A DNA stretch of 64,000 nucleotides from Pseudidiomarina homiensis (GTDB lineage: Bacteria; Pseudomonadota; Gammaproteobacteria; Enterobacterales; Alteromonadaceae). Numbering within the stretch: position 1 is the stretch's first letter; each line of letters starts with the position of its first letter. The notes beneath the pieces are model-generated. The model was not told where the DNA came from. It did not search any database and was given only the letters and a program-made list of their open reading frames with translations. Positions 1 to 64,000 of this stretch are shown here, piece by piece. The stretch lies in contig NZ_PIPX01000003.1 of the NCBI RefSeq assembly GCF_003987225.1, positions 62,001 through 126,000 of the forward strand, read 5' to 3'. The position numbers and the translations under genes are program-made.

Positions 1-84
1 AATTTCCATAGCGGTTTGATCCGCCGTTAAATTTTCTAAATCGAGGCTGTCTGCCTGATTGTTTGTCGGAGTTACCGAAATCAT
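1..84 (-). CDS. pstB: Phosphate ABC transporter ATP-binding protein PstB, N-terminal fragment
   Basis: Only the first 28 codons lie in the window; the gene runs off the left edge. Reading the minus strand from the ATG at 84 gives a start MISVTPTNNQADSLDLENL, an acidic, non-conserved leader like those that precede the ABC domain in PstB proteins. An AAGG ribosome-binding sequence lies a few bases upstream, and the ATG is about 30 nt beyond the pstA stop. The assignment rests mainly on position as the last gene of a pstSCA(B) series, because no Walker motif is inside the window. PstB would be the ATPase that drives phosphate import through PstC and PstA. Confidence 0.75.
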   Translation of the reverse strand, partial: MISVTPTNNQADSLDLENLTADQTAMEI

Positions 85-114
85 AGTAAGACCTTTTCGC
101 TTCTGCTTCGTTAA

Positions 115-1770
115 TTAATGCTCAAGTGAGCGATACTTTTCACGTAAATGGTTACGCACGCCAATGGCCGTTAAGTTCAAGCCAATAATCACCGTTACCA
201 ACAAGAACGAGGTGGCGTAAACCAGCGGACGTGCCGCTTCAACGTTTGGACTCTGGAAACCAACATCATAAATGTGGAAACCTAAGTGCATAAATTTGCG
301 ATCCAAATGGAAGTACGGGAAGTTACCGTCCACCGGCAACATTGGCGCCGACTTCACTACACCGACCAACATCAGCGGGGCAACTTCACCTGCGGCACGC
401 GCTACGGCCAAAATCAGACCGGTCATAATTGCCGGTGAGGCCATTGGAATAATAATCCGCCACAAGGTTTCGGCTTTGGTTGCGCCGAGCGCCAAGCTGC
501 CCTCGCGCAGGGTGCTTGGAATGCGCGACAAACCTTCTTCGGTCGAGACAATCACCACCGGCAAGGTCAAAATCGCCAAGGTAATAGCTGCCCACATGAC
601 GCCAGGTGTACCAAAAGTCGGACTCGGCAAGGCTTCTGGGTAGAACACTTGGTCAAGTGAGCCACCTACCATGTAGACGAAGAATCCTAGGCCGAATACC
701 CCGTAAACAATCGACGGTACACCCGCCAAGTTAATCACGGCAATGCGTATCAGTCGGGTAATCGCATTTTTACCGGCATATTCGTGCAGATAAATCGCCG
801 CGATAACCCCGAATGGCGTCACGATGACCGACATCAACAACACCATAAACACGGTACCGAAAATAGCCGGGAACACGCCGCCTTCAGTATTCGCTTCGCG
901 CGGGTCTTCGCTGACAAACTTACCAATTTGCACAAAGAAGTGGCCGATCTTCTCGACTAGGTTCATGTCGTTCGGAAAGTACACCGCCAGCATGCGATAC
1001 ATCGGCAGTGTGACTTCAACACCACGCATGTCGCGCATGACCACTTCGTCGCGGCTCGCTTGGTCGCGCAAGGCGAAGAGTTCTTCTTCCAACACTTCGT
1101 AATCGTCGCGCAACTGTTGCTCAGCAGCACTAATGCGCGCTTTTTCAGCTTCAGTTAGCTGGCCTTCAAGGTCCAATGCGCGGCGTTCTAAACGCAGCTG
1201 GTTAAGCTGATAGTTAATCGCGCCGATTTCGCTGTCTTGCAGGTCTGCGGCTTGCTCGTTGATCTCGACCACGCGTTCAATGCGCTGCTCAAGTACTGCA
1301 CGAACGTTCTCACCGTTTGCTACCGACTTGCCGTTTTCGAGCACATCGACCACATAACCATAAAAGTTACCGTCTTTCGAGCGTTCGAGCTTCGCCAAGT
1401 CCGCAGGTGTTTCATCGCGCACGATTTGCGGCTCGAGTACCCAAGTAAAGTCCAACGGTACGTATTCACGGTTACCGATTTTGATCAACCAACGATCGAG
1501 CGCTACTTCGTTGAAGTCGTCCAGCTGCACACCTGATTCCTTCAGTCGTTCCAGCGGAATCGTTTCAGTGTCGTAGACTTCACCAATAATGGTCGAAATC
1601 GAACCATCATTCGCCCGCACGTCCATCTCATGAATTTGTGCTGGCCAGAAGAATGACAGACCACGCCAACCAATCAGAATCAGCAGCCCGATAACCGCGA
1701 TCAGACTGATACTCACAGAACCTGCGGTGAGCCAAATCCAGGGTTTTCCTGAGTTAAACCATTGCTTCAT
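115..1770 (-). CDS. pstA: Phosphate ABC transporter permease PstA, large form
   Basis: Inner-membrane permease subunit of the high-affinity phosphate transporter. At 551 residues it is nearly twice the usual PstA (about 300). After an N-terminal membrane segment (about residues 12-40) comes a roughly 260-residue insertion rich in charged and coiled-coil-like sequence (about 40-300). The canonical permease half follows, with the EAA-type loop (EGSLALGATKAETLWRIIIP) near residue 430. The gene follows pstC by 14 nt, so the two are co-transcribed, and it precedes pstB. Family identity is clear from the permease half and the operon. The role of the inserted region, predicted to be periplasmic, is unknown. 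Confidence 0.95.
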   Translation of the reverse strand: MKQWFNSGKPWIWLTAGSVSISLIAVIGLLILIGWRGLSFFWPAQIHEMDVRANDGSISTIIGEVYDTETIPLERLKESGVQLDDFNEVALDRWLIKIGNREYVPLDFTWVLEPQIVRDETPADLAKLERSKDGNFYGYVVDVLENGKSVANGENVRAVLEQRIERVVEINEQAADLQDSEIGAINYQLNQLRLERRALDLEGQLTEAEKARISAAEQQLRDDYEVLEEELFALRDQASRDEVVMRDMRGVEVTLPMYRMLAVYFPNDMNLVEKIGHFFVQIGKFVSEDPREANTEGGVFPAIFGTVFMVLLMSVIVTPFGVIAAIYLHEYAGKNAITRLIRIAVINLAGVPSIVYGVFGLGFFVYMVGGSLDQVFYPEALPSPTFGTPGVMWAAITLAILTLPVVIVSTEEGLSRIPSTLREGSLALGATKAETLWRIIIPMASPAIMTGLILAVARAAGEVAPLMLVGVVKSAPMLPVDGNFPYFHLDRKFMHLGFHIYDVGFQSPNVEAARPLVYATSFLLVTVIIGLNLTAIGVRNHLREKYRSLEH

Positions 1771-1784
1771 GGAAATCCTCTCGC

Positions 1785-4028
1785 TTACATCGAGCTGTAT
1801 TTATCGCGTAGACGCTGACGAACAAGTTCGGCCACCGTGTTGAACGCGAAGGTGAAAACAAAGAGCACAAAGGCTGCTAAGAAAAGAATGCGGTAATGCG
1901 AGCTGCCAACTTCAGACTCTGGCATTTCAACGGCAATGTTGGCCGAAAGCGTACGCATACCTTCAAAGATATTCCAATCCATAATCGGTGTGTTACCGGT
2001 GGCCATGAGAACGATCATCGTCTCGCCAACGGCACGACCTAAGCCCATCATAACTGCCGAGAAGATCCCCGGACTCGCCGTGAGCAACACCACCTTGGTT
2101 AAGGTTTGCCAAGTGGTCGCACCTAGAGCTAACGAGCCATTCGACAAGTGTTTTGGCACGCTAAATACCGCATCTTCGGCAATCGAGAAAATGGTTGGGA
2201 TAACCGCGAAGCCCATGGCAATACCCACCACCAACGAGTTGCGCTGGTCAAAGGTGATGCCAAGCTCATTGGTCAGGTACTGACGCACGTTGCCGTCGAA
2301 TAACACATTCTCGATAACCGGCGACAATTGGAACGACAACCAACCAACGAAGGCCACCAAGGGCACCAAAACCAACGCCGCACTACCATCGGTTAAGCGT
2401 GAGCGAATGACCTGCGGAAGTACCGAGCTGAGCATGGCGAACAAGATTATCGACAGCGGCACCAACACAATAACCGCAATGATCCCCGGTAAATAGGCCT
2501 CCACCAACGGAGCCAGCCAGAGACCTGCCAAGAATCCTAGAATAACGGTCGGCAGTGCCTCCATGATTTCCACTGTCGGTTTCACCACTTTACGCACGCT
2601 CGGTGACATAAAGTAAGCAGTGTAAACGGCCGCTGCAAGACCAATGGGCACCGCGAACAACATCGCATAGGCCGCGGCTTTAATGGTACCGAACGAGATC
2701 GGTACTAAGCTGAATTTAGGCTCGAAGTCGTCTGAGCCTGAGGTCGACTGCCACACATAGTCCGGCTCCGGATAACCCTCATACCAAACTTCTTGCCACA
2801 GGCCGCTCCACGTTACCTCTGGATGTTCGTTGCTAAGCTCAAAAACATGCAGTTGCTGCCCTTCGCGCATCAATAGGGTGTTTGCGCGCGGGTCAATCAC
2901 CAAGTTTTGAGCTTTGAACGCATCCGGATGACCGCGATAAAGCTCAGCTTCAGAAGTGGTGTGAAAGACGCCCACCTCGCCGTTTTCGGCAATGGTGTAG
3001 AAGGTGCGACGATAGTATTCAACAACGATTTCAGTGATGGCACTTTCAGCCGCTTGGAAATCGCGAATAAACTGATAGCGACGGCCATCATCGCCAGCCA
3101 CTTCAAACCACTGAGTGATTTTACCGTTGGCATGGCCAAACAATACCGAACTAGCGCCGGCCAATAAGCTCATCGAGGTGACTTCACCAAACCGACGGCT
3201 GTCAACATTGATCAGCTGACGTTCCTTCACGGTACCCGTGCGGGTCACATCGAACACCCAGAAGCGATTATTCTGGCGTACCATCACTTGGCGCAAGTCT
3301 GGCGTCACAAGCAGTTGATCAACGCCACCGTTAATCGGCAGTTCGCTTACTTTCGACTCCATTTCGACGGCGCCACTAAGAAAGTTACGCTTCGCCTGCA
3401 TGAAATTTACGAACACGCGGCCTTCGGCACTCTGTGCAGCAAATAACTTTGACTCACCATCGTACTCGTAGGCAAGTTTAACAATGTCCTGATCCTGCGG
3501 ATCCACTTGCAACAGCTCGCGCGCGTCGAGTTCAACTTCGCGCGGTTCTACAAACATTTCACCGTCAATAAAGCGGCTCGAGAATTTCGGCTCGATAATG
3601 CGCACAGCACCGCCAGGAACGGCAAACGCATAGCGGTTATTTTGTGGCTGCGTTTTGGTAAATGCCGTCGGCTTTTGCGCGGTTACCGCGGTACGCATGA
3701 GCTCTTTACCAGGCTCCCATTCGGTACCCTTTTTCGCGCGTAAAGCAAAGTAGACGAGTTCGCCATCTGCGGTAAATTGATAACCAATTTCCGATTGCTC
3801 TTCCATGCCCATTGCCACTACATTTTCGGCTGGTGTTTGGAAACTACGCTGATGGTTAATTTCAACGCCACGGAAAATCGGCTCAATAACATAGAGCAGA
3901 TAGAAGAAGATGAGCAACAATGCGACTAAAACCATCACGCCGCCTAGGCTTACGCCCCAGCGCGCCGCGCGATCTTTAATCAGTCGATAATTGCTGGCTC
4001 CCAAAGAGGGTTTTGCTGCCGCCATCAT
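1785..4028 (-). CDS. pstC: Phosphate ABC transporter permease PstC, large form with periplasmic insertion
   Basis: Second inner-membrane permease of the Pst system, 747 residues against about 320 in the short family form. One membrane segment (about residues 30-50) is followed by about 370 residues with repeated beta-strand patterns resembling a beta-propeller. The permease domain follows from about residue 445, with the EAA loop (NGSLALGATTWQTLTKVVLL) near residue 635. Start choice: two ATGs are adjacent. A GAGG sequence lies only 2 nt before the first and 5 nt before the second, so initiation at 4025 is slightly favoured. A PhoB-box promoter lies 45-80 bp upstream. The propeller reading is an inference from sequence pattern only. 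Confidence 0.95.
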   Translation of the reverse strand: MMAAAKPSLGASNYRLIKDRAARWGVSLGGVMVLVALLLIFFYLLYVIEPIFRGVEINHQRSFQTPAENVVAMGMEEQSEIGYQFTADGELVYFALRAKKGTEWEPGKELMRTAVTAQKPTAFTKTQPQNNRYAFAVPGGAVRIIEPKFSSRFIDGEMFVEPREVELDARELLQVDPQDQDIVKLAYEYDGESKLFAAQSAEGRVFVNFMQAKRNFLSGAVEMESKVSELPINGGVDQLLVTPDLRQVMVRQNNRFWVFDVTRTGTVKERQLINVDSRRFGEVTSMSLLAGASSVLFGHANGKITQWFEVAGDDGRRYQFIRDFQAAESAITEIVVEYYRRTFYTIAENGEVGVFHTTSEAELYRGHPDAFKAQNLVIDPRANTLLMREGQQLHVFELSNEHPEVTWSGLWQEVWYEGYPEPDYVWQSTSGSDDFEPKFSLVPISFGTIKAAAYAMLFAVPIGLAAAVYTAYFMSPSVRKVVKPTVEIMEALPTVILGFLAGLWLAPLVEAYLPGIIAVIVLVPLSIILFAMLSSVLPQVIRSRLTDGSAALVLVPLVAFVGWLSFQLSPVIENVLFDGNVRQYLTNELGITFDQRNSLVVGIAMGFAVIPTIFSIAEDAVFSVPKHLSNGSLALGATTWQTLTKVVLLTASPGIFSAVMMGLGRAVGETMIVLMATGNTPIMDWNIFEGMRTLSANIAVEMPESEVGSSHYRILFLAAFVLFVFTFAFNTVAELVRQRLRDKYSSM

Positions 4029-4069
4029 AACCTCGAGTGGTTGTGCAAGTTAGAAATTTCATTGCGCGC

Positions 4070-4103
4070 AGTATAGTAGAAAAGTATGACAGTATTGTTA
4101 CAG
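4070..4103 (-). promoter_or_regulatory. PhoB-box promoter of pstC
   Basis: On the minus strand the sequence is CTGTAAC-AATA-CTGTCAT (4086-4103), two direct half-sites at an 11-bp period. Exactly 10 bp follow, then TATACT (4070-4075) as the -10 hexamer. This matches the classical Pho-box architecture, where the box replaces the -35 element. It gives pstC its own phosphate-starvation promoter downstream of pstS. Confidence 0.85.
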
Positions 4104-4151
4104 CACCGTCATAAAACTGAAATTTTTGGAAAACTGCTGGCCGAGATTTGG

Positions 4152-4239
4152 GTAGCCCGTGGTTTTACCACGGGGATTCTCGATTTCAACGATAATGGTC
4201 AAAACGTCAGATTTGACCCGTGGTAGAACCACGGGCTAC
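4152..4239. repeat. GTAG-type REP pair (BIME), copy 1
   Basis: Two palindromes face each other. The left copy is GTAG followed by the stem CCCGTGGT/ACCACGGG with loop TTT. The right copy is the inverted equivalent, stem CCCGTGGT/ACCACGGG with loop AGA, ending in CTAC (4236-4239). A GTAG tetranucleotide next to an imperfect hairpin is the hallmark of REP sequences mobilised by RAYT (TnpA-REP) transposases. The element sits between pstS and pstC. A second copy occurs at 34561-34648. No RAYT gene is in the window. Confidence 0.8.
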
Positions 4240-4248
4240 CACCAGCGC

Positions 4249-4287
4249 AAAAAAAACGCTGTTCGCTTTTTCAAACAGCGAACAGCG
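4249..4287 (-). terminator. Rho-independent terminator after pstS, built from a GAACAGC-type repeat
   Basis: On the minus strand an 11-bp perfect stem, CGCTGTTCGCT paired with AGCGAACAGCG (4277-4287 and 4257-4267), has a 9-nt loop and is followed by eight T residues (4249-4256). It lies just downstream of the pstS stop and would attenuate read-through from pstS into pstC, which has its own promoter. The stem is made of the same heptamer found before ybdG at 34487-34515. Confidence 0.8.
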
Positions 4288-4308
4288 ACTAGCAAACAGC
4301 GCTCTTTC

Positions 4309-5280
4309 TTAGTTCAAGCCGAGCTTTTCTAGCTCTTGCTCAACGACAACTTTCGGTAGTGGAATGTAACCGTCTTTGTCAACAATGACCTGACCAGCTT
4401 TCGACAGCACCATTTTCAAAAACTCTGCAGTGGCTGGATCAAGCGGCTTGTTCGGATGCTTGTTAACGTAAACGTACAAGAAGCGCGAGAGTGGGTACTT
4501 ACCAGCAAGCGCATTTTCTGTGGTTGCGTCTACATATTCAGCACCTTCTTCAACCGCCAAAGGTACAGTTTTCACACCAGAAGTAAGGTAACCGATACCT
4601 GAGTAACCAATCGCATTCAACGACGTTGAAACCGACTGTACTACTGATGCAGAACCGGGTTGCTCATTGACGTTGGCACGGAAGTCACCGTCACACAACG
4701 CGATTTCTTTGAAGTAACCGTAGGTACCTGATACTGAGTTACGACCATACAACTGCAAGTCGCGGTTACCCCAGCTACCAGTCAAACCTAAGTCGCCCCA
4801 GCGCTGTACTTGCTCAGTAGCGCCACACAAACGGGTGTTACTGAATACCGCGTCGAGCTGGGCAATGGTCATGCCTTCGATTGGGTTATCTTTGTGTACA
4901 AAAACCGCCAAAGCATCAATCGCTACGCGTACTGGTGTTGGCTTGTAGCCGTGACGTTTTTCAAAAGCTTCGATTTCTTTCGATTTCATACCACGGCTCA
5001 TCGGGCCGAAGTTTGAAGTGCCTTCAGTTAACGCTGGTGGCGCAGTTGACGAGCCAGCAGCTTGAATTTGCATGTTTACGTTCGGGTACAGACGTTTAAA
5101 TTCTTCTGCCCAAAAGGTCATCATGTTGGCGAGTGTGTCAGAACCAACAGAAGAAAGGTTGCCAGAAAGACCACTTACTTTCTCGTATTCAGGGAGGTTG
5201 TCAGTCGCTTTTTGGGCGTGGGCAGAGGTTGCTACCAAGCCAGCTACGCTTAAAGCAAGAAGTACTGATTTAACTTTCAT
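4309..5280 (-). CDS. pstS: Periplasmic phosphate-binding protein PstS
   Basis: Substrate-binding protein that captures phosphate in the periplasm and delivers it to PstC/PstA. The start at 5280 is chosen because it opens a clean signal peptide ([22 protein letters not shown], cleavage after AHA) and has GGAGT 5 nt upstream; a longer in-frame start at 5316 would add 12 residues. The mature protein begins with a typical PBP-like segment ([17 protein letters not shown]), and later [14 protein letters not shown] resembles the phosphate-contacting region. It is 323 residues long. It follows phoR on the same strand and has its own PhoB-box promoter and terminator. Confidence 0.95.
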
Positions 5281-5359
5281 AATGACTCCAAGTGTCAGTG
5301 CTAAGGTCAGTGCCAAAAATAGTGGATTAAAACTTAGCTTTGCTTAATGAACACTGGGA

Positions 5360-5393
5360 ATTTTAGTAGGTCAATGTGACACTTTGATGACAA
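5360..5393 (-). promoter_or_regulatory. PhoB-box promoter of pstS
   Basis: The minus strand reads TTGTCAT-CAAA-GTGTCAC (5376-5393), two half-sites at an 11-bp period. Exactly 10 bp later comes TAAAAT (5360-5365) as the -10 hexamer, about 80 nt upstream of the pstS ATG. The spacing is identical to the pstC, phoB and TonB-operon promoters. Confidence 0.85.
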
Positions 5394-5404
5394 CTTCTAT
5401 TTAT

Positions 5405-5433
5405 TTGTCATATTTCTGCCACTTTTTTGTCAT
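5405..5433 (+). promoter_or_regulatory. Three PhoB half-sites in the opposite orientation, between phoR and pstS
   Basis: On the plus strand TTGTCAT (5405), CTGCCAC (5416) and TTGTCAT (5427) follow each other at exactly 11 bp. This orientation is opposite to the pstS box 12 bp away and points towards the phoR 3' end, where no plus-strand gene exists. No convincing -10 lies 10 bp downstream. It may be an auxiliary PhoB-loading site for pstS or the start of a transcript antisense to phoR. Half-site identity is visible; function is inferred. Confidence 0.5.
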
Positions 5434-5435
5434 GC

Positions 5436-6740
5436 TTAGGCGGGCGTAATGACCAACTCTTCCGGAACGCGCACGCTGAAGGTGGAACCGCGCCCGACCA
5501 CAGAATCAATGGTTAGCTTGCAATGATGGTTTTCCACGGCTTGCTTCACAATGGCAAGACCAAGCCCAGAACCACCTTTACTGCTGTTGCGATCTTTATC
5601 GATGCGATAGAAACGTTCAGTCAACAAAGGAATGTGCTCGGCAGGAATACCTGGGCCATTATCGGTAACACTGAACTCCATTTGTTTACCCACCGGCCGC
5701 CAGCGCACAGTGATTTTGCCGCCTGGTTGCGTGTAATGAATGGCGTTGGTCACTAAATTGGCAAACACACTACGTAGCTCGTCTTCACGACCATACATAC
5801 TTTGTGCGGCAATCTCGAAGTGTAGCTCATGCTGTTTGGTTTGATTAAGCTGCTCGGTATCTTGTTGGATGCGGCGTAACAGGTCAGGCACCGCAACCGC
5901 CCGCTCAAAAATATCACCACGAGCTGAGTCGATACGCGATAACGACAGCAGTTGGTCAACCAAGTTGCGCATACGCTTTGACTGCCCGCTCATATCGGTT
6001 ACTGCTTTTTGCATTAATGCCGGCGGCATTGCACTGACGTCATCATCCAGCATTTCAAGGTAGCCTTGAATCACCGTCAATGGTGTTTTTAATTCATGGG
6101 AAACATTAGCAACGAAGTCTTTACGCATCTGCTCTAATCTGCGTAGCTGTGTTACATCACGCGCCATTAGTAGATACTGATCTTCGCTGTAGGGCATCAC
6201 ACGAACTTCAAGTTCTATGTCTTCACGTACCGGTGATGGCAAATACATTGCTTCGCTAAAATCACCTTTTTGCAGGTAAGCGATAAACTCGGGGTGACGA
6301 ATCAAGTTGGATAACCGAATACCGGTGTCGGCAGGCCACTTTAAGCCGAAATAGAATTGCCCAAGCTTGTTACACCAAATCAATCCGCCGTCACGACGAA
6401 ACACGATGGCAGCATCTGGAATTGCTTCAGAAGCTTCACGGAAACGGCGCAAGATGCGCGCTAAGGCGCGACGCCGTTGCTGACTGCGCCGCTGGGTGCG
6501 GTAAATACCATCGTAGATATAGCTCCAGCTGCCTGGCGCGCTTGGCGGCAACATAGTGCGACGGTGCCAAAGCCAATCCACCAACTTGTATTGATAGAAA
6601 TAGTGCCAAGCCAGAATCCCTAACAGGCCAAGGCTCAATACTTGCCACAAATAACCAAACAGCCAGCCAAGCACAGCTAAAGGCACGACATACCAAAGGA
6701 AGCCGCGCAGAATAAACACTGCGGAAAAACGCTTATCCAT
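5436..6740 (-). CDS. phoR: Phosphate regulon sensor histidine kinase PhoR
   Basis: Membrane sensor kinase that phosphorylates PhoB when phosphate is scarce. Two hydrophobic segments lie near the N terminus (about residues 9-45), with no large periplasmic domain, as is typical for PhoR. A PAS-like region follows (about 105-195), then the phospho-acceptor His in VSHELKTPLT (H215). The ATP-binding domain has the N box FANLVTNAIHYT, the G1 box DNGPGIP and the G2 box GGSGLGLAIVK. The length of 434 residues is normal. It starts 29 nt after phoB, so the two form an operon. Confidence 0.96.
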   Translation of the reverse strand: MDKRFSAVFILRGFLWYVVPLAVLGWLFGYLWQVLSLGLLGILAWHYFYQYKLVDWLWHRRTMLPPSAPGSWSYIYDGIYRTQRRSQQRRRALARILRRFREASEAIPDAAIVFRRDGGLIWCNKLGQFYFGLKWPADTGIRLSNLIRHPEFIAYLQKGDFSEAMYLPSPVREDIELEVRVMPYSEDQYLLMARDVTQLRRLEQMRKDFVANVSHELKTPLTVIQGYLEMLDDDVSAMPPALMQKAVTDMSGQSKRMRNLVDQLLSLSRIDSARGDIFERAVAVPDLLRRIQQDTEQLNQTKQHELHFEIAAQSMYGREDELRSVFANLVTNAIHYTQPGGKITVRWRPVGKQMEFSVTDNGPGIPAEHIPLLTERFYRIDKDRNSSKGGSGLGLAIVKQAVENHHCKLTIDSVVGRGSTFSVRVPEELVITPA

Positions 6741-6769
6741 TGAGCCCTACCCTTGCGGTCGCCACTGCT

Positions 6770-7456
6770 TTAGCGTGGCGAGAATCGATAGCCCACACCG
6801 CGCACAGTTTGCACCAAGCGGTCATGGCCATGCATTTCGATGGCTTTACGTAAACGGCGAATATGGACATCCACGGTACGGTCTTCAACGTAGACATTCG
6901 TGCCCCAAACATTATCGAGGAGTTGCTCACGACTATACACGCGATCAGGGTGTGTCATAAAGAAGTGAAGCAATTTAAATTCTGTCGGCCCCATATCAAG
7001 GCGATCATTAAAGGCACTCACACGATGTGAAATGGGGTCTAATTTTAAGCCTTCGATTTCAAGAGGTTCATCCAAAACGGTAGGCGATACTCGGCGAAAC
7101 ACCGCACGCATACGGGCCATCAATTCTTTCGGCGAAAATGGCTTGGTAATATAGTCATCGGCGCCCACTTCGAGGCCGCGCACTTTGTCTTCTTCTTCGC
7201 CGCGAGCCGTCAGCATAATAATCGGAATACTGCGGGTAAAGTCATCGCTTTTCAGCTTCTTCGCTAACTGAATGCCTGAGCCACCCGGCAACATCCAATC
7301 GAGTAGAATCATATCGGGGAACGGTTCAACAATTTTCTCTAAAGCAACTTGATAGTCGTTCGCTTCAACCGCTTGATAACCATGCTGCTCCATGACAAAG
7401 CTGAGCATTTCGCGAATCGGCGCTTCATCTTCAACAATCAGAATTTTTCGTGACAT
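6770..7456 (-). CDS. phoB: Phosphate regulon response regulator PhoB
   Basis: OmpR/PhoB-family transcription factor that binds the Pho boxes described elsewhere in this window. The receiver domain has acidic residues E9/D10, phospho-acceptor D53 in LLDWMLPG, conserved T in IMLTARGEE and K in YITKPFSP. The C-terminal winged helix includes the recognition region [20 protein letters not shown] and ends with VRGVGYRFS. The 228-residue length is standard. Its own promoter carries a Pho box, indicating autoregulation. Confidence 0.97.
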
Positions 7457-7488
7457 CGTGCTTCACCTAGTCGTTTTTAAGCAGCGTC

Positions 7489-7522
7489 ATTATTACGTTA
7501 CTTTATGACAGTTTTATGAATC
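7489..7522 (-). promoter_or_regulatory. PhoB-box promoter of phoBR
   Basis: The minus strand reads GATTCAT-AAAA-CTGTCAT (7505-7522). The first half-site is degenerate and the second is perfect. Exactly 10 bp separate it from AATAAT (7489-7494), the likely -10. It sits 33-66 bp upstream of the phoB ATG and implies positive autoregulation. Confidence 0.75.
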
Positions 7523-7541
7523 TACGACATTTTTGTGAAAA

Positions 7542-8738
7542 TTACTGCAATTGGATGTCAAGCCACACTAGACGGTGATCCGAAGAACGCTCACGGTCGG
7601 CGACCAAGTCCGCTTTCGCTTCGGCATTGGTGGGCCAAAACACACCGCCGTCGATAATACGAATGCCATAGCTAGACGGCAATACATAGTCCGCCCTTTT
7701 ACGCCAACCTGCAGTATGCTGCGCCGCCAATGGATTGTCCGGAGTATGCGCCTTGCCACCCGCACTCTTAGGTACAAAATCACCTTGTACAGCTGGATGT
7801 TCGAGCAATTGCTCGATAGTGCCCGGCACGTTATCCGTACTTTCAATCGAGGCATTCAAATCACCCGCAATGATAAAACGCTGCTCTTCAAGTAAGCCGC
7901 CACGACGACCTTGATCATCGTAGATATATTGGGTTTCGAGGTCACTAAGGTACTCGTGCCAAAAACGCACTTCGTCATGGTTCCGACGACCGTTGCGATT
8001 TTCGTCGCCGTCAAACACCGGCGGCGTCGGATGGCTTACCAGCAAATGTAACGGGTACCCGTCAACGTCGAGCATAACATCCCAATGAGACTTCGAGCTC
8101 AACGGCATTTGAGCCCAAGCAGTTGCGCTGTACCAAGGCTCATGGGTATTCGGTACTAACGGCTGCAAGGCACCCGGCAAGTCGCGCCATTTAAAAAATT
8201 GAAAGGTCCGCGTCGCCGCCTGATCAATCGGGTATTTCGATAGTACCGCCATGCCGTATTGACCTTCATAGTTGCCATAGCCCCAGGCGTCGTCGCCCAC
8301 GCCGCTCGCTTCACCATCGCGATTAAGGTCAAATGGACTCGCTCGGCCCGTATTCACCGGGGCGATAAAACTGTGCGGATAATCGATCGGAGCCTCACCA
8401 TTCTGACTGACGGCCAAGAATTCCTTGCGAAAGATCTCCAGCACCTGTGCATCAGGTAGGTAGTCAAATTCGTTCAAGACGATGATGTCTGGTCGCACAT
8501 GTTGAATAATTTCGGCGATGGCACGAACCTGCGGATGTTGCTGTGCAAGAGCGGCAGGCAAAGCTTGCGCCCCCTCACTTTGCCATTTTTCCGCCGGCAG
8601 GTAATTCGATGCATCCATACTGACATTAAAAGTAGCAACCCGGAGCGTAACCGGCGGTTTAGAATTTTTTTTCGGCACATCACACCCATTTAAGAAAAAA
8701 GCGAATAAAGCTACAACACCGAACAGAATAGGCTTCAT
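7542..8738 (-). CDS. Endonuclease/exonuclease/phosphatase-fold lipoprotein
   Basis: Predicted exported lipoprotein (lipobox LNGC near residue 19) with the DNase I-like EEP fold: ATFNVSM near the N terminus, metal-binding Glu in VLNEFD, GDLNAS in the middle, and the final SSDHRLVWLDI motif. Such enzymes cleave phosphodiester or phosphomonoester bonds, so nucleic acid or organophosphate breakdown outside the inner membrane is likely; the exact substrate cannot be read from sequence. The start at 8738 is preferred over 8744 because AGGA lies 6 nt upstream of it. It is upstream of phoB on the same strand and divergent from a PhoB-controlled receptor gene, which suggests a role in phosphorus scavenging. 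Confidence 0.85.
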   Translation of the reverse strand: MKPILFGVVALFAFFLNGCDVPKKNSKPPVTLRVATFNVSMDASNYLPAEKWQSEGAQALPAALAQQHPQVRAIAEIIQHVRPDIIVLNEFDYLPDAQVLEIFRKEFLAVSQNGEAPIDYPHSFIAPVNTGRASPFDLNRDGEASGVGDDAWGYGNYEGQYGMAVLSKYPIDQAATRTFQFFKWRDLPGALQPLVPNTHEPWYSATAWAQMPLSSKSHWDVMLDVDGYPLHLLVSHPTPPVFDGDENRNGRRNHDEVRFWHEYLSDLETQYIYDDQGRRGGLLEEQRFIIAGDLNASIESTDNVPGTIEQLLEHPAVQGDFVPKSAGGKAHTPDNPLAAQHTAGWRKRADYVLPSSYGIRIIDGGVFWPTNAEAKADLVADRERSSDHRLVWLDIQLQ

Positions 8739-8834
8739 AGACATTCCTGCAACATTTGAAGAGCCGCTGAGACATATTTTTACTGTATTAGTTCCACTTT
8801 ATCGGTGCAATTACGAGCAAAGTTGATTAAAATA

Positions 8835-8868
8835 CTGTCACATTTTTGACACACGCAAGTGTTATAAA
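8835..8868 (+). promoter_or_regulatory. PhoB-box promoter of the first Oar-like receptor
   Basis: CTGTCAC-ATTT-TTGACAC (8835-8852) is a two-half-site Pho box. TATAAA (8863-8868) follows after exactly 10 bp. On the opposite strand TTGCGT and TATTTT, 18 bp apart, span the same bases and could be a sigma-70 promoter for the divergent nuclease-fold lipoprotein, so PhoB binding might affect both genes. The receptor promoter is well supported; the divergent one is speculative. Confidence 0.82.
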
Positions 8869-8929
8869 AGCGTACACAAAATTCACAAGGCTCAACATCA
8901 AGCGGTATTGCCTTTCAAGATTTTTTTTA

Positions 8930-8946
8930 AACCACAACCCAGGAAA
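8930..8946 (+). repeat. Conserved 17-nt leader and RBS motif, copy 1
   Basis: AACCACAACCCAGGAAA stands just upstream of the first Oar-like gene. It is repeated without mismatch before the second Oar-like gene (12893-12909). It includes the AGGA ribosome-binding sequence, 11-12 nt before the ATG, and ACC-rich bases outside any coding constraint. Identity across non-coding DNA suggests either recent duplication or a shared post-transcriptional control site. Confidence 0.6.
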
Positions 8947-8955
8947 TTAAGAAAG

Positions 8956-11900
8956 ATGAGTACATCTCTGCGATTTTCGCGCACCGCAAGTGCCGTCGCG
9001 ATTGCCTTAGGCTTTGCCTCAGCAACAGCGGTAGCACAAGACACCTCAGCTTCAATGCGAGGCGAGATTCTTGGACCACAAGGTAGCGGCGCAGCCAATA
9101 CCACTGTTGTCATCGAACACGTACCATCAGGTAGCCGCACCCAGGTGAACACTGACGGTAACGGTAGCTTCATCGCTAGCGGTTTACGTGTTGGTGGTCC
9201 TTACCGCATCACTATCGATTCAGACGTGTATCAAGACGCACAGTATTCAGAAGTGTTCTTGAAGCTGGGCGAAACATTCCGCCTGAATGCACAACTTGAA
9301 GCAGCAAACGTTGAACGCATTAGCGTTACGGGTCAGGCTATCAACTACGCACAGTTGAATAACGGCTCAAGCAGCTCGTTTGGTGAAGAGCAAATCGAGT
9401 CATTGCCTACCTACAGCCGTGACTTGAAAGAAATCGTTCGTTTGAACCCACTTGCTACGCAGTTGGGCGACGGTGATCAGTTAGTTGTTGCGGGTAACAA
9501 CCCGAAATACAACTCAATCACTGTTGATGGCATCAACCAGAACGATGACTTCGGTTTGAACAACAACGGTTATCCAACCCAAGGTTCACCGATTTCAATC
9601 GACGCGATCGAGCAGATCACTGTTGATGTTGCACCTTTCAACGCCAAAGACACCAACTTTACCGGTGCTAAAGTTAACGCGGTAACCAAGTCGGGAACCA
9701 ACGAGTTAACTGGCTCAATCTTCTATCAGTACACCAGCGACAGCTTGGCTGGCGACGCAGAAGCTTCTAAGTACGACGAAGATGCGTTACCACCAAATGT
9801 TGACTACGAAGAGAAAACTTTAGGTTTCGGTCTTGGCGGCCCAATCATTAAAGATAAATTGTTCTTCTACGTGAACTATGAAACCCAAGACGAAAGCAAT
9901 GCACCTTACCGTGGTCCTATCGGTTCAGATGCAGCGAACATCGCCAACATCACTACCGAAGAACTCAACGAAGTTCTTGATATCGCGCGTAACGTCTACG
10001 GCTTAACTGACGCACAGCTTGGCGGCTGGAACATTCCAGCAGACGAAGAAGATAACAAACTTCTCGTGAAACTTGACTGGAACATCAGCAACGAGCACCG
10101 TGCAGCCTTTACTTATCAGCGCACTGACGGTAACTCGATTCGTAACCAATACGGCGGTGACGGCACATTGACCTTGTCATCAAGCTGGTACAACAATGAG
10201 CAAATCCTTGACGCTTATGCGGTACAGGTTTACTCAAACTGGAGCTCAAACTTCTCGAGCGACATTAAACTTTCACACAAAAACGTCGAAGCGATTCAAG
10301 ACCCTTTGAACGGTCGCACCATGGGTATGGTTACCGTGGAAGTTGGCGGTCGTAACGCGATCGAATTTGGTCCTGACTATTCACGTCACGCCAACGAAGG
10401 CGAGAACACCACTATCGAATTCCAAGCAAACGGTGAATACCTGCTTGGTGACCACGCGATTGGTTTCGGTTATGCCTTCTCTGAAACCGACATCTATAAC
10501 TTGTTCGTACAGAACGCTTTAGGTTCATGGGAATTCGACAGCATCGAAGATTTCCGCAACCGTGAAGCGGGTGACTTCTATTATGCTGGAAGTTTAACTG
10601 GCGATATTAATGATGCCGCAGCAAACTTCACCCAGGGCACACAAGCACTGTATATCCAAGATACATGGCAACCAACTTGGGATCTTGAGGTTATGTTTGG
10701 TGTGCGCTATGAGCGCATGCACGCTGAAGACAAACCTATCTATAACCCAAATTTTGCAGCGCGTTATGGTTTCGCCAATACTGAAAACTTAGATGGCAAA
10801 GACTTGATCCTTCCGCGCGTCGGTTTTAACTATCAATTGACCGATGACACTAAACTACGTGGCGGGTTTGGTCGCTACGCTGGTGGCCGGCCAAATGTTT
10901 GGGTATCTAACTCATACACCAATAATGGGATGACTTTCTCGCAGTTTGACCGTTACTTGGCCGATGTTCCTTGGTCGGTATTCTTCGACAACGTTGATCC
11001 AACTCAAGTACCACAAGAAGTCCAAGACGGCTTGCTTGCAGATGGTTATGTCAACGCAATTGACCCTGATTTCGACCTACCTTCTGATTGGCGCGGAAGT
11101 TTAGCTGTTGACTTCAACAACCTTAGCATCCCAGTGCTTGGTGATGATTGGTTTGCGAGCGTTGAGTACATCTACACTCGTCGTAAAGATGACGTGCAGT
11201 GGAAAGACTTAACCCGTGTACCATTGTTAGACGAAAATGGTGACCCACGTACCACCGTTGACGGCGGTCGTATTCTCTACGTTGTTGACGACCCGCTTGA
11301 TAACCACACGCCTAGCGGTGTGGGTGATCATGGCTTCGTGCAACGTTATGACCTCATGTTAACTAACGGTGACGGTGGCAAAAGCCAAATCTTCACGACA
11401 ACCCTTGGTAAAGCATGGGATAACGGCTTAAGTATGCGTGCCAGCTACACCAACCAAGACATTCAAGAAGCGGTTGCAGGTAGTTCAAGTACTGCACTGT
11501 CAAACTATCGTTATCCGGTAGCATTGGATCGTCAGAATGTTCGTCCTGGTACAGCATCTTACCAAGTCGAGCACCGCTTCATGGCGGACGTAACCTATAA
11601 GACTGAAATCTTCAACGGTTACACGTCGACTTTCGGTCTATTCTGGGAACGCTACTCTGGTCGTCCTTGGGGCTACGTTTACGACAGCTACGGCGACGTA
11701 AGCTTTGGTAACCAACCGTTTGGTCCTTTGGGTCGCTCATCAGTTTACTTGCCATATATTCCAACCGGCGCTGATGACTCAGCAGTTGCATATGAAGACG
11801 GCTTTGGTTACGACCAACTTATGGAGTATCTCCAACGCGCAGGCCTAACAGGTTACGAAGGCCAGTACTTGCCACGTAACACTGAGCGCGGTCCATGGAC

Positions 11901-12207
11901 CACTAACTTGGACTTCAAATATACCCAAGAGCTTCCTGGGTTTGCTGAAGGCCACAAAGGTGAGTTGTACATTAACGTACGTAACCTGATCGCTATCTTT
12001 GATAAAGACGCTGGTCAGAAACACGTATTGCCATACGGTGACAACGTACGTGAATTGGTAAGTGCTCACATCAACGATGACGGCCAATATGTTTACGGTA
12101 CGCCTTACAACAACCGTGCATTCGACTTGGTCACGCAAGCACCAACTCGCTACCTTCCAGAGCGTTCAACTTGGCAGGCGAAGATCGGTATCCGCTACCG
12201 CTTCTAA
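8956..12207 (+). CDS. Oar-like TonB-dependent outer-membrane receptor (first copy)
   Basis: Large outer-membrane beta-barrel of 1083 residues. The start at 8956 (MSTSLRFSRTASAV) is preferred over 8908 because it gives a normal signal peptide ending near AVAQD and uses the leader AGGA motif also seen in the paralogue. After the signal peptide is a carboxypeptidase-regulatory-like domain (about 30-115; SASMRGEILGPQGSGAANTT), a TonB-box-like ERISVTGQ, a plug domain (about 140-250; KYNSITVDGINQNDDFGLNN) and a long barrel ending in an aromatic residue (IGIRYRF). Its promoter has a Pho box, so expression is expected under phosphate starvation. The ligand is unknown. Confidence 0.88.
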   Translation: MSTSLRFSRTASAVAIALGFASATAVAQDTSASMRGEILGPQGSGAANTTVVIEHVPSGSRTQVNTDGNGSFIASGLRVGGPYRITIDSDVYQDAQYSEVFLKLGETFRLNAQLEAANVERISVTGQAINYAQLNNGSSSSFGEEQIESLPTYSRDLKEIVRLNPLATQLGDGDQLVVAGNNPKYNSITVDGINQNDDFGLNNNGYPTQGSPISIDAIEQITVDVAPFNAKDTNFTGAKVNAVTKSGTNELTGSIFYQYTSDSLAGDAEASKYDEDALPPNVDYEEKTLGFGLGGPIIKDKLFFYVNYETQDESNAPYRGPIGSDAANIANITTEELNEVLDIARNVYGLTDAQLGGWNIPADEEDNKLLVKLDWNISNEHRAAFTYQRTDGNSIRNQYGGDGTLTLSSSWYNNEQILDAYAVQVYSNWSSNFSSDIKLSHKNVEAIQDPLNGRTMGMVTVEVGGRNAIEFGPDYSRHANEGENTTIEFQANGEYLLGDHAIGFGYAFSETDIYNLFVQNALGSWEFDSIEDFRNREAGDFYYAGSLTGDINDAAANFTQGTQALYIQDTWQPTWDLEVMFGVRYERMHAEDKPIYNPNFAARYGFANTENLDGKDLILPRVGFNYQLTDDTKLRGGFGRYAGGRPNVWVSNSYTNNGMTFSQFDRYLADVPWSVFFDNVDPTQVPQEVQDGLLADGYVNAIDPDFDLPSDWRGSLAVDFNNLSIPVLGDDWFASVEYIYTRRKDDVQWKDLTRVPLLDENGDPRTTVDGGRILYVVDDPLDNHTPSGVGDHGFVQRYDLMLTNGDGGKSQIFTTTLGKAWDNGLSMRASYTNQDIQEAVAGSSSTALSNYRYPVALDRQNVRPGTASYQVEHRFMADVTYKTEIFNGYTSTFGLFWERYSGRPWGYVYDSYGDVSFGNQPFGPLGRSSVYLPYIPTGADDSAVAYEDGFGYDQLMEYLQRAGLTGYEGQYLPRNTERGPWTTNLDFKYTQELPGFAEGHKGELYINVRNLIAIFDKDAGQKHVLPYGDNVRELVSAHINDDGQYVYGTPYNNRAFDLVTQAPTRYLPERSTWQAKIGIRYRF

Positions 12208-12252
12208 GCCAGTTGCTAACAACTGGAATGTAAAAAAGTACAGAAATGTACA

Positions 12253-12284
12253 AAAAGCCCTCGCATTTGCGGGGGCTTTTTTTT
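12253..12284 (+). terminator. Rho-independent terminator after the first Oar-like gene
   Basis: A GC-rich stem (AAAAGCCCTCGC paired with GCGGGGGCTTTT, loop ATTT) runs straight into a T tract. It lies 45 nt after the stop codon and closes the transcript before tadA. Confidence 0.85.
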
Positions 12285-12325
12285 AGAATGCGCGCCATAT
12301 TGCTTTCTTATTTAAGAGATCGCTA

Positions 12326-12814
12326 ATGGACCACGAACGTTACATGCGTCGCGCCCTTGAACTTGCACAGCAAGCCGAAGCTATCGGTGAAGTGCCTGTT
12401 GGTGCTGTCGTGGTCGCCAATGACACCATCATTGGTGAGGGCTATAACGAAGTTATTCGCCTCAGTGACCCCTCGGCTCATGCCGAAGCCCAAGCCATTC
12501 GCGCTGCTGGGCAATTTCTCAATAATTACCGTTTAGTCGATACCACTCTGTACGTTTCTCTAGAGCCCTGCGCCATGTGTGCCGGACTCATTACGCATGC
12601 GCGCATCAAAACCCTAGTGTTCGCCGCGAGCGACCCGCGTACAGGGGCTACTGGAACGGCTATCGAAGTTCTCAACCACGACACCATGAACCATAAAGTC
12701 GAGGTAATTAGCGGTGTACTCGAACAAGAGTCAGCTGCGATCTTGCAGGGTTTTTTCCGTAAAAAACGTGAACATGCAAAGAACAAGAAACGTGAAGAAA
12801 AAAGTGTGCATTGA
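12326..12814 (+). CDS. tadA: tRNA-specific adenosine deaminase TadA
   Basis: Deaminates the wobble adenosine (A34) of tRNA-Arg(ACG) to inosine. Zinc-site motifs are intact: HAEAQ (H52, catalytic E54) and PCAMC (C82, C85). The length of 162 residues and the basic C-terminal tail are normal. In many gammaproteobacteria tadA is next to mltF and purL; here the second Oar-like receptor gene lies between tadA and that pair, and the first lies on its other side. It has AGAG a few bases upstream of the ATG. Confidence 0.95.
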   Translation: MDHERYMRRALELAQQAEAIGEVPVGAVVVANDTIIGEGYNEVIRLSDPSAHAEAQAIRAAGQFLNNYRLVDTTLYVSLEPCAMCAGLITHARIKTLVFAASDPRTGATGTAIEVLNHDTMNHKVEVISGVLEQESAAILQGFFRKKREHAKNKKREEKSVH

Positions 12815-12830
12815 TTATTTTTTGACTACT

Positions 12831-12870
12831 ATTTCATCAAACTGTCATAGAAGTTGATTAGGATTTGACA
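12831..12870 (+). promoter_or_regulatory. PhoB-box promoter of the second Oar-like receptor (four phased half-sites)
   Basis: ATTTCAT (12831), CTGTCAT (12842), GTTGATT (12853) and TTTGACA (12864) begin at exactly 11-bp intervals. The near-perfect CTGTCAT ends 10 bp before TAGGAT (12859-12864), the likely -10. The last two half-sites then overlap or follow the -10 and may reflect a second register or negative feedback at high PhoB levels. Confidence 0.75.
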
Positions 12871-12892
12871 CCCAATAACGACAATTTGTTCT

Positions 12893-12909
12893 AACCACAA
12901 CCCAGGAAA
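12893..12909 (+). repeat. Conserved 17-nt leader and RBS motif, copy 2
   Basis: Exact copy of the motif before the first Oar-like gene: AACCACAACCCAGGAAA, with the AGGA 10-11 nt upstream of the ATG at 12918. It is the only stretch of strict identity I see between the two upstream regions apart from the short Pho half-sites. Confidence 0.6.
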
Positions 12910-12917
12910 GCAACATC

Positions 12918-15900
12918 ATGTTGAATAATAAACCTAGTCGTATTGCTGCTGCGGTCGCACTCGCCATTGGCTTGTCGGCAACTGCAACGGCGCAAGAAAC
13001 GTCATCTAGTCTCCGCGGCGTGGTCACCAGTGAGAACACTGGCCAGACTATCGCTAACGCTAACGTGACTTTGCGTGATGAGCGCACGGGCACTAGCACC
13101 ACTTTAACGGCAAACGCTAACGGCTTATTTTCAGCACGTGGTCTTGCGGTTGGTGGTCCATACACACTTACTGTCACTGACAACCAGGGTAACAGCGAAG
13201 TTATCGAAAACGTGTTCCTCACCCTTGGTGAAACTGAAAACGTAAGTGTACAGATTGCCCAGCAAAGTGTTGAGCGTATCGAAGTATCAGGCCGCCGTTT
13301 AACCATGACTTCAGGTTCAAGCAGCCCCGCTTCTAACTTTAGCTTGAGCGACCTACAAGAACAGCCAGCAGCGAATCGTGATATCAAAGACGTGGTACAA
13401 ATTGACCCGCGTATTTACATCAACGAAACCAACGCCCGCGATATTCAATGTGGTGGTGCAAACCCACGTTTTAATAGCTTGACCGTAGACGGTGTGCGCA
13501 CCAACGACAACTTCGGCTTGAACTCGAGCGGTTATCCAACTGAACGCATGCCTTTCTCTTACGATGCTATCGAACAGGTCGCCGTCGAATTAGCACCGTT
13601 TGACGTACAATACGGTGGTTTTACCGCCTGTAACATCAACGCCGTAACCAAATCGGGTGAGAACGAACTGTTTGGTAGCGTGTTCTTCGATTACACCAAT
13701 GATTCACTGACCGGCGACGAACTTGAAGGCGAGCCTATCAACATTGGTGCTTTCAACGAAAAACGCTACGGTTTCAACGGTGGCGGAGCATTAATTCAAG
13801 ACAAATTGTTCGCCTTTGTCGCTTACGAGAAGCTTGAAGGTTCTGATACCTTTGACCGCGGTCCTGAAGGTGCAAACGTTGCGACTCCAGTACTTGGCGT
13901 CACTCAAGCCGACCTCGACCGTATCGCTGGCATTGCCCGTGACGTTTATGGTTTTGAGCCAGGTGGTTTCCCATCAAGCTTGCCAGTTGAAGATGAAAAA
14001 TTCTTGGCGAAGATTGACTGGTACATCAATCAAGATCACCGTGCGCAGTTCACTTACAACTACAACGACGGTTATTCGATTGCCGAGTCTGATGGCGATG
14101 ACGACGAGTTAGAGTTCTCGAACCATTTCTATTCACGTGGTGCTGAGTTCAATTCGTATGTTGCTCAACTTTACTCTGACTGGACTTACAACTTCTCAAC
14201 CGAGTTACGTGCAGGTTACTCAGAGCTTGAGAATGCTGTTGTTCCTCTTGGCGGTACCGAAGTCGGTGAAGTACAAATCCGTCACAACGGTAACACCATT
14301 TATTTAGGTGCTGATGACTCACGTCACTCGAACAAGCTTGCTTATGACACTATGTTCTACAAGCTTTCGGGAACCTATTTGTACAACGACCATACCTTCA
14401 CGTTTGGTTACGAGTACGAAAGCTACGACGTTTTCAACTTGTTCATTCAAGAATCACAAGGTGAGCATCGCTTTAGCTCAATCGACGACTTCGAAAGTGG
14501 TCTAGTGAACCGTATCATCTATGAGAACGCTGCGGGTACCAACAACCCAGACGACGGTGCTGGTCAGTTTAAATACGCGGTGAACACGTTGTACGCGCAA
14601 GATGAGTACTACTTCATTGATCACGACCTGACATTAACTTTGGGCTTACGTTACGATTGGTACACCACCAGTGACGCACCTACCCTCAATCAATCGTTCC
14701 AAGACACCTATGGCTTCGCAAATACCGCGACCTTAGATGGTGAAGGTTTGATTCAGCCGCGCGTTGGCATGAACTGGGTGGTGAACGACCAGTTAGAACT
14801 CCGTGGTGGTTTCGGTCTGTACTCTGGTGGTAACCCGAACGTCTGGTTGTCGAACAACTACTCCAACAACGGTGTCAGCTTGTACGAAGCGAACCGTTTT
14901 GGCGTTAACCTGTTTGACCTCGACTATGGCACTGGTAGCCCTATCATCGACATTCCTTTAGAAATGATCGACGAAGTTGCTGAAGCAGCTGGTCGTGGTC
15001 CGGTGAACGCACTTGACCCGAACTTTGAAATTCCAAACGAGTGGAAATTCGCATTCGGTGCAACTTACGTCACCGAGAACGACTACGTGTTAATGGCTGA
15101 CTTCCTACATACGCGTAAGCAAGATGCCGCCATCATCCGTGATTTGCGTGCGGTACAATCAGGTACAGCACCTGATGGTCGTCCGATTTATGCACGTAAC
15201 GGCTCTGACGCCTTCTTACTTACTAATGTCGACGGTGACGCAGGCGATCAAACCAGTATTAGTTTTGCGATTTCAAAAGAGCACGATTGGGGCTTCGATT
15301 GGTCACTTGCCTACGCCTGGAACAAAGCTGAAGACGTTAACCCAATGACCAGCTCTGTGGCGTACTCCAACTACACAAGTGTAGCGACAGCTGACGCCGA
15401 GAATCCCGGCATTGCCACCTCGAACTATGAAATTCCGCATCGTTTCACCTTCCGTGGTACGTACACCGCTGAATGGTTAAACGGTTACGATACCAAGTTC
15501 AGTGTGTTTGGTTCTGCCAACAAAGGTCGTCCATACAGCTTTACTATGAACGCTCCTGTCGGAGATATTACTCGCGGCCGCTCACTGTTGTACGTACCCG
15601 ATGGTATGAATGACAGCAACGTGGTTTGGGGTGACGGTCTTAGCGAAGCACAAATCCAAGAGTTCTTAGCTTTCATTCAGGAAGCCGGTCTTGACCAATA
15701 CGCTGGTGGTATTGCACCTCGTAACGAGTTCAACAGCGATTGGTGGCACAAAGTTGACCTGAAAGTTGAGCAAGAGTTGCCTGGCTTTATGGATGGTCAC
15801 AAGTCAAGCGTCTACTTTGTGGTTGATAACTTCACCAACATGCTCAACGACGACTGGGGTGTGTTATACGAAGCTAGCTTCCCACGCGCAGTAAACGTTG

Positions 15901-16031
15901 CGGAAGTTGATATTAACGACCAAAACCAGTGGGTATTCGAAGAAATCAACCCACGCATTAACTCTGTGCAAGGCCGCGCTGGCTCTCCATCACTTTGGAG
16001 TGTTCGCTTAGGCTTCCAGTACGACTTCTAA
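12918..16031 (+). CDS. Oar-like TonB-dependent outer-membrane receptor (second copy)
   Basis: A 1037-residue paralogue of the first Oar-like receptor. It has a signal peptide (cleavage near TATAQE), a carboxypeptidase-regulatory-like domain (SSSLRGVVTSENTGQTIANA), a TonB-box-like ERIEVSGRR, a plug (RFNSLTVDGVRTNDNFGLNS; AVTKSGENELFGSVFFDYTN) and a barrel ending in Phe (LGFQYDF). It differs in carrying two plug-region Cys residues (DIQCGGANPRF and GFTACNINAV), absent from the first copy, that could form a disulfide. It lies between tadA and purL, breaking a neighbourhood that is usually contiguous. Its promoter has four phased PhoB half-sites. The ligand is unknown. Confidence 0.88.
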   Translation: MLNNKPSRIAAAVALAIGLSATATAQETSSSLRGVVTSENTGQTIANANVTLRDERTGTSTTLTANANGLFSARGLAVGGPYTLTVTDNQGNSEVIENVFLTLGETENVSVQIAQQSVERIEVSGRRLTMTSGSSSPASNFSLSDLQEQPAANRDIKDVVQIDPRIYINETNARDIQCGGANPRFNSLTVDGVRTNDNFGLNSSGYPTERMPFSYDAIEQVAVELAPFDVQYGGFTACNINAVTKSGENELFGSVFFDYTNDSLTGDELEGEPINIGAFNEKRYGFNGGGALIQDKLFAFVAYEKLEGSDTFDRGPEGANVATPVLGVTQADLDRIAGIARDVYGFEPGGFPSSLPVEDEKFLAKIDWYINQDHRAQFTYNYNDGYSIAESDGDDDELEFSNHFYSRGAEFNSYVAQLYSDWTYNFSTELRAGYSELENAVVPLGGTEVGEVQIRHNGNTIYLGADDSRHSNKLAYDTMFYKLSGTYLYNDHTFTFGYEYESYDVFNLFIQESQGEHRFSSIDDFESGLVNRIIYENAAGTNNPDDGAGQFKYAVNTLYAQDEYYFIDHDLTLTLGLRYDWYTTSDAPTLNQSFQDTYGFANTATLDGEGLIQPRVGMNWVVNDQLELRGGFGLYSGGNPNVWLSNNYSNNGVSLYEANRFGVNLFDLDYGTGSPIIDIPLEMIDEVAEAAGRGPVNALDPNFEIPNEWKFAFGATYVTENDYVLMADFLHTRKQDAAIIRDLRAVQSGTAPDGRPIYARNGSDAFLLTNVDGDAGDQTSISFAISKEHDWGFDWSLAYAWNKAEDVNPMTSSVAYSNYTSVATADAENPGIATSNYEIPHRFTFRGTYTAEWLNGYDTKFSVFGSANKGRPYSFTMNAPVGDITRGRSLLYVPDGMNDSNVVWGDGLSEAQIQEFLAFIQEAGLDQYAGGIAPRNEFNSDWWHKVDLKVEQELPGFMDGHKSSVYFVVDNFTNMLNDDWGVLYEASFPRAVNVAEVDINDQNQWVFEEINPRINSVQGRAGSPSLWSVRLGFQYDF

Positions 16032-16049
16032 GTTGTACTGACACGTACA

Positions 16050-16078
16050 AAAAACCCGGCTTTCAAGCCGGGTTTTTT
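16050..16078. terminator. Bidirectional terminator between the second Oar-like gene and purL
   Basis: Stem AAACCCGGCTT/AAGCCGGGTTT with a short loop (TC/A centre), flanked by A and T tracts on both sides. It would terminate both the plus-strand receptor transcript and the convergent minus-strand purL transcript. Confidence 0.85.
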
Positions 16079-16105
16079 ATTGCCTATTGAAGGGTGTCGC
16101 TGGTC

Positions 16106-19100
16106 TTAACCAAGGTAGACACGCGCATTACGGAACATGCGCATCCACGGACTATCCTCGCCCCACTCATCTGGATGCCAGCTGTTGGCGACAGTGCGGA
16201 ACACGCGCTCAGGGTGTGGCATCATAATCGACACTCGGCCATCAGGCGTGGTTAAACCAGTAATCCCTTCTGGCGAGCCATTTGGATTCGCTGGGTAATG
16301 GCTAGCAACACTGCCGTCATTGTTGATGTAACGCATCGCCACCAACCCTTTCCCAGTGATCTCGGCCAGGTTGTTACCCTTGAATTCCGCTCGCCCTTCG
16401 CCATGTGACACTGCGATAGGCATTTTCGAACCGGCCATTTCTTTGAAAAACAGCGATGGACTGTCTTGCACTTCGACCATGCTAAAGCGCGCTTCAAAAC
16501 GCTCAGAGCGGTTGGTCACAAAGTGTGGCCATGCTTCAGCGCCAGGAATCAGCTCACGTAAGTTCGAGAGCATTTGACAGCCATTACAAACACCAAGGGC
16601 AAAGGTTTTATCACGCTCAAAAAATGCCGCAAACTGATCGCGCGCTCGGCTATTGAATAAGATCGACTTCGCCCAGCCTTCACCGGCACCGAGTACGTCA
16701 CCATAAGAGAAACCACCGCAGGCCACGAGACCGTTGAATTTATCAAGACTCACACGACCACTTAGGATGTCGCTCATGTGAACATCGATAGCAGCAAAGC
16801 CCGCACGGTCAAATGCGGCGGCCATTTCGACATGCGAGTTCACTCCTTGCTCACGCAAAATCGCAACCACCGGATCACGGCCAGTATTGATGTACGGCGC
16901 GGCAATGTCTTCACTGCTGTCGAAAGTTAAATCAGCAAATAAGCCAGTGTCGGACGTCTGTTGCTTCGCTGTAAATTCTTCGTCGGCACACGCCGGATTA
17001 TCCCGTAAACGCTGCATTTTATGCGTGGTTTCCGCCCAAATGCTGCGGTAATGACTACGTGCGTGTTCAAGTACCACTTGGCCATCGCGGGTAAACTGTA
17101 CGACATCTTCGTCAGTAACTTCACCGATCACCTGCACTGCGTCAGCTAAGCCAGCTTCAGCGTAGGCGGCTTGGACTTTCTCAACGTCATCGCTGCGAAC
17201 CTGAATGACTGCCCCTAGTTCTTCATTAAACAATGCTGCCAAGTCATGTTCATGCATGCCATCAAGACGAACATTAACGCCACAGTGACCGGCAAAGGCC
17301 ATCTCCGCCACGGTAACAAACAAACCACCATCAGAACGGTCATGGTACGCAAGTAGCTTTTTCTCGCGTACTAACTGTTGGGTAGCGGTAAAGAAACCCG
17401 CCAACACCTCTGCACTATCAACCGTTGGCGCTGTTTTGCCGAGCTGACGATAGACTTGGGCCAGTGCCGAACCGCCTAAGCGAGCTTTGCCGGCGCCCAA
17501 GTCAATCAATAACAACTTGGTCGCACCTTTATCGGTACGCAACTGTGGGGTCAGCGTGCGGCGTACATCGCGCACGCGACCAAAGGCGGTAATAACCAAG
17601 CTCAACGGCGCGGTGACGGCTTTATCTTCGCCATTATCCTGCCACTGGGTTTTCATCGACATCGAATCCTTACCCACAGGAATCGTGATCCCTAGCGCTG
17701 GGCAAAGCTCCTCGCCCACTGCTTTTACCGCTTCGTAGAGGCCAGCATCTTCACCAGGGTGGCCTGCTGCCGCCATCCAGTTCGCCGAAAGTTTAATGTG
17801 TTTTAAGTCGCCAATATCAGCGGCGGCGATATTGGTTAACGCCTCGCCAACCGCCATTTTCGCCGAAGCTGCAAAGTCGAGCAGTGCCAACGGCGTGCGC
17901 TCGCCCATCGCCATCGCCTCACCAGCATAACTATCGTAACTTGCCGCGGTAACGGCAACGTCCGCCACTGGGATCTGCCATGGGCCGACCATCTGGTCAC
18001 GGGCAACCAGGCCTGTAACGGTGCGGTCACCAATGGTAATCAAAAAGGTCTTCTCGGCAATCGCAGGCAAGCGCAATAAACGTTCTGCAGCTTCAGCAAG
18101 TTCGATACCTTGCGTATCTAATTCAATCCCTTGCGCACGCTTTGATTGAACGTCGCGATGCATTTTCGGTGGCTTACCAAGCAGCACGTTTAACGGCAGA
18201 TCAATTGGCGTATCCTTGAAGTGTGCATCGGTCAGTGTCAAATGTTCTTCTTCGGTGGCTTCACCGATGACCGCATAAGGTGCACGTTCACGTTCACAAA
18301 TTGCCGCAAAGGTTTCCATGTGTTCTGGCGCAATCGCTAGCACATAGCGTTCTTGCGATTCGTTACACCAAATGGCTAAAGGTGACATGCCTGGCTCATC
18401 ATTCGGCACCTCACGTAATTCGAAGTTGCCGCCGCGACCGCCATCACTCACCAGTTCCGGCATTGCGTTTGACAACCCACCAGCACCCACGTCATGAATA
18501 AATGCGATCGGGTTTTTCTCACCGAGCTGCCAACAGCGATCAATGACTTCTTGGCAACGACGCTCCATTTCTGGGTTGTCACGTTGTACCGAAGCAAAAT
18601 CCAAATCTTCGCTGGAGGTACCTGAGGTCATGGATGAAGCGGCACCACCGCCCAAACCGATATTCATTGCTGGGCCACCGAGTACCACTAACTTGGCACC
18701 CACTGGAATCTCGCCCTTCTCGACGTGATTCTCGCGGATGTTACCCATACCGCCAGCAATCATGATTGGCTTATGATAACCGCGAATTTCCTCGCCATTA
18801 TGGCTGTTAACTTTTTCTTCAAAGGTACGGAAGTAGCCCGTTAGTGCTGGGCGACCGAACTCATTATTGAATGCTGCGCCACCTAACGGGCCTTCGAGCA
18901 TAATTTCCAGCGCCGTGACAATGCGATCCGGCTTCCCGAAATCTTCTTCCCATGGTTGTTCAAAACCAGGAATACGTAAATTGGAAACACTAAAACCTAC
19001 TAAACCCGCTTTAGGTTTAGCACCACGACCGGTTGCACCTTCGTCACGAATTTCACCGCCAGAACCGGTAGCTGCACCAGGGAAAGGTGAAATTGCCGTT

Positions 19101-20002
19101 GGATGGTTGTGCGTTTCGACCTTCATTAGAATATGCACAGGTTCGTGGAAGTAACTGTACTCGCCCGCAGCTGCGGTACCTGCTGGATAAGGATAGAAGC
19201 GCCCCGCTTCTGAACCCACCATAACGGCAGCGTTATCTTTGTAGGCCGACAACACATGATCCGGCGTTGCTTCGAACGTGTTTTTAATCATTTTAAACAG
19301 CGATTTAAGCTGCTCTTTGCCATCAATTGTCCAATCGGCATTAAAAATCTTGTGGCGGCAATGCTCTGAGTTGGCTTGCGCAAACATGTACAGCTCGATG
19401 TCGTTAGGGTTACGCCCTATCGCGCTGAAGTTTTCATACAGATAGTCTATTTCGTCGTCAGCTAAGGCCAAGCCCATGTCGATATTGGCACGTTGCAACG
19501 CGTCACGCCCGCCCGCAAGAATATCAACCGATGCCAACGGAGCTGGTTCGGCAGCGACAAACAATGCCTCAACTGCTTGCAGGCTCGGCATCACGGTTTC
19601 CGTCATGCGATCGTGCAAAACAGCCTCGGCCTGCGCTACCTGTTCAGTGGTGAATTCGCCTTCTAAGTAGTAAGCGATGCCGCGCTCGATGCGGCGGATT
19701 TGTGCCAAACCACAATTGTGCGCAATATCTGTAGCCTTGGATGACCACGGCGAAATCGTCCCCTGACGTGGCGTCACTACCAGTAAGCGCCCTTCTGGTA
19801 AGTGCTGCGCTAGTGCCGGACCATAGGTCAGTAGTTTTTTCAGCACATGCCGATCGGCTTCATCAAGCGCACCTTTAACGTCAACAAAGTGCATGTATTC
19901 GGCATAAATATCGCGTACAGGCACATTAGCTTGTTGTAAGCGTTGCAGTAACTTTTCCGTTCGGAATTCAGATAGGGCTGGGGCGCCGCGTACTATCTCC
20001 AC
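16106..20002 (-). CDS. purL: Phosphoribosylformylglycinamidine synthase PurL
   Basis: Large single-chain FGAM synthase that uses glutamine and ATP to convert FGAR to FGAM in de novo purine synthesis. The 1298 residues match the gammaproteobacterial form. The synthetase region shows [27 protein letters not shown] and GGAASSM. The C-terminal glutamine amidotransferase has the nucleophile in GVCNGCQML (C1139) and the terminal [10 protein letters not shown]. The start is GTG at 20002 with GGAG 8 nt upstream; the N terminus [13 protein letters not shown] matches the family. It is transcribed towards the second Oar-like gene and separated from it by the terminator. Confidence 0.98.
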
Positions 20003-20056
20003 AGATCATTCTCCAGATTGGCATTGGATGGCAATTACGACTTTTCGCAGCCGCGT

Positions 20057-20062
20057 ATTATA
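20057..20062 (-). promoter_or_regulatory. Probable -10 hexamer of purL
   Basis: A perfect TATAAT lies on the minus strand 54 nt upstream of the GTG start. No good -35 is found at the usual distance, and I could not recognise a convincing PurR operator. Confidence 0.4.
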
Positions 20063-20140
20063 AAGGTTTAATCTTCTTTTTCACACAACCGGAACCATTT
20101 CTGTCGGCGGTCATTTAACAAGTGGCGTTTCTTTCGTAAC

Positions 20141-20160
20141 CATGCTCGACGACGAGCATG
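20141..20160. repeat. Perfect 20-bp palindrome between purL and mltF
   Basis: CATGCTCGACGACGAGCATG can be read as an 8-bp stem (CATGCTCG/CGAGCATG) with a 4-nt centre. It lies 26 nt downstream of the mltF stop but has no T tract on either strand, so it could be a processing or stabilising hairpin or a protein-binding site. Confidence 0.4.
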
Positions 20161-20186
20161 CGGGACTAACCGTTTTGTTGTTCGCA

Positions 20187-21587
20187 TTATGGGGCCTTAT
20201 CGCCACTCCCAGTTGGAAGTGAAATATCTAGGGGTTGAGCTGGGATGCGTCCTCGTTCATCCAACCAAACCAACGTATCGTAGTAGCGACGAATGTTTCC
20301 TACGTATCGCACTGGCTCATCACCGCGAGCAAACCCATAGCGAGTCTGACGGTAATATTTTTTCTGTCGTAATAAGGGTAGTCGTTTGCGCACATCGATC
20401 CAGCGATCAGGATCAGCACCTTGACGCTCGGTCAATACGCGTGCGTCCTCTAAATGTCCGTAACCAATATTGTAGGCCGCCAACGCAAACCACGTGCGGT
20501 CAGGCTCTGGAATACGTGCTGGAATGGTATCGAGCATGCGCTCAAAATAGCGTGCGCCACCACGAATACTTTCTTCTGGATTCAGGCGGCTCGTCACACC
20601 CATGGCTTCAGCCGTTGGCAGGGTAAGCATCATTAAGCCACGCACACCGGTCGGTGACACGGCTCGTGGATTCCATAAACTTTCTTGATACGAAATTGCC
20701 GCCAACAAACGCCAATCAAGTCGCCCGGAGTGTTCAACAAAGAAGTCACGATATTTGGGTAAGGTCGTCTGCACTGCGTCAATAAAAAAGCTCGTATCGA
20801 CGTAATTAAACTGCGAAACATGACCAAAATGTCTATCGACCAGTTGTGCCAGTTCTCCCGATGCGCGCAATTCACCAAAAAAGCGAATGACCTCTGCATA
20901 CAAAGAGCCATCACGGCCAGGCGCCAGCATCCAGCTGATGTCTAAGTCTTCACGTACGGTGAACGCAACACTAATGTTGGGGAAGTAACGCCGTTGCATA
21001 TCCAGAATATTGCTGTCGGCAATGGTAAAGGCGATTTCACCTTCAATCACCGAGCGTAGTAGTTCAGTGGCGTCGTGCTCATTGGTCGCCCGCCATTCCA
21101 GGTTGGGGTAATTCTTGCCATTGCGTTGCAACCAATCATGGTGACTACTACCGGCAACCACAACCACTTCGCCGTCTACTTGTGACCAATCACGCGGGCG
21201 ATCACGCGAGCCTTGACGATAAACCAAACGTTGTGCGACTTCTTGATAAGGAGGACCGAAACGATAGCGCCGATCACGTCGTGGCGTGCGATCTAAGCCA
21301 GCAGCAACAACATCGACTTGCGCCTGATCGAGCAGCGTGAAAAGGTCATTAACGTTGTAGCGTGAAACCACTTCGAGCTCGACGTCGAGTTGCTCGGCAA
21401 AAGTAGCGGCGAGGGCATATTCGAGGCCGCCCTCGCTTTCTAAGTCATGGTAGTAGGTGGTAGGCCCTAACAGCGTTCCCACTCGCAGCACGCCCCGCTC
21501 TTTGATTTCACTAAGGTGGTCCGGCTGCGGTTGCGGCGCGCAGCCAGCCAGTAGCAAAATTGCTAACAAGGCGAGCCAACGCACCAT
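20187..21587 (-). CDS. mltF: Membrane-bound lytic murein transglycosylase F
   Basis: Outer-membrane lipoprotein that cleaves peptidoglycan glycan strands. It has a lipobox (LLLAGC), a periplasmic solute-binding-like domain (about 30-265; KERGVLRVGTLLGPTTYY) and a C-terminal SLT domain with catalytic Glu in ISYQESLWNP (around residue 310) and the GLMMLT motif. The start at 21587 is preferred over 21602, because it opens directly into the signal peptide and has GGAG 8 nt upstream, formed by the last guaA codons. It lies 5 nt after the guaA stop, so it is probably co-transcribed with guaBA. The neighbouring purL is its usual genomic partner. Confidence 0.94.
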   Translation of the reverse strand: MVRWLALLAILLLAGCAPQPQPDHLSEIKERGVLRVGTLLGPTTYYHDLESEGGLEYALAATFAEQLDVELEVVSRYNVNDLFTLLDQAQVDVVAAGLDRTPRRDRRYRFGPPYQEVAQRLVYRQGSRDRPRDWSQVDGEVVVVAGSSHHDWLQRNGKNYPNLEWRATNEHDATELLRSVIEGEIAFTIADSNILDMQRRYFPNISVAFTVREDLDISWMLAPGRDGSLYAEVIRFFGELRASGELAQLVDRHFGHVSQFNYVDTSFFIDAVQTTLPKYRDFFVEHSGRLDWRLLAAISYQESLWNPRAVSPTGVRGLMMLTLPTAEAMGVTSRLNPEESIRGGARYFERMLDTIPARIPEPDRTWFALAAYNIGYGHLEDARVLTERQGADPDRWIDVRKRLPLLRQKKYYRQTRYGFARGDEPVRYVGNIRRYYDTLVWLDERGRIPAQPLDISLPTGSGDKAP

Positions 21588-21592
21588 TCTAC

Positions 21593-23167
21593 TTACTCCC
21601 ACTCGATGGTGGCTGGAGGTTTACCTGAGATGTCATAGACCACCCGTGAGATGCCATCGATTTCGTTGATGATGCGGTTGGAGACTTTTTCCAATAGTTC
21701 ATAAGGTAAATGTGCCCAACGTGCGGTCATAAAGTCAATAGTTTCGACCGCGCGCAGTGCAATCACCCAATCGTATTTACGGGCGTCACCCATCACACCA
21801 ACCGAACGCACCGGCAAGAACACCGCAAATGCTTGGCTTACGTCGTGATAAATACCTGCGTTGCGAAGCTCAGAGATGAAAATGTGATCGGCACGACGCA
21901 ATAGATCGCAGTACTCTTTTTTCACTTCCGCCAGAACGCGTACGCCAAGACCTGGTCCTGGGAACGGGTGGCGATACAGCATGTCGTACGGCAAGCCAAG
22001 CTCGAGCCCGATCTTACGTACTTCGTCTTTAAACAATTCGCGTAACGGCTCAACCAGCTCAAGCTTCATATCTTCAGGCAGTCCGCCGACGTTATGATGC
22101 GACTTAATCACATGGGCTTTACCGGTTTTCGAGCCAGCTGACTCAATCACATCCGGATAAATGGTCCCTTGCGCTAAATAGGACACATCGTTAATACGCG
22201 TGGCTTGCTCATCAAAAATTTCAATAAACACTCGGCCAATGATTTTGCGTTTCGCTTCTGGATCGTGTTCGCCTGCTAATGCATCAAGAAAACGGTTCTC
22301 CGCATCCACGTGAACAATATTGAGTCCGTAGTGGTCGCCGAACATTTCCATTACTTGCTCAGCTTCTTGCCAGCGCAATAAGCCGTTATCCACGAAGACG
22401 CAGGTCAGTTGGTCGCCAATGGCGCGGTGCAACAACATAGCAGTGACCGAACTATCGACGCCGCCCGATAAGCCAAGAACAACTTTACCGTTGCCCACTT
22501 GCTCACGGATGCGTGCCACTGCGTCATTAATGATGTGTGCTGCGGTCCAGTTGGTTTCGCATTCACAAATCTCGACCACAAAGTGCTCAAGCATGCGCAT
22601 ACCTTGACGGGTATGCGTAACTTCTGGATGGAATTGCACACCGTAGAAGTCACGTGCGTCATCAGCCATCGCGGCAATTGCACAGGTCGGCGTTTGCGCG
22701 ACAATATGGAAGCCTTCTGGCGCTTCGATGACTTTGTCACCGTGACTCATCCATACGTCGAGTAGCGGATTGCCATTGTCGTGCACCGCATCTTCAATGT
22801 GGTGGAACAATGGACAAGGTTCGGTGCGTTCTACTTGCGCATAGCCGAACTCTCGCTCTAACGAGCCTTGTACTTTACCGCCCAGTTGCGCGGCCATGGT
22901 TTGCATGCCGTAGCACACACCCAATACTGGCACGCCAGCTTCAAACACATACTCAGGTGCCCGCGGTGAGCCTTCTTCAGTTACCGACTCAGGGCCACCC
23001 GACAAAATAATGCCGTTGGGGTTAAAGTTTTTGATGTCTTCGGCGTCTACGTCCCACGCCCAAAGTTCACAATAAACGCCAATTTCACGAATACGACGCG
23101 CAATAAGCTGGGTGTACTGTGAACCAAAATCTAAAATCAATATGCGATGCGCATGAATATCTTGCAT
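21593..23167 (-). CDS. guaA: GMP synthase (glutamine-hydrolysing)
   Basis: Converts XMP to GMP with ATP and glutamine, the last step of guanine nucleotide synthesis. The N-terminal amidotransferase has the nucleophile in GVCYGMQTM (C85) and the motif FHPEVTHT. The ATP-pyrophosphatase domain has the PP-loop [11 protein letters not shown], and the C-terminal dimerisation domain ends in KPPATIEWE, a family-typical tail. The length of 524 residues is standard. It begins 6 nt after guaB. Confidence 0.98.
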
Positions 23168-23173
23168 GTCGGC

Positions 23174-24643
23174 TTAACCCATTCGGTAGTTTGGAGCTTC
23201 TTTAGTGATTTGCACATCGTGCACATGTGATTCGCCCATGCCCGCAGAGGTCACACGAACGAATTGCGGCTTGGTGCGCATTTCTTTGATGGTGGCAGAG
23301 CCAGTTAAGCCCATTGCCGAGCGCAAACCGCCCATTTGCTGATGAATAATGGTCGCAATAGGTCCTTTATAGGCGATGCGCCCTTCGATACCCTCTGGTA
23401 CCAGCTTTTCGGCTTCATTGCTGGCCTGGAAATAACGGTCAGATGAACCATGACGTTGATTCATAGCGCCTAAGCTACCCATACCACGGTACGATTTGTA
23501 GTAACGCCCTTGATACAGTTCAACTTCGCCCGGCGATTCTTCAGTACCCGCCAACATGCTACCCACCATCACGCAATCCGCGCCTGCGGCAATCGCTTTG
23601 GCGATATCGCCTGAGAAGCGAATACCACCATCGGCAATAACCGGAATACCGGTGCCTTTTAGGGCATCGACAGCATCGCTGATTGCGGTAATTTGCGGCA
23701 CACCACAGCCGGTAACAATGCGCGTGGTACAAATAGAACCAGGGCCAATACCTACTTTAACAGCATCAACGCCCGCATCGGCCAAGGCTTTTGCACCAGC
23801 GCCGGTAGCAACGTTGCCAGCAATCAGTTGTAAGTTTGGATAAACTTTGCGGACATAAGCAACGCGATCAATCACGCCCTGCGAATGACCGTGTGAGGTG
23901 TCAATCAACAACACATCGACGCCTGCTTCAGCTAGTGCGGCAATGCGCTCTTCGGTACCAGGACCAACGCCGACCGCAGCGCCAACACGCAAGCGACCTA
24001 ATTCGTCTTTACAGGCGTTAGGTTTATTTTCAGCTTTAGTGAAATCTTTCAGGGTAATCATACCGCGCAGGTGAAACGCGTCATCGACGACCAAAATCTT
24101 TTCGATACGATGTTTATGCATTAAGCCAAGAATTTCTTCGCTTTCCGCACTTTCTTTTACCGTAATCAGGTTGTCTTTTGGCGTCATGATGGTGGCAACA
24201 CGTTTGCTGTTGTCACTTTCGGCACGCGCATCGCGGCCGGTGATAATTCCGACCAACTCACCGTTGGTTTCGACCACCGGAAATCCATGGAAGCCATGTT
24301 CGACACTTAAGGCACGAATTTCGCCAAGGCTTGTGTCCGGCGTGACGGTCACAGGATCAGAAACCATGCCACTTTCGTATTTTTTAACCTTACGAACATG
24401 GGCTGCTTGCTCAGCAATGGTCATATTCTTATGAATGAAACCCAGTCCACCTTCTTGCGCCAGCGCAATAGCTAAGGCTGCTTCAGTGACGGTATCCATA
24501 GCGGCAGAGACCATTGGAATATTCAGCTCAATACCGCGCGTCAAACGCGTGCGCAGGTCAGCAGTATGAGGTAAAACGGTCGAGTGACCGGGGACGAGTA
24601 AAACATCGTCAAAGGTAAGAGCTTCTTGAGCGATTCGTAGCAT
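23174..24643 (-). CDS. guaB: Inosine-5'-monophosphate dehydrogenase
   Basis: Oxidises IMP to XMP with NAD, the committing step to guanine nucleotides. A TIM barrel is interrupted by a pair of CBS domains (about residues 95-205; [17 protein letters not shown] and [11 protein letters not shown]). The catalytic Cys is in [13 protein letters not shown] (around 305), and the mobile flap follows with [10 protein letters not shown]. The length of 489 residues is standard. It is the first gene of a guaB-guaA-mltF unit and is divergent from xseA, an arrangement common in gammaproteobacteria. Confidence 0.98.
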
Positions 24644-24751
24644 GGCAACATCCCACTAGCTGAGTTAATGTTGCGGGCAGATTTTACTCGTAAACGGCTT
24701 TTCAGTAAACTAATTTTTTTGCTAAACGCTACTTAACTAAGGTTCCGCCTC

Positions 24752-26092
24752 ATGCCTGATGCCGCCATTTTCACCGTTGCTCAATTGAATGCTGAAGTAC
24801 GTCAAGTACTTGAGCAAGGATTTGGCTCTATTTGGTTGCTTGGCGAAATTTCGAACTTTGCCGCGCCGGGGTCCGGTCATTGGTACTTTACACTCAAAGA
24901 TGAGCGTGCGCAGATCCGCGCTGCTATGTTCCGAAATGCCAATCAGCGCGCTAAAATTCGTCCACAACATGGCATGCAGGTGTTAGTCCGCGCGAAACTT
25001 ACCGTGTACGAACCGCGCGGAGATTACCAGCTGATCGTGGAGCACATGGAAGACGCTGGAGCGGGTTTACTGCAGCAACGCTATGAGCAGTTAAAGCATA
25101 AATTACAAGCGGCTGGCCTGTTTGCTGCGGAACACAAACAAGCACTACCGGACAAAATTCGTAAAGTTGGAGTGATTACCTCACCGACCGGCGCGGCGAT
25201 ACGCGATATTCTGGCGGTACTCAAACGGCGCGACCCGCGTCTCGAGGTGATCATCTACCCCAGCGCGGTGCAAGGACAGGCTGCCGCCAACGACTTATTG
25301 TTTGCCTTACAACGCGCCATTGCGCGTAATGAAGTCGATGTTTTAATTTTAAGCCGCGGTGGCGGCTCACTTGAGGACTTGTGGTGTTTTAACGATGAGC
25401 AACTGGCATACGCTCTGCATAGCTGCCCGCTGCCCACCATCAGTGCTGTCGGTCACGAGGTCGATTTTACCATTGCGGATTACGTTGCTGATGTACGCGC
25501 CCCTACGCCATCGGCCGCTGCCGAATTAGTCAGTCGCGATCAACGCGAAGTGTTGCAACGCTTGCAGCAACTTGATCATCGACTACAGCAGTATTGGCAA
25601 CGGCAACGTAGCTTTATTCAACAAACCCTGCAGCATTGGCAACATCGGCTTGAACAACAGCACCCGCAACGCCGTTTACAACAACATAGTCAACGCGTTG
25701 ATGAATTAATGGCACGGGCGACGGTGGCGATGCAACGCAGTCAACGACAAACGCGCGAACGCTTAGGCTATCAGCAGCAGCGTTTACTTGCGGTGCATCC
25801 CCAACGGCAATTAACGCCATTGCACCAGCGCTTGCAGCAACTTCAGCAACGGCAAAGCTTGGCGATGCGGCAACTGCTAAAGCATTGGCAGCAACGGCAA
25901 CAAACCGTCGTGCAGAACCTGCAGTTGGTCAGTCCGCTGCAAACGATTGCCCGTGGTTATGCCGTGGTGCGCTCGCAACAAGGCGAGGTTATCCGCGACC
26001 CCGCCCAACTTAAAGCCGATGAAGTTTTTTCGGTACGCGTAGCTGAAGGCGAATTTAATGCGGTTAAAGCCCCTGCAAAGCCTGCAAAATAA
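24752..26092 (+). CDS. xseA: Exodeoxyribonuclease VII large subunit
   Basis: Catalytic subunit of the single-strand exonuclease ExoVII; the small subunit xseB is at 47439. An N-terminal OB-fold (about 1-105; [23 protein letters not shown]) precedes the catalytic core with [25 protein letters not shown] and [15 protein letters not shown] long Gln-rich coiled coil (about 270-400) follows, then a short C-terminal segment ([10 protein letters not shown]). At 446 residues it is normal. The last 29 nt overlap the 3' end of the convergent AEC transporter gene. Confidence 0.97.
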
Positions 26093-26993
26093 AGTACCAC
26101 AGCGGTAATGTCGCAAAACAGAGCAGCACCCCGTAGCCGACCACGGCCGCTGACAATGTCGGTGCCAATCCGGCCATAATGGCTAAGGCACCGGCCGAAA
26201 TCATGGCAGGCATTGCAGCCTCCATAATGGTCACTTGTACCGCTAATTGTTCTAAACCAAAGCCCCACAGGAGCAATAAAGCGACCAACGGCATTAGACC
26301 TAACTTAATCAGTAACGCCCAAGCAAGTGGACCGCGATCTTCTTGTGGTAAGCGAAAGCGCAGCTGAAATCCAACCGCAACCATAATCACTGGCACTAAG
26401 GTCACCGCTAAAGAGTCAATAAAGTGCTGCATAACGTCAGGATAATCGATGCTGCGCAATGCAAAGGCAGCGATGAGCGCAACAAAGGGCGGAAACTTAA
26501 TGATTTTCCAAGCGATAGTTTTGCCCGATGGGCGTTGCGCCTGTTCACCCTCGGCATGACTGTAGACCGCAGCAATAATGGTGGCGTAGATCGAGAGAAT
26601 AAAGAATGAGCCAAGTTGATCGTATAGCAAGGCATACGGAATACCTGCTGGTCCAAAAAACGCCTCGATCATCGGAAAGCCAACGAACGATGTGTTTCCC
26701 AACGGAATGACAATCAGCATCGCTCCCGTTGTCGTTCGCGACCACTGCCGCCACCGTGCAATCCACATAACCACCGGCACAGTGAGTGCGAGTAACACCC
26801 AGGGCAGCAACGCTGGAAATAGCAGCTCTTTACCAAAAGTGAGGGCTGGAATTTTTTGCAGTACCAATGCCGGTAATGCGACATAAATCACATAGGCATT
26901 GAGGATTTGCCCAGAATTTTGCGGAAATTGCCGACTCCGTCGCAGCAGTAAGCCAATCAGTACGTAGCCGGCAATATAAAGAAAGTTCGCCAT
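26064..26993 (-). CDS. AEC-family transporter (auxin efflux carrier fold)
   Basis: Inner-membrane protein of 309 residues with about ten hydrophobic segments in two similar halves. Family-typical motifs include [18 protein letters not shown] near residue 35 and [16 protein letters not shown] near 100, with an [14 protein letters not shown] segment in the second half. Bacterial members export or exchange carboxylates such as malate; the substrate here is not predictable. It is a single gene, convergent with xseA, and has no visible link to the phosphate genes on its other side. Confidence 0.85.
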
Positions 26994-27060
26994 CGTTCAA
27001 ACAAGCTGGTGAATGATGGCGATAGTCTACAAGGCTTTCACGGCCAAGAGAAATTAGACT

Positions 27061-28011
27061 TTAGAAGCGGTGTTCAAGACCTACAGCGAAGTAAGTTTGC
27101 TCGGCCGCTAAAGTATCCAAGTCGCGGCCAGTGTACCAAGCATACACTTTGGTATTCTTACTAAACTTGTAGTCCGCACCAAAGGCAATAGAGTCATCGT
27201 CGCCGTCAACAAATTCCATCATCTGGTATTGTGCTTTTAAACGCCATTGGCCCAATGCATGTTGTACGCTTGCGACAAAACCATCGGCTTCGTTGGTGCC
27301 CATGACTTCTTGTTGCTGCTGCCACATCAAACCAAACATGGTATCAGCCACTTTGGTATAACCCACGAGACGCTCGATATCATAACCATCAACGTCGCGA
27401 TCGATAGCAGCACCAAAGTAATACGGTGTGTCATCTAAGCCTTCGTCGCCGTAAGTTAACGCAAGTGAATAACCGTCGTCTTGCTCGTCACCCTCGCTTA
27501 ATACCACTGAGCCGGCAATGCGGAACTGTGCGAAAGCAGGTGAATAATAAGACAGGGTATTACTGGTGCGGTTTTCACCCTCAAACAGGGCTTTGACGTC
27601 AGCTTCATAGTCGCTGAACTGATCAATATCACCTTGCACGGTTTTCAGTACGGTGTCACGGCGACCTACGGTGAACTCACCAAAACTACCACGCAAACCC
27701 ACGTACTGGTTGCGTGATTTCAAATTATCATCACCACCTAGATCGGTAAGGTCAACCTGCCATTCTAATTTATAGATGACTTCGAGATCGTCATTGAGCT
27801 GAGCGCCGCCCTTTACGCCGATGCGTGAAGCGTTGCTTTTCAGTTCACTGTCGCTACCTTGCCCATCGTCGCTGCTTTGTAAAGAAACATTCGCGCGACC
27901 ATAAAAGTCGAAACTTACTGGATTCTCGTCCTGAGCTACAGCTACGCCACTAAACAGTGCGAGCGGAAGTACCATCCAAATAGAAGAGTTAACTGTCATA
28001 ACGGTTACCAT
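27061..28011 (-). CDS. Outer-membrane porin, phosphate-starvation controlled
   Basis: General porin of the Gram-negative 16-strand type: signal peptide (cleavage near VAVAQD), then SFDFYGRANVSLQSSDD, LEVIYKLEWQVD, NQYVGLRGSFGEFTVGRRDT and the terminal AVGLEHRF ending in Phe. Length is 316 residues. Two starts are possible (28011, or 27999 four codons on); neither has a strong RBS. Its upstream region carries several phased PhoB half-sites, so it is probably the functional equivalent of a phosphoporin such as PhoE or OprP. Anion selectivity cannot be confirmed from sequence. Confidence 0.88.
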   Translation of the reverse strand: MVTVMTVNSSIWMVLPLALFSGVAVAQDENPVSFDFYGRANVSLQSSDDGQGSDSELKSNASRIGVKGGAQLNDDLEVIYKLEWQVDLTDLGGDDNLKSRNQYVGLRGSFGEFTVGRRDTVLKTVQGDIDQFSDYEADVKALFEGENRTSNTLSYYSPAFAQFRIAGSVVLSEGDEQDDGYSLALTYGDEGLDDTPYYFGAAIDRDVDGYDIERLVGYTKVADTMFGLMWQQQQEVMGTNEADGFVASVQHALGQWRLKAQYQMMEFVDGDDDSIAFGADYKFSKNTKVYAWYTGRDLDTLAAEQTYFAVGLEHRF

Positions 28012-28061
28012 CGTTGCTAAGTTGAGAGTTAAGCAGGCCCTTGCCTACTCAATACGCGCAT

Positions 28062-28103
28062 AGCATATGGCACTTTTATGACAGTTTAATGACTATATGT
28101 CAG
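28062..28103 (-). promoter_or_regulatory. PhoB-box promoter of the porin (proximal cluster)
   Basis: On the minus strand TAGTCAT, CTGTCAT and GTGCCAT begin at an 11-bp period (28089-28095, 28078-28084, 28067-28073). CTGTCAT ends exactly 10 bp before TATGCT (28062-28067), the likely -10. A further CTGACAT lies at 28097-28103, off this register by 3 bp. Confidence 0.8.
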
Positions 28104-28129
28104 TTTTTTTTCGTTTTGATAAAACTTTT

Positions 28130-28147
28130 ATGGCGTATTTATGACGC
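28130..28147 (-). promoter_or_regulatory. Upstream PhoB box of the porin, overlapping the TPR gene 3' end
   Basis: The minus strand reads GCGTCAT-AAAT-ACGCCAT, two half-sites at 11 bp with the consensus-like AAAT linker. The distal half-site includes the stop codon of the TPR gene. It is in 11-bp phase with CTGACAT at 28097-28103, three turns away. Confidence 0.5.
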
Positions 28148-29401
28148 TTGCAGTTGTTTTATCCGTTCTGCTTGCTCTTTTTCTGAGGTTGCATAACGTT
28201 CCCACTGTGCTGCTGCTTTACGCGCATCGTCAAAAGCTTTGGCTTTTGCGAAGGCTTGCAGCGCTGGATTATAGTTCTCTTGTTCTAATTCAGCCATGCC
28301 AATGACCAAGTGCATGGTCCCCGGCTTCTCTAAATTACCCTTGGCAAGTGCGGTCTCGGCAGCAGCGATGGCTTGCGGATAACGTTCCGCATTCAATAGC
28401 ACTTGTGCACGCTGGGCATCCAACTCACCATCATTGCTCAACTCTGCCGCTTGCTCGAGGGCCGCCACAGCACGGTCTGTCTCACGCGCCGCAATCCAGC
28501 TTTGCGCCAGCAGTTTAAGATTACGCAAATCGGCTTCGAGCTTTCCTTCGGCAAGCGCCTGCTCCATCACTTTGCCAGCCTTGTAAGGAATGCCGCCAAA
28601 GAAGTAGCTTTGCACTAACATTTGTAAATCTTGGCCTTTGGTCAGAAAGCCTTGCTGGTATGCAGCTTCAAGCATCGCTAACTGTTGCTCATCATTACCG
28701 AGTTGACCATAGACACCTGCAAGTTGAACCCAGTATTCAGGTTTGTTGAAGTGCTTGATCATTTTTTCTAAGACCGTTGCAACGGCAGCAGTTTGCTCAA
28801 GTTCATAATGAATCGCGCGTTGCAATACGTACCAGTTCTCGTCACCCGCACCGCCGTTTTCTTCGGCGCTAGCAATGGCACGTTGAATCGGCTTGAGTGC
28901 GCGTTGATAATCACCTTTTTGATAAAGTGCTTGGGCGCGCAACACATCTGCCTTTTGCGCCTGGTCGTCACCAACCACTTGCTGCCAACGGTCAAGGTAC
29001 TCGAGCGTAGCGGCATAGTCGCCCTGCCCCAGCGCTAACTGCGCAAGACTGAATAGAGTGTTTTGTTTTAACGCGTCGGGAATCGGATCTTCGTCAACAA
29101 CTTTAGCGAAATACTGAATCGCTTCCGCCAATTGGTCTTTGCCGTAATACATGTAACCGTAGAAGTTCCATAACATGGCACGTTCGTAGCTATTCATACT
29201 ACTGAGCTTCGACTCTACGTTCTTCAGCGCCGCTAAGCCGGCGGTAACATCGCCGTTGTCAGCGAGTTCTTGTGCCCGTGCCAGTTGTGAATACACTTGC
29301 TCACGCAGCGCTGGTACACGCTTCGTCTCTTGAGCGTGTAAAATTTGCATGTTCGCTTGTGCGAGGACGACAAGGGCTAATGCTGTGATTAATTTACGCA
29401 T
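28139..29401 (-). CDS. TPR-repeat periplasmic protein of the TonB operon
   Basis: Last gene of the TonB operon. It has a signal peptide (MRKLITALALVVLAQANMQILHA) and then helical tetratricopeptide-like repeats across the rest of the 420 residues (for example AMLWNFYGYMYYGKDQLAEAIQYFAKVVDEDP-type units). The start at 29401 is chosen because AGGAG lies 7 nt upstream, made from the tonB stop codon (TAG GAG), and because the longer start at 29428 lies inside tonB. Similar TPR genes end TonB2/TtpC operons in Vibrio and Shewanella relatives. A scaffold or partner role for TonB or its receptors is an inference. Confidence 0.85.
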   Translation of the reverse strand: MRKLITALALVVLAQANMQILHAQETKRVPALREQVYSQLARAQELADNGDVTAGLAALKNVESKLSSMNSYERAMLWNFYGYMYYGKDQLAEAIQYFAKVVDEDPIPDALKQNTLFSLAQLALGQGDYAATLEYLDRWQQVVGDDQAQKADVLRAQALYQKGDYQRALKPIQRAIASAEENGGAGDENWYVLQRAIHYELEQTAAVATVLEKMIKHFNKPEYWVQLAGVYGQLGNDEQQLAMLEAAYQQGFLTKGQDLQMLVQSYFFGGIPYKAGKVMEQALAEGKLEADLRNLKLLAQSWIAARETDRAVAALEQAAELSNDGELDAQRAQVLLNAERYPQAIAAAETALAKGNLEKPGTMHLVIGMAELEQENYNPALQAFAKAKAFDDARKAAAQWERYATSEKEQAERIKQLQAS

Positions 29402-29411
29402 GGTTCTTCTC

Positions 29412-30017
29412 CTAACCGTCGATCTCAAAGGTTAAACGGTTTTGTACGCCTTCCACTTCTACCGTTTCGCCGTTGACGACACGCGGTTTGTATTTAAATT
29501 TCACCACTGCATCCAATGCGGCTTGATCAAAAATCTGCTCAGGTTCGGCCTCGACCACACGTGGGTCACGCACGGTACCTTGCTTGGTTACCGTAAACTC
29601 AACCACGACATAGCCTTCAATTCCCCGTTGCAGAGCTCGGCGCGGGTAAGCTGCTTGCACTTTTACAATCGGCAAGTACTCGCCGTCGCTGGTATCAAGG
29701 TTCATGCCACCGGCAAGGCCAGTGTCCGCTTGCGCTACTGCAGAGAAATCATAGCTACCCTCACCTGGGGTGAGTTCACTGCTGTCCATTTGCGGCTGTG
29801 GCAAGTCTTCCGGCGGTTGCTCTGGCTCGGGCGGCCGTTGCGGTTTACGTTCCTTTTCTTGCACCACTTCTTCTGGCTTCACCCGCACAAAGTCGAGCAC
29901 ACTGCCTTTTGGCGGTTCGGTCATTGCGCCTTCACCACCGGTGATAAAGGATTGCATCAAATAGAACAATCCAAGCGTCACTACGGCGGCTACGGCAAGT
30001 GCAGCTAGAAAACGCAT
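29412..30017 (-). CDS. tonB: TonB energy-transducing protein (TonB2-like)
   Basis: Links inner-membrane proton motive force to outer-membrane receptors. A single N-terminal membrane segment (about residues 4-22) is followed by a Pro/Glu/Lys-rich periplasmic spacer (about 50-75) and the C-terminal TonB domain (about 110-200; YPRRALQRGIEGYVVVEFTVTKQG). The 201-residue length and short spacer are typical of the TonB2 class. It begins 3 nt after exbD. The operon is PhoB-boxed, so this TonB is probably reserved for phosphate-starvation receptors. Confidence 0.93.
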   Translation of the reverse strand: MRFLAALAVAAVVTLGLFYLMQSFITGGEGAMTEPPKGSVLDFVRVKPEEVVQEKERKPQRPPEPEQPPEDLPQPQMDSSELTPGEGSYDFSAVAQADTGLAGGMNLDTSDGEYLPIVKVQAAYPRRALQRGIEGYVVVEFTVTKQGTVRDPRVVEAEPEQIFDQAALDAVVKFKYKPRVVNGETVEVEGVQNRLTFEIDG

Positions 30018-30020
30018 AAG

Positions 30021-30428
30021 CTATTCGTCCTGTGCAGCAATCGAGACATCATAAACGCCAGCGGCACGGGCTGCGTCCATCACTTTAATAAGCGTTTCGG
30101 TGGTCGCCAGCTTATCGGCTTGAATCACTACCGAACCTTGCGGGTTCTCAGCGTAAAGCCGTTCGATATTGGCTTGCACGGCACGCACATCTACCTGACG
30201 CTTGTTGATCCAGATTTCACCGGTCTCACTAATGGCCACCAAAATATTGGCGCGATCCTTTTGCACTGCGGTTGCTGCGTCTGGACGATTAACGTCGATA
30301 CCCGCTTCCTTAACAAAGGTGGCGGTCACAATAAAGAAGATCAGCATGATGAACACCACGTCGAGCATGGGCGTCATGTCAATTTGCGTTTCTTCTTCGT
30401 CGATCAAATTGGCAAAATGTTGTTTCAT
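30021..30428 (-). CDS. exbD: ExbD-type biopolymer transport protein
   Basis: Proton-channel partner of ExbB. It has one membrane segment near the N terminus with the critical acidic residue in IDMTPMLDVVFIMLIFFIVTATF (Asp about residue 23) and a small periplasmic domain. The 135-residue length is standard. It lies between exbB (11 nt upstream) and tonB (3 nt downstream) in a six-gene operon. Confidence 0.94.
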   Translation of the reverse strand: MKQHFANLIDEEETQIDMTPMLDVVFIMLIFFIVTATFVKEAGIDVNRPDAATAVQKDRANILVAISETGEIWINKRQVDVRAVQANIERLYAENPQGSVVIQADKLATTETLIKVMDAARAAGVYDVSIAAQDE

Positions 30429-30439
30429 AAATAAGCCCT

Positions 30440-30970
30440 CTAGTGGTGTTCCATCAGCATGCGGTCTTCAAGCTTTAAGCGTTCCCGCTTTGCTGTGCGC
30501 TGCAGCCAAGTGGTGGCAAACACCCCCGACAAAGCGCCGACCATGCCAGCCATGGTTGGAATTGTTGCTTTCGATACGCCAGCTGCCATCGAGCGAGCGT
30601 TACCTGTGCCAGCGATAGCCATCACATCAAACACTTCAATCATGCCGGTTACGGTGCCCATCAAACCAAGCAGTGGACAAAGTGCCACTAAGGCTTGTAA
30701 GACAGGAACTCGACCACCTAAAGCGAGCGATACGCGTGAAATCATGGCTTGCCGAATCTGTTCCGCATTCCACGATGATTTATCATCACGCTGCTGCCAT
30801 TTTTCGAGCACACGACGCTTCTCTTGCTGATGACCGCGGCTGTAGTAAAAAACGCGCTCCAGAATCATCAACCACATCACGAAGATGAGGATCCCGATGA
30901 CCACTAACACCTGGCCACCGGTTTCAACAAAGTCCTGAATCGCACTGTAAAAGTCGATGAAGAACACCAT
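30440..30970 (-). CDS. exbB: ExbB-type proton channel subunit
   Basis: MotA/TolQ/ExbB-family membrane protein of 176 residues with three hydrophobic segments (about 18-36, 90-112 and 130-152). The conserved LCPLLGLMGTVTGMIEVF and GVSKATIPTMAGMVGAL stretches line the ion channel in this family. It starts 2 nt after the TtpC-like gene and is followed by exbD. It forms the motor that energises TonB. Confidence 0.94.
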   Translation of the reverse strand: MVFFIDFYSAIQDFVETGGQVLVVIGILIFVMWLMILERVFYYSRGHQQEKRRVLEKWQQRDDKSSWNAEQIRQAMISRVSLALGGRVPVLQALVALCPLLGLMGTVTGMIEVFDVMAIAGTGNARSMAAGVSKATIPTMAGMVGALSGVFATTWLQRTAKRERLKLEDRMLMEHH

Positions 30971-30972
30971 GT

Positions 30973-32328
30973 TTAGTGACTCCGCTCAGAACGCTCCGCG
31001 ATAATGCCAGAGGCCTGTTCTTGCAAGACATGCACAATATTTCGGCTGCGTGTGTTTAATGTCGCGAACAACAGCGTCATTGGAATCGCGACAACCAAGC
31101 CCAGTACAGTTGTCACCAAAGCCTGCGAAATACCGCCCGCCATGAGTTTCGGGTCACCGGTACCAAACAGAGTGATGGCTTGGAAGGTATTGATCATACC
31201 GGTTACCGTACCCAACAAACCGAGCAGCGGTGCGACCACTGAAATGATTTTGATAAAGGTTAAGTTGCGCGTGATTTTCGGCACTTCGCGTAAAATCGCC
31301 TCACTGAGTTTCAGTTCAAGGGTCTCGGTATCAACTTGCGGATACTTGTCTTGCACCGCCATAACCCGTCCCAGCGGATTGTCCTGTTTAGCCTCATTTT
31401 GTTTCAGCTGACGCTTCACTTTACCGCCCATTAGGGTAAGCGTGACAAAGCGCTCTAACGCAATCAGCAAGCCAATCGCACCTAGCGCAAGAATGATGTA
31501 ACCCACCGTTGAACCTTGCTCGATACGCTCCATGGTTCCTGGGGCTTGAACCAACAAGCCAAGAATCGAACCGCCGGTTGGGTCTAAGCCAAAGCGCACT
31601 GGATTGTCATCGCCTTGCTCTAACGCTTCAACTGTCGATAAATAACGGCCACTTGGCTGACGCACGAGTTCTGCGACAGCGTCAGTGCCTGGGATAAGCT
31701 CCAAGTATTTACCGTCAGCTACCATGTTGAAGGTACCAACCCGAACTACTGGCTTGGTGACTTTCTCACCGCTCGCCAAAGTTACGGTGGTTTCAAATTC
31801 GCTGACTTTACCCGACTCGGTCATTTCCTGTTGTAAGGCAAACCAAACCGACTCGATTTCTTCAATACTGGCGAGCTTTGAACTTGAGCCCATTTTCTGC
31901 GCAAGGTCGCTCAAGGCATCGCTGCGCCCCGGATACTCCACCGATACGTAGGAGTTCTGCAGCGTACTTGCGGTATCACCGGCGACTTGCTGCAACACAC
32001 CAAACAATTCTTTTAACGACCCCATACGCTGAGTGAGTGCTTCTTCGAGCGCCGCCAAATCACGTTCATTGGCTTCAAATTGACCTTCCAGCTCAGCACT
32101 GAGTGCTTCGAGTTGATCGCGTTGAGCAATCGCGTCACGTAAAATTTGTTGTTGCTGTTCAGCTTGGGCACGAAAGCGAGCTTCACGCTCCTGATTCGCC
32201 TGCGATTGCGCAAACTTGCCTTCCTGCAATTGCTGCAATAGCTGATCAAGGTTCACCGGTTCCTGCGCCAGCACCGGAGTACTCAACGCCAGCACCGCCG
32301 CAACGAGTAAATGTTTTAGCTTCAACAT
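30973..32328 (-). CDS. TtpC-like MotA/TolQ/ExbB protein with periplasmic coiled coil
   Basis: Extended ExbB-family protein of 451 residues. A signal peptide (cleavage near VLAQE) precedes a long helical region rich in Gln and Glu (about 25-120), a mixed domain (about 120-260), and the three-segment channel domain (about 275-435; VVAPLLGLLGTVTGMINTFQ and GISQALVTTVLGLVVAIP). In Vibrio, TtpC is the extra component essential for TonB2 function, and this protein has the same architecture and operon position. It is 3 nt from the DUF3450 gene and 2 nt from exbB, indicating translational coupling. Confidence 0.9.
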   Translation of the reverse strand: MLKLKHLLVAAVLALSTPVLAQEPVNLDQLLQQLQEGKFAQSQANQEREARFRAQAEQQQQILRDAIAQRDQLEALSAELEGQFEANERDLAALEEALTQRMGSLKELFGVLQQVAGDTASTLQNSYVSVEYPGRSDALSDLAQKMGSSSKLASIEEIESVWFALQQEMTESGKVSEFETTVTLASGEKVTKPVVRVGTFNMVADGKYLELIPGTDAVAELVRQPSGRYLSTVEALEQGDDNPVRFGLDPTGGSILGLLVQAPGTMERIEQGSTVGYIILALGAIGLLIALERFVTLTLMGGKVKRQLKQNEAKQDNPLGRVMAVQDKYPQVDTETLELKLSEAILREVPKITRNLTFIKIISVVAPLLGLLGTVTGMINTFQAITLFGTGDPKLMAGGISQALVTTVLGLVVAIPMTLLFATLNTRSRNIVHVLQEQASGIIAERSERSH

Positions 32329-32331
32329 GGG

Positions 32332-33123
32332 TTATTCTCCTGCTTGGGTGTCGGCGTGGAAAATCGGCAGCATGAGCAAATCAGGCGCTAGCTGTTTACG
32401 TGCAATCCGCAAAGCTTCTTGCACATTCGATGCATAGCTCGAATCCAGTGCTTGCCACTCACGTTGCTCCTGGTTCCATACACCCATGGTGTCACCGTTG
32501 CGCGTCTTATAAATCAGTACCGTGCGGCCAACGCGCAAGAACTCGACGTCTTGGCTTTGCCCGTCAATCTCCTTGGCACCGTTATAGGCTTCGATGGTGC
32601 GGCCATATTCAGATTCGATTTGGTAGGCTTCCATAACGCGACGGAATTTTTCCGAAACGTCAACATCCGCGCGGTCCATTAAGTCCTGCAGACTTGCGAT
32701 ACGGTTGGTGCGTTCTTCCTGCAAGAACGGCACATCAAGCTCGACAAAGGTGGCTAAGCTATCGATCATACGCAGCATCAGCGGCGTGATCTGGCGCTCT
32801 ACGACGCTCACTTCGTCGATCGAGCTATTCAAATCACCCTTTTCGGTTTGTTGCGAGTCAATTTGCTTTTGCAATTGCTGCACATAAACCTCTAGACCTT
32901 CGATTTGACGGCTGATTTGTTTGTACTGCTGCACGCGCTCTTGCGTGGTGTCAGCAATCTTATCGACAGTAAGTTGTGAGGAGCGCGCGGCTTGGTTGAT
33001 TTCGTTAGCAGCATCGACCACAGGGTCAAGTGCTTGCTCTTGCGCGGTTACTTGCGGACTGGCAACGCCAACGGTGGCTAAAAAGCTTGCCACCAACAGC
33101 GTGCGAGTGAAACATGGGTTCAT
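32332..33123 (-). CDS. DUF3450 family periplasmic coiled-coil protein
   Basis: First gene of the TonB operon. It has a signal peptide (MNPCFTRTLLVASFLATVGVASPQVTA) and then a long coiled coil (about residues 50-130; QQYKQISRQIEGLEVYVQQL) and a mixed C-terminal part with GRTVLIYKTRNGDTMGVW. DUF3450 proteins are repeatedly found before TtpC/ExbB/ExbD/TonB genes; their mechanism is not established. The start at 33123 is preferred over 33138 because it has AAGG about 9 nt upstream and begins the signal peptide. The upstream DNA holds five phased PhoB half-sites and an inverted repeat. Confidence 0.88.
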   Translation of the reverse strand: MNPCFTRTLLVASFLATVGVASPQVTAQEQALDPVVDAANEINQAARSSQLTVDKIADTTQERVQQYKQISRQIEGLEVYVQQLQKQIDSQQTEKGDLNSSIDEVSVVERQITPLMLRMIDSLATFVELDVPFLQEERTNRIASLQDLMDRADVDVSEKFRRVMEAYQIESEYGRTIEAYNGAKEIDGQSQDVEFLRVGRTVLIYKTRNGDTMGVWNQEQREWQALDSSYASNVQEALRIARKQLAPDLLMLPIFHADTQAGE

Positions 33124-33131
33124 GGAAACAC

Positions 33132-33162
33132 CTTGCACACGTTGTGAATGATGGTGTGCAAG
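33132..33162. promoter_or_regulatory. Inverted repeat between the -10 and start codon of the TonB operon
   Basis: CTTGCACAC (33132-33140) and GTGTGCAAG (33154-33162) form a perfect 9-bp inverted repeat with a 13-bp centre. The right arm touches the -10 hexamer and the left arm includes the AAGG ribosome-binding sequence. Transcription should start inside the repeat, so it is more likely a protein operator than an RNA hairpin. I do not recognise the regulator. Confidence 0.5.
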
Positions 33163-33215
33163 ATACGTCAGTTCTATGACAGCTTGGTGACTGTATTATG
33201 GCAGTTTTATGTCAG
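33160..33215 (-). promoter_or_regulatory. PhoB-box promoter of the TonB operon (five phased half-sites)
   Basis: In transcription order CTGACAT, CTGCCAT, CAGTCAC, CTGTCAT and CTGACGT occupy 33209-33215, 33198-33204, 33187-33193, 33176-33182 and 33165-33171, each start 11 bp from the next. CTGTCAT ends exactly 10 bp before TATCTT (33160-33165), the likely -10. The distal half-site contains the ybdG stop codon. This is the longest array in the window. Confidence 0.88.
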
Positions 33216-34486
33216 GATGAATCTTTTGTGCCAGTTTCATGTAAGTTTCGTGTCATTTCCCGCATATCGACCCCGCTGGGGTGCTGGAATACACGCAGCC
33301 CAAACTCTGGCAAAATCGCTAACAAGTGATCGAAAATATCGGACTGGATACTTTCGTACTCGGTCCATGCTGTGGTGTTGGTAAAACAATAAACTTCAAT
33401 CGGTAAACCGTCAGAAGTAGGGTTCAACTGACGTACCATCAAGGTCATCTCTTGGTGCACACGTTCGTTATTTTCCAAATACTTTTTCACGTAAGCGCGG
33501 AACGTACCGATGTTGGTAATTCGGCGGGTATTGACCGGCTCTTTACCCTCATCTTTGAGCTGTTGATTCCAGTCGTCGATCTCTGCTTGCTTGTCTTTCA
33601 GGTAATCCTTGAGCAAGCGGAAGCGCTTCACCGCTTTCATCTCATCTTCAGTGAGAAAGTGCACGCTTTGCTGGTCCAGTAACAAACTCCGTTTAATCCG
33701 TCGACCACCCGACTCTTGCATGCCCCGCCAGTTCTTAAACGGGTCCGAAATAAAGCGGCGTGTCGGAATAAAGGTAATCGTCTTATCCCAGTTCTGCACT
33801 TTCACCTGATGCAGGGCAATATCAATGACATCACCGTCGGCATTCAGATTCGGCATTTCGACCCAATCACCCACGCGGATAATGTCATTCGAGGTGATCT
33901 GTACGCTGGCTACAAGGCTCAGTAAGGTGTCTTGGAACACCAACATCAGCACTGCGGCCATTGCGCCTAAACCGGAAAGCAAGATAACCGGCGACTTGTC
34001 GATCAGCACCGCAATCATCAGAATCGCGGCAACGGCGTAGATAACAATCTTCGCGACTTGAATGTAACCTTTGATCGGCCGCTGATGCGCATCTGGCTGA
34101 CGTTCATACAGCATATTGACGATGGTCAACGTGCCGCTAATCGCTCGCGCAATAGTAATGACAATGAATGCGTAGCAAACATTGGTGACGACAATTGTCA
34201 GTTCTTCAACAAGGTTAGGTACCGAGGTGATGCCAAAGGCAATGACTAAAGCAGGAACCACATTGGCAATGCGCGCAACGATATTGCGTTCTATCGCTTG
34301 GCGGTCTTTGCCGACTGGCGTGTAGCTAATAAGGTTGAGCAGTCCGCGCAGCAGAATTTTTTTCACCACAAAATTGGCGATCCAAGCGCCAAGTAGCAAC
34401 AAGCCTAGCTTGGTTAGCGTGTCCATATCGGGGCGTTCAATGAGCCACTGTTCTGCGGTTTCGAGTTTTTCTTTTAAATCCTGCAT
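33212..34486 (-). CDS. ybdG: YbdG-type mechanosensitive ion channel
   Basis: MscS-superfamily membrane protein (miniconductance MscM type), 424 residues. Several N-terminal membrane segments lead to the pore and beta domain with DTLLSLVASVQITSNDIIRVGDWVEMP and then DGDVIDIALHQVKVQNWDKT. The stretch FKNWRGMQESGGRRIKRS is distinctive of YbdG. The start at 34486 (MQDL) agrees with E. coli YbdG from memory; the 23 codons upstream are GAACAGC repeats. It has no clear Shine-Dalgarno sequence. It protects cells during osmotic downshock; no link to phosphate is evident other than adjacency. Confidence 0.9.
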   Translation of the reverse strand: MQDLKEKLETAEQWLIERPDMDTLTKLGLLLLGAWIANFVVKKILLRGLLNLISYTPVGKDRQAIERNIVARIANVVPALVIAFGITSVPNLVEELTIVVTNVCYAFIVITIARAISGTLTIVNMLYERQPDAHQRPIKGYIQVAKIVIYAVAAILMIAVLIDKSPVILLSGLGAMAAVLMLVFQDTLLSLVASVQITSNDIIRVGDWVEMPNLNADGDVIDIALHQVKVQNWDKTITFIPTRRFISDPFKNWRGMQESGGRRIKRSLLLDQQSVHFLTEDEMKAVKRFRLLKDYLKDKQAEIDDWNQQLKDEGKEPVNTRRITNIGTFRAYVKKYLENNERVHQEMTLMVRQLNPTSDGLPIEVYCFTNTTAWTEYESIQSDIFDHLLAILPEFGLRVFQHPSGVDMREMTRNLHETGTKDSS

Positions 34487-34515
34487 AGTTCGCTGTTCGC
34501 TGTTGGCTGTTCGCT
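34487..34515. repeat. GAACAGC-type heptamer repeat before ybdG
   Basis: The plus strand reads as degenerate tandem GTTCGCT/GTTGGCT units directly against the ybdG ATG, occupying the position where a ribosome-binding site would lie. The same heptamer, in the order GCGAACAGCGAC-TAGC, makes the pstS terminator at 4257-4291. Both copies are close to a REP pair. Confidence 0.6.
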
Positions 34516-34560
34516 CGCTAGTGATTAGAAACCATCTAGGCTTAGGTTTCAACAAGTAGC

Positions 34561-34648
34561 GTAGCCCGTGGTTTTACCACGGGGTAAATTTCACGTTGCG
34601 ACTGTGTAGGTTCAATTCGATATTCCCCACAGTAGAACTGCGGGCTAC
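34561..34648. repeat. GTAG-type REP pair (BIME), copy 2
   Basis: The left half is identical to copy 1 (GTAG then stem CCCGTGGT/ACCACGGG, loop TTT). The right half has diverged but keeps the fold: read inverted it is GTAG then CCCGCAGT/ACTGTGGG, with paired changes plus one G-U type pair. Compensatory change argues that the hairpin structure is what is conserved. It lies between ybdG and the TonB-dependent receptor terminator. Confidence 0.8.
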
Positions 34649-34650
34649 AA

Positions 34651-34676
34651 ACAAAAACGGGAGCCGAAGCTCCCGT
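34651..34676 (-). terminator. Rho-independent terminator of the lipoprotein/TonB-dependent receptor operon
   Basis: On the minus strand ACGGGAGC-TTCG-GCTCCCGT is followed by a T-rich run (TTTTTGTTT begins within the stem end). The TTCG tetraloop and 8-bp stem make this a strong terminator, 28 nt after the receptor stop codon. Confidence 0.85.
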
Positions 34677-34704
34677 TCCAAATCAACCCGCACGTTCAAC
34701 CAAA

Positions 34705-37338
34705 TCAGAACGCGTAGCTGTATTCCAGACTGATACCAGTACCAACCGTACGACTCTGAATCGTTCGACCGTTTTGCTCGATCTCAACATTGTCACCCAG
34801 TATGTTCTGTACTTTAAACTTCAGTTTCGAATTGAAGTCTGGGTAGTACGTATAAACCGCATCAAGACTATGGAACGGTTGTTCGAATGCATCATCGATA
34901 CCGACTTCACCCTGCTTCACACCTGCGAAGGCGATGCGTTCACCGGCGACGTTGTAGATCAACGAGGCACTGTGTTCGCCGTTGAGCGAGTCATAACCGA
35001 GCTGCAAGTTGGCCACATATTTCGAATGGCCAGTCATGCGGCGGGTGTTATTGGTCAACTCAACGTTACCGGTATTGGCGATGCTGATTTCAGAATCAGA
35101 CAAGGTCAGGTTACCGGTCACAAACAGGCCGTCGGCGATACGGGTTAAGTCTTTTAAGAATTCAAACTCAACGCCATAGACTTCACCAGCTTGACCATTC
35201 AAGAAAGTGATAACCCGGTCCGAATCGGTACCTTTGGCTTCCACTGCCTCGATCGGATTAGCAAGATCCTTGTAGAACGCCGCTACCGAGTAATTTTCGC
35301 CAGAAGGAAGATACCATTCCCAACGCACATCAAAGTTATCGATATCGGTGGTCATCAACTCGCTGTTACCGCGCACTTTGAAGTTGGTAATTGGGTCAAC
35401 GAAAATGACTTCTGTCAGTTCACGCAAGTCAGGACGCACCACAGTACTTCCGTAACCAAAGCGCAACTGCATTTCGTCATTGAGCTGGTAGGTTAACGCG
35501 AGCGAACCATAAACATCGTCTTCCATACGACCGGCTTCAGCGGGATCGCCAATCATGGTCATATCGCGAATGTCGAGCTGTGCGGCAACTTGCGTATACT
35601 GCTCCCAGCGCAAACCACCGCTGACTCGCCAATCCTGGTTCACTTGTACATCAACCAAGCCATAGCCTGCTTCAATTTGCTGTGCGGCAAGGTAGTTAGG
35701 ATCAGTCGCTGTTGGCGCACCAAATAAGGCCAAGCCGAAGTCAGCGTCGGTGATGTTGGCATCACTGAAAAGATCGTTATAACCAACATTGACCAGGTCT
35801 TCGTTATTAACCTGTTCAGCACTCAAGGCGAAACGACGCGAGTACGATGAACGTGCTTTCTTCGAAACTTGTCCGCCACCTTTGACTAAGATTTCCATCT
35901 CGGCAAGATAGAGTGGCAGCTCACCATCAACACGCCAGTCTTGCGCATCATCTTGCAAGGTCTGGAACTGCATCGTGGTTGCCGTACGGGTTTGTTGGAA
36001 GGCTAAATCGCCAATACCTTCGCCTAAGTCGCGGTTATTGATGCGACGGTAAAACACTTCACCTGGTGCATCACGATTCGCGCGTGAGTCGGCGTACTGC
36101 CAGTCCAACGCAAAGCCCCATAGCTCGGGGAAGTAATGCGAACCACGGATTTGGTTCGTTAACAGCTCACGCTGCTCATAACGAATGTCGGTGTCGTAAT
36201 AACTCAAACCATCTTCGTTGATGGAGTTCAGCGTTTCGATACCACCTTGTTCGACGCGGTCGGCGGTATTACGTAAGAAAATAGTCGATGTCTCAAGCTT
36301 GTGATAATCACCTACTTGGATACCAAAGTTAAGCAATCCACTAAGTTCAACGTCTTGGGTGGTAACACGTGTTTCACTACGTTGGTTAACCACCGCCTCG
36401 CCGTTGGCGATACCTAGCACTTCTTCCGTTTCTTCGTTATTTGACCAACCACTGTCATAGTCAACTGCCGCCAAGAAACCAAAGGTAATGTCGTTGCCAA
36501 GGTCATAGTTTGAGCCATAAGTGACAGAACCTTTGATATCCGGTGCCATCGACTTGGTGTAAACCTCGTTTTGAGTATTCAGCGACGCGGCTAAGCTACG
36601 GTTAATCTCTGCCGCTTCAGCCAACGAAATGTTCTCAAAGCTAGCGATGCTTGCGGTATTGATAGACTCTTGATAGCGCGCCAACGCTGACCACATTTCA
36701 GGTGATAGCGCACGAGTACCGTCATCTTTACCAAGCCAGTCATCACTGCCGCCAGCGTAGCTCAAACCATCGTCAGAAAGGTTGGTATTCCAGCCAGTAC
36801 CGATCGAAAGATCAAAGACTTCCTCGGTTGGAATGGAAACCGTACGGATATCCACGTTACCGCCACCAAAGTTGGCCGGCATATCTGGTGAATAGGACTT
36901 TTGTACCGACATACTTTCGATAATGCTTGCTGGGAACATATCTAAAGGAATGACGTTACGGGTTGGATCGGGCGAAGGTACAGACGCACCATTCAGTTGC
37001 GTACTAGAATAGCGCTCACCCAGGCCACGAACATAAATAAATTTACCGTCAACAAGGGTCAGGCCCGTTACACGGCGCAAGGCCGAAGCCGCGTCGCTGT
37101 CACCGGTGCGTGAAATCTGCTCAGCACCAAGAATATCGGCAACGAAAGCTTGTGCTTTGCGCTCTTCAACCACTGCCGCAGCCGAACCTTGCAAACGTGT
37201 TCCTGTGGTTACGACTTCTTCAATGGTAGCGTCTTCACTGGTCGACGTATCTTGTTGTGCATAAGCAATAGGTCCTGACAACGCAAGTGCGATGGCAAGG
37301 CCTAATTTACTTTGAGTTAAAACAGCCTGCTTTTTCAT
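34705..37338 (-). CDS. TonB-dependent receptor, phosphate-starvation controlled
   Basis: Outer-membrane receptor of 877 residues. The start at 37338 gives MKKQAVLTQSKLGLAIALAL with cleavage near AYAQQ and has GGAG 6 nt upstream; the longer start at 37386 would spoil the signal peptide. The TonB box is IEEVVTTG (about residue 35). The plug has LGAEQISRTGDSDAASALRRVTGL and YVRGLGERYSSTQLNGASVPSPDP, the typical plug of the subgroup that pairs with a beta-helix lipoprotein. The barrel ends in Phe (ISLEYSYAF). It follows the lipoprotein gene by 69 nt with no terminator, so it is under the same four-half-site PhoB array. The ligand is unknown. Confidence 0.9.
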   Translation of the reverse strand: MKKQAVLTQSKLGLAIALALSGPIAYAQQDTSTSEDATIEEVVTTGTRLQGSAAAVVEERKAQAFVADILGAEQISRTGDSDAASALRRVTGLTLVDGKFIYVRGLGERYSSTQLNGASVPSPDPTRNVIPLDMFPASIIESMSVQKSYSPDMPANFGGGNVDIRTVSIPTEEVFDLSIGTGWNTNLSDDGLSYAGGSDDWLGKDDGTRALSPEMWSALARYQESINTASIASFENISLAEAAEINRSLAASLNTQNEVYTKSMAPDIKGSVTYGSNYDLGNDITFGFLAAVDYDSGWSNNEETEEVLGIANGEAVVNQRSETRVTTQDVELSGLLNFGIQVGDYHKLETSTIFLRNTADRVEQGGIETLNSINEDGLSYYDTDIRYEQRELLTNQIRGSHYFPELWGFALDWQYADSRANRDAPGEVFYRRINNRDLGEGIGDLAFQQTRTATTMQFQTLQDDAQDWRVDGELPLYLAEMEILVKGGGQVSKKARSSYSRRFALSAEQVNNEDLVNVGYNDLFSDANITDADFGLALFGAPTATDPNYLAAQQIEAGYGLVDVQVNQDWRVSGGLRWEQYTQVAAQLDIRDMTMIGDPAEAGRMEDDVYGSLALTYQLNDEMQLRFGYGSTVVRPDLRELTEVIFVDPITNFKVRGNSELMTTDIDNFDVRWEWYLPSGENYSVAAFYKDLANPIEAVEAKGTDSDRVITFLNGQAGEVYGVEFEFLKDLTRIADGLFVTGNLTLSDSEISIANTGNVELTNNTRRMTGHSKYVANLQLGYDSLNGEHSASLIYNVAGERIAFAGVKQGEVGIDDAFEQPFHSLDAVYTYYPDFNSKLKFKVQNILGDNVEIEQNGRTIQSRTVGTGISLEYSYAF

Positions 37339-37407
37339 AGGAAACTCCGATTGCGTGACATGAGAATTACGGGAAAAGCTGCACATCCATGTGCCCCTAA
37401 TCCGTGC

Positions 37408-38877
37408 TTAGTCGCGCAGGCCTACGGTCCAGCCGTTGGTCCAATCGTCGTCTTCACTCACCGCGCCGATGAAGTCAACATCATCGAAGAACGGGTCAAT
37501 GCTGCTTAAGTCAGTTTTTGGTGTAACGGTGACTGGGGCGCCAGAAGCATCAGTCATGTCGCTTGCAGTAACGTAACCTGAAGTCAGCACGCTTGCGCCA
37601 GCGCTAAGCGTTACGTTGCCAGTGCCACCTTCAAACCAAGTTTGTGTTTCGGTGTCTTTGAAGTTTTCAGTACAAGCAACCACTGAGTTTTCAATCGACA
37701 AATCACCGTTTGCTGCTGCAGTAAGAGTTGCTGCATCATCGATTTCCAAACACTCGCCACGCGCTTCCGTAATCAAGAAGTTATACATCGCGCCGTGCGT
37801 ACCTTCACGGACCAACACGCCTTCTGATTCGTCAGAGCCGTCAGTTGCAGTGAGTGAGCCGATTGAAGTGAAGTTAGCGATAATCGGATCTGAATAAGGT
37901 GTAGCGTCGTTGTTGCCGCTGTTACCGTCGGCTTCGATAGCACGGTTGGCACGGTCATCAGCATGTTTCACAAGGATGTATTGAATCTTACCTTGCCAGC
38001 CGTCTGCCCAGTCCAATGAATCATCATCGTTACCGGTCAGAACAACATTTTTCACGTTGGCAGCGCCACCGAAGAACTCGATGCCATCGTCCAAGTTATT
38101 GTGAACTTGGATGTACTCTAATGTGGTACCAGAGCCTACAGTGTAGAAAGTGATGCCGTTAAGCTCGTTGTCGAGAGAAACTTCGTAACCGGCGTACTTC
38201 ACCAATACATAGCGCATGATGCCTGAGTCGTCAGCATTGTCGTCACCGCCGTAGAAGCCAGCGCCGCCCTCACCTTGCAAGACGCAGTTTGCCAGATCGT
38301 TTTGGTCACACTTGTTCGAAATACCTAAACCATTGATAACCACACCGCCCCACAAACCACGCGCATTGTCGGCAATATCAAAACCTTCAACTTCTTGTAC
38401 AGAAGTGAACGTAATCGGTGCGTTGCGGTTACCTTCTGCAATGATGTTGGCACCGCGTGCGATACGAACGAACGAGTCGCCGTCTTCAAATGCAAGGGTT
38501 ACACCTGCATCGATCGTCAAGGTAGGACCTTCGCGGTTCACGTCAGCAGTCGCTTCAACGTTTTCACCAATGTATAAACCATTTGGGAAAATGTGCGCGC
38601 CACCTGGTAATTCAACCAAACGAATGTCGCTGCTCACTGGGTTCTCTGGAGTTGAGAAGCTACGCGGATAAACGCAGTCTGCGCCGATTTTCTCACCACG
38701 AATGGTGGTGCCTGATGACTCATACGATGCACAGTTGTTGGTGTCTGGCGTACTACCGCCACCTTCATTCACTGAGTTATCGATTGAAGTAGGGGTTAGG
38801 TTGATGTCACCACCACAGCCAGCAAGCAGCATAGAGGCGGTAAAGGCAGAAAGAGCGAAAGCTTTAGTGCGGTTCAT
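37408..38877 (-). CDS. Beta-helix lipoprotein paired with a TonB-dependent receptor
   Basis: Predicted lipoprotein of 489 residues (lipobox LLAGC near residue 20). After a low-complexity linker the chain shows repeated short strands and Asn/Gly-rich turns (GITFYTVGSGTTLEYIQVHNNLDDGIEFFGG; NVVLTGNDDDSLDW), typical of a right-handed parallel beta-helix. It is very acidic, with Asp clusters that could bind calcium. Cysteines occur in pairs. The gene is first in a two-gene operon with a TonB-dependent receptor, a recurring arrangement in marine gammaproteobacteria. I infer a surface ligand-capture or processing role. The start has GGAG 8 nt upstream. Confidence 0.75.
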   Translation of the reverse strand: MNRTKAFALSAFTASMLLAGCGGDINLTPTSIDNSVNEGGGSTPDTNNCASYESSGTTIRGEKIGADCVYPRSFSTPENPVSSDIRLVELPGGAHIFPNGLYIGENVEATADVNREGPTLTIDAGVTLAFEDGDSFVRIARGANIIAEGNRNAPITFTSVQEVEGFDIADNARGLWGGVVINGLGISNKCDQNDLANCVLQGEGGAGFYGGDDNADDSGIMRYVLVKYAGYEVSLDNELNGITFYTVGSGTTLEYIQVHNNLDDGIEFFGGAANVKNVVLTGNDDDSLDWADGWQGKIQYILVKHADDRANRAIEADGNSGNNDATPYSDPIIANFTSIGSLTATDGSDESEGVLVREGTHGAMYNFLITEARGECLEIDDAATLTAAANGDLSIENSVVACTENFKDTETQTWFEGGTGNVTLSAGASVLTSGYVTASDMTDASGAPVTVTPKTDLSSIDPFFDDVDFIGAVSEDDDWTNGWTVGLRD

Positions 38878-38922
38878 GTTAATCTCCGTTGGATTGTAGC
38901 CGAAACTGAATTTCGTGAACGC

Positions 38923-38978
38923 ACTTTAAGGACGTTATGTGACACCTAGGTGACGCGTATGTGAACACTTGATGACAA
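38923..38978 (-). promoter_or_regulatory. PhoB-box promoter of the lipoprotein/TonB-dependent receptor operon (four phased half-sites)
   Basis: In transcription order TTGTCAT, TGTTCAC, GCGTCAC and GTGTCAC lie at 38972-38978, 38961-38967, 38950-38956 and 38939-38945, all 11 bp apart. The last ends exactly 10 bp before TAAAGT (38923-38928), the likely -10. The start codon is 46 nt further on. The array also sits upstream of the divergent histidine kinase gene. Confidence 0.85.
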
Positions 38979-39030
38979 TCGGAATGGTTGCGCTTGTCCT
39001 TAGTTGGGATAAACTGAGCACAGCTAACTA

Positions 39031-40785
39031 ATGGATGAGTCGATGTCGAGCACCACCAAGATTTCCAAATCCCTCCTCACGAATGTGTTGTCGGTCTATT
39101 TTGTCCTGACACTGGTGGTGACCTGTGTGCAGGTGATGGGCGAGTACTTCGATACCAAAAGTCAGCTCGTACAAGAACTGCAAAACCAGCAAAGTACCTT
39201 CAGTAACTCCGTTGCGCGATCGCTGTGGGAGTACAACAACCCGCAGATCGAAGCCATTGCTGAGGGCTTGATCAACATCCCTGCCATTGCTGGCGTGATC
39301 ATCCGTGATGAAGGCAGCGATGTTATCGTAAAGCTTGGTCTCACGGAGAATGTGAACACCTACAATTTGGCGCCTGACGTTGAAGATTACGTGATTGAAG
39401 AACACAACGGGCTATTCGGTTATTACTCATCGATTATTTTTGAGTTTGCTGGAACCTCAAACCGCGTCGGTGATGTAACACTATTTTCAACGCGTGATAT
39501 CGCACTCGAACGTATTCGTTTTAGTCTCTACTTTATTTTCGGCAATGCCATTATCAAAAGTACCTTTTTGATTGTGCTCTTTACCCTGGCCTTCAGTCGT
39601 ATGCTCAATCGCCCGATGGAAATGTTAACGCAGCAAATCCGTAATTTTCGACTGGATGACCTCGAGCACTCGCGGATTAACCTGAAGAACAACCGCCATG
39701 CTGAATTCACCATGCTCGAGCAAGCCTACAACCAACTGCTCGACAACATCGAAGACTATCAAGAAGACTTGAAACGCACGCAGCAACAACTGTTGAAAGT
39801 CAACCGCCAGTTAGATGATCAAAACGCCATGCTGGAACAAGAGGTGGCACGGAAGACCTCTAGCTTAAGCCAAGTTTTAACCGACCTTGAACGGCGCAAA
39901 AATGAGCTTGAACAACGCCAAGAAAAGCTCGAACGCGAAATTAGACAACGAAAAATCATTGAAGAAGACTTGCGCGAAGCCAACTTGCAATTGCAAAGCT
40001 CGGTTACTGCCTCAGAACGCTTACAAGACCAATTGCTTGAAGCCGAAAAACTGGCAGCTCTGGGCCGCTTGGTCGGCGGCATTACCCATGATGTTGGCAC
40101 CCCGTTGGGCATTGGGATTACCGCAGCAAGCGTGCTCGGCGAAAAACTCGAAGCCATGCGTTCAGCACTCGAGAACCGCGAGCTGACGGAAAGTCAGCTA
40201 CGTGACTTTCTGACCACGGGCGGCGAAAGCATTGTTTTGCTTGAGAGTAATTTGGCGCGTGCCTCCGAACTCCTTGGCAGTTTTAAACAAGTCGCCGTGG
40301 ATCAGACCTCCGACGCAGTGCGCGAGATCAATGTGAAACACTATATTGAGAGCGTGCTGCAAGCGCTTCGCCCGCGTTTTAAAAATACACCGCATCAATT
40401 TACGCTCGACTGTCCCGACAACATAGTGGTGCGCTGTAACGCTGGTGCCTTAGCGCAAATCGTCACGAATTTAGTCTTAAACTCACTTATTCATGCCTTT
40501 GACGATGACCAACAAGGTCAACTCGAGTTAACCATTTCAAGGCACGGTGATGTACTCAACTTGCAGTATCAAGATGACGGTAAAGGCCTTACTGAGTCGC
40601 AACAAGAGCAGCTCTTTACGCCATTCTTCACCACCCGCCGCGAACGTGGCGGCAGCGGCTTAGGCACGCACATTATCCATAGCCTCGTCGCACAAACATT
40701 CAAAGGTAAAATTTCAATTAAGTCAGCCCCACAAGAGGGCTTGGCTTATACCATCGAACTGCCTATTCAATTTATCGATCGTTAA
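39031..40785 (+). CDS. Membrane sensor histidine kinase
   Basis: Sensor kinase of 584 residues. There are two membrane segments (about 17-37 and 170-195) with a periplasmic sensor domain of about 130 residues between them, then a HAMP-like linker, a long coiled coil (about 245-340) and the kinase core. The acceptor His is in GGITHDVGTPLG (H353), a variant of the usual HE-NTPLG form. ATP-binding motifs are NLVLNSLIHAF, DDGKGL and GGSGLGTHI. No response regulator gene is adjacent, so the partner is unknown. The start may be 39043 instead of 39031 (GGA 8 nt upstream). It is divergent from the Pho-boxed lipoprotein gene; rdgC follows by 33 nt. Confidence 0.85.
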   Translation: MDESMSSTTKISKSLLTNVLSVYFVLTLVVTCVQVMGEYFDTKSQLVQELQNQQSTFSNSVARSLWEYNNPQIEAIAEGLINIPAIAGVIIRDEGSDVIVKLGLTENVNTYNLAPDVEDYVIEEHNGLFGYYSSIIFEFAGTSNRVGDVTLFSTRDIALERIRFSLYFIFGNAIIKSTFLIVLFTLAFSRMLNRPMEMLTQQIRNFRLDDLEHSRINLKNNRHAEFTMLEQAYNQLLDNIEDYQEDLKRTQQQLLKVNRQLDDQNAMLEQEVARKTSSLSQVLTDLERRKNELEQRQEKLEREIRQRKIIEEDLREANLQLQSSVTASERLQDQLLEAEKLAALGRLVGGITHDVGTPLGIGITAASVLGEKLEAMRSALENRELTESQLRDFLTTGGESIVLLESNLARASELLGSFKQVAVDQTSDAVREINVKHYIESVLQALRPRFKNTPHQFTLDCPDNIVVRCNAGALAQIVTNLVLNSLIHAFDDDQQGQLELTISRHGDVLNLQYQDDGKGLTESQQEQLFTPFFTTRRERGGSGLGTHIIHSLVAQTFKGKISIKSAPQEGLAYTIELPIQFIDR

Positions 40786-40818
40786 TACGGTCCCAACTCT
40801 CACAGCAAGGAACGATGT

Positions 40819-41727
40819 ATGTGGTTTCGTAATTTGCGTATTTATACGTTAGCCGAAGACTTTGAACTGTCGACAGATCTTGACCAAGCGCTCGCTGAGC
40901 ATAGCTTTAAACCCTGTGGCCGCAGTGAGCTTGCCAGTTTCGGTTGGTCGTCGCCGTTCGGCCCTCGCAGTGAAGTGCTGTTCCACAAAATTGGTGACAG
41001 CTACTTATTCTGCGCACGTAAAGAAGAGAAAGTACTGCCCAGCAGTGTCGTTAATGCGCAACTTGAAGAGCAAATCGAAGCCGTCGAAGCCGAACAAGGC
41101 CGGCGTGTCGTCGGCAAAGAAAAGCAAACCATGAAAGAAGACCTGGTTCACCGCTTACTGCCGCAAGCCTTCACGCGCTTTAAGTTGACCTGGGGTATGC
41201 TCGATATGCAGTTGGGTATTGTCGTTGTTGATGCGTCAGCCAGTAACCAAGCGGAAGATTTTCTCGGTTTATTACGTAGTAGTTTAGGCTCGTTACCGGT
41301 GAAACCGTGGTTTAGTGACAATCCGACCGAGCTTTATTTCACGAAATGGCTTAAAGACAGTGAAATCCCCGGCGACTTTGATTTCGGTGATGAGGCTGAG
41401 TTACGAGACAGTGACCAAGAAGGCGGCATCATTCGTTGTAAAAACCATGAATTGACCAGCCCGGAAATCTTGGCGCATCTTGAACATGGTAAACAACTCA
41501 CCAAACTTGGCGTTACTTGGGCTGATCGCATCACCATGGTCATTGAGCAAGATATGGCGATGAAGCGTTTTAAAGCGACGGATATTCTGCTTGATGAACA
41601 AGACAAATTGGTAGATGCCAGCGCAGAAGAAAAAATCGACGCTGACTTCGCTTTATTAAGCGGCGAAATCCGTGAACTGTACCCACAGTTGGTTGGTTTA
41701 TTTAACGACGAAATAAGCGTAGATTAA
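40819..41727 (+). CDS. rdgC: Recombination-associated protein RdgC
   Basis: Ring-shaped DNA-binding protein that modulates RecA and is nucleoid-associated. The N terminus MWFRNLRIYTLAEDFELSTDLDQAL and the motifs GWSSPFGPRSEVL, LLPQAFTRFKLTWGMLD and LTKLGVTWADRITMVI are family-typical. The 302-residue length matches. AAGGA lies upstream of the ATG. It follows the histidine kinase gene closely and could share its transcript. Confidence 0.96.
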   Translation: MWFRNLRIYTLAEDFELSTDLDQALAEHSFKPCGRSELASFGWSSPFGPRSEVLFHKIGDSYLFCARKEEKVLPSSVVNAQLEEQIEAVEAEQGRRVVGKEKQTMKEDLVHRLLPQAFTRFKLTWGMLDMQLGIVVVDASASNQAEDFLGLLRSSLGSLPVKPWFSDNPTELYFTKWLKDSEIPGDFDFGDEAELRDSDQEGGIIRCKNHELTSPEILAHLEHGKQLTKLGVTWADRITMVIEQDMAMKRFKATDILLDEQDKLVDASAEEKIDADFALLSGEIRELYPQLVGLFNDEISVD

Positions 41728-41776
41728 GTGCGTTTGTGCAACAACATATGTGCAGAAAAACAGAGAGACACTTATT

Positions 41777-43459
41777 ATGACTACTTTACGATTTTCTTTG
41801 ACCGCACTTGCGAGTGCGATGTTGCTCTCAGCTTGCAGCCAACCCGCAAATGAGACAACTCCTGCGAGTACCGAGCCAGCAGCTGAGAAAACCAGCCACA
41901 GCCTAGTGGAAGGTGCCGCGCAACGACTAGATATTTATCAGCCGGTCGATTTAACTGCAGATTTAAATCATCTTTCCGCCGACCAGAAAAAAATGATCGG
42001 CTTGCTCATCGATGCTTCAAAAATAATGGATGAGCTTTTTTGGGATCAAGCCTACCCGGGCGACAAGCAAGAGCTTCTTAACGCCATTGATGATCCTAAA
42101 GTGAAGCAATTTATCGAAATCAATTACGGGCCGTGGGATCGTCTCAATAACAATGAGCCGTTTTTAACGGGCGTTGATGCCAAGCCCGCTGGCGCCAACT
42201 TCTACCCTGCGGATATGAGCAAAGAGGAATTTGAGGGTGCCACTTTTGCTGGCAAGGTTGACCTTTACACGCTGGTGCGTCGCAATCAAGACGGCGAGCT
42301 TTACTCGATTCCGTACAACGTGGCGTATACCGAGCAACTGAAAGCCGCCGCTGAATTATTGCGTGAAGCCGCGACCTTAGCTGAAAGCCAAGCCTTTGCG
42401 AATTACCTGAAGTTGCGCGCCGATGCTTTCGAGAGCAATAGCTATCAGGCATCTGACTTTGCTTGGATGGACATGACCGATAACGAAATTGACATCGTCA
42501 TGGGTCCCATCGAAACCTATGAAGATCAACTTTATGGTTATCGCGCCGGTTTTGAATCTTATGTCCTTATCAAAGATATGGACTGGAGCCAGCGTCTCGA
42601 AAAATACGCTGAGTATTTGCCAAGCTTACAACGTGGATTGCCTGTAGCCGACGAATACAAAGCCGAGATGCCAGGCTCAGGCGCGCAATTGAACGCCTAC
42701 GATGTGGTTTACTATGCTGGTCACTCAAATGCGGGCAGCAAGACCATTGCCATCAACCTGCCGAACGACGAACAGGTGCAACTCGAAAAAGGCACGCGCC
42801 GCTTACAGCTAAAAAATGCCATGCGTGCGAAGTTTGACGAAATTCTCGTGCCAATTGCCGACGTCCTTATCGTACCGGAACAACGTCAACATATTACCTT
42901 CGATGCTTTCTTTGCCAACACCATGTTCCACGAAGTCGCGCATGGACTTGGCATCAAAAACACCATCGATGGCTCGAGTACCGTGCGTCAGGCATTGAAA
43001 GAACTGGCTTCTGCGCTTGAAGAAGGCAAAGCCGACATTCTGGGTCTGTACATGGTGACGCAATTGCTTGAGCAAGGTGTGATTACCGAAGGGCAACTTG
43101 AAGATTACTACACCACCTTCTTGGCAGGTATTTTCCGTTCAGTTCGTTTTGGCGCTTCAAGTGCACATGGTAAAGCGAACATGATCCGCTTTAACTACTT
43201 TGCTGAAGCGGGTGCCTTCACTCGTAACGAGCAAGGTCAATATGCGGTCGACATGGCAGCGATGCGAGCGGCAATGAACAGCTTGTCCGAGAAGATCCTG
43301 ACCTTACAAGGTGACGGTGATTACCAAGGCGTAGGTGAACTTTTTGCTGAAATGGGCAATGTCCCAGCCGAATTGCAAGCTGATCTCGACCGCTTATCTG
43401 CGGCCCAGATCCCTGTCGATATTACCTTCAACCAAGGTAAAGCCACACTCGGCTTGTAA
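41777..43459 (+). CDS. M49-like (dipeptidyl-peptidase III-related) zinc hydrolase lipoprotein
   Basis: Lipoprotein of 560 residues (lipobox LLSAC near residue 18). The start at 41777 is chosen because it begins the signal peptide; an upstream in-frame ATG at 41750 adds nine hydrophilic residues. The zinc-site region has HEVAHGLG (residues 385-392) followed by EEGKADILGLY (415-425), matching the second-Glu motif of M49 relatives. Classical DPP III has a six-residue HELLGH site; here the spacing is the five-residue HExxH. YGPWDRL near residue 115 is also typical of this group. Substrate unknown; probably a peptidase acting in the periplasm or at the outer membrane. Confidence 0.8.
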   Translation: MTTLRFSLTALASAMLLSACSQPANETTPASTEPAAEKTSHSLVEGAAQRLDIYQPVDLTADLNHLSADQKKMIGLLIDASKIMDELFWDQAYPGDKQELLNAIDDPKVKQFIEINYGPWDRLNNNEPFLTGVDAKPAGANFYPADMSKEEFEGATFAGKVDLYTLVRRNQDGELYSIPYNVAYTEQLKAAAELLREAATLAESQAFANYLKLRADAFESNSYQASDFAWMDMTDNEIDIVMGPIETYEDQLYGYRAGFESYVLIKDMDWSQRLEKYAEYLPSLQRGLPVADEYKAEMPGSGAQLNAYDVVYYAGHSNAGSKTIAINLPNDEQVQLEKGTRRLQLKNAMRAKFDEILVPIADVLIVPEQRQHITFDAFFANTMFHEVAHGLGIKNTIDGSSTVRQALKELASALEEGKADILGLYMVTQLLEQGVITEGQLEDYYTTFLAGIFRSVRFGASSAHGKANMIRFNYFAEAGAFTRNEQGQYAVDMAAMRAAMNSLSEKILTLQGDGDYQGVGELFAEMGNVPAELQADLDRLSAAQIPVDITFNQGKATLGL

Positions 43460-43471
43460 GTCTTACACGCT

Positions 43472-44179
43472 TTAAGTGTTGCGACCGGCGAGGTAAAACT
43501 CGCCGGTCAACTTTCGAAATGCTTCGCTGTACGCCCCGCTCTGATCATGAATCGTCAACTCTTCTTTCGCTACCGCTGCAACTGGCGCTAGCTGCCAACC
43601 TTGAATCACTAACTTCACCGGTTTGTTCACGGTCGTCTGAATACTTAGCTCAGTCTTGAGGTGCAGCCCGTGCGCCTCGGCAAGCGTCTGCCATGCAGCA
43701 GCTTGTGAGGTCGGCAAGACCCAATACAATGCACCAGAAGCATGTAACGAACGCAGCGCACACAGCAGCCATTGTTGCGGCGCGACACCCCCCTGCCGCG
43801 CCGATTCCCGCGCGCTATCACGGCTGCTCAGGTGCTTGGCAAAATAAGGCGGGTTACAAAACACCACATCATAACGCTGCTCAGGTTGCCAGCTCGTCAC
43901 ACAGCACTGGCTTAGATGAATGCGGTCTGGCCATGGACTATGCATGGCATTGTCTTGCGCCTGCGCGACAGCGGCGGCATCAGCATCAAAACCATCAACC
44001 TGTGCCTGAGGGGCTCGTTGCGCCGCCATTAATGCGAGCAAACCACTGCCGGTGCCCATATCCAATACCCGCTTAACGCCACCAACGGGCACATAACTAC
44101 CTAAAAGCAGACTATCGGTGCTGACTTTCATCGCACATTGGTCGTCTTTGATATAAAATTGCTGGCATTGAAAGCCCAT
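43472..44179 (-). CDS. trmN6: tRNA1(Val) (adenine37-N6)-methyltransferase TrmN6
   Basis: SAM-dependent methyltransferase that modifies A37 of tRNA1-Val (E. coli YfiC). The start at 44179 (MGFQCQQFYIKDDQCAMKV) is preferred over 44245 because GGAG lies 6 nt upstream and the N terminus fits the family. SAM-binding motif VLDMGTGSGLLALM and the N6-adenine signature NPPYF are present. Length is 235 residues. It is divergent from the DEAD-box helicase gene; in E. coli the same two genes (yfiC and srmB) are also divergent neighbours, which supports both calls. Confidence 0.93.
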   Translation of the reverse strand: MGFQCQQFYIKDDQCAMKVSTDSLLLGSYVPVGGVKRVLDMGTGSGLLALMAAQRAPQAQVDGFDADAAAVAQAQDNAMHSPWPDRIHLSQCCVTSWQPEQRYDVVFCNPPYFAKHLSSRDSARESARQGGVAPQQWLLCALRSLHASGALYWVLPTSQAAAWQTLAEAHGLHLKTELSIQTTVNKPVKLVIQGWQLAPVAAVAKEELTIHDQSGAYSEAFRKLTGEFYLAGRNT

Positions 44180-44224
44180 TTTGACTCCAACCACAGCGTG
44201 ATGCTGCAATGAAAGGATGACATC

Positions 44225-45445
44225 ATGACCCCTGACTGGGATCAACTCGAACTCGACGATGACCTTATCGACGTCTTAGTCGCCGCAGAGCTTAATAAGC
44301 CCGCCAAAGTGCAACAAGCGGTTATCCCCGCGGCTCTGGCCGGTCAGGACTTGCTGGTCAACTCGCCCACAGGAACTGGCAAAACCTTAGCGTTTTTATT
44401 GCCTGCCCTGCAACATTTGCTGGATTTCCCAAGGCAACAGCCAGGCAGCGCTCGGGTGCTGATTCTTGCCCCGACTCGTGAACTCGCACAACAAATTGCC
44501 GAGCAAGCCGATGCTTTTGAAGAAACGTCAGGTCTTCGCACCGTGCTCGTTACTGGCGGGGTGAATTATGGCAGTCAGCACAAAATGTTGGAACAGCCGC
44601 ACGATATTTTAGTGGCTACGCCTGGTCGTCTCTTAGATCTGCTAAATGCCGAACAATATGAACTCGAGCATATCGAATGGCTCGTCATTGATGAAGCTGA
44701 CCGCATGTTGGATATGGGCTTTGCCAGTGCCGTTGAAATGATCGTGCACTCCGCCTTGCACTTGAAGCAAACCTTACTGTTTTCAGCCACATTGGAAAGC
44801 TCTGGGGTGTTGAAGTTCTCGGCGGCCATTCAAAAAGACCCAGAACATATTGTTGTACAACCGCCGAAACGCGAGAAAGGAAAAATTTTACAACGCTGGT
44901 ACCAAGCTGATACCGCTGAACACAAGTTTCAACTTTTACTCCGTTTGCTTCCAGATTACCCTGGCCGACGAATTATTTTCGTACGCACCCGTGAGAAGGT
45001 CGATGAGATTTCTGGCAAACTCTGGAGTGCTGGCATTAAGAACATGACGTTACGCGGCGATATGCCGCAAGATGAGCGGCAAAAAATTATCGCTCGTATG
45101 GAGACCTTTGGCGATGCGACCTTGGTCGCCACTGATGTCGCTGCACGTGGCATCGATATCGAAGCGGTTGAACTGGTCGTGAACTATGACCTACCGCGTC
45201 AGGCCGACGTCTACTTACATCGAATTGGGCGTACCGGTCGAGCGGGTAAGAATGGTGTTGCGGTGTCACTCGTTGAAGCACACGATGCCGATTTACTGGG
45301 CCGTATCGAACGATATCAAGATGGTAAAATCGAACGCCGTGTATTCGCTGAGTTAAAGCCGCAATACAAATTCCCTGACCCGCGGAAGAAAACCAAGAAG
45401 AAAAAGAAGAAAGCCGACGCTAAGAAGTCTAAGAAGAAGTCTTAG
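44225..45445 (+). CDS. srmB: DEAD-box RNA helicase SrmB
   Basis: ATP-dependent RNA helicase for early 50S ribosome assembly. Motifs in order: Q-motif region KVQQAVIP, Walker A SPTGTGKT, PTRELAQQ, TPGRLLDLL, DEAD, SAT, then VATDVAARGIDI and HRIGRTGRAG in the second RecA domain. The 406-residue chain ends in a Lys-rich tail (about 20 residues) likely to bind RNA. The SrmB subfamily call is supported by the divergent trmN6 neighbour. The last 17 nt overlap the convergent VanZ-like gene. Confidence 0.9.
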   Translation: MTPDWDQLELDDDLIDVLVAAELNKPAKVQQAVIPAALAGQDLLVNSPTGTGKTLAFLLPALQHLLDFPRQQPGSARVLILAPTRELAQQIAEQADAFEETSGLRTVLVTGGVNYGSQHKMLEQPHDILVATPGRLLDLLNAEQYELEHIEWLVIDEADRMLDMGFASAVEMIVHSALHLKQTLLFSATLESSGVLKFSAAIQKDPEHIVVQPPKREKGKILQRWYQADTAEHKFQLLLRLLPDYPGRRIIFVRTREKVDEISGKLWSAGIKNMTLRGDMPQDERQKIIARMETFGDATLVATDVAARGIDIEAVELVVNYDLPRQADVYLHRIGRTGRAGKNGVAVSLVEAHDADLLGRIERYQDGKIERRVFAELKPQYKFPDPRKKTKKKKKKADAKKSKKKS

Positions 45446-45797
45446 TACGGCGCTTACGGTGGCGCATAAAGCGCCACCATGTAATCAAATAGAAAGTTGC
45501 AGCACCGGCGGCATCGGCCGCCAAATCAGCCCAACTGGACGTGCGATAAGGTAACAGCACTTGCACGTACTCAATCAACAAGCCATAGCCTGATAAGACC
45601 AATAAAGCGAGCCAAATCGGAATTGGAAAAGCATGGTGAAAGGCCCACGCCAATACAAAGAATGCGCCAAAGTGGACGACTTTGTCCAGGTGTTCAAAAC
45701 GCGGCAAGTCGCCGCTTGAAACCTGCATTAAAAAGGCTGCGGTGACTGCGACCAACAACACTAGAAAAATTACTTTTGCCCAATTCTTTGACAGCAT
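45429..45797 (-). CDS. VanZ-like family membrane protein
   Basis: Small inner-membrane protein of 122 residues with four hydrophobic segments. Family-like features are FEHLDKVVHFGAFFVLAWAFHHAF and SGYGLLIEYVQVLLPYRTSSWADLAADAAGA, the latter with the conserved E-x-x-Q and D of VanZ-like proteins. The start at 45797 has AAGGA 6 nt upstream; a longer start at 45821 overlaps the thiI end. It follows thiI by 23 nt and is probably co-transcribed. No function is established for this chromosomal group. Confidence 0.8.
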   Translation of the reverse strand: MLSKNWAKVIFLVLLVAVTAAFLMQVSSGDLPRFEHLDKVVHFGAFFVLAWAFHHAFPIPIWLALLVLSGYGLLIEYVQVLLPYRTSSWADLAADAAGAATFYLITWWRFMRHRKRRTKTSS

Positions 45798-45820
45798 CTT
45801 TGATCCTTGTGCGAACTGCA

Positions 45821-47320
45821 TCAACCTTTGCGTTTTGGCTGATAAACTCCAACGTTTTCATAACCCTGTTCCTGTAAGTACAAGGCTTGCAACTTACTCA
45901 TTACACCCTTCTCGCAGTACAGTAGATAATGTTTATCAACGTCAAGTTCCGCAAAAGCCGTAGCTAACTTGAAAAACGGTATGTGCTGCACCGCGACGCC
46001 TAACTGGCTCGCGTCAAGTGGTCTTGCTTCTTGCTCGTCCGCGCTACGAATATCAATAATAATCTCACCCGCTTGTGCCGCATCTACGCTATCGACCACA
46101 TGCGCTTGCTCATCTGTTTGCTCACCAATGTGACGCACTTCTTCAACATTGGCGGCACGCACGACTTGGTACAACAGCTCAGGGTCGAGTTTTGCCTCAG
46201 CCTCGAGCACAGCATCACGTTGCGCTTTCACATTGGGCTTCACCGAGATCACGCCACAATATTCTGGCATGCTGCGCGCAATATCCGCCGTGCCAATGTG
46301 TTCAGCAATATTAATAATTTCTTGCTTGTCCATGGTGATCAGTGGGCGTAACACAAGGCTATCAATGGCTTCGTCAATCACGGCAAGATTACTCAGGGTT
46401 TGACTCGACACCTGACCCAAGGCTTCACCAGTGACTAAGGCGCTCGCATTAATACGTCGCGCGACAATCTGTGCGGTACGTAACATCTGCCGCTTCAACA
46501 CCACGCCCATCAGGCCGTTGTCGACGTGGGTAAGAATTTCTTCAACCACGGGAGCAAAATCGATGCTGATAAACTTTAATGGATGCGAGCTGGCATAGTT
46601 TTCCCACAAATAATACGCCGTCTGTCGTACCCCAGTTTCGTGCCGATCACCGCCTAAGTTGAAGAAGCAAAAGTGCGTCCGAGCACCACGCCGCAACAGT
46701 TGAAAACTAGCAACACTCGAGTCAAAGCCGCCGGACAGTAAACTAACGACTGTTTCTTGCGTCGGCAAAGGAAAACCACCAAGTCCTGCTTGTTTGTCAC
46801 CAAACACGCGTACCACGTCATTATCGATCTCGATGCGCAACTCAACATCCGGACGTTTTAAATCGACCCGCGTACCTGCCACTTGCTGCAACACGCCACC
46901 GCCAATATAGCGCTCCAAATCTAAGGAGCTAAATCCATGCTTGCCTTTGCGCTTCACACGCACAGCAAAGCTACGCTGTGTTAACCGTGCGCTCCATGTT
47001 GCTAAGACTTGCGCTAAAATCGGCTTAAAGTCAGCCTGTTCACGATCATTTAACGGCAACTCATGGGATTGACTAAACCACGCGATGCCGGGTATGCGCT
47101 GAAGTTCTTCGCTTATTTGCTCGGCCACTAGCGGATCATTACTGTCGACATTGACCTCAATGCGATCCCAACACCAGAGTACTTTTACTGGGGTCGCGGC
47201 GGGCAATTCAACCCGTTGCAGGATCTTTTTCAGGTTATTTACCAAGACCTTGCCGTAGCGTTTGCGAACACCTTTACTTTTGATGGTGATCTCGGCGTGT
47301 AAGCGAATAACAAATTTCAT
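45821..47320 (-). CDS. thiI: tRNA 4-thiouridine synthase / thiamine sulfur carrier enzyme ThiI
   Basis: Makes 4-thiouridine at tRNA position 8 and supplies sulfur for the thiamine thiazole. THUMP domain (about 60-165), ATP-pyrophosphatase PP-loop SLLSGGFDSSV (about 190) and a C-terminal rhodanese domain with the persulfide Cys in LLYCEKGVMS (C469). The rhodanese domain means it is the long gammaproteobacterial form (499 residues). It is divergent from xseB, as in E. coli. Confidence 0.97.
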   Translation of the reverse strand: MKFVIRLHAEITIKSKGVRKRYGKVLVNNLKKILQRVELPAATPVKVLWCWDRIEVNVDSNDPLVAEQISEELQRIPGIAWFSQSHELPLNDREQADFKPILAQVLATWSARLTQRSFAVRVKRKGKHGFSSLDLERYIGGGVLQQVAGTRVDLKRPDVELRIEIDNDVVRVFGDKQAGLGGFPLPTQETVVSLLSGGFDSSVASFQLLRRGARTHFCFFNLGGDRHETGVRQTAYYLWENYASSHPLKFISIDFAPVVEEILTHVDNGLMGVVLKRQMLRTAQIVARRINASALVTGEALGQVSSQTLSNLAVIDEAIDSLVLRPLITMDKQEIINIAEHIGTADIARSMPEYCGVISVKPNVKAQRDAVLEAEAKLDPELLYQVVRAANVEEVRHIGEQTDEQAHVVDSVDAAQAGEIIIDIRSADEQEARPLDASQLGVAVQHIPFFKLATAFAELDVDKHYLLYCEKGVMSKLQALYLQEQGYENVGVYQPKRKG

Positions 47321-47438
47321 GAACGAACAACTTATTGGATGCTAAAAACGCGCTAGTATAACCGATTTGACGGTCCATCGGAATCAGGGTAACTTGTGCG
47401 CGAGCACTTTTAGTCACGTACGAAGTCAGGTAGGCAAC

Positions 47439-47684
47439 ATGAGTGATGTCACGTTAGAACAAGCGATTGCCGAGTTAGAAAAAATTGTCGTTCAACTCGA
47501 ACAAGGCGACCTCCCCCTCGAGAAAGCCCTTGAAGAGTTTGAAAAGGCTGTGCGTTTATCGCGGGTAAGCCAAGAAAAACTGCAACAAGCTGAGCAAAAA
47601 GTAAGCCAGCTACTGCAACAGCAAGACGGTGAAAAATTGGCACCCTTTGCCAATGATGCAGACGATCAAGGAGCAGCTTCGTAG
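47439..47684 (+). CDS. xseB: Exodeoxyribonuclease VII small subunit
   Basis: Small helical subunit that binds XseA (gene at 24752). The start at 47439 (MSDVTLEQAIAELEKIV) gives 81 residues, the normal size, with AGGTAGG upstream; an in-frame ATG at 47367 would add an unlikely 24 residues. The sequence VQLEQGDLPLEKALEEFEKAVRLSR is family-typical. Its TAG stop overlaps the GTG start of ispA by one base (TAGTG), indicating translational coupling. Confidence 0.96.
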   Translation: MSDVTLEQAIAELEKIVVQLEQGDLPLEKALEEFEKAVRLSRVSQEKLQQAEQKVSQLLQQQDGEKLAPFANDADDQGAAS

Positions 47685-48571
47685 TGACCCTTCAAGCTTT
47701 GACCGCACCGCAACGAGAAGCTATCAATCGCGTTTTAGAAGAACAATTACAGCTCATCGCATCACCAGCAGCTCGCTTGCATGAGGCGATGCGCTATGCG
47801 TTGGTGCTTGGCGGCAAACGCGTCCGTCCATTTCTGACCTACGCGGTTGGCGACATCTGCAGCGCACCGCGCACTACCCTCGATCTCGCCGCGGCAGCAG
47901 TGGAGTGCATCCATGCCTACTCATTGATCCATGATGACCTGCCAGCAATGGATGATGACGACTTACGTCGTGGCCAGCCGACCTGTCACAAAGCCTTTGA
48001 CGAAGCAACCGCTATCCTCGCCGGTGATGCCTTGCAAACCTTGGCGTTTGAACTCCTTAGCAACGCTCAATTGGAGGTGCCAGCGGAGCGTCAGTTGCGC
48101 ATGTTGCAGGTATTAAGTCGCGCCAGTGGTAGCCGTGGCATGTGTGGTGGCCAAGCACTTGATCTTGCGGCAACCGGCCAACATCTAAGTGAAGCCGAAT
48201 TGTCGCAAGTACACCAACTGAAAACTGGGGCGCTGATAGAAGCCGCAGTACAACTTGGCGTGCTTGCCGGTAATGATGACGCCCAACAGTACTACGATGA
48301 CTTCACGGATTTTGCCGCATGGTTGGGATTGGCGTTTCAAGTGCAAGACGACATTCTCGATGTGACCAGTTCCACCGAAACTCTCGGCAAAACCAATGGT
48401 AAAGACGAAGCGGCCAATAAAAGCACCTACGTGCAGCTGCTGGGTCTTGAGCAAGCACAAGTAAAGCTCGCGCAATTACACCAGAAAGCGCTTCAAGCCC
48501 TGCAAAGAATCCCCTACAATACACAGTTACTAGAAAAGTTCGCAGAACAGTTGTTAAATCGGGATCACTAA
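47684..48571 (+). CDS. ispA: Farnesyl diphosphate synthase
   Basis: Condenses IPP with DMAPP and GPP to farnesyl diphosphate. The first Asp-rich motif is [14 protein letters not shown] (near residue 85) and the second is QVQDDILD (near 223). Residues GGKRVRP near 45 bind the diphosphate. The start is GTG, overlapping the xseB stop. The length of 295 residues is standard. It is 4 nt from dxs, so isoprenoid precursor supply and chain elongation are co-expressed. Confidence 0.97.
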
Positions 48572-48575
48572 ACGC

Positions 48576-50462
48576 ATGTCATCTACCTCGCACACCGCAC
48601 ACGGTTCGTATCCGCTGCTTGATACCATTGATACACCAGCAGATTTACGTACGTTAAACGAACGCCAGCTGCCGCAGCTGTGCGCCGAAGTGCGCGAGTT
48701 TTTATTGAACTCGGTGAGTCAAAGTAGTGGCCACTTAGCTTCGGGGCTCGGCACGGTAGAGCTGACAGTGGCGTTGCACTATGTCTATGCCACGCCGTAT
48801 GACCAGTTGGTCTGGGATGTTGGTCACCAAGCGTATCCACATAAAATTTTGACCGGCCGTAAACAACAACTGCATAGCATTCGACAAAAAGATGGCCTGC
48901 ATCCGTTTCCTTGGCGGCCAGAAAGCGAATACGACACACTAAGCGTGGGGCACTCAAGTACCTCGATTAGCGCGGCGCTTGGCATGGCGATTGCCGCTGA
49001 GCGAGAGCGAACCGAACAAAAGGTCGTCGCCATTATTGGTGATGGGGCAATGACCGCAGGTATGGCGTTTGAGGCGCTAAACCATGCCGGTGACATCAAA
49101 CCGAACATGCTGGTCATTTTGAACGACAATGACATGTCGATTTCCGAGAATGTCGGTGCGCTGAATAACCATTTAGCGCGTGTCTTATCAGGTCGCTTCT
49201 ATAACTCGGTACGCGAAAGCAGTAAAAAGCTGCTACAAGGCATGCCTGGTATTCAGCACTTGGCCAGCCGCGCCGAAGAACACATGAAAGGTATGGTTGC
49301 CCCAGGTACCATTTTTGAAGAGTTAGGCTTTAACTATATTGGCCCGATTGACGGCCATGACGTTAACTTATTGGTGTCCACCTTGCGCAATATGCGCAAC
49401 CTCAAAGGTCCACAATTCCTCCATATCGTAACGCGCAAAGGTAAGGGCTACGAGCCTGCCGAGAAAGATCCTATCGGTTACCATGGGGTGCCTAAGTTTG
49501 ACCCTGCAACCACCTCACTGCCAAGTAAAAAAGCCACCTACCCATCGTATTCACAGGTGTTTGGTGATTGGTTGTGTGACATGGCAGCGCGTGACCCGAA
49601 GCTCATGGCGGTCACCCCAGCCATGCGCGAAGGTTCTGGAATGGTGCGGTTCTCGCAAGAGTTTCCGCAGCAGTACTTTGATGTTGCTATTGCCGAACAG
49701 CATGCGGTGACCTTTGGTGCTGGCCTTGCGATAGGCGGTTACCACCCTGTTGTCGCCATCTATTCGACATTCTTGCAGCGTGGTTATGATCAGTTGATCC
49801 ACGATGTTGCTTTACAGAATTTACCTGTATTGTTTGCCATCGATCGCGCCGGCATCGTTGGTGCCGACGGCCCCACCCATCAGGGCGCGTTCGACTTAAG
49901 CTACCTGCGCTGCATTCCAAATCTCGTTATCATGGCGCCGAGCGATGAAAACGAATGCCGCAATATGCTCTACACCGGCCACCTGCTGCAACAACCCGCA
50001 GCTGTTCGCTACCCTCGTGGTAATGGTATTGGCTGTGACATGGACGACGATTTACAGCAACTCGCCATTGGTAAAGGTCGGGTAATACGCGAGCAAGGCG
50101 CTGGCAAAGTAGCCATTCTGAGTTTCGGTACCGCACTACATGACGTACTGCCATGTGCCGAGCAACTCGATGCCACGGTCGTCGACATGCGTTTCGTTAA
50201 GCCGCTCGATGAAGCACTGATCAATGAACTGGCCGCAGCGCACGACTTACTGGTAACGGTGGAAGATAATGTCGTTGCGGGTGGCGCAGGCAGTGCGGTG
50301 GGTGAATATCTGCATCAGCAAGGACTTGCCACGCCGCTGCTACAACTGGGCTTGCCTGACAGCTTTATAAAACACGGTGGTCAGGATGAAGTTCGCAGTG
50401 AGCTTGGGCTTGACGCTAAAGGCTTAGAGCATCGTATTCGCGACCGCATGACCAAGATGTAG
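48576..50462 (+). CDS. dxs: 1-deoxy-D-xylulose-5-phosphate synthase
   Basis: Thiamine-diphosphate enzyme of the MEP pathway that joins pyruvate and glyceraldehyde 3-phosphate. The TPP-binding motif is [15 protein letters not shown] (about residues 153-167), the conserved His is in [16 protein letters not shown], and the transketolase central domain has the catalytic Glu in [15 protein letters not shown]. The 628-residue length is standard. The 3' end overlaps convergent pgpA by 39 nt. Nearby thiL and thiI supply thiamine functions, which Dxs needs. Confidence 0.97.
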
Positions 50463-50930
50463 GATGGCTGCGCTGGCCACACCAGCCAGCAAGTCGTCCA
50501 GCATAATCCCCATCCCGCCGTGAAGATGCTTATCACACCAACCGATCGGCCCGGGTTTACGAATATCCAACCAGCGAAACAACACAAACGCAGCGAGTAA
50601 GTTAAACCACGTCGCAGGCAAAAAACTCAACGCCAACAGATATCCGGCAATTTCGTCCCATACGATCGCGGGGTGGTCATGCACTCCCAAATGCTGGGCC
50701 GTACGTTGACATAGAACAATACCTACAAGCCCCGCAGCGAGGGCAACAAGAACGTACAACCAGCTCGGTAAGCCTTGCAACAGCAGCACCAACGGCACAG
50801 CAGCCAAGGTACCAAAGGTGCCAGGCGCTTTCGGTGCCAGCCCACTGCCAAAACCAAGCGATAAAAAATGGACGGGATGCAACAAGGTCTTCGCCGTGAC
50901 CTTCGGCATGACTTTAGCGGAAGTGTTCAT
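50424..50930 (-). CDS. pgpA: Phosphatidylglycerophosphatase A
   Basis: Membrane phosphatase that makes phosphatidylglycerol from its phosphate. The motif [22 protein letters not shown] and the acidic [13 protein letters not shown] and [32 protein letters not shown] stretches identify the family. The start at 50930 gives 168 residues, close to E. coli (about 170), and overlaps the thiL end by 17 nt; the ATG at 50909 is an alternative. The longest reading (51020) lies deep inside thiL and is unlikely. Confidence 0.93.
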
Positions 50931-51894
50931 AACCACCAGCTTGCATTGAATCTTCGGTTTCCCATGGCTCGCCGTCACGTTCCAGCCGTAACTTGCCAGG
51001 TTCACTGGTAATCCGTCCAATACACGTGGGCTTGGCTGGGTGACGCGCCATTAAGGTGTCAAATACGCCGCGCCGACTCTCAGGAACCGTGAAGCACAAT
51101 TCGTAATCGTCACCACTACTCAAGGCGAAATGAATCGCTGTATCCGCTGCTACGGATTCTGTGAGCGCTAAACTTAGAGGAATTTCATCAACATCAATGC
51201 GGGCTCCGACGTTTGACGCTTTCAGTACATGGCCAAGATCGGCACGCAAACCATCGGAAATATCGATCGCACTCGAGGCGACTTCGCGGAGGTTTTGTCC
51301 GAGGGCAACTCGGGGCGAAGGAAAGTACAAACGCTCTAAGACGCGCCGATAATGACTATCCGAAACCGCACAACGCTGTTGCTGACAGGCCAATGCTAAG
51401 CCTGCATCACCAAGCGTACCACTTACATAGATCCAGTCCCCTGGCTTCGCTGTATCACGGCGTAGCGCCAAACCATTGGGCACGAAGCCATGTGCGGTAA
51501 GCGTCATACTCAAGGGTCCGCGGGTGGTATCGCCACCTACCAATTGGCACCCGTAGTAATCGCAAATCTCGCGCAAACCATGACTAAAGCTGGTTAGCCA
51601 TTCATGATCGATGTCCGGTAATGTCAGGGCCAGTGACAGCCAAGCGGGCTCAGCCCCCATGGCTGCTAAGTCACTTAAATTGACGGCGGCGATTTTATGG
51701 CCAATGGCACGGGCTGGAGTTTGCTGGTCAAAATGCACGCCTGAAACCATGGTGTCGGTCACCACAACGAGTTGGTTATTTTCAGGCACGTTAAGCAAGG
51801 CGCCGTCATCGCCGACACCCAGCTCAACATCAGCGCGAGTAGGCCAACGCTGGGTGAAATAAGTGGCTATGAGATCAAATTCACCAAATGCCAT
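50914..51894 (-). CDS. thiL: Thiamine-monophosphate kinase
   Basis: Phosphorylates thiamine monophosphate to thiamine diphosphate. The N terminus MAFGEFDLIATYF, the metal-binding GDDGALLNV, DTMVSGVHFD, the Asp-rich loop KIAAVNLSDLAAMGAEP and GGDTTRGPLSMTLTAHG match the PurM-like ThiL fold. The length of 326 residues is normal. It starts 11 nt after nusB and overlaps pgpA, as in the conserved nusB-thiL-pgpA series. Confidence 0.97.
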   Translation of the reverse strand: MAFGEFDLIATYFTQRWPTRADVELGVGDDGALLNVPENNQLVVVTDTMVSGVHFDQQTPARAIGHKIAAVNLSDLAAMGAEPAWLSLALTLPDIDHEWLTSFSHGLREICDYYGCQLVGGDTTRGPLSMTLTAHGFVPNGLALRRDTAKPGDWIYVSGTLGDAGLALACQQQRCAVSDSHYRRVLERLYFPSPRVALGQNLREVASSAIDISDGLRADLGHVLKASNVGARIDVDEIPLSLALTESVAADTAIHFALSSGDDYELCFTVPESRRGVFDTLMARHPAKPTCIGRITSEPGKLRLERDGEPWETEDSMQAGGYEHFR

Positions 51895-51905
51895 AATGGC
51901 GAAGC

Positions 51906-52325
51906 TTACTTGCGGGTCGGGCGCAAACTGTCAATGGCTTTATCGAGTACACCATTAACAAAACGGTGACTTTCATCAGCGCCGAAAGACTTGGCTAACT
52001 CAATAGCTTCGTTAATTGCCACTTTGTAAGGCACGTCTAAACGTTCACGTAACTCAAACGCCGCTAACCGAAGTACCGCACGCTCAACTTGATCAAGCTC
52101 CGTTAACGGACGATCAAGAAAAGGTGACAAAGCTTCGTCAAGTGTTTTGACTTGGCCAGCAACGCCTCGTACGAGTGCCAAAAAGTAATCAACATCGATT
52201 TTACTGGTGTCATTGTCGGTGAGAAATTGAGCTTCGATGTCGCTCATACTGTTCTCACTCAACTGCCATGAATAAATGGCTTGAACCGCTAATTTACGCG
52301 CCTTACGGCGTGCAGCAGGTTTCAT
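51906..52325 (-). CDS. nusB: Transcription antitermination factor NusB
   Basis: Binds boxA RNA with NusE (S10) in rRNA antitermination. An all-helical protein of 139 residues with the Arg-rich N terminus [16 protein letters not shown] and the C-terminal [32 protein letters not shown], both family-typical. It begins 11 nt after ribH in the usual ribH-nusB pair. Confidence 0.97.
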
Positions 52326-52336
52326 TGTCTATCCTC

Positions 52337-52801
52337 TTAAAGCTGTTCTAGCACATTGACCATTTCGAGCGCACTTAAAGCTGCTTCTGCACCTTTATTA
52401 CCGGCTTTTGTGCCGCTACGCTCAATGGCTTGCTCAATGGTGTCGGTAGTTATAACGCCGTTCGCAACTGGGATGTTGAACTCGTGCATGACACGACTCA
52501 AACCGCTATTACATTCGCCCGCAACAAAATCAAAGTGGGGTGTACCACCACGAATCACAGCACCAATTGCAATAACTGCATCATAGTTACCGCTGGCAGC
52601 TAGCTTTTTCGCCGCCAAAGGCAACTCATATGCGCCAGGCACTTTCACCACAGTAATCGCATCGTCGCTTACCTGCCCGTAGTGCTTGAGCGTTTGCACC
52701 GCACCATCGAGAAGACTATCGACAACAAAATGATTGAACCGCGAAACCACCAGAGCAAATTTTTTACCCGGTGCTGCGATGCCAGCTTCAATAACGTTCA
52801 T
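52337..52801 (-). CDS. ribH: 6,7-dimethyl-8-ribityllumazine synthase
   Basis: Penultimate enzyme of riboflavin synthesis; members assemble into pentamers or 60-mers. Motifs: [44 protein letters not shown] (catalytic His) and the C-terminal [14 protein letters not shown]. The 154-residue length is standard. ribBA and ribD/ribE are not next to it here, and I see no FMN riboswitch upstream. Confidence 0.97.
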
Positions 52802-52848
52802 GATTGCATCCTTTTAAAGAAATCGGCGCGATAATAGCACAAATTTTG

Positions 52849-53445
52849 CTAGCAGGCATGTTGAGGATTTTTACCCTCTGCATGAGCAATCGCTTGCTTC
52901 ACGCGCGCTAGCTCAGCATCAATGTCACCCGTGATCAGCATTGGCGGACGGATATCGATAACGCGCCTTGAAAAGTCCATAGCAACTGGCACAACGGGAA
53001 CTTGCGCAGCTTTAGCGATGTGAATAAAGCCCTTCTTCCATTCAGTTACTTTCTTGCGCGTGCCTTCGGGCGCCAATGCGAGAATCAGCTCGTGACGTTG
53101 ACTAAACTCAGTCACCATTTGCCCCACAACACCTTGTGCAGCGCGCCGATCAACTGGAATCCCGCCAAGCCAGCGCAGAAGGCCATTCACCGGGAAGCGG
53201 AAAATGGTGTGCTTACCAAGAAAAGACAGTTTTAAACCTAATGCCAGCATCACAAAAACACCGACAAAAAAATCCCAATTTGAGGTATGGGGAGCGACCG
53301 GAATGATAGCTTGGCGGGTATTCGGTAACTCGCCTTCAATGCGCCAACCGCCAAGTAAGCGCATACCAACACGACCTACCCAACGACTGAACCGATTACC
53401 ACGCGTTGGTAACGGGGCACGCAAGTGCTCAGGAATCTGTGTCAT
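52849..53445 (-). CDS. 1-acylglycerol-3-phosphate acyltransferase-like protein
   Basis: PlsC-like acyltransferase of 198 residues. The catalytic H-x4-D motif is HTSNWD (about residues 52-57), the acceptor-binding region is FRFPVNGLLRWLGGIPVDRR, and the phosphate-binding motif is APEGTRKK. One hydrophobic segment (about 57-75) could anchor it to the inner membrane. It differs from housekeeping PlsC in lacking a long N terminus, so the acceptor lipid is uncertain. It lies 9 nt after the DUF3014 gene. Confidence 0.85.
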   Translation of the reverse strand: MTQIPEHLRAPLPTRGNRFSRWVGRVGMRLLGGWRIEGELPNTRQAIIPVAPHTSNWDFFVGVFVMLALGLKLSFLGKHTIFRFPVNGLLRWLGGIPVDRRAAQGVVGQMVTEFSQRHELILALAPEGTRKKVTEWKKGFIHIAKAAQVPVVPVAMDFSRRVIDIRPPMLITGDIDAELARVKQAIAHAEGKNPQHAC

Positions 53446-53454
53446 CGTCGTGGT

Positions 53455-54321
53455 TTATTGACTTGACTCTAATGCGCTGCGCAAGCTTTCTAGTTTTAGC
53501 TTCACACGACGCATATTGTCAGGACCCAGCCGCAACATTTGTTTCTGCGCATCGGGTAAGGCTTCTAAAGCAGGGTCCGCAAAGCGATACATTACCGATT
53601 CATCGGTTAATTCAATGACGGTACCCACCGACGGTGTCGCCATCAACATCGTAATGGCTTCATTGATAGCCACTTCAGGAGCGGTATCTGGATAACCAAT
53701 TTCCGCCAGTGCTTCTTGCGCTAATGGCCGGTAATCTTCAAGCATTCCCACAAGAACGTCAGTGTCGAGACTAACAAACCAATCAACTAAGGTGTTGTAG
53801 CGGTCATACGAGCGCGGATCGATGTAGATCTTGCCATCTTGTTCCAACACGCGGAATTGTGCTTTTGGTCCTTCGACAACAGCGGCCTCTTTGACCACAA
53901 TGCCGTTGCGAAGATTATCAACGAACACCACTGCATCGCGGATTAATTGCTCGCTTTGTAAAGGCTCAACGGCCTGCTCTTGTGCTTGCAAGCGCTCGAC
54001 AATTTCGCTGGTGCTTTGTTGTAAAGGAGGCAGTTCGCGCGCCGGTTTTTCTGGCTCTGGTTCGACCGTTTCAGGCTCTTCTTCGGGTTCGCCCAATTCC
54101 ACTGTTTCCGCCGGCTCTGCGACCAGTTCAGGTTCCGGCTCTGGCTCTGGTTCAGTCACCGCAACAGGCTGCTCCATTGGTTCTGGTGGTTGCTGTGAAT
54201 CTTGCGAGAGATACCAAATAATGGCGATAGCAAGCGCAATAACGACCAATAAGGCTATGATAAGTTTACCTTTTCCGCCATTCGTTGTTTGGTCATTAAA
54301 GTCTGTATCACTCATTGTCAT
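53455..54321 (-). CDS. DUF3014 family membrane-anchored protein
   Basis: Single N-terminal membrane segment (about residues 20-38; KLIIALLVVIALAIAIIWYL) followed by a Pro/Glu-rich low-complexity stretch (about 45-95) and a conserved C-terminal domain (VVFVDNLRNGIVVKEAAVVEGPKAQF; YNTLVDWFVSLDTDV). Function unknown; topology suggests a periplasmic protein. It sits between yaaA and the acyltransferase gene with short gaps on both sides (25 and 9 nt). Confidence 0.85.
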   Translation of the reverse strand: MTMSDTDFNDQTTNGGKGKLIIALLVVIALAIAIIWYLSQDSQQPPEPMEQPVAVTEPEPEPEPELVAEPAETVELGEPEEEPETVEPEPEKPARELPPLQQSTSEIVERLQAQEQAVEPLQSEQLIRDAVVFVDNLRNGIVVKEAAVVEGPKAQFRVLEQDGKIYIDPRSYDRYNTLVDWFVSLDTDVLVGMLEDYRPLAQEALAEIGYPDTAPEVAINEAITMLMATPSVGTVIELTDESVMYRFADPALEALPDAQKQMLRLGPDNMRRVKLKLESLRSALESSQ

Positions 54322-54346
54322 CTCCTCAAGATAATTTTACCAGCGT

Positions 54347-55129
54347 CTACTGATCGCGTTCGGCGCGCTGAAAGACCAGCTCGTTGTCACTCGATTGCTC
54401 AGCATTGAAGCGGTAGCCATTAGCATTGAATTGCTTTAAACCCGCAACATCAGTGATCTGCTCTTTCATAATGTAGCGTGCCATAGCGCCACGCGCCTTT
54501 TTAGCCCAGAAACTTATGACTTTATACTGGCCATTTTTTTCATCTTTAAATACCGGAGTAATTACTTCGGCGGTTAAATTCTTCGGCTCGACGCTCGAAA
54601 AATATTCATTCGAAGCCAGATTCACCAAAATAGAGCTGTCGATCGCTTTCAGATCTTCGTTCAGCATATCGGTAATAACGTTGCCCCAAAACTCATAAAG
54701 GTTTTTACCACGAGCAGTCTCGAGCTTGGTTCCCATCTCTAAACGGTATGCCTGCATCAAATCGAGCGGGCGTAATACTCCATATAGACCCGACAAAATG
54801 CGTAAATGTTCCTGAGCAAAGGCAATTGTTTCAGCAGACATTTTTTCAGCTTGTAAGCCAGTATACACGTCACCATCAAAAGCAAAGACGGCTGGGCGTG
54901 CATTATCCGGAGAAAACGGCTGATGCCATTCCGCAAAACGTGCAGCATTTAAGCCAGCAAGTTTGTCGCTGATTTTCATTAGCGACGAGAGATCTTGCGG
55001 GCTTAGCGACTGACAACGGTCAACCAACTCTTGGGCATACTCAAGCAGCCGCGGCTGACTGTACTCTTCAGTCGGCAACGGGCTTTCGTAATCCAAATTT
55101 TTTGCGGGTGACAACACAACAAGCATCAT
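54347..55129 (-). CDS. yaaA: Peroxide stress protein YaaA
   Basis: Cytosolic protein that limits intracellular free iron and oxidative DNA damage in E. coli; recent structural work describes the fold as DNA-binding. The N terminus [46 protein letters not shown] and FWGNVIT are family-typical. Length is 260 residues. AAGGAG lies 5 nt before the first of two adjacent ATGs. It lies 27 nt after secF. Confidence 0.95.
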
Positions 55130-55156
55130 CCGTTCTCCTTTTGTCCTGCTTACCGA

Positions 55157-56104
55157 TTAAGGCATCGGCTCGAGATCTTCGCCTTCTTTTTCTACTTCAG
55201 GTGGCATGAGGTCTTCACGACTTACGCCTAAGGCAAGTGCCAGCGAGCTGGCAATGTAAATCGATGAATAAGTACCGATAAACACACCAAAGAGCAACGC
55301 TGTAGCGAAACCATGGATAAGTGCACCGCCAAGGAAGAACAGTGCCAAAAGTACTAACACTGTCGTCAATGACGTGATCACTGTACGACTCATGGTATCG
55401 GTCAGTGCACCATCAATAATCTCTTCTGATTCGCCTTTACGGAATTTACGAAAGTTTTCGCGAATTCGATCGCATACCACCACGGTATCGTTAATCGAGT
55501 AACCAATCACCGCAAGCAACGCAGCCAATACCGTCAAGTCGAATTCGAGTCCTAAAACGGAAAACAATCCCAACGTGATGATGACATCATGTGCCAACGC
55601 TCCTACTGCACCTAAGGCCAAGCGCCATTCAAAACGAAACGCGATATAAGCCAAAATACAGATAAGCGCTGTTAGCATCGCTAAGCCGCCTTGCTCGGTC
55701 AGTTGGTCGCCTACATTAGGGCCAACAAACTCGATACGACGCATTGCCACTTCTTCAGTTGAAGCCTCGCGCAATACGCTCAAAACGTTTTCACCAACCT
55801 CTTGGGCTTTTACCCCCTCTTGCGGCTCAAGACGAATCAATACGTCTTGTTGGGTGCCAAAGTTTTGTACCACAGCGCCTTCGAAGCCATTCGCATCCAG
55901 CGTTGAGCGAATCTCACTCAAGTTGGCCTGTTGCGCGTAGCCGACTTCAATGACAGTACCGCCAGTAAAGTCGAGACCCCAATTAAGTTGGTTAACTGCC
56001 AGTGAGACAATCGACGCAGCTAAGAGCAGGCCACTAAAGATCCATGCGCCAAAACGAAAGCGCATGAATGGAATGGTTTTATTAGTTTTAATTAATTCGT
56101 GCAT
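55157..56104 (-). CDS. secF: Protein translocase subunit SecF
   Basis: Inner-membrane RND-type subunit that, with SecD and YajC, uses proton motive force to assist Sec export. Six membrane segments; conserved QLNWGLDFTGGTVIEVGY near residue 40, VGDQLTEQGGLAMLTALICILAYIAFRFEWR near 130 and GYSINDTVVVCDRIRENFR near 220. The 315-residue length is standard. It follows secD by 8 nt. Confidence 0.97.
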   Translation of the reverse strand: MHELIKTNKTIPFMRFRFGAWIFSGLLLAASIVSLAVNQLNWGLDFTGGTVIEVGYAQQANLSEIRSTLDANGFEGAVVQNFGTQQDVLIRLEPQEGVKAQEVGENVLSVLREASTEEVAMRRIEFVGPNVGDQLTEQGGLAMLTALICILAYIAFRFEWRLALGAVGALAHDVIITLGLFSVLGLEFDLTVLAALLAVIGYSINDTVVVCDRIRENFRKFRKGESEEIIDGALTDTMSRTVITSLTTVLVLLALFFLGGALIHGFATALLFGVFIGTYSSIYIASSLALALGVSREDLMPPEVEKEGEDLEPMP

Positions 56105-56112
56105 GTGGCCTC

Positions 56113-57960
56113 CTAAACCGACAACTTATCAATGCGTTTGCCACCCCAGATGGCATTGATAACAGCCCGTGTACCCACGATAGCCGTAAACATTGAGGTT
56201 AAGATACCGATCATTAGGGTCACGGCGAAACCTTTGATGGGTCCCGTACCGATAGCGAACAAAATAATTGCGGCAATGAGTGTCGTCACGTTGGCATCGG
56301 CGATGGTTGATAGCGCACTATCATAACCGTGATGAATCGCTTGCTGCGGACTCCGCTTGGCTTTGATTTCTTCACGTATTCGCTCAAAGATAAGCACGTT
56401 GGCGTCAACCGCCATACCCACCGTCAAGACGATACCCGCCATACCCGGCAAGGTCAGCGTCGCGCCTGGGATCATCGACATAACGCCAATAATCAATACC
56501 AGGTTCGAGGCCAAAGCGAGATTGGCGACAAGACCAAATTTTTTGTAGTAGATCACCATAAAGATCAAGACCAATACAAAGCCCCAAATGATGGCTTGGG
56601 TACCCATATCAATGTTTTCTTGACCAAGGCTTGGACCAACCGTACGTTCTTCAACGATTTGAATCGGTGCAATCAAGGCACCTGCGCGCAATAGTAGCGC
56701 GAGGTTCTGTGCTTCTTGTACCGAGCTGATACCGGTAATACTAAAGACACTGCCTAACCGCGACTGAATCGTCGCAACGTTGATGACTTCTTCTTTGCGC
56801 TCGAAAATAATGTTGCCTTCGCCATCACGCTCACCTGTCGCCTTAAACTCAATAAACAGGGTCGCCATCGGGTTGCCAACATTATCGCGTGTTGCCAACG
56901 ACATTTTGTCACCGCCGGCACCATCAAGCGTGATGTTGACTGACGGACGTTGGTTTTCATCAAACGCTGAGTTTGCTTTAACGATGTGATCACCGGTGAG
57001 GATGACATCCTCTTCCAACAACACATTGCCGCCATTACGATTTGGGAACAACTCAGAACCGAAAGGTACACGACCCATTTCAGCGTCGCGGACACTGTTT
57101 TCCGTATCCACTAAACGAAACTCAAGCGTTGCCGTAGCACCAAGAATTTCTTTCGCGCGTGCAGTATCTTGCACACCCGGCAGTTGCACCACGATGCGGT
57201 CAGCGCCTTGACGCTGAACCAAAGGCTCTGCAACACCTAACTCATTTACCCGATTACGCAAAATGGTGACGTTCTGCGAAATCGCATAGTCTTGTGTCTC
57301 GGCGACTTGCGCTTCGGTCATGCGCAAGGTGATTTCTTGTGCACCTTCGTCTTCCAAGACGATGTAGCCTTCGTAGGCGCCATCAAGATAGGCCGCGGCA
57401 GCGCTAAAATCGTCAGGGGTACGCAAGCGTACGGTTAAGTCATCACCATTGCGCTCGACACTTGTGTAACGAATCCGCTCTTCACGCAAATCAGCACGAA
57501 TAGTGTCACGCATCTGCCCGAGGATTTTGCGCATGGCTTCGTTCATGTCGACTTCCATCAAGAAGTGCACACCACCACGCAAATCTAGACCGAGCTTCAT
57601 CGGAGTCGCACCAAGAGCTTCAAGCCATGCAGGAGTTGCCGGCGCTAAATTCAACGCCACCACGTAATCACTACCCAACGACTTTAAGATAGCCTCACGA
57701 GCACGCAACTGTTCACTATCAGAATTCAGACGAACGAGAATCTGACCTTCTTCCATGACCACCGACTTAGGTGCAATGTTAAGTTCTTCTAATGTGTCCT
57801 CAACCTTGCCTAAGACTTGCGTATCCACCGTGGTCGTACGGGTTGCTGATACCTGCACCGCAAAGTCTTCACCGTACAAGTTTGGCAAAGCATACAGCGC
57901 GGCCACCGCCAAAATGGCAATGACCATCAGGTTTTTCCAGAGCGGAAACTTGTTTAACAC
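56113..57960 (-). CDS. secD: Protein translocase subunit SecD
   Basis: Inner-membrane partner of SecF, 615 residues. N-terminal membrane segment, large periplasmic P1 region with [17 protein letters not shown] (about residues 117-133) and [27 protein letters not shown], then five C-terminal membrane segments with [17 protein letters not shown]. The size and motifs are normal. It follows yajC by 18 nt in a yajC-secD-secF operon. Confidence 0.97.
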
Positions 57961-57978
57961 GTTACATCCTTATCTCTA

Positions 57979-58314
57979 TTACAGAGATTTCATGGTTCCT
58001 TTTGGCAGAACCGCTGTTACCGCCGATTTTTGCACGGTTACTTCAACGCCTTCAGCCAGCGCGATAACCATAAAGTCTTTGTCTTCAGTGATCTTAGTGA
58101 TGCGACCAACCAAGCCACCGTTCATCAATACTTCGTCGCCCTTGCTCACGCTCGCGATAAGTTCTTTATGTTGTTTTACGCGTTTCGCTTGCGGACGATA
58201 GATCATGAAGTAAAAGATTAAACCGAACATCACCAGCATGAAGATAAGCTCCATACCACCACCTTGCTGGGCTGCGCCATCTTGTGCGTATGCGGTACCG
58301 ATTAAAAAGTCCAT
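57979..58314 (-). CDS. yajC: Preprotein translocase accessory subunit YajC
   Basis: Small single-span membrane protein of 111 residues. The membrane segment is about residues 23-40 (LIFMLVMFGLIFYFMIYRPQAKR), followed by the conserved GDEVLMNGGLVGRITKI domain. It is the first gene of the secDF operon. The promoter must lie in the 215-bp gap to the divergent TRIC-like gene; I see no strong promoter match there. Confidence 0.96.
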   Translation of the reverse strand: MDFLIGTAYAQDGAAQQGGGMELIFMLVMFGLIFYFMIYRPQAKRVKQHKELIASVSKGDEVLMNGGLVGRITKITEDKDFMVIALAEGVEVTVQKSAVTAVLPKGTMKSL

Positions 58315-58529
58315 AATTTCCTCATTCGTATCGAGTTAGATTGAATCACTTTGAGATGGGGCTATTCGTTACACAAACAACCCTACATCGCAATTTTTTG
58401 TAAAAATTGTCCCGCATTCTAACGAATTTATCGCGCGAAGGGGAGTCATCTTCGCATGTGACTGCTAGGCATCCGTCACAATCCATGCCAAACTGAGTTT
58501 TTTATCGAGCAAAACAGTCGATTATCGCC

Positions 58530-59147
58530 ATGGAACTCTTTTTTTATTGGTTTGATCATTTAGGCGTTGCGGTGTTCGCTATTTCCGGCACGCTGCTGGC
58601 CTTCCGCAAAAATATGGACGGCTTTGGCGTGATTGTCCTCGCCTCAGTCACCGCTATTGGCGGCGGCACTCTGCGCGACTTGATTCTGGATTTGCCTGTC
58701 TTCTGGGCCTACGACCCCACCTATCTTTACACGATTATTGTTGCTGCTCTTGGCACCATCGTCTGGCTGCGTTTTCGCGATTATATCCACCAAAAAACCT
58801 TGCTGACGGCAGATGCTTTCGGCTTGGCCTTCTTTACGGTGATGGGCGCACAAAAAGCGCACATGGCTGAGTTTCCTGCGATTATCTGTGTGGTCATGGG
58901 CACCATGACAGCTTGCTTTGGCGGCATGTTACGGGACGTGCTTGCGCGCGACATTCCAATGGTATTAAAAGGCGAACTCTACGCCACAACCTGTTTGATT
59001 GGCGCCAGTGTTTACGTGCTTATTGCTGATTACAGTCCGCTACTGGCCCTGTTAGTCGGTGGTGTTGTCACATTACTGCTGCGCCTTGGCGCAATACGCT
59101 GGCAGTGGCACTTGCCGGTATTTCAAGAGCATGGTGAGTCGCGTTAA
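58530..59147 (+). CDS. TRIC-like (YicG/UPF0126) cation channel family protein
   Basis: Inner-membrane protein of 205 residues with about seven hydrophobic segments made of two related halves. The repeats carry GVIVLASVTAIGGGTLRDLIL and CVVMGTMTACFGGMLRDVLARD, the GG-G-RD glycine kinks typical of trimeric intracellular cation channel relatives. Prokaryotic members conduct potassium in vitro; the physiological role is unclear. It ends 2 nt before the symporter-kinase gene, so the two are probably one transcript. Confidence 0.9.
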   Translation: MELFFYWFDHLGVAVFAISGTLLAFRKNMDGFGVIVLASVTAIGGGTLRDLILDLPVFWAYDPTYLYTIIVAALGTIVWLRFRDYIHQKTLLTADAFGLAFFTVMGAQKAHMAEFPAIICVVMGTMTACFGGMLRDVLARDIPMVLKGELYATTCLIGASVYVLIADYSPLLALLVGGVVTLLLRLGAIRWQWHLPVFQEHGESR

Positions 59148-59149
59148 CC

Positions 59150-62100
59150 ATGTTACCCACGTCGCTCACCGTCATACTTGCCATACTGTATATCGCGTTG
59201 CTCTACAGTATCGCCTATCGTGGTGAACGCAAAACACCGAATGAAATCAAACCCTATCGCTATGCCCTCGCCCAAGGCATCCACTGCACCACTTGGGCGT
59301 TTTACGGAACCATCACGCAGTCTGCCTATTACGGCTGGTCGATGGCACCGACGTATTTAGGCGCAATCGCGGTCTTTTTGTTCGCCCATCGCGTGCAAAT
59401 GCGCTTGCTACATGTTTGTAAGCAAAAGAACCTTACCTCGATTGCTGATGTGATTAGCCACCGCTACGGCAAGTCATCGAGTCTTGCGATCGTGGTGGCC
59501 CTACTGGCGTTGATTGGCATCGTCCCCTACATCGCATTGCAGCTACGCGCCGTCACCGGTAGCTTCGCCACCGTTACTGGGTTAGTCGACCAACCATTAC
59601 CTTGGTTTGGTGACGTTGCCGCACTCGTCGCCTTAGCGATGATGGGCTTTGCCATCTTGTTTGGTACCCGCCGCCTAAGCCTCGCTGAACAGCATTCTGG
59701 ACTTATGGATGCGGTTGCTTTTGAATCGGTTATCAAGCTCGGCGCCTTTCTACTGGTCGGCTTGTTTGTCAGCTACACCATGTTTGATGGCGTCGGCGAC
59801 TTATTTACCCAAGCCGCACAACAACCAGAAATAGCTACAGTGATGCAGGGCAAATCCAATGGCGCTTTCATCTATGTGACGCATGTGCTGCTGGGTGCGA
59901 TCTCGATGTTCTGCTTGCCTAGACAATTTCACGTAAGTTACATCGAAAACACCGACCCAGAAGAGTTGCGTACCGCCCGTTGGGCTTTTCCGCTTTACCT
60001 ATTTGCCATTAACTTATTTATTTTGCCGATTTCACTTGCCGGTCTGTTACTGGTGCCGCAAGCCGCCCAGCAAGACACCTTCATGCTACAACTGTTGCTG
60101 CTGGCCGACGAGCCAACAATTACTGCGGTCGCCTTTATCGGTGGCTTGGCATCGGCGACCAGCATGGTGATTATCGCCACACTCGCACTCAGCATCATGA
60201 TGTCGAACGATGTCATTATGCCGCTGTGGCTTAAACTTACACAGCGAAAACTACGCAAATTGACCTTCACACCGAATCGTATCTTGACGATCCGGCGGTC
60301 GACCATAGCCACCATCATCGTCTTAGCGTTCGGTTTTCACAAACTCACCGAAGCGAATTTGCCGCTGGTTAACGCCGGCTTACTGTCTTTGGCACTCCTT
60401 GCGCAACTGGCACCAGCGCTGCTCGGCGGCCTGGTCTGGCGACGCGGCAGTTATTATGGCGTGGTCAGTGGCTTGCTGGCCGGTACCGCATTGTGGGGCT
60501 GGTTACTCTTTTGGCCCTCGTTGGCCAGTTCCCGCGATTTACTCGATGTAGAACTCGCAAACGGGGTGCTACTGAGTCTGGGCTGTAACTTAGGCTTGTA
60601 TCTTGCTGTTTCATGGTTAACCAGTTTACGTACCCCGCCAAGTCAGCGCCGCGACTGGACTAACCCTACCTTGCATCACCAAGAGCTTTATCAACATCAG
60701 CCCATCAACTGGGGGCGGTTGCGACAAGTTCTGGCGCGTTTTTTTGATTCCGTAGAAATTGAGCGCCTGCAGCAGCGTGCGCAACTTGATCTTACCAGTG
60801 CCGACTCCGAAGACTGGGTACCCACACCGATATTGGCCCGTGTTGAGCGCGAGCTCGCAGCGGTCATTGGTAGTGCCGCCAGTCGAATTTTGTTGGAAGC
60901 CGTCACGCAGCAACCTGCGATGCCTATTTCGCAGGTCGTCAACTGGGCCACACAAGCCTCGCAACTGTACAAATTCAATCGCGAATTATTACAAGCCTCG
61001 GTAGAAAATATCCCGCAAGGTATTAGTGTGGTCGACCAAGATTTGCGTTTGGTCGCTTGGAATCAACGTTACGAGGAAATCTTCAGCTATCCGAAAGGCT
61101 TTCTCAATGCCGGTATGCCGGTCGCCGAGCTCCTGCGCTACAACGCAGAACGCGGCTTACTCGGACGTGGCCACGCCGCTGATCTTGAGCGTGAAGTCGA
61201 CAAACGCTTGAATTACCTGCGCTCGGGCAGCGCTTATCGGTATCAACGACAGCAAGGCGAACGCCATATCGAATTACAAGGCGCGCCGATGCCAGGCGGT
61301 GGCTTTGTGACGACTTACACCGATATTACCGAGCTGGTAGCTGCGCAAGAACAGCTCGAAGACATCAACCGCGAACTCGAACAACGCGTCGCCGATCGTA
61401 CCCAACAGTTATTGTTAGCCAAACAAGCTGAGGAGAGGGCGCACGAGAGTAAAACGCGCTTCTTCGCCGCGGTTAGTCATGACTTAATGCAGCCCTTTAA
61501 TGCCGCAACGCTATTCTGTGACATGTTGCGCCAACGACTTGATGGCGAGCACGGCGTCCTGGCCCGACAAATCCAACAGTCGTTACAGAATGCCGAGGAG
61601 CTGCTGACGATGTTGCTGGATATGACGCGACTTGAAGCGGGCAACTTACCGGTCAATAAACAGCGCGTAAACTTGCATGAGGTCATTGCGCCAGTGGTAG
61701 AGGCACAGCGTGTTATCGCTGCCGAAAAAGGCCTGCAAATTCACTATGTTCCTTGTAACGCCGAAGTTTACACCGACCGCAAGCTACTCAGTCGGATGTT
61801 ACAGAACTTGCTTTCCAATGCAGTTCGCTACACCCATAAAGGCAAAGTTTTGGTGGGCTGTCGACGTAGTGACAAGGCGGTCCGTATGCATGTTATCGAT
61901 AGTGGTCAAGGCATTCCGCCGGATCAACTGAAGGCGATCTTCCGTGAGTTTCATCAAGTTTCGCCGCAAGGCGATAATCCAGGCATCGGCTTAGGACTCG
62001 CCATTGTCGAACGCCTCGGGCAACTACTAGAGATTCCTCTGCAGGTGAACTCTAAGGTCGGCCAAGGTACTGACTTTTCGATGTTGCTGCCCGTCGAGCG

Positions 62101-62530
62101 TTGGCGTAGCACCAGCGTTCCCACAGCTACCCCCCACCCCATCAGCGAGGCAAGCTTTTTGCAAGGCAGGTCTTTCTGGCTTATCGATAATGACACGCGC
62201 ATGCTAGCCGCTGTGCAACAGCTATTGGAAAGCTGGGGGGCTGAGGTTACCAGTGCGGTTAACGCCGATAACTTGCAACGTGATGCTGGCCAAGCACAAC
62301 CTGACTTATTAATCGTCGATTACCATTTGGACAATAACGTGACTGGCATTGAGGTGCTTCATCAATTGCGCCAGCAACCGCAACTTGCGGAGCTTGATGC
62401 GATTGTCATTTCCGCTGATCCAGATGAGGTGCTGCGCGAACAGGCGATTGCCGCGCAGGCTGGCTTTATGCCAAAACCCTTAAAGCCAGCGGCGCTGCGT
62501 AGACTTTTGAAGCGTTATTTGCAGAATTAA
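59150..62530 (+). CDS. crbS: Symporter-fused hybrid sensor histidine kinase (CrbS-like)
   Basis: A 1126-residue sensor. An N-terminal sodium/solute symporter (SSF) domain with about 13 membrane segments (1-490) is followed by a linker resembling the STAC region (about 515-620), a PAS domain (about 625-740; NIPQGISVVDQDLRLVAWN), a short coiled coil, the kinase acceptor His in AAVSHDLMQPF (H777), ATP-binding motifs NLLSNAVRYTHKG, DSGQGIP and GIGLGLAI, and a C-terminal receiver with phospho-acceptor Asp in LLIVDYHLDN (D1057). This order matches CrbS, which with CrbR controls acetate use through acs. The paired LuxR-type gene supports that; acs is not in the window. Confidence 0.85.
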   Translation: MLPTSLTVILAILYIALLYSIAYRGERKTPNEIKPYRYALAQGIHCTTWAFYGTITQSAYYGWSMAPTYLGAIAVFLFAHRVQMRLLHVCKQKNLTSIADVISHRYGKSSSLAIVVALLALIGIVPYIALQLRAVTGSFATVTGLVDQPLPWFGDVAALVALAMMGFAILFGTRRLSLAEQHSGLMDAVAFESVIKLGAFLLVGLFVSYTMFDGVGDLFTQAAQQPEIATVMQGKSNGAFIYVTHVLLGAISMFCLPRQFHVSYIENTDPEELRTARWAFPLYLFAINLFILPISLAGLLLVPQAAQQDTFMLQLLLLADEPTITAVAFIGGLASATSMVIIATLALSIMMSNDVIMPLWLKLTQRKLRKLTFTPNRILTIRRSTIATIIVLAFGFHKLTEANLPLVNAGLLSLALLAQLAPALLGGLVWRRGSYYGVVSGLLAGTALWGWLLFWPSLASSRDLLDVELANGVLLSLGCNLGLYLAVSWLTSLRTPPSQRRDWTNPTLHHQELYQHQPINWGRLRQVLARFFDSVEIERLQQRAQLDLTSADSEDWVPTPILARVERELAAVIGSAASRILLEAVTQQPAMPISQVVNWATQASQLYKFNRELLQASVENIPQGISVVDQDLRLVAWNQRYEEIFSYPKGFLNAGMPVAELLRYNAERGLLGRGHAADLEREVDKRLNYLRSGSAYRYQRQQGERHIELQGAPMPGGGFVTTYTDITELVAAQEQLEDINRELEQRVADRTQQLLLAKQAEERAHESKTRFFAAVSHDLMQPFNAATLFCDMLRQRLDGEHGVLARQIQQSLQNAEELLTMLLDMTRLEAGNLPVNKQRVNLHEVIAPVVEAQRVIAAEKGLQIHYVPCNAEVYTDRKLLSRMLQNLLSNAVRYTHKGKVLVGCRRSDKAVRMHVIDSGQGIPPDQLKAIFREFHQVSPQGDNPGIGLGLAIVERLGQLLEIPLQVNSKVGQGTDFSMLLPVERWRSTSVPTATPHPISEASFLQGRSFWLIDNDTRMLAAVQQLLESWGAEVTSAVNADNLQRDAGQAQPDLLIVDYHLDNNVTGIEVLHQLRQQPQLAELDAIVISADPDEVLREQAIAAQAGFMPKPLKPAALRRLLKRYLQN

Positions 62531-63198
62531 TCTTGGTTGTCAGCAACCAGAGAATGACGATCGGGAACACTCAACATTTGCTTAAACACAATTCCAGCTT
62601 GCGTGCGATTGGTCACTTCCAACTTGCGCAGAATAGCCGAAACATGCTGTTTGATAGTGGTTTCTTGGACGTTCAGCTCATAGGCGATTTGCTTGTTTAA
62701 TAAGCCGTCGGCTAAACATTCGAGCACCCGGTATTGCTGTGGCGTCAGGAGTTCTAGGCGTTGCGCAAAATCCACTTCAGGCGTTGCTTCATTATTGGCG
62801 ACTGCGTCGCGCAAATGCGCAGGTAACCAAGTGTCGCCAGCGAGCACGTGATGAATCGCTGCCTGCAGCTCAGCGAGCGGCATGGATTTCGGAATGTAGG
62901 CACTGGCGCCAAAGGCCATCGCCTGCCGAATGACCGACAACTGCTCATTGGCCGACACCACCACAACAAGGATGTCTGGGTAGCGGCTCCGTAGCGAAGT
63001 TATCGCCGACAAACCTTTGTTGCCAGGCATCGATAAGTCGAGCAGCACCAGCTCAAGTTGCGGTTGTTGCTGCAAAACATCGAGTAACTGCGGAAAACTT
63101 GCTGCTTCAGCGATATCAGTGGAAAGGGTTTCCACCAGCGCTTGCTTTAGCGCTGCACGAAATAAAGGATGATCATCAGCAATAACTGCACGAGCCAT
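62527..63198 (-). CDS. crbR: LuxR-type response regulator (CrbR-like)
   Basis: NarL/FixJ-family two-component regulator. Receiver domain with D8/D9 (IADDHPLF) and phospho-acceptor D54 (VLLDLSMPG), then a LuxR helix-turn-helix (LTPQQYRVLECLADGLLNKQIAYELNVQETTIKQHV) near the C terminus. The start at 63198 (MARAVIADDHP) fits the family, but 63231 is possible and neither has a clear ribosome-binding site. It is convergent with the symporter-kinase gene and their ends overlap by 4 nt. It is probably the kinase's partner. Confidence 0.85.
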   Translation of the reverse strand: MARAVIADDHPLFRAALKQALVETLSTDIAEAASFPQLLDVLQQQPQLELVLLDLSMPGNKGLSAITSLRSRYPDILVVVVSANEQLSVIRQAMAFGASAYIPKSMPLAELQAAIHHVLAGDTWLPAHLRDAVANNEATPEVDFAQRLELLTPQQYRVLECLADGLLNKQIAYELNVQETTIKQHVSAILRKLEVTNRTQAGIVFKQMLSVPDRHSLVADNQD

Positions 63199-63311
63199 AG
63201 ATGTTTCGGATTGGTTAAGACTGATGACCATGCTAGCGTGTCCAGAGAGAAAAGTCAGTGGTTACCTACCATCAACTCACCGATAGTAAGTAACCACTTG
63301 TAACAGGGGGC

Positions 63312-64000
63312 TTAGAACTTGTACCCCACTGACAGGGAGATGGTACGCGGGTCGCCATAGAAGCCAACGACAGCGTCATCACCGAAGGTTGGGCCGAAGT
63401 TATAACCACCAACACGATACTCTTCGTCGGTTAGGTTTTTACCATGTAGCCCAACATTCCACTGACCACTGTTTGAATACCAAACGATACTTGTATTCAA
63501 GAGACCATAGCTGTCTTGGTCAAGCGGCGAGGCGGCTTCAAACATTTGCACGTCATCACGGAACGCATAGTTACCCGACCATACGATCTGTCCACTTTCC
63601 AACTCAAAGGTTTGATTGAAACCGAGGTTGTAGGTGAGTTCAGGGGTGTTTTGGAATGACCATGCATCCGTTACATCGGTGGTCTCTCCGGTCGCTGGCT
63701 CGGTGTAGACAACGGCATCGAATTCAGCATCGATGTAACCCAACATCGCCGTAAAGTTCAGGCTGTCGGTTGCGGCAAAGACGGTCTCAACTTCAAAACC
63801 TTTTACCGTCGATTCACCGGCATTCAAGACTTGTGAAGAGATACCTGCTTCCACAACACGTTGCACGGTCACCTGCATGTCAGTGTAGTCCGAGAAGAAC
63901 ACCGCACTGTTCAGACGCATGCGGCCGTCCAGTAATTCAGACTTCATACCAAACTCGAAAGTGTCGACGATTTCTGGATCGTAAGGCTCATCAATGGTGG
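63312..64000 (-). CDS. TonB-dependent receptor, C-terminal fragment
   Basis: The gene runs off the right edge; about 229 C-terminal residues are visible, in frame to the last base. The sequence DPEIVDTFEFGMKSELLDGRMRLNSAVFFSDYTDMQV is the classical late-barrel motif of these receptors. It is followed by GFEVETVFAATDSLNFTAMLGYIDAEF, WYSNSGQWNVGLHGKNLTDEEYRVGGYN and a terminal Phe (LSVGYKF). This resembles the iron-siderophore/sugar-type subgroup rather than the Oar type. No Pho box can be assessed, as its promoter is outside the window. Confidence 0.9.
   Translation of the reverse strand, partial: TIDEPYDPEIVDTFEFGMKSELLDGRMRLNSAVFFSDYTDMQVTVQRVVEAGISSQVLNAGESTVKGFEVETVFAATDSLNFTAMLGYIDAEFDAVVYTEPATGETTDVTDAWSFQNTPELTYNLGFNQTFELESGQIVWSGNYAFRDDVQMFEAASPLDQDSYGLLNTSIVWYSNSGQWNVGLHGKNLTDEEYRVGGYNFGPTFGDDAVVGFYGDPRTISLSVGYKF

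Follow-up and report, generated by a model that had tools for sequence, protein, structure and literature searches.

A six-gene operon for a TonB motor of the Ttp class in Pseudidiomarina homiensis is preceded by a phased array of predicted PhoB half-sites, and a comparison of this promoter and its genomic company across relatives makes it likely that the operon encodes a phosphate-starvation TonB machine. Its main client would be the TonB-dependent receptor encoded at 34705-37338 together with the neighbouring lipoprotein encoded at 37408-38877. Coordinates refer to the window, the stretch of 64,000 nucleotides that was analysed (contig NZ_PIPX01000003.1, positions 62,001 to 126,000).

The motor operon and its promoter

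The operon occupies 28139-33123 on the minus strand and comprises, in this order, a DUF3450 protein (TtpB), TtpC, ExbB, ExbD, TonB and a TPR protein (TtpD), which is the complete gene set of a Ttp-type TonB system in one operon. Pfam domains and intergenic gaps of at most 11 bp bear out the tight packing described in an earlier, sequence-only reading of this DNA. The operon and its promoter consist of the following features.

32332-33123, minus strand: ttpB-like first gene, DUF3450 protein (PF11932, E 3.4e-88)
30973-32328, minus strand: ttpC-like gene (PF01618, E 1.6e-30; PF11932, E 7.1e-9)
30440-30970, minus strand: exbB, short MotA_ExbB protein (PF01618, E 6.3e-21)
30021-30428, minus strand: exbD (PF02472, E 2.6e-32)
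29412-30017, minus strand: tonB, TonB_C domain (PF03544, E 3.4e-21)
28139-29428, minus strand: ttpD-like gene, TPR protein (PF13432, E 1.1e-13), TTG start as listed
33161-33215, minus strand: predicted PhoB array of four solid 11-bp half-sites (33215-33172) and an overlapping fifth, conserved in orthologues
33160-33165, minus strand: -10 box TATCTT, 10 nt after the half-site CTGTCAT (33182-33176)

TtpC is a long MotA_ExbB protein in which a weak DUF3450-like periplasmic part is fused to an ExbB/TolQ-type channel, and the ttpD-like gene likely starts downstream of the listed TTG. The six-gene order is retained in 79 of the 80 named loci (best 80 of 401), the exception, L231, being cut by a contig end. 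A second Ttp system in the same genome (C1:862-867 kb) has no Pho array, and its TonB is 35% identical to that of the operon. For ttpB, sequence and orthologues make the ATG at 33123 a more likely start than the GTG at 33138; the promoter is therefore placed at about 33139-33215, in agreement with its earlier placement.

The PhoB regulon motif, as known from E. coli, consists of CTGTCAT-like half-sites in direct repeats with an 11-bp period, and at E. coli phoA and pstS the last half-site replaces the -35 element, 10 nt ahead of the -10 box. Both features recur at the motor promoter. The array (33215-33161, minus strand) reads CTGACATAAAA CTGCCATAATA CAGTCACCAAG CTGTCATAGAA CTGACGTATCT in strict 11-bp register; its first half-site overlaps the mscS stop codon, and its fourth lies exactly 10 nt upstream of the -10 box, the same distance as at pstS and pstC of the window. 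Five phased half-sites had been proposed originally. Four of them are solid. The fifth one (33171-33161) shares nucleotides with the spacer and the -10 box, and PhoB probably does not use it as a site of its own. The proposal that this is the strongest array in the window held with a half-site scorer of hand-set, untrained weights based on the consensus, in which the motor array tops the two-, three- and five-unit scores.

Such sites are rare in the genome. A 19-nt pattern of two half-sites with at most three mismatches occurs at eight places in 2.61 Mb, all on contig C3 and seven of them within the window, and the pattern read backwards occurs at none. Two half-sites followed by N10 and a -10 box gave nine matches at eight promoters of the window, all 55-76 nt ahead of a start in the supplied gene list, against a mean of 2.05 and a maximum of 4 in 20 block shuffles of the window. 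Besides the motor, pstS, pstC, phoB, two Oar-like receptors, a porin and the lipoprotein carry this architecture. A Pho-like site at C3:43733, ahead of a 579-aa open reading frame without a Pfam match, was treated as probable chance. The neighbouring genes are listed below.

115-5316, minus strand: pst-type genes, with permease components at 115-1770 and 1785-4028 and a binding protein at 4309-5316 (PF00528, PF12849)
5436-6740, minus strand: phoR (PF11808, E 7.8e-25)
6770-7456, minus strand: phoB-like response regulator gene beside phoR (PF00072/PF00486)
8908-12207, plus strand: Oar-like TonB-dependent receptor 1, Pho promoter (Pfam; promoter scan)
12918-16031, plus strand: Oar-like TonB-dependent receptor 2, Pho promoter (Pfam; promoter scan)
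27061-28011, minus strand: porin (Porin_4) behind the motor, own Pho promoter (Pfam; promoter scan)
28062-28095, minus strand: Pho half-sites and -10 box TATGCT of the porin (sequence scans)
33212-34555, minus strand: MscS-type channel between receptor and motor (Pfam)

The pst-type genes, which we infer to be pstA, pstC and pstS, have Pho promoters at 5382 and 4092, and the phoB promoter has the -10 box AATAAT in the N10 architecture. Among the 80 named loci (best 80 of 401), an MscS match upstream of the motor is confined to the window's genus, where one of the loci bears the name Idiomarina loihiensis SN11.

Conservation of the array and the question of iron

Co-occurrence of the Pho array with the operon in related genomes had been suggested as a check, and its outcome favours phosphate control. 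At a threshold of at most 1/100 shuffles, the array precedes the orthologous operon (at least 48% identity) in all 25 loci of the genus, the window's own included, and in 20 of 24 from other genera of the family, the four failures being L082, L098, L102 and L103. By comparison, it precedes a paralogous Ttp operon at 1 of the 42 promoters fetched, a subset of the existing ones, and none of 18 other DUF3450 matches. In the 80 named loci (best 80 of 401), a set that overlaps the former, the array is present in 77 at 2/200 shuffles or fewer and in all 80 at 10/200 or fewer. The shuffles judge each sequence alone, ignoring kinship, and some of the start codons, chosen by script, may be incorrect. 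The spacing is also kept: [CTA]TGTCA[CT]-N10-TA[TA]NNT is found in 74 of these best 80 of 401 loci, and the next commonest distance from half-site to -10 box in seven. With the paralogous operon as control, this comparison strongly supports a predicted phosphate control of the motor operon.

The best-studied Ttp system points to a different use. TonB2 of Vibrio vulnificus (ttpB2-ttpC2-exbB2-exbD2-tonB2-ttpD2) is described as a single operon of the same six components, likewise led by the DUF3450 protein and ended by the TPR protein; it is iron-induced, carries iron compounds and is required, with TonB1 as a redundant partner, for using siderophores (PMC6957404). By this precedent the operon of the window could be an ordinary iron or haem motor with a Pho-like sequence by accident, a reading to which we give very little credence. 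In contrast to the TonB2 operon as described there, the operon of the window has a Pho promoter. The best Fur-box match at that promoter is 10/19 and is equalled in 97 of 100 shuffles, so the earlier failure to recognise a Fur box is upheld, and Fur control of the operon was rejected, no site being found at the promoter. An accident also accords poorly with an array and a spacing to the -10 box that match pstS and pstC and are kept across many genera. The tree likewise separates the two kinds of system: the 49 motor orthologues form one group (support 99/94), apart from the system-2-like group (100/97), in a tree where several of the other rows are long-branched and the root is arbitrary. The system-2-like group probably includes a Vibrio TonB2 (L162), the only one of its rows with a strong Fur-like site. 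The motor probably powers phosphorus scavenging and not iron uptake, because of its apparent phosphate switch and its co-inheritance with a receptor and a lipoprotein.

The receptor-lipoprotein pair

The pair lies upstream of the motor, beyond the MscS-type gene.

34705-37338, minus strand: TonB-dependent receptor (PF00593/PF07715; open reading frame listed to 37386)
37408-38877, minus strand: right-handed beta-helix lipoprotein, ElpS-like (sequence shows signal peptide and lipobox)
38923-38978, minus strand: Pho array and -10 box (TAAAGT) of the pair, weaker but recurring in relatives

Pfam and an AlphaFold model (pLDDT 73.7, TBDT fold) show that the receptor has an importer's plug and barrel. 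Its structure search returned many TBDTs of low identity and no hint of a substrate. The lipoprotein model has a pLDDT of 87.8 with weak beta-helix matches, and searching solved structures by sequence with the lipoprotein, the receptor and the DUF3450 profile gave nothing useful. No array lies directly upstream of the receptor gene; that of the pair sits before the lipoprotein gene. Among 53 lipoprotein promoters (53 of the 54 loci with a match, L270 running off the end), the array is present in 18 at 2/200 shuffles or fewer and in 34 at 10/200 or fewer, and the N10 architecture in 26. This is a cleaner test than a smaller one that gave 13 of 28 at 1/100 or fewer, in which at least five rows were invalid, begun inside fused genes (L211, L216, L217, L219, L221), and the sequence at three loci was too short.

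Motor (DUF3450, at least 48% identity) and receptor (E 1e-60) occur together in 49 of 58 family genomes, the motor alone in none, the receptor alone in one and neither in eight (Fisher p 5e-9), and the counts for the lipoprotein are identical. Since these genomes are related, one genome per genus was also counted, which yielded 25, 0, 1 and 7, respectively (p 2e-6). Gaps in assemblies may account for some absences; G053, for example, is 81% complete. In 54 of the 80 named loci (best 80 of 401), both members of the pair are encoded upstream of the motor at a distance of no more than 10 kb. The pair was not seen within 10 kb in the other 26, of which 22 are Idiomarina-type and three have less than 10 kb of upstream sequence; in G010 and G014 it is located about 76 and 67 kb from the motor. 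The pair also exists without the motor, inside the family in G035, in the same order outside it in 4 of 39 genomes (G062, G072, G095, G096), and in more distant genomes. Another TonB is therefore probably able to energise the pair, and an exclusive dependence on this motor is unlikely.

These exceptions bear on whether the motor has a special partner at all. PhoB could instead boost a second, non-specific motor that serves any receptor, raised because several TonB-dependent receptors are made together in low phosphate. The Pho promoters of the two Oar-like receptors fit this idea (3 of 26 receptors have an array at 1/100 shuffles or fewer, namely these two and C1:1118067), as do the pairs without a motor outside the family and the 26 of the best 80 of 401 loci without a nearby pair. 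We nevertheless judge it unlikely, given that the motor is always accompanied by the pair (49 of 49 among the 58 family genomes), and that an Oar-like receptor is matched in seven of the nine family genomes without the motor, some of these matches being distant (36-40% identical). The original proposal of a motor dedicated to phosphorus and serving the co-regulated receptors thus narrows to one co-inherited receptor-lipoprotein pair; the Oar-like receptors are less tightly linked.

Related systems and biological meaning

Precedents are known both for the architecture, in the Vibrio Ttp systems, and for phosphate control, in Pseudomonas aeruginosa. The exbB2-exbD2-tonB4 genes of the PUMA3 locus are transcribed in phosphate starvation from a promoter bound by PhoB, also need the sigma factor VreI and adjoin a two-partner secretion system (PMC4971064); they are reported as still uncharacterised (PMC7035377). 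Their description does not name TtpB, TtpC or TtpD, unlike the six-gene motor here. The sequence-only reading was not aware of a phosphate-specific TonB motor of this class; a phosphate-controlled TonB motor as such thus has a precedent in P. aeruginosa (PMC4971064, PMC7035377), but no report of a Pho-controlled motor of the Ttp class was found in the literature searched.

Two further Ttp systems lack a clear regulation by iron. The TonB2 cluster of Teredinibacter turnerae has homologues of ttpB, ttpC, exbB, exbD, tonB and ttpD, is not clearly iron-regulated and has a use beyond iron, since its tonB2 acts in growth on cellulose as well as for iron; unlike for the motor here, phosphorus goes unmentioned, 'phosph' being absent from that paper's text (PMC10734418). 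TonB3 of V. vulnificus and relatives has the six Ttp genes with a receptor gene in front, is not iron-regulated, is turned on in serum or a certain minimal medium, and has a function reported as unknown (PMC6957404, PMC10734418). DUF3450 proteins scoring 264-287 bits against the Pho-clade profile were found in 10 of 150 genomes, presumed Vibrionaceae (next match 215); all ten loci have a receptor gene in front, and from arrangement and rarity we infer that they are TonB3. They differ from the motor here in that none of the ten ttpB promoters passes the shuffles and the N10 architecture is absent at the ttpB and receptor promoters of all ten. Their receptors, which do not match receptor 34705 at E 1e-4, belong to another family, whereas 54 of the 80 named loci (best 80 of 401) have a receptor of the 34705 family ahead of the motor.

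The pair itself resembles, in arrangement and description, ElpS/Cc0171 of Caulobacter crescentus and the FI/FII lipoproteins of Flavobacterium, in each of which a lipoprotein beside a TonB-dependent receptor is linked to phosphate starvation. ElpS is phosphate-starvation-induced, elpS/cc0171 lie with type II secretion genes, and cc0171 is reported as constitutive (PMC2996285). The FI/FII lipoproteins, which occur with TBDTs, are described as polygalacturonase-like, with 31-36% identity to the protein from Caulobacter (PMC8115612). As described, neither has a dedicated TonB motor beside it, whereas the pair of the window lies near the Ttp motor. The two genes are adjacent in the window, and a receptor match was found in 17 of 18 distant-relative regions, hand-chosen from the matches and presumably from Alphaproteobacteria. 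In five distant-relative loci with tested neighbours, type II secretion genes come after the pair (GspD in 5/5), as in the elpS/cc0171 arrangement; among the neighbouring open reading frames tested in L335, L343, L347, L348 and L349, no type II secretion domain was found. The motor might accordingly power a release or display of surface proteins by the pair and not uptake, and overproduction of ElpS indeed goes along with higher secreted phosphatase activity (PMC2996285). This seems improbable, as receptor 34705 is built like an importer, with plug and barrel, and no type II secretion domain was found in the part of the window's proteins scanned with Pfam.

In the favoured reading, that of a phosphate-starvation machine, PhoB would bind the phased array ahead of ttpB in low phosphate and drive transcription of the six genes, as the conserved promoter suggests. 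By their family roles, TtpC, ExbB and ExbD would form proton-driven channels, and these, together with TonB and two periplasmic proteins, TtpB and TtpD, would energise the outer membrane. Co-inheritance, co-regulation and the ElpS/Cc0171 precedent suggest that a phosphorus-containing compound is probably caught at the cell surface by the lipoprotein and passed to receptor 34705; the motor may power the Oar-like Pho receptors too.

The usual view of TonB motors is that they are shared and linked to iron. A PhoB-controlled motor that is found in many marine genera and co-inherited with one receptor-lipoprotein pair would show an energiser dedicated to phosphorus scavenging. Because marine growth is often limited by phosphorus, the substrate of the pair would be of ecological interest. 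We lean towards the view that Alteromonas, Idiomarina and their relatives possess a self-contained PhoB-controlled importer for phosphate starvation, in which a beta-helix surface lipoprotein of one to three domains, its receptor and a Ttp motor of their own take up a phosphorus compound whose size keeps it from passing porins. If so, a Ttp motor would have a phosphorus purpose, the ElpS/Cc0171-type pair would be given a purpose as well, and the vibrio TonB3 might, as a testable idea, likewise be reserved for the receptor encoded ahead of it.

Motor operon and its promoter

Two features of the minus strand are at issue.

28139-33138, minus strand: motor operon of six closely packed genes, from domain matches of the products
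33215-33161, minus strand: PhoB half-sites in strict 11-bp register before the first motor gene, from sequence reading and the half-site scorer

The motor products are, in order, a DUF3450 protein, a long MotA/ExbB protein with a weakly DUF3450-like periplasmic part, ExbB, ExbD, TonB and a TPR protein, and the same gene set is named ttpB-ttpC-exbB-exbD-tonB-ttpD in Vibrio (PMC6957404, in part). Pseudidiomarina sp. CB1 has a counterpart of the DUF3450 protein with 99% identity. The 2.61-Mb genome, with the window on its contig C3, encodes two Ttp motors, three further TonB_C proteins (one a Peptidase_M56 fusion) and 26 plug-domain receptors; the window itself includes phoB, phoR and pst-type genes.

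The sequence-only reading had counted five phased PhoB half-sites ahead of this operon. The strict 11-bp register was confirmed, and the fourth half-site, CTGTCAT, stands exactly 10 nt before TATCTT, but the fifth overlaps this N10 spacer and the -10 box and, judged from its position, is probably not a PhoB site in its own right. When the window was scanned for two half-sites followed by N10 and a -10 box, nine hits appeared at eight promoters, namely those of pstS, pstC, the motor operon (two registers), two Oar-like receptors, a porin, phoB and a beta-helix lipoprotein. All nine lie 55-76 nt ahead of a start, and 20 block shuffles gave a mean of 2.05 hits and a maximum of 4. At a lower threshold, where 4.2 hits are expected, a tenth appeared at 50845 with no listed gene behind it. 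Genome-wide, the two-half-site pattern with at most three mismatches occurs at eight places, seven of them in the window, and the pattern read backwards at none.

The absence of a Fur box, also part of the earlier claim, was upheld: the best Fur-like site at the motor promoter matches 10/19 positions, is equalled by 97/100 shuffles, and none stands out. At the paralogous second Ttp system of the same genome the best match is 13/19 (6/100 shuffles), and Fur control is not established there either. Among 109 motor promoters tested, the sole strong Fur-like site (15/19) belongs to L162, a system-2-like locus from a genome taken for a Vibrio.

Several neighbouring genes were recorded in passing. 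An MscS-type channel gene (33212-34555) lies between the upstream receptor and the motor, its stop codon overlapping the first Pho half-site. The porin follows directly behind the motor with its own Pho promoter, CTGTCAT-N10-TATGCT (27061-28095 for gene and promoter together), and a match is found behind the motor in those Idiomarina and Pseudidiomarina loci with sufficient sequence. Beside phoB, divergent to the first Oar-like receptor, an endonuclease/exonuclease/phosphatase-family protein (7542-8744) is a possible phosphodiesterase within the same regulon. Elsewhere in the genome, a third receptor promoter (L015, G000:C1:1118067) passes the array test with a score of 26.4 and 0/100 shuffles, with no obvious full Pho box.

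Conservation of the Pho array

Orthologues of the DUF3450 protein, defined by 48% identity or more, were compared in their upstream regions among 97 genomes, own included, an array being accepted when matched by at most 1/100 dinucleotide shuffles. Arrays were found at the orthologous motor in 25/25 loci of the genus, with the own locus counted, and in 20/24 loci of other genera of the family; they were found at 1/42 paralogous Ttp operons whose upstream sequence was fetched and upstream of none of 18 other DUF3450 hits. In an overlapping set, the best 80 of 401 named loci (Pseudidiomarina, Idiomarina, Alteromonas, Paraglaciecola, Glaciecola, Bowmanella and others), 77/80 passed at no more than 2/200 shuffles and 80/80 at no more than 10/200. 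The architecture [CTA]TGTCA[CT]-N10-TA[TA]NNT is present in 74 of these best 80, and the other spacings between 4 and 20 nt each reached 7/80 at most. In a tree of 68 DUF3450 proteins the 49 Pho orthologues form one group (99/94), separate from ten system-2-like sequences (100/97). The earlier observation of a six-gene TonB/Ttp operon under a Pho-type promoter was right, and on these promoter comparisons phosphate control of the motor appears well supported.

The family of G077, taken for Vibrionaceae, was also searched for relatives, 150 genomes being scored against a Pho-clade DUF3450 profile. Ten genomes (L365-L374) carry a second DUF3450 protein at 264-287 bits, the next match reaching 215, and from arrangement and rarity we infer that these loci are TonB3, a system whose expression is reported not to be regulated by iron and whose function is given as unknown (PMC10734418, PMC6957404, both in part). 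A receptor gene stands ahead of the six genes in 10/10, with no match to receptor 34705 of the window at E 1e-4. None of 12 ttpB promoters (the ten and two of a lower-scoring type) passed the array shuffles, and the N10 architecture was found at neither the ttpB nor the receptor promoters of the TonB3-like loci, the latter scored without shuffles.

Co-inheritance of motor and receptor pair

Upstream of the motor lie a TonB-dependent receptor (34705-37338) and the beta-helix lipoprotein (37408-38877), both on the minus strand. Among 58 family genomes, 49 have both motor and receptor 34705, eight have neither, one (G035) has the receptor alone and none the motor alone (Fisher p 5e-9); the lipoprotein gave identical counts. 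With one genome per genus the association persisted (25 both, 0 motor only, 1 receptor only, 7 neither; p 2e-6). The second Oar-like receptor, 12918, gave 49/0/7/2 in the same order (p 0.02) at a cut-off of E 1e-40 that admits relatives of 36-40% identity. G004, a member of the genus, is without motor, receptor and lipoprotein together and retains an Oar-like receptor of 71% identity.

In 54 of the best 80 of 401 named loci the 10 kb ahead of the motor hold the lipoprotein and then the receptor, in that order. The pair was not seen there in the other 26 of these 80, 22 of them Idiomarina-type and three with less than that length of sequence upstream; pair and motor lie about 76 kb apart in G010 and about 67 kb apart in G014. 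Lipoprotein promoter arrays are weaker, with 18/53 passing at no more than 2/200 shuffles, 34/53 at no more than 10/200, and the N10 architecture in 26/53.

The receptor also occurs without the motor, in G035 and in 4/39 same-order genomes outside the family (G062, G072, G095, G096). Another TonB may therefore support the receptors, and can probably power this one in those genomes. Of the proposed TonB motor for phosphorus, the scavenging role is retained as the best reading, with the adjoining pair as main client, but exclusivity is made unlikely by these motorless receptors.

The lipoprotein-receptor pair and its likely role

The lipoprotein, which carries a signal peptide and a lipobox, is modelled as a right-handed beta-helix (mean pLDDT 87.8); no PDB structure matched the model at 0.001 or better, the best reaching E 3.3e-3. 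Among Alteromonas relatives (L251-L304) the number of its domains varies from one (482-532 aa) to two (913-942 aa) or three (1354-1362 aa), and a homologue is present in 51/398 genomes drawn from the phylum, own and its family included. In 18 regions hand-chosen from such genomes, a receptor match adjoins or lies near the homologue in 17 (cut by the region end in L344 and L346) and is missing from L345.

At five loci from the remotest of these genomes, which are probably Alphaproteobacteria, the genes following the pair include GspD in 5/5, extending to GspC-D-E-F in L340 and GspC-D-E in L336, the arrangement reported for Caulobacter elpS/cc0171 (PMC2996285). Among the tested ORFs neighbouring the pair at five other loci (L335, L343, L347, L348, L349), none showed a domain of type II secretion. 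That the pair acts in release or display of surface proteins, powered by the motor, and not in uptake, is very improbable. Phosphorus uptake is the preferred reading. Phosphate starvation induces ElpS in Caulobacter, cc0171 being constitutive (PMC2996285, in part), and in Flavobacterium two of four related phosphate-induced lipoproteins are encoded downstream of phosphate-induced receptors (PMC8115612, in part).

Other TonB_C proteins were noted as well. In L343, from a genome of the same class but another order, a small one (9129-9968) follows the pair and may be a different private TonB. TonB_C also forms the C-terminal domain of Peptidase_M56 proteins in L347 (447-1685) and L050 (684-1838), one of the two near the lipoprotein-receptor pair in another family.

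Non-iron use of Ttp motors is not new in itself, because the Ttp-type tonB2 of Teredinibacter also serves growth on cellulose (PMC10734418, in part). The nearest precedent for phosphate control of a motor is exbB2-exbD2-tonB4 of P. aeruginosa (PMC4971064, PMC7035377, both in part). A search of mainly open-access papers, judged by title and abstract start, found no description of a PhoB-controlled Ttp-type motor, and the words 'phosphate' and 'phosphorus' are absent from an Alteromonas macleodii iron/carbon transcriptome paper (PMC7190382). Motor, regulator and type of receptor pair are each known; no description of the three combined was found. The preferred reading makes this motor an energiser of phosphorus scavenging, with the adjoining ElpS/Cc0171-like pair as its main client.
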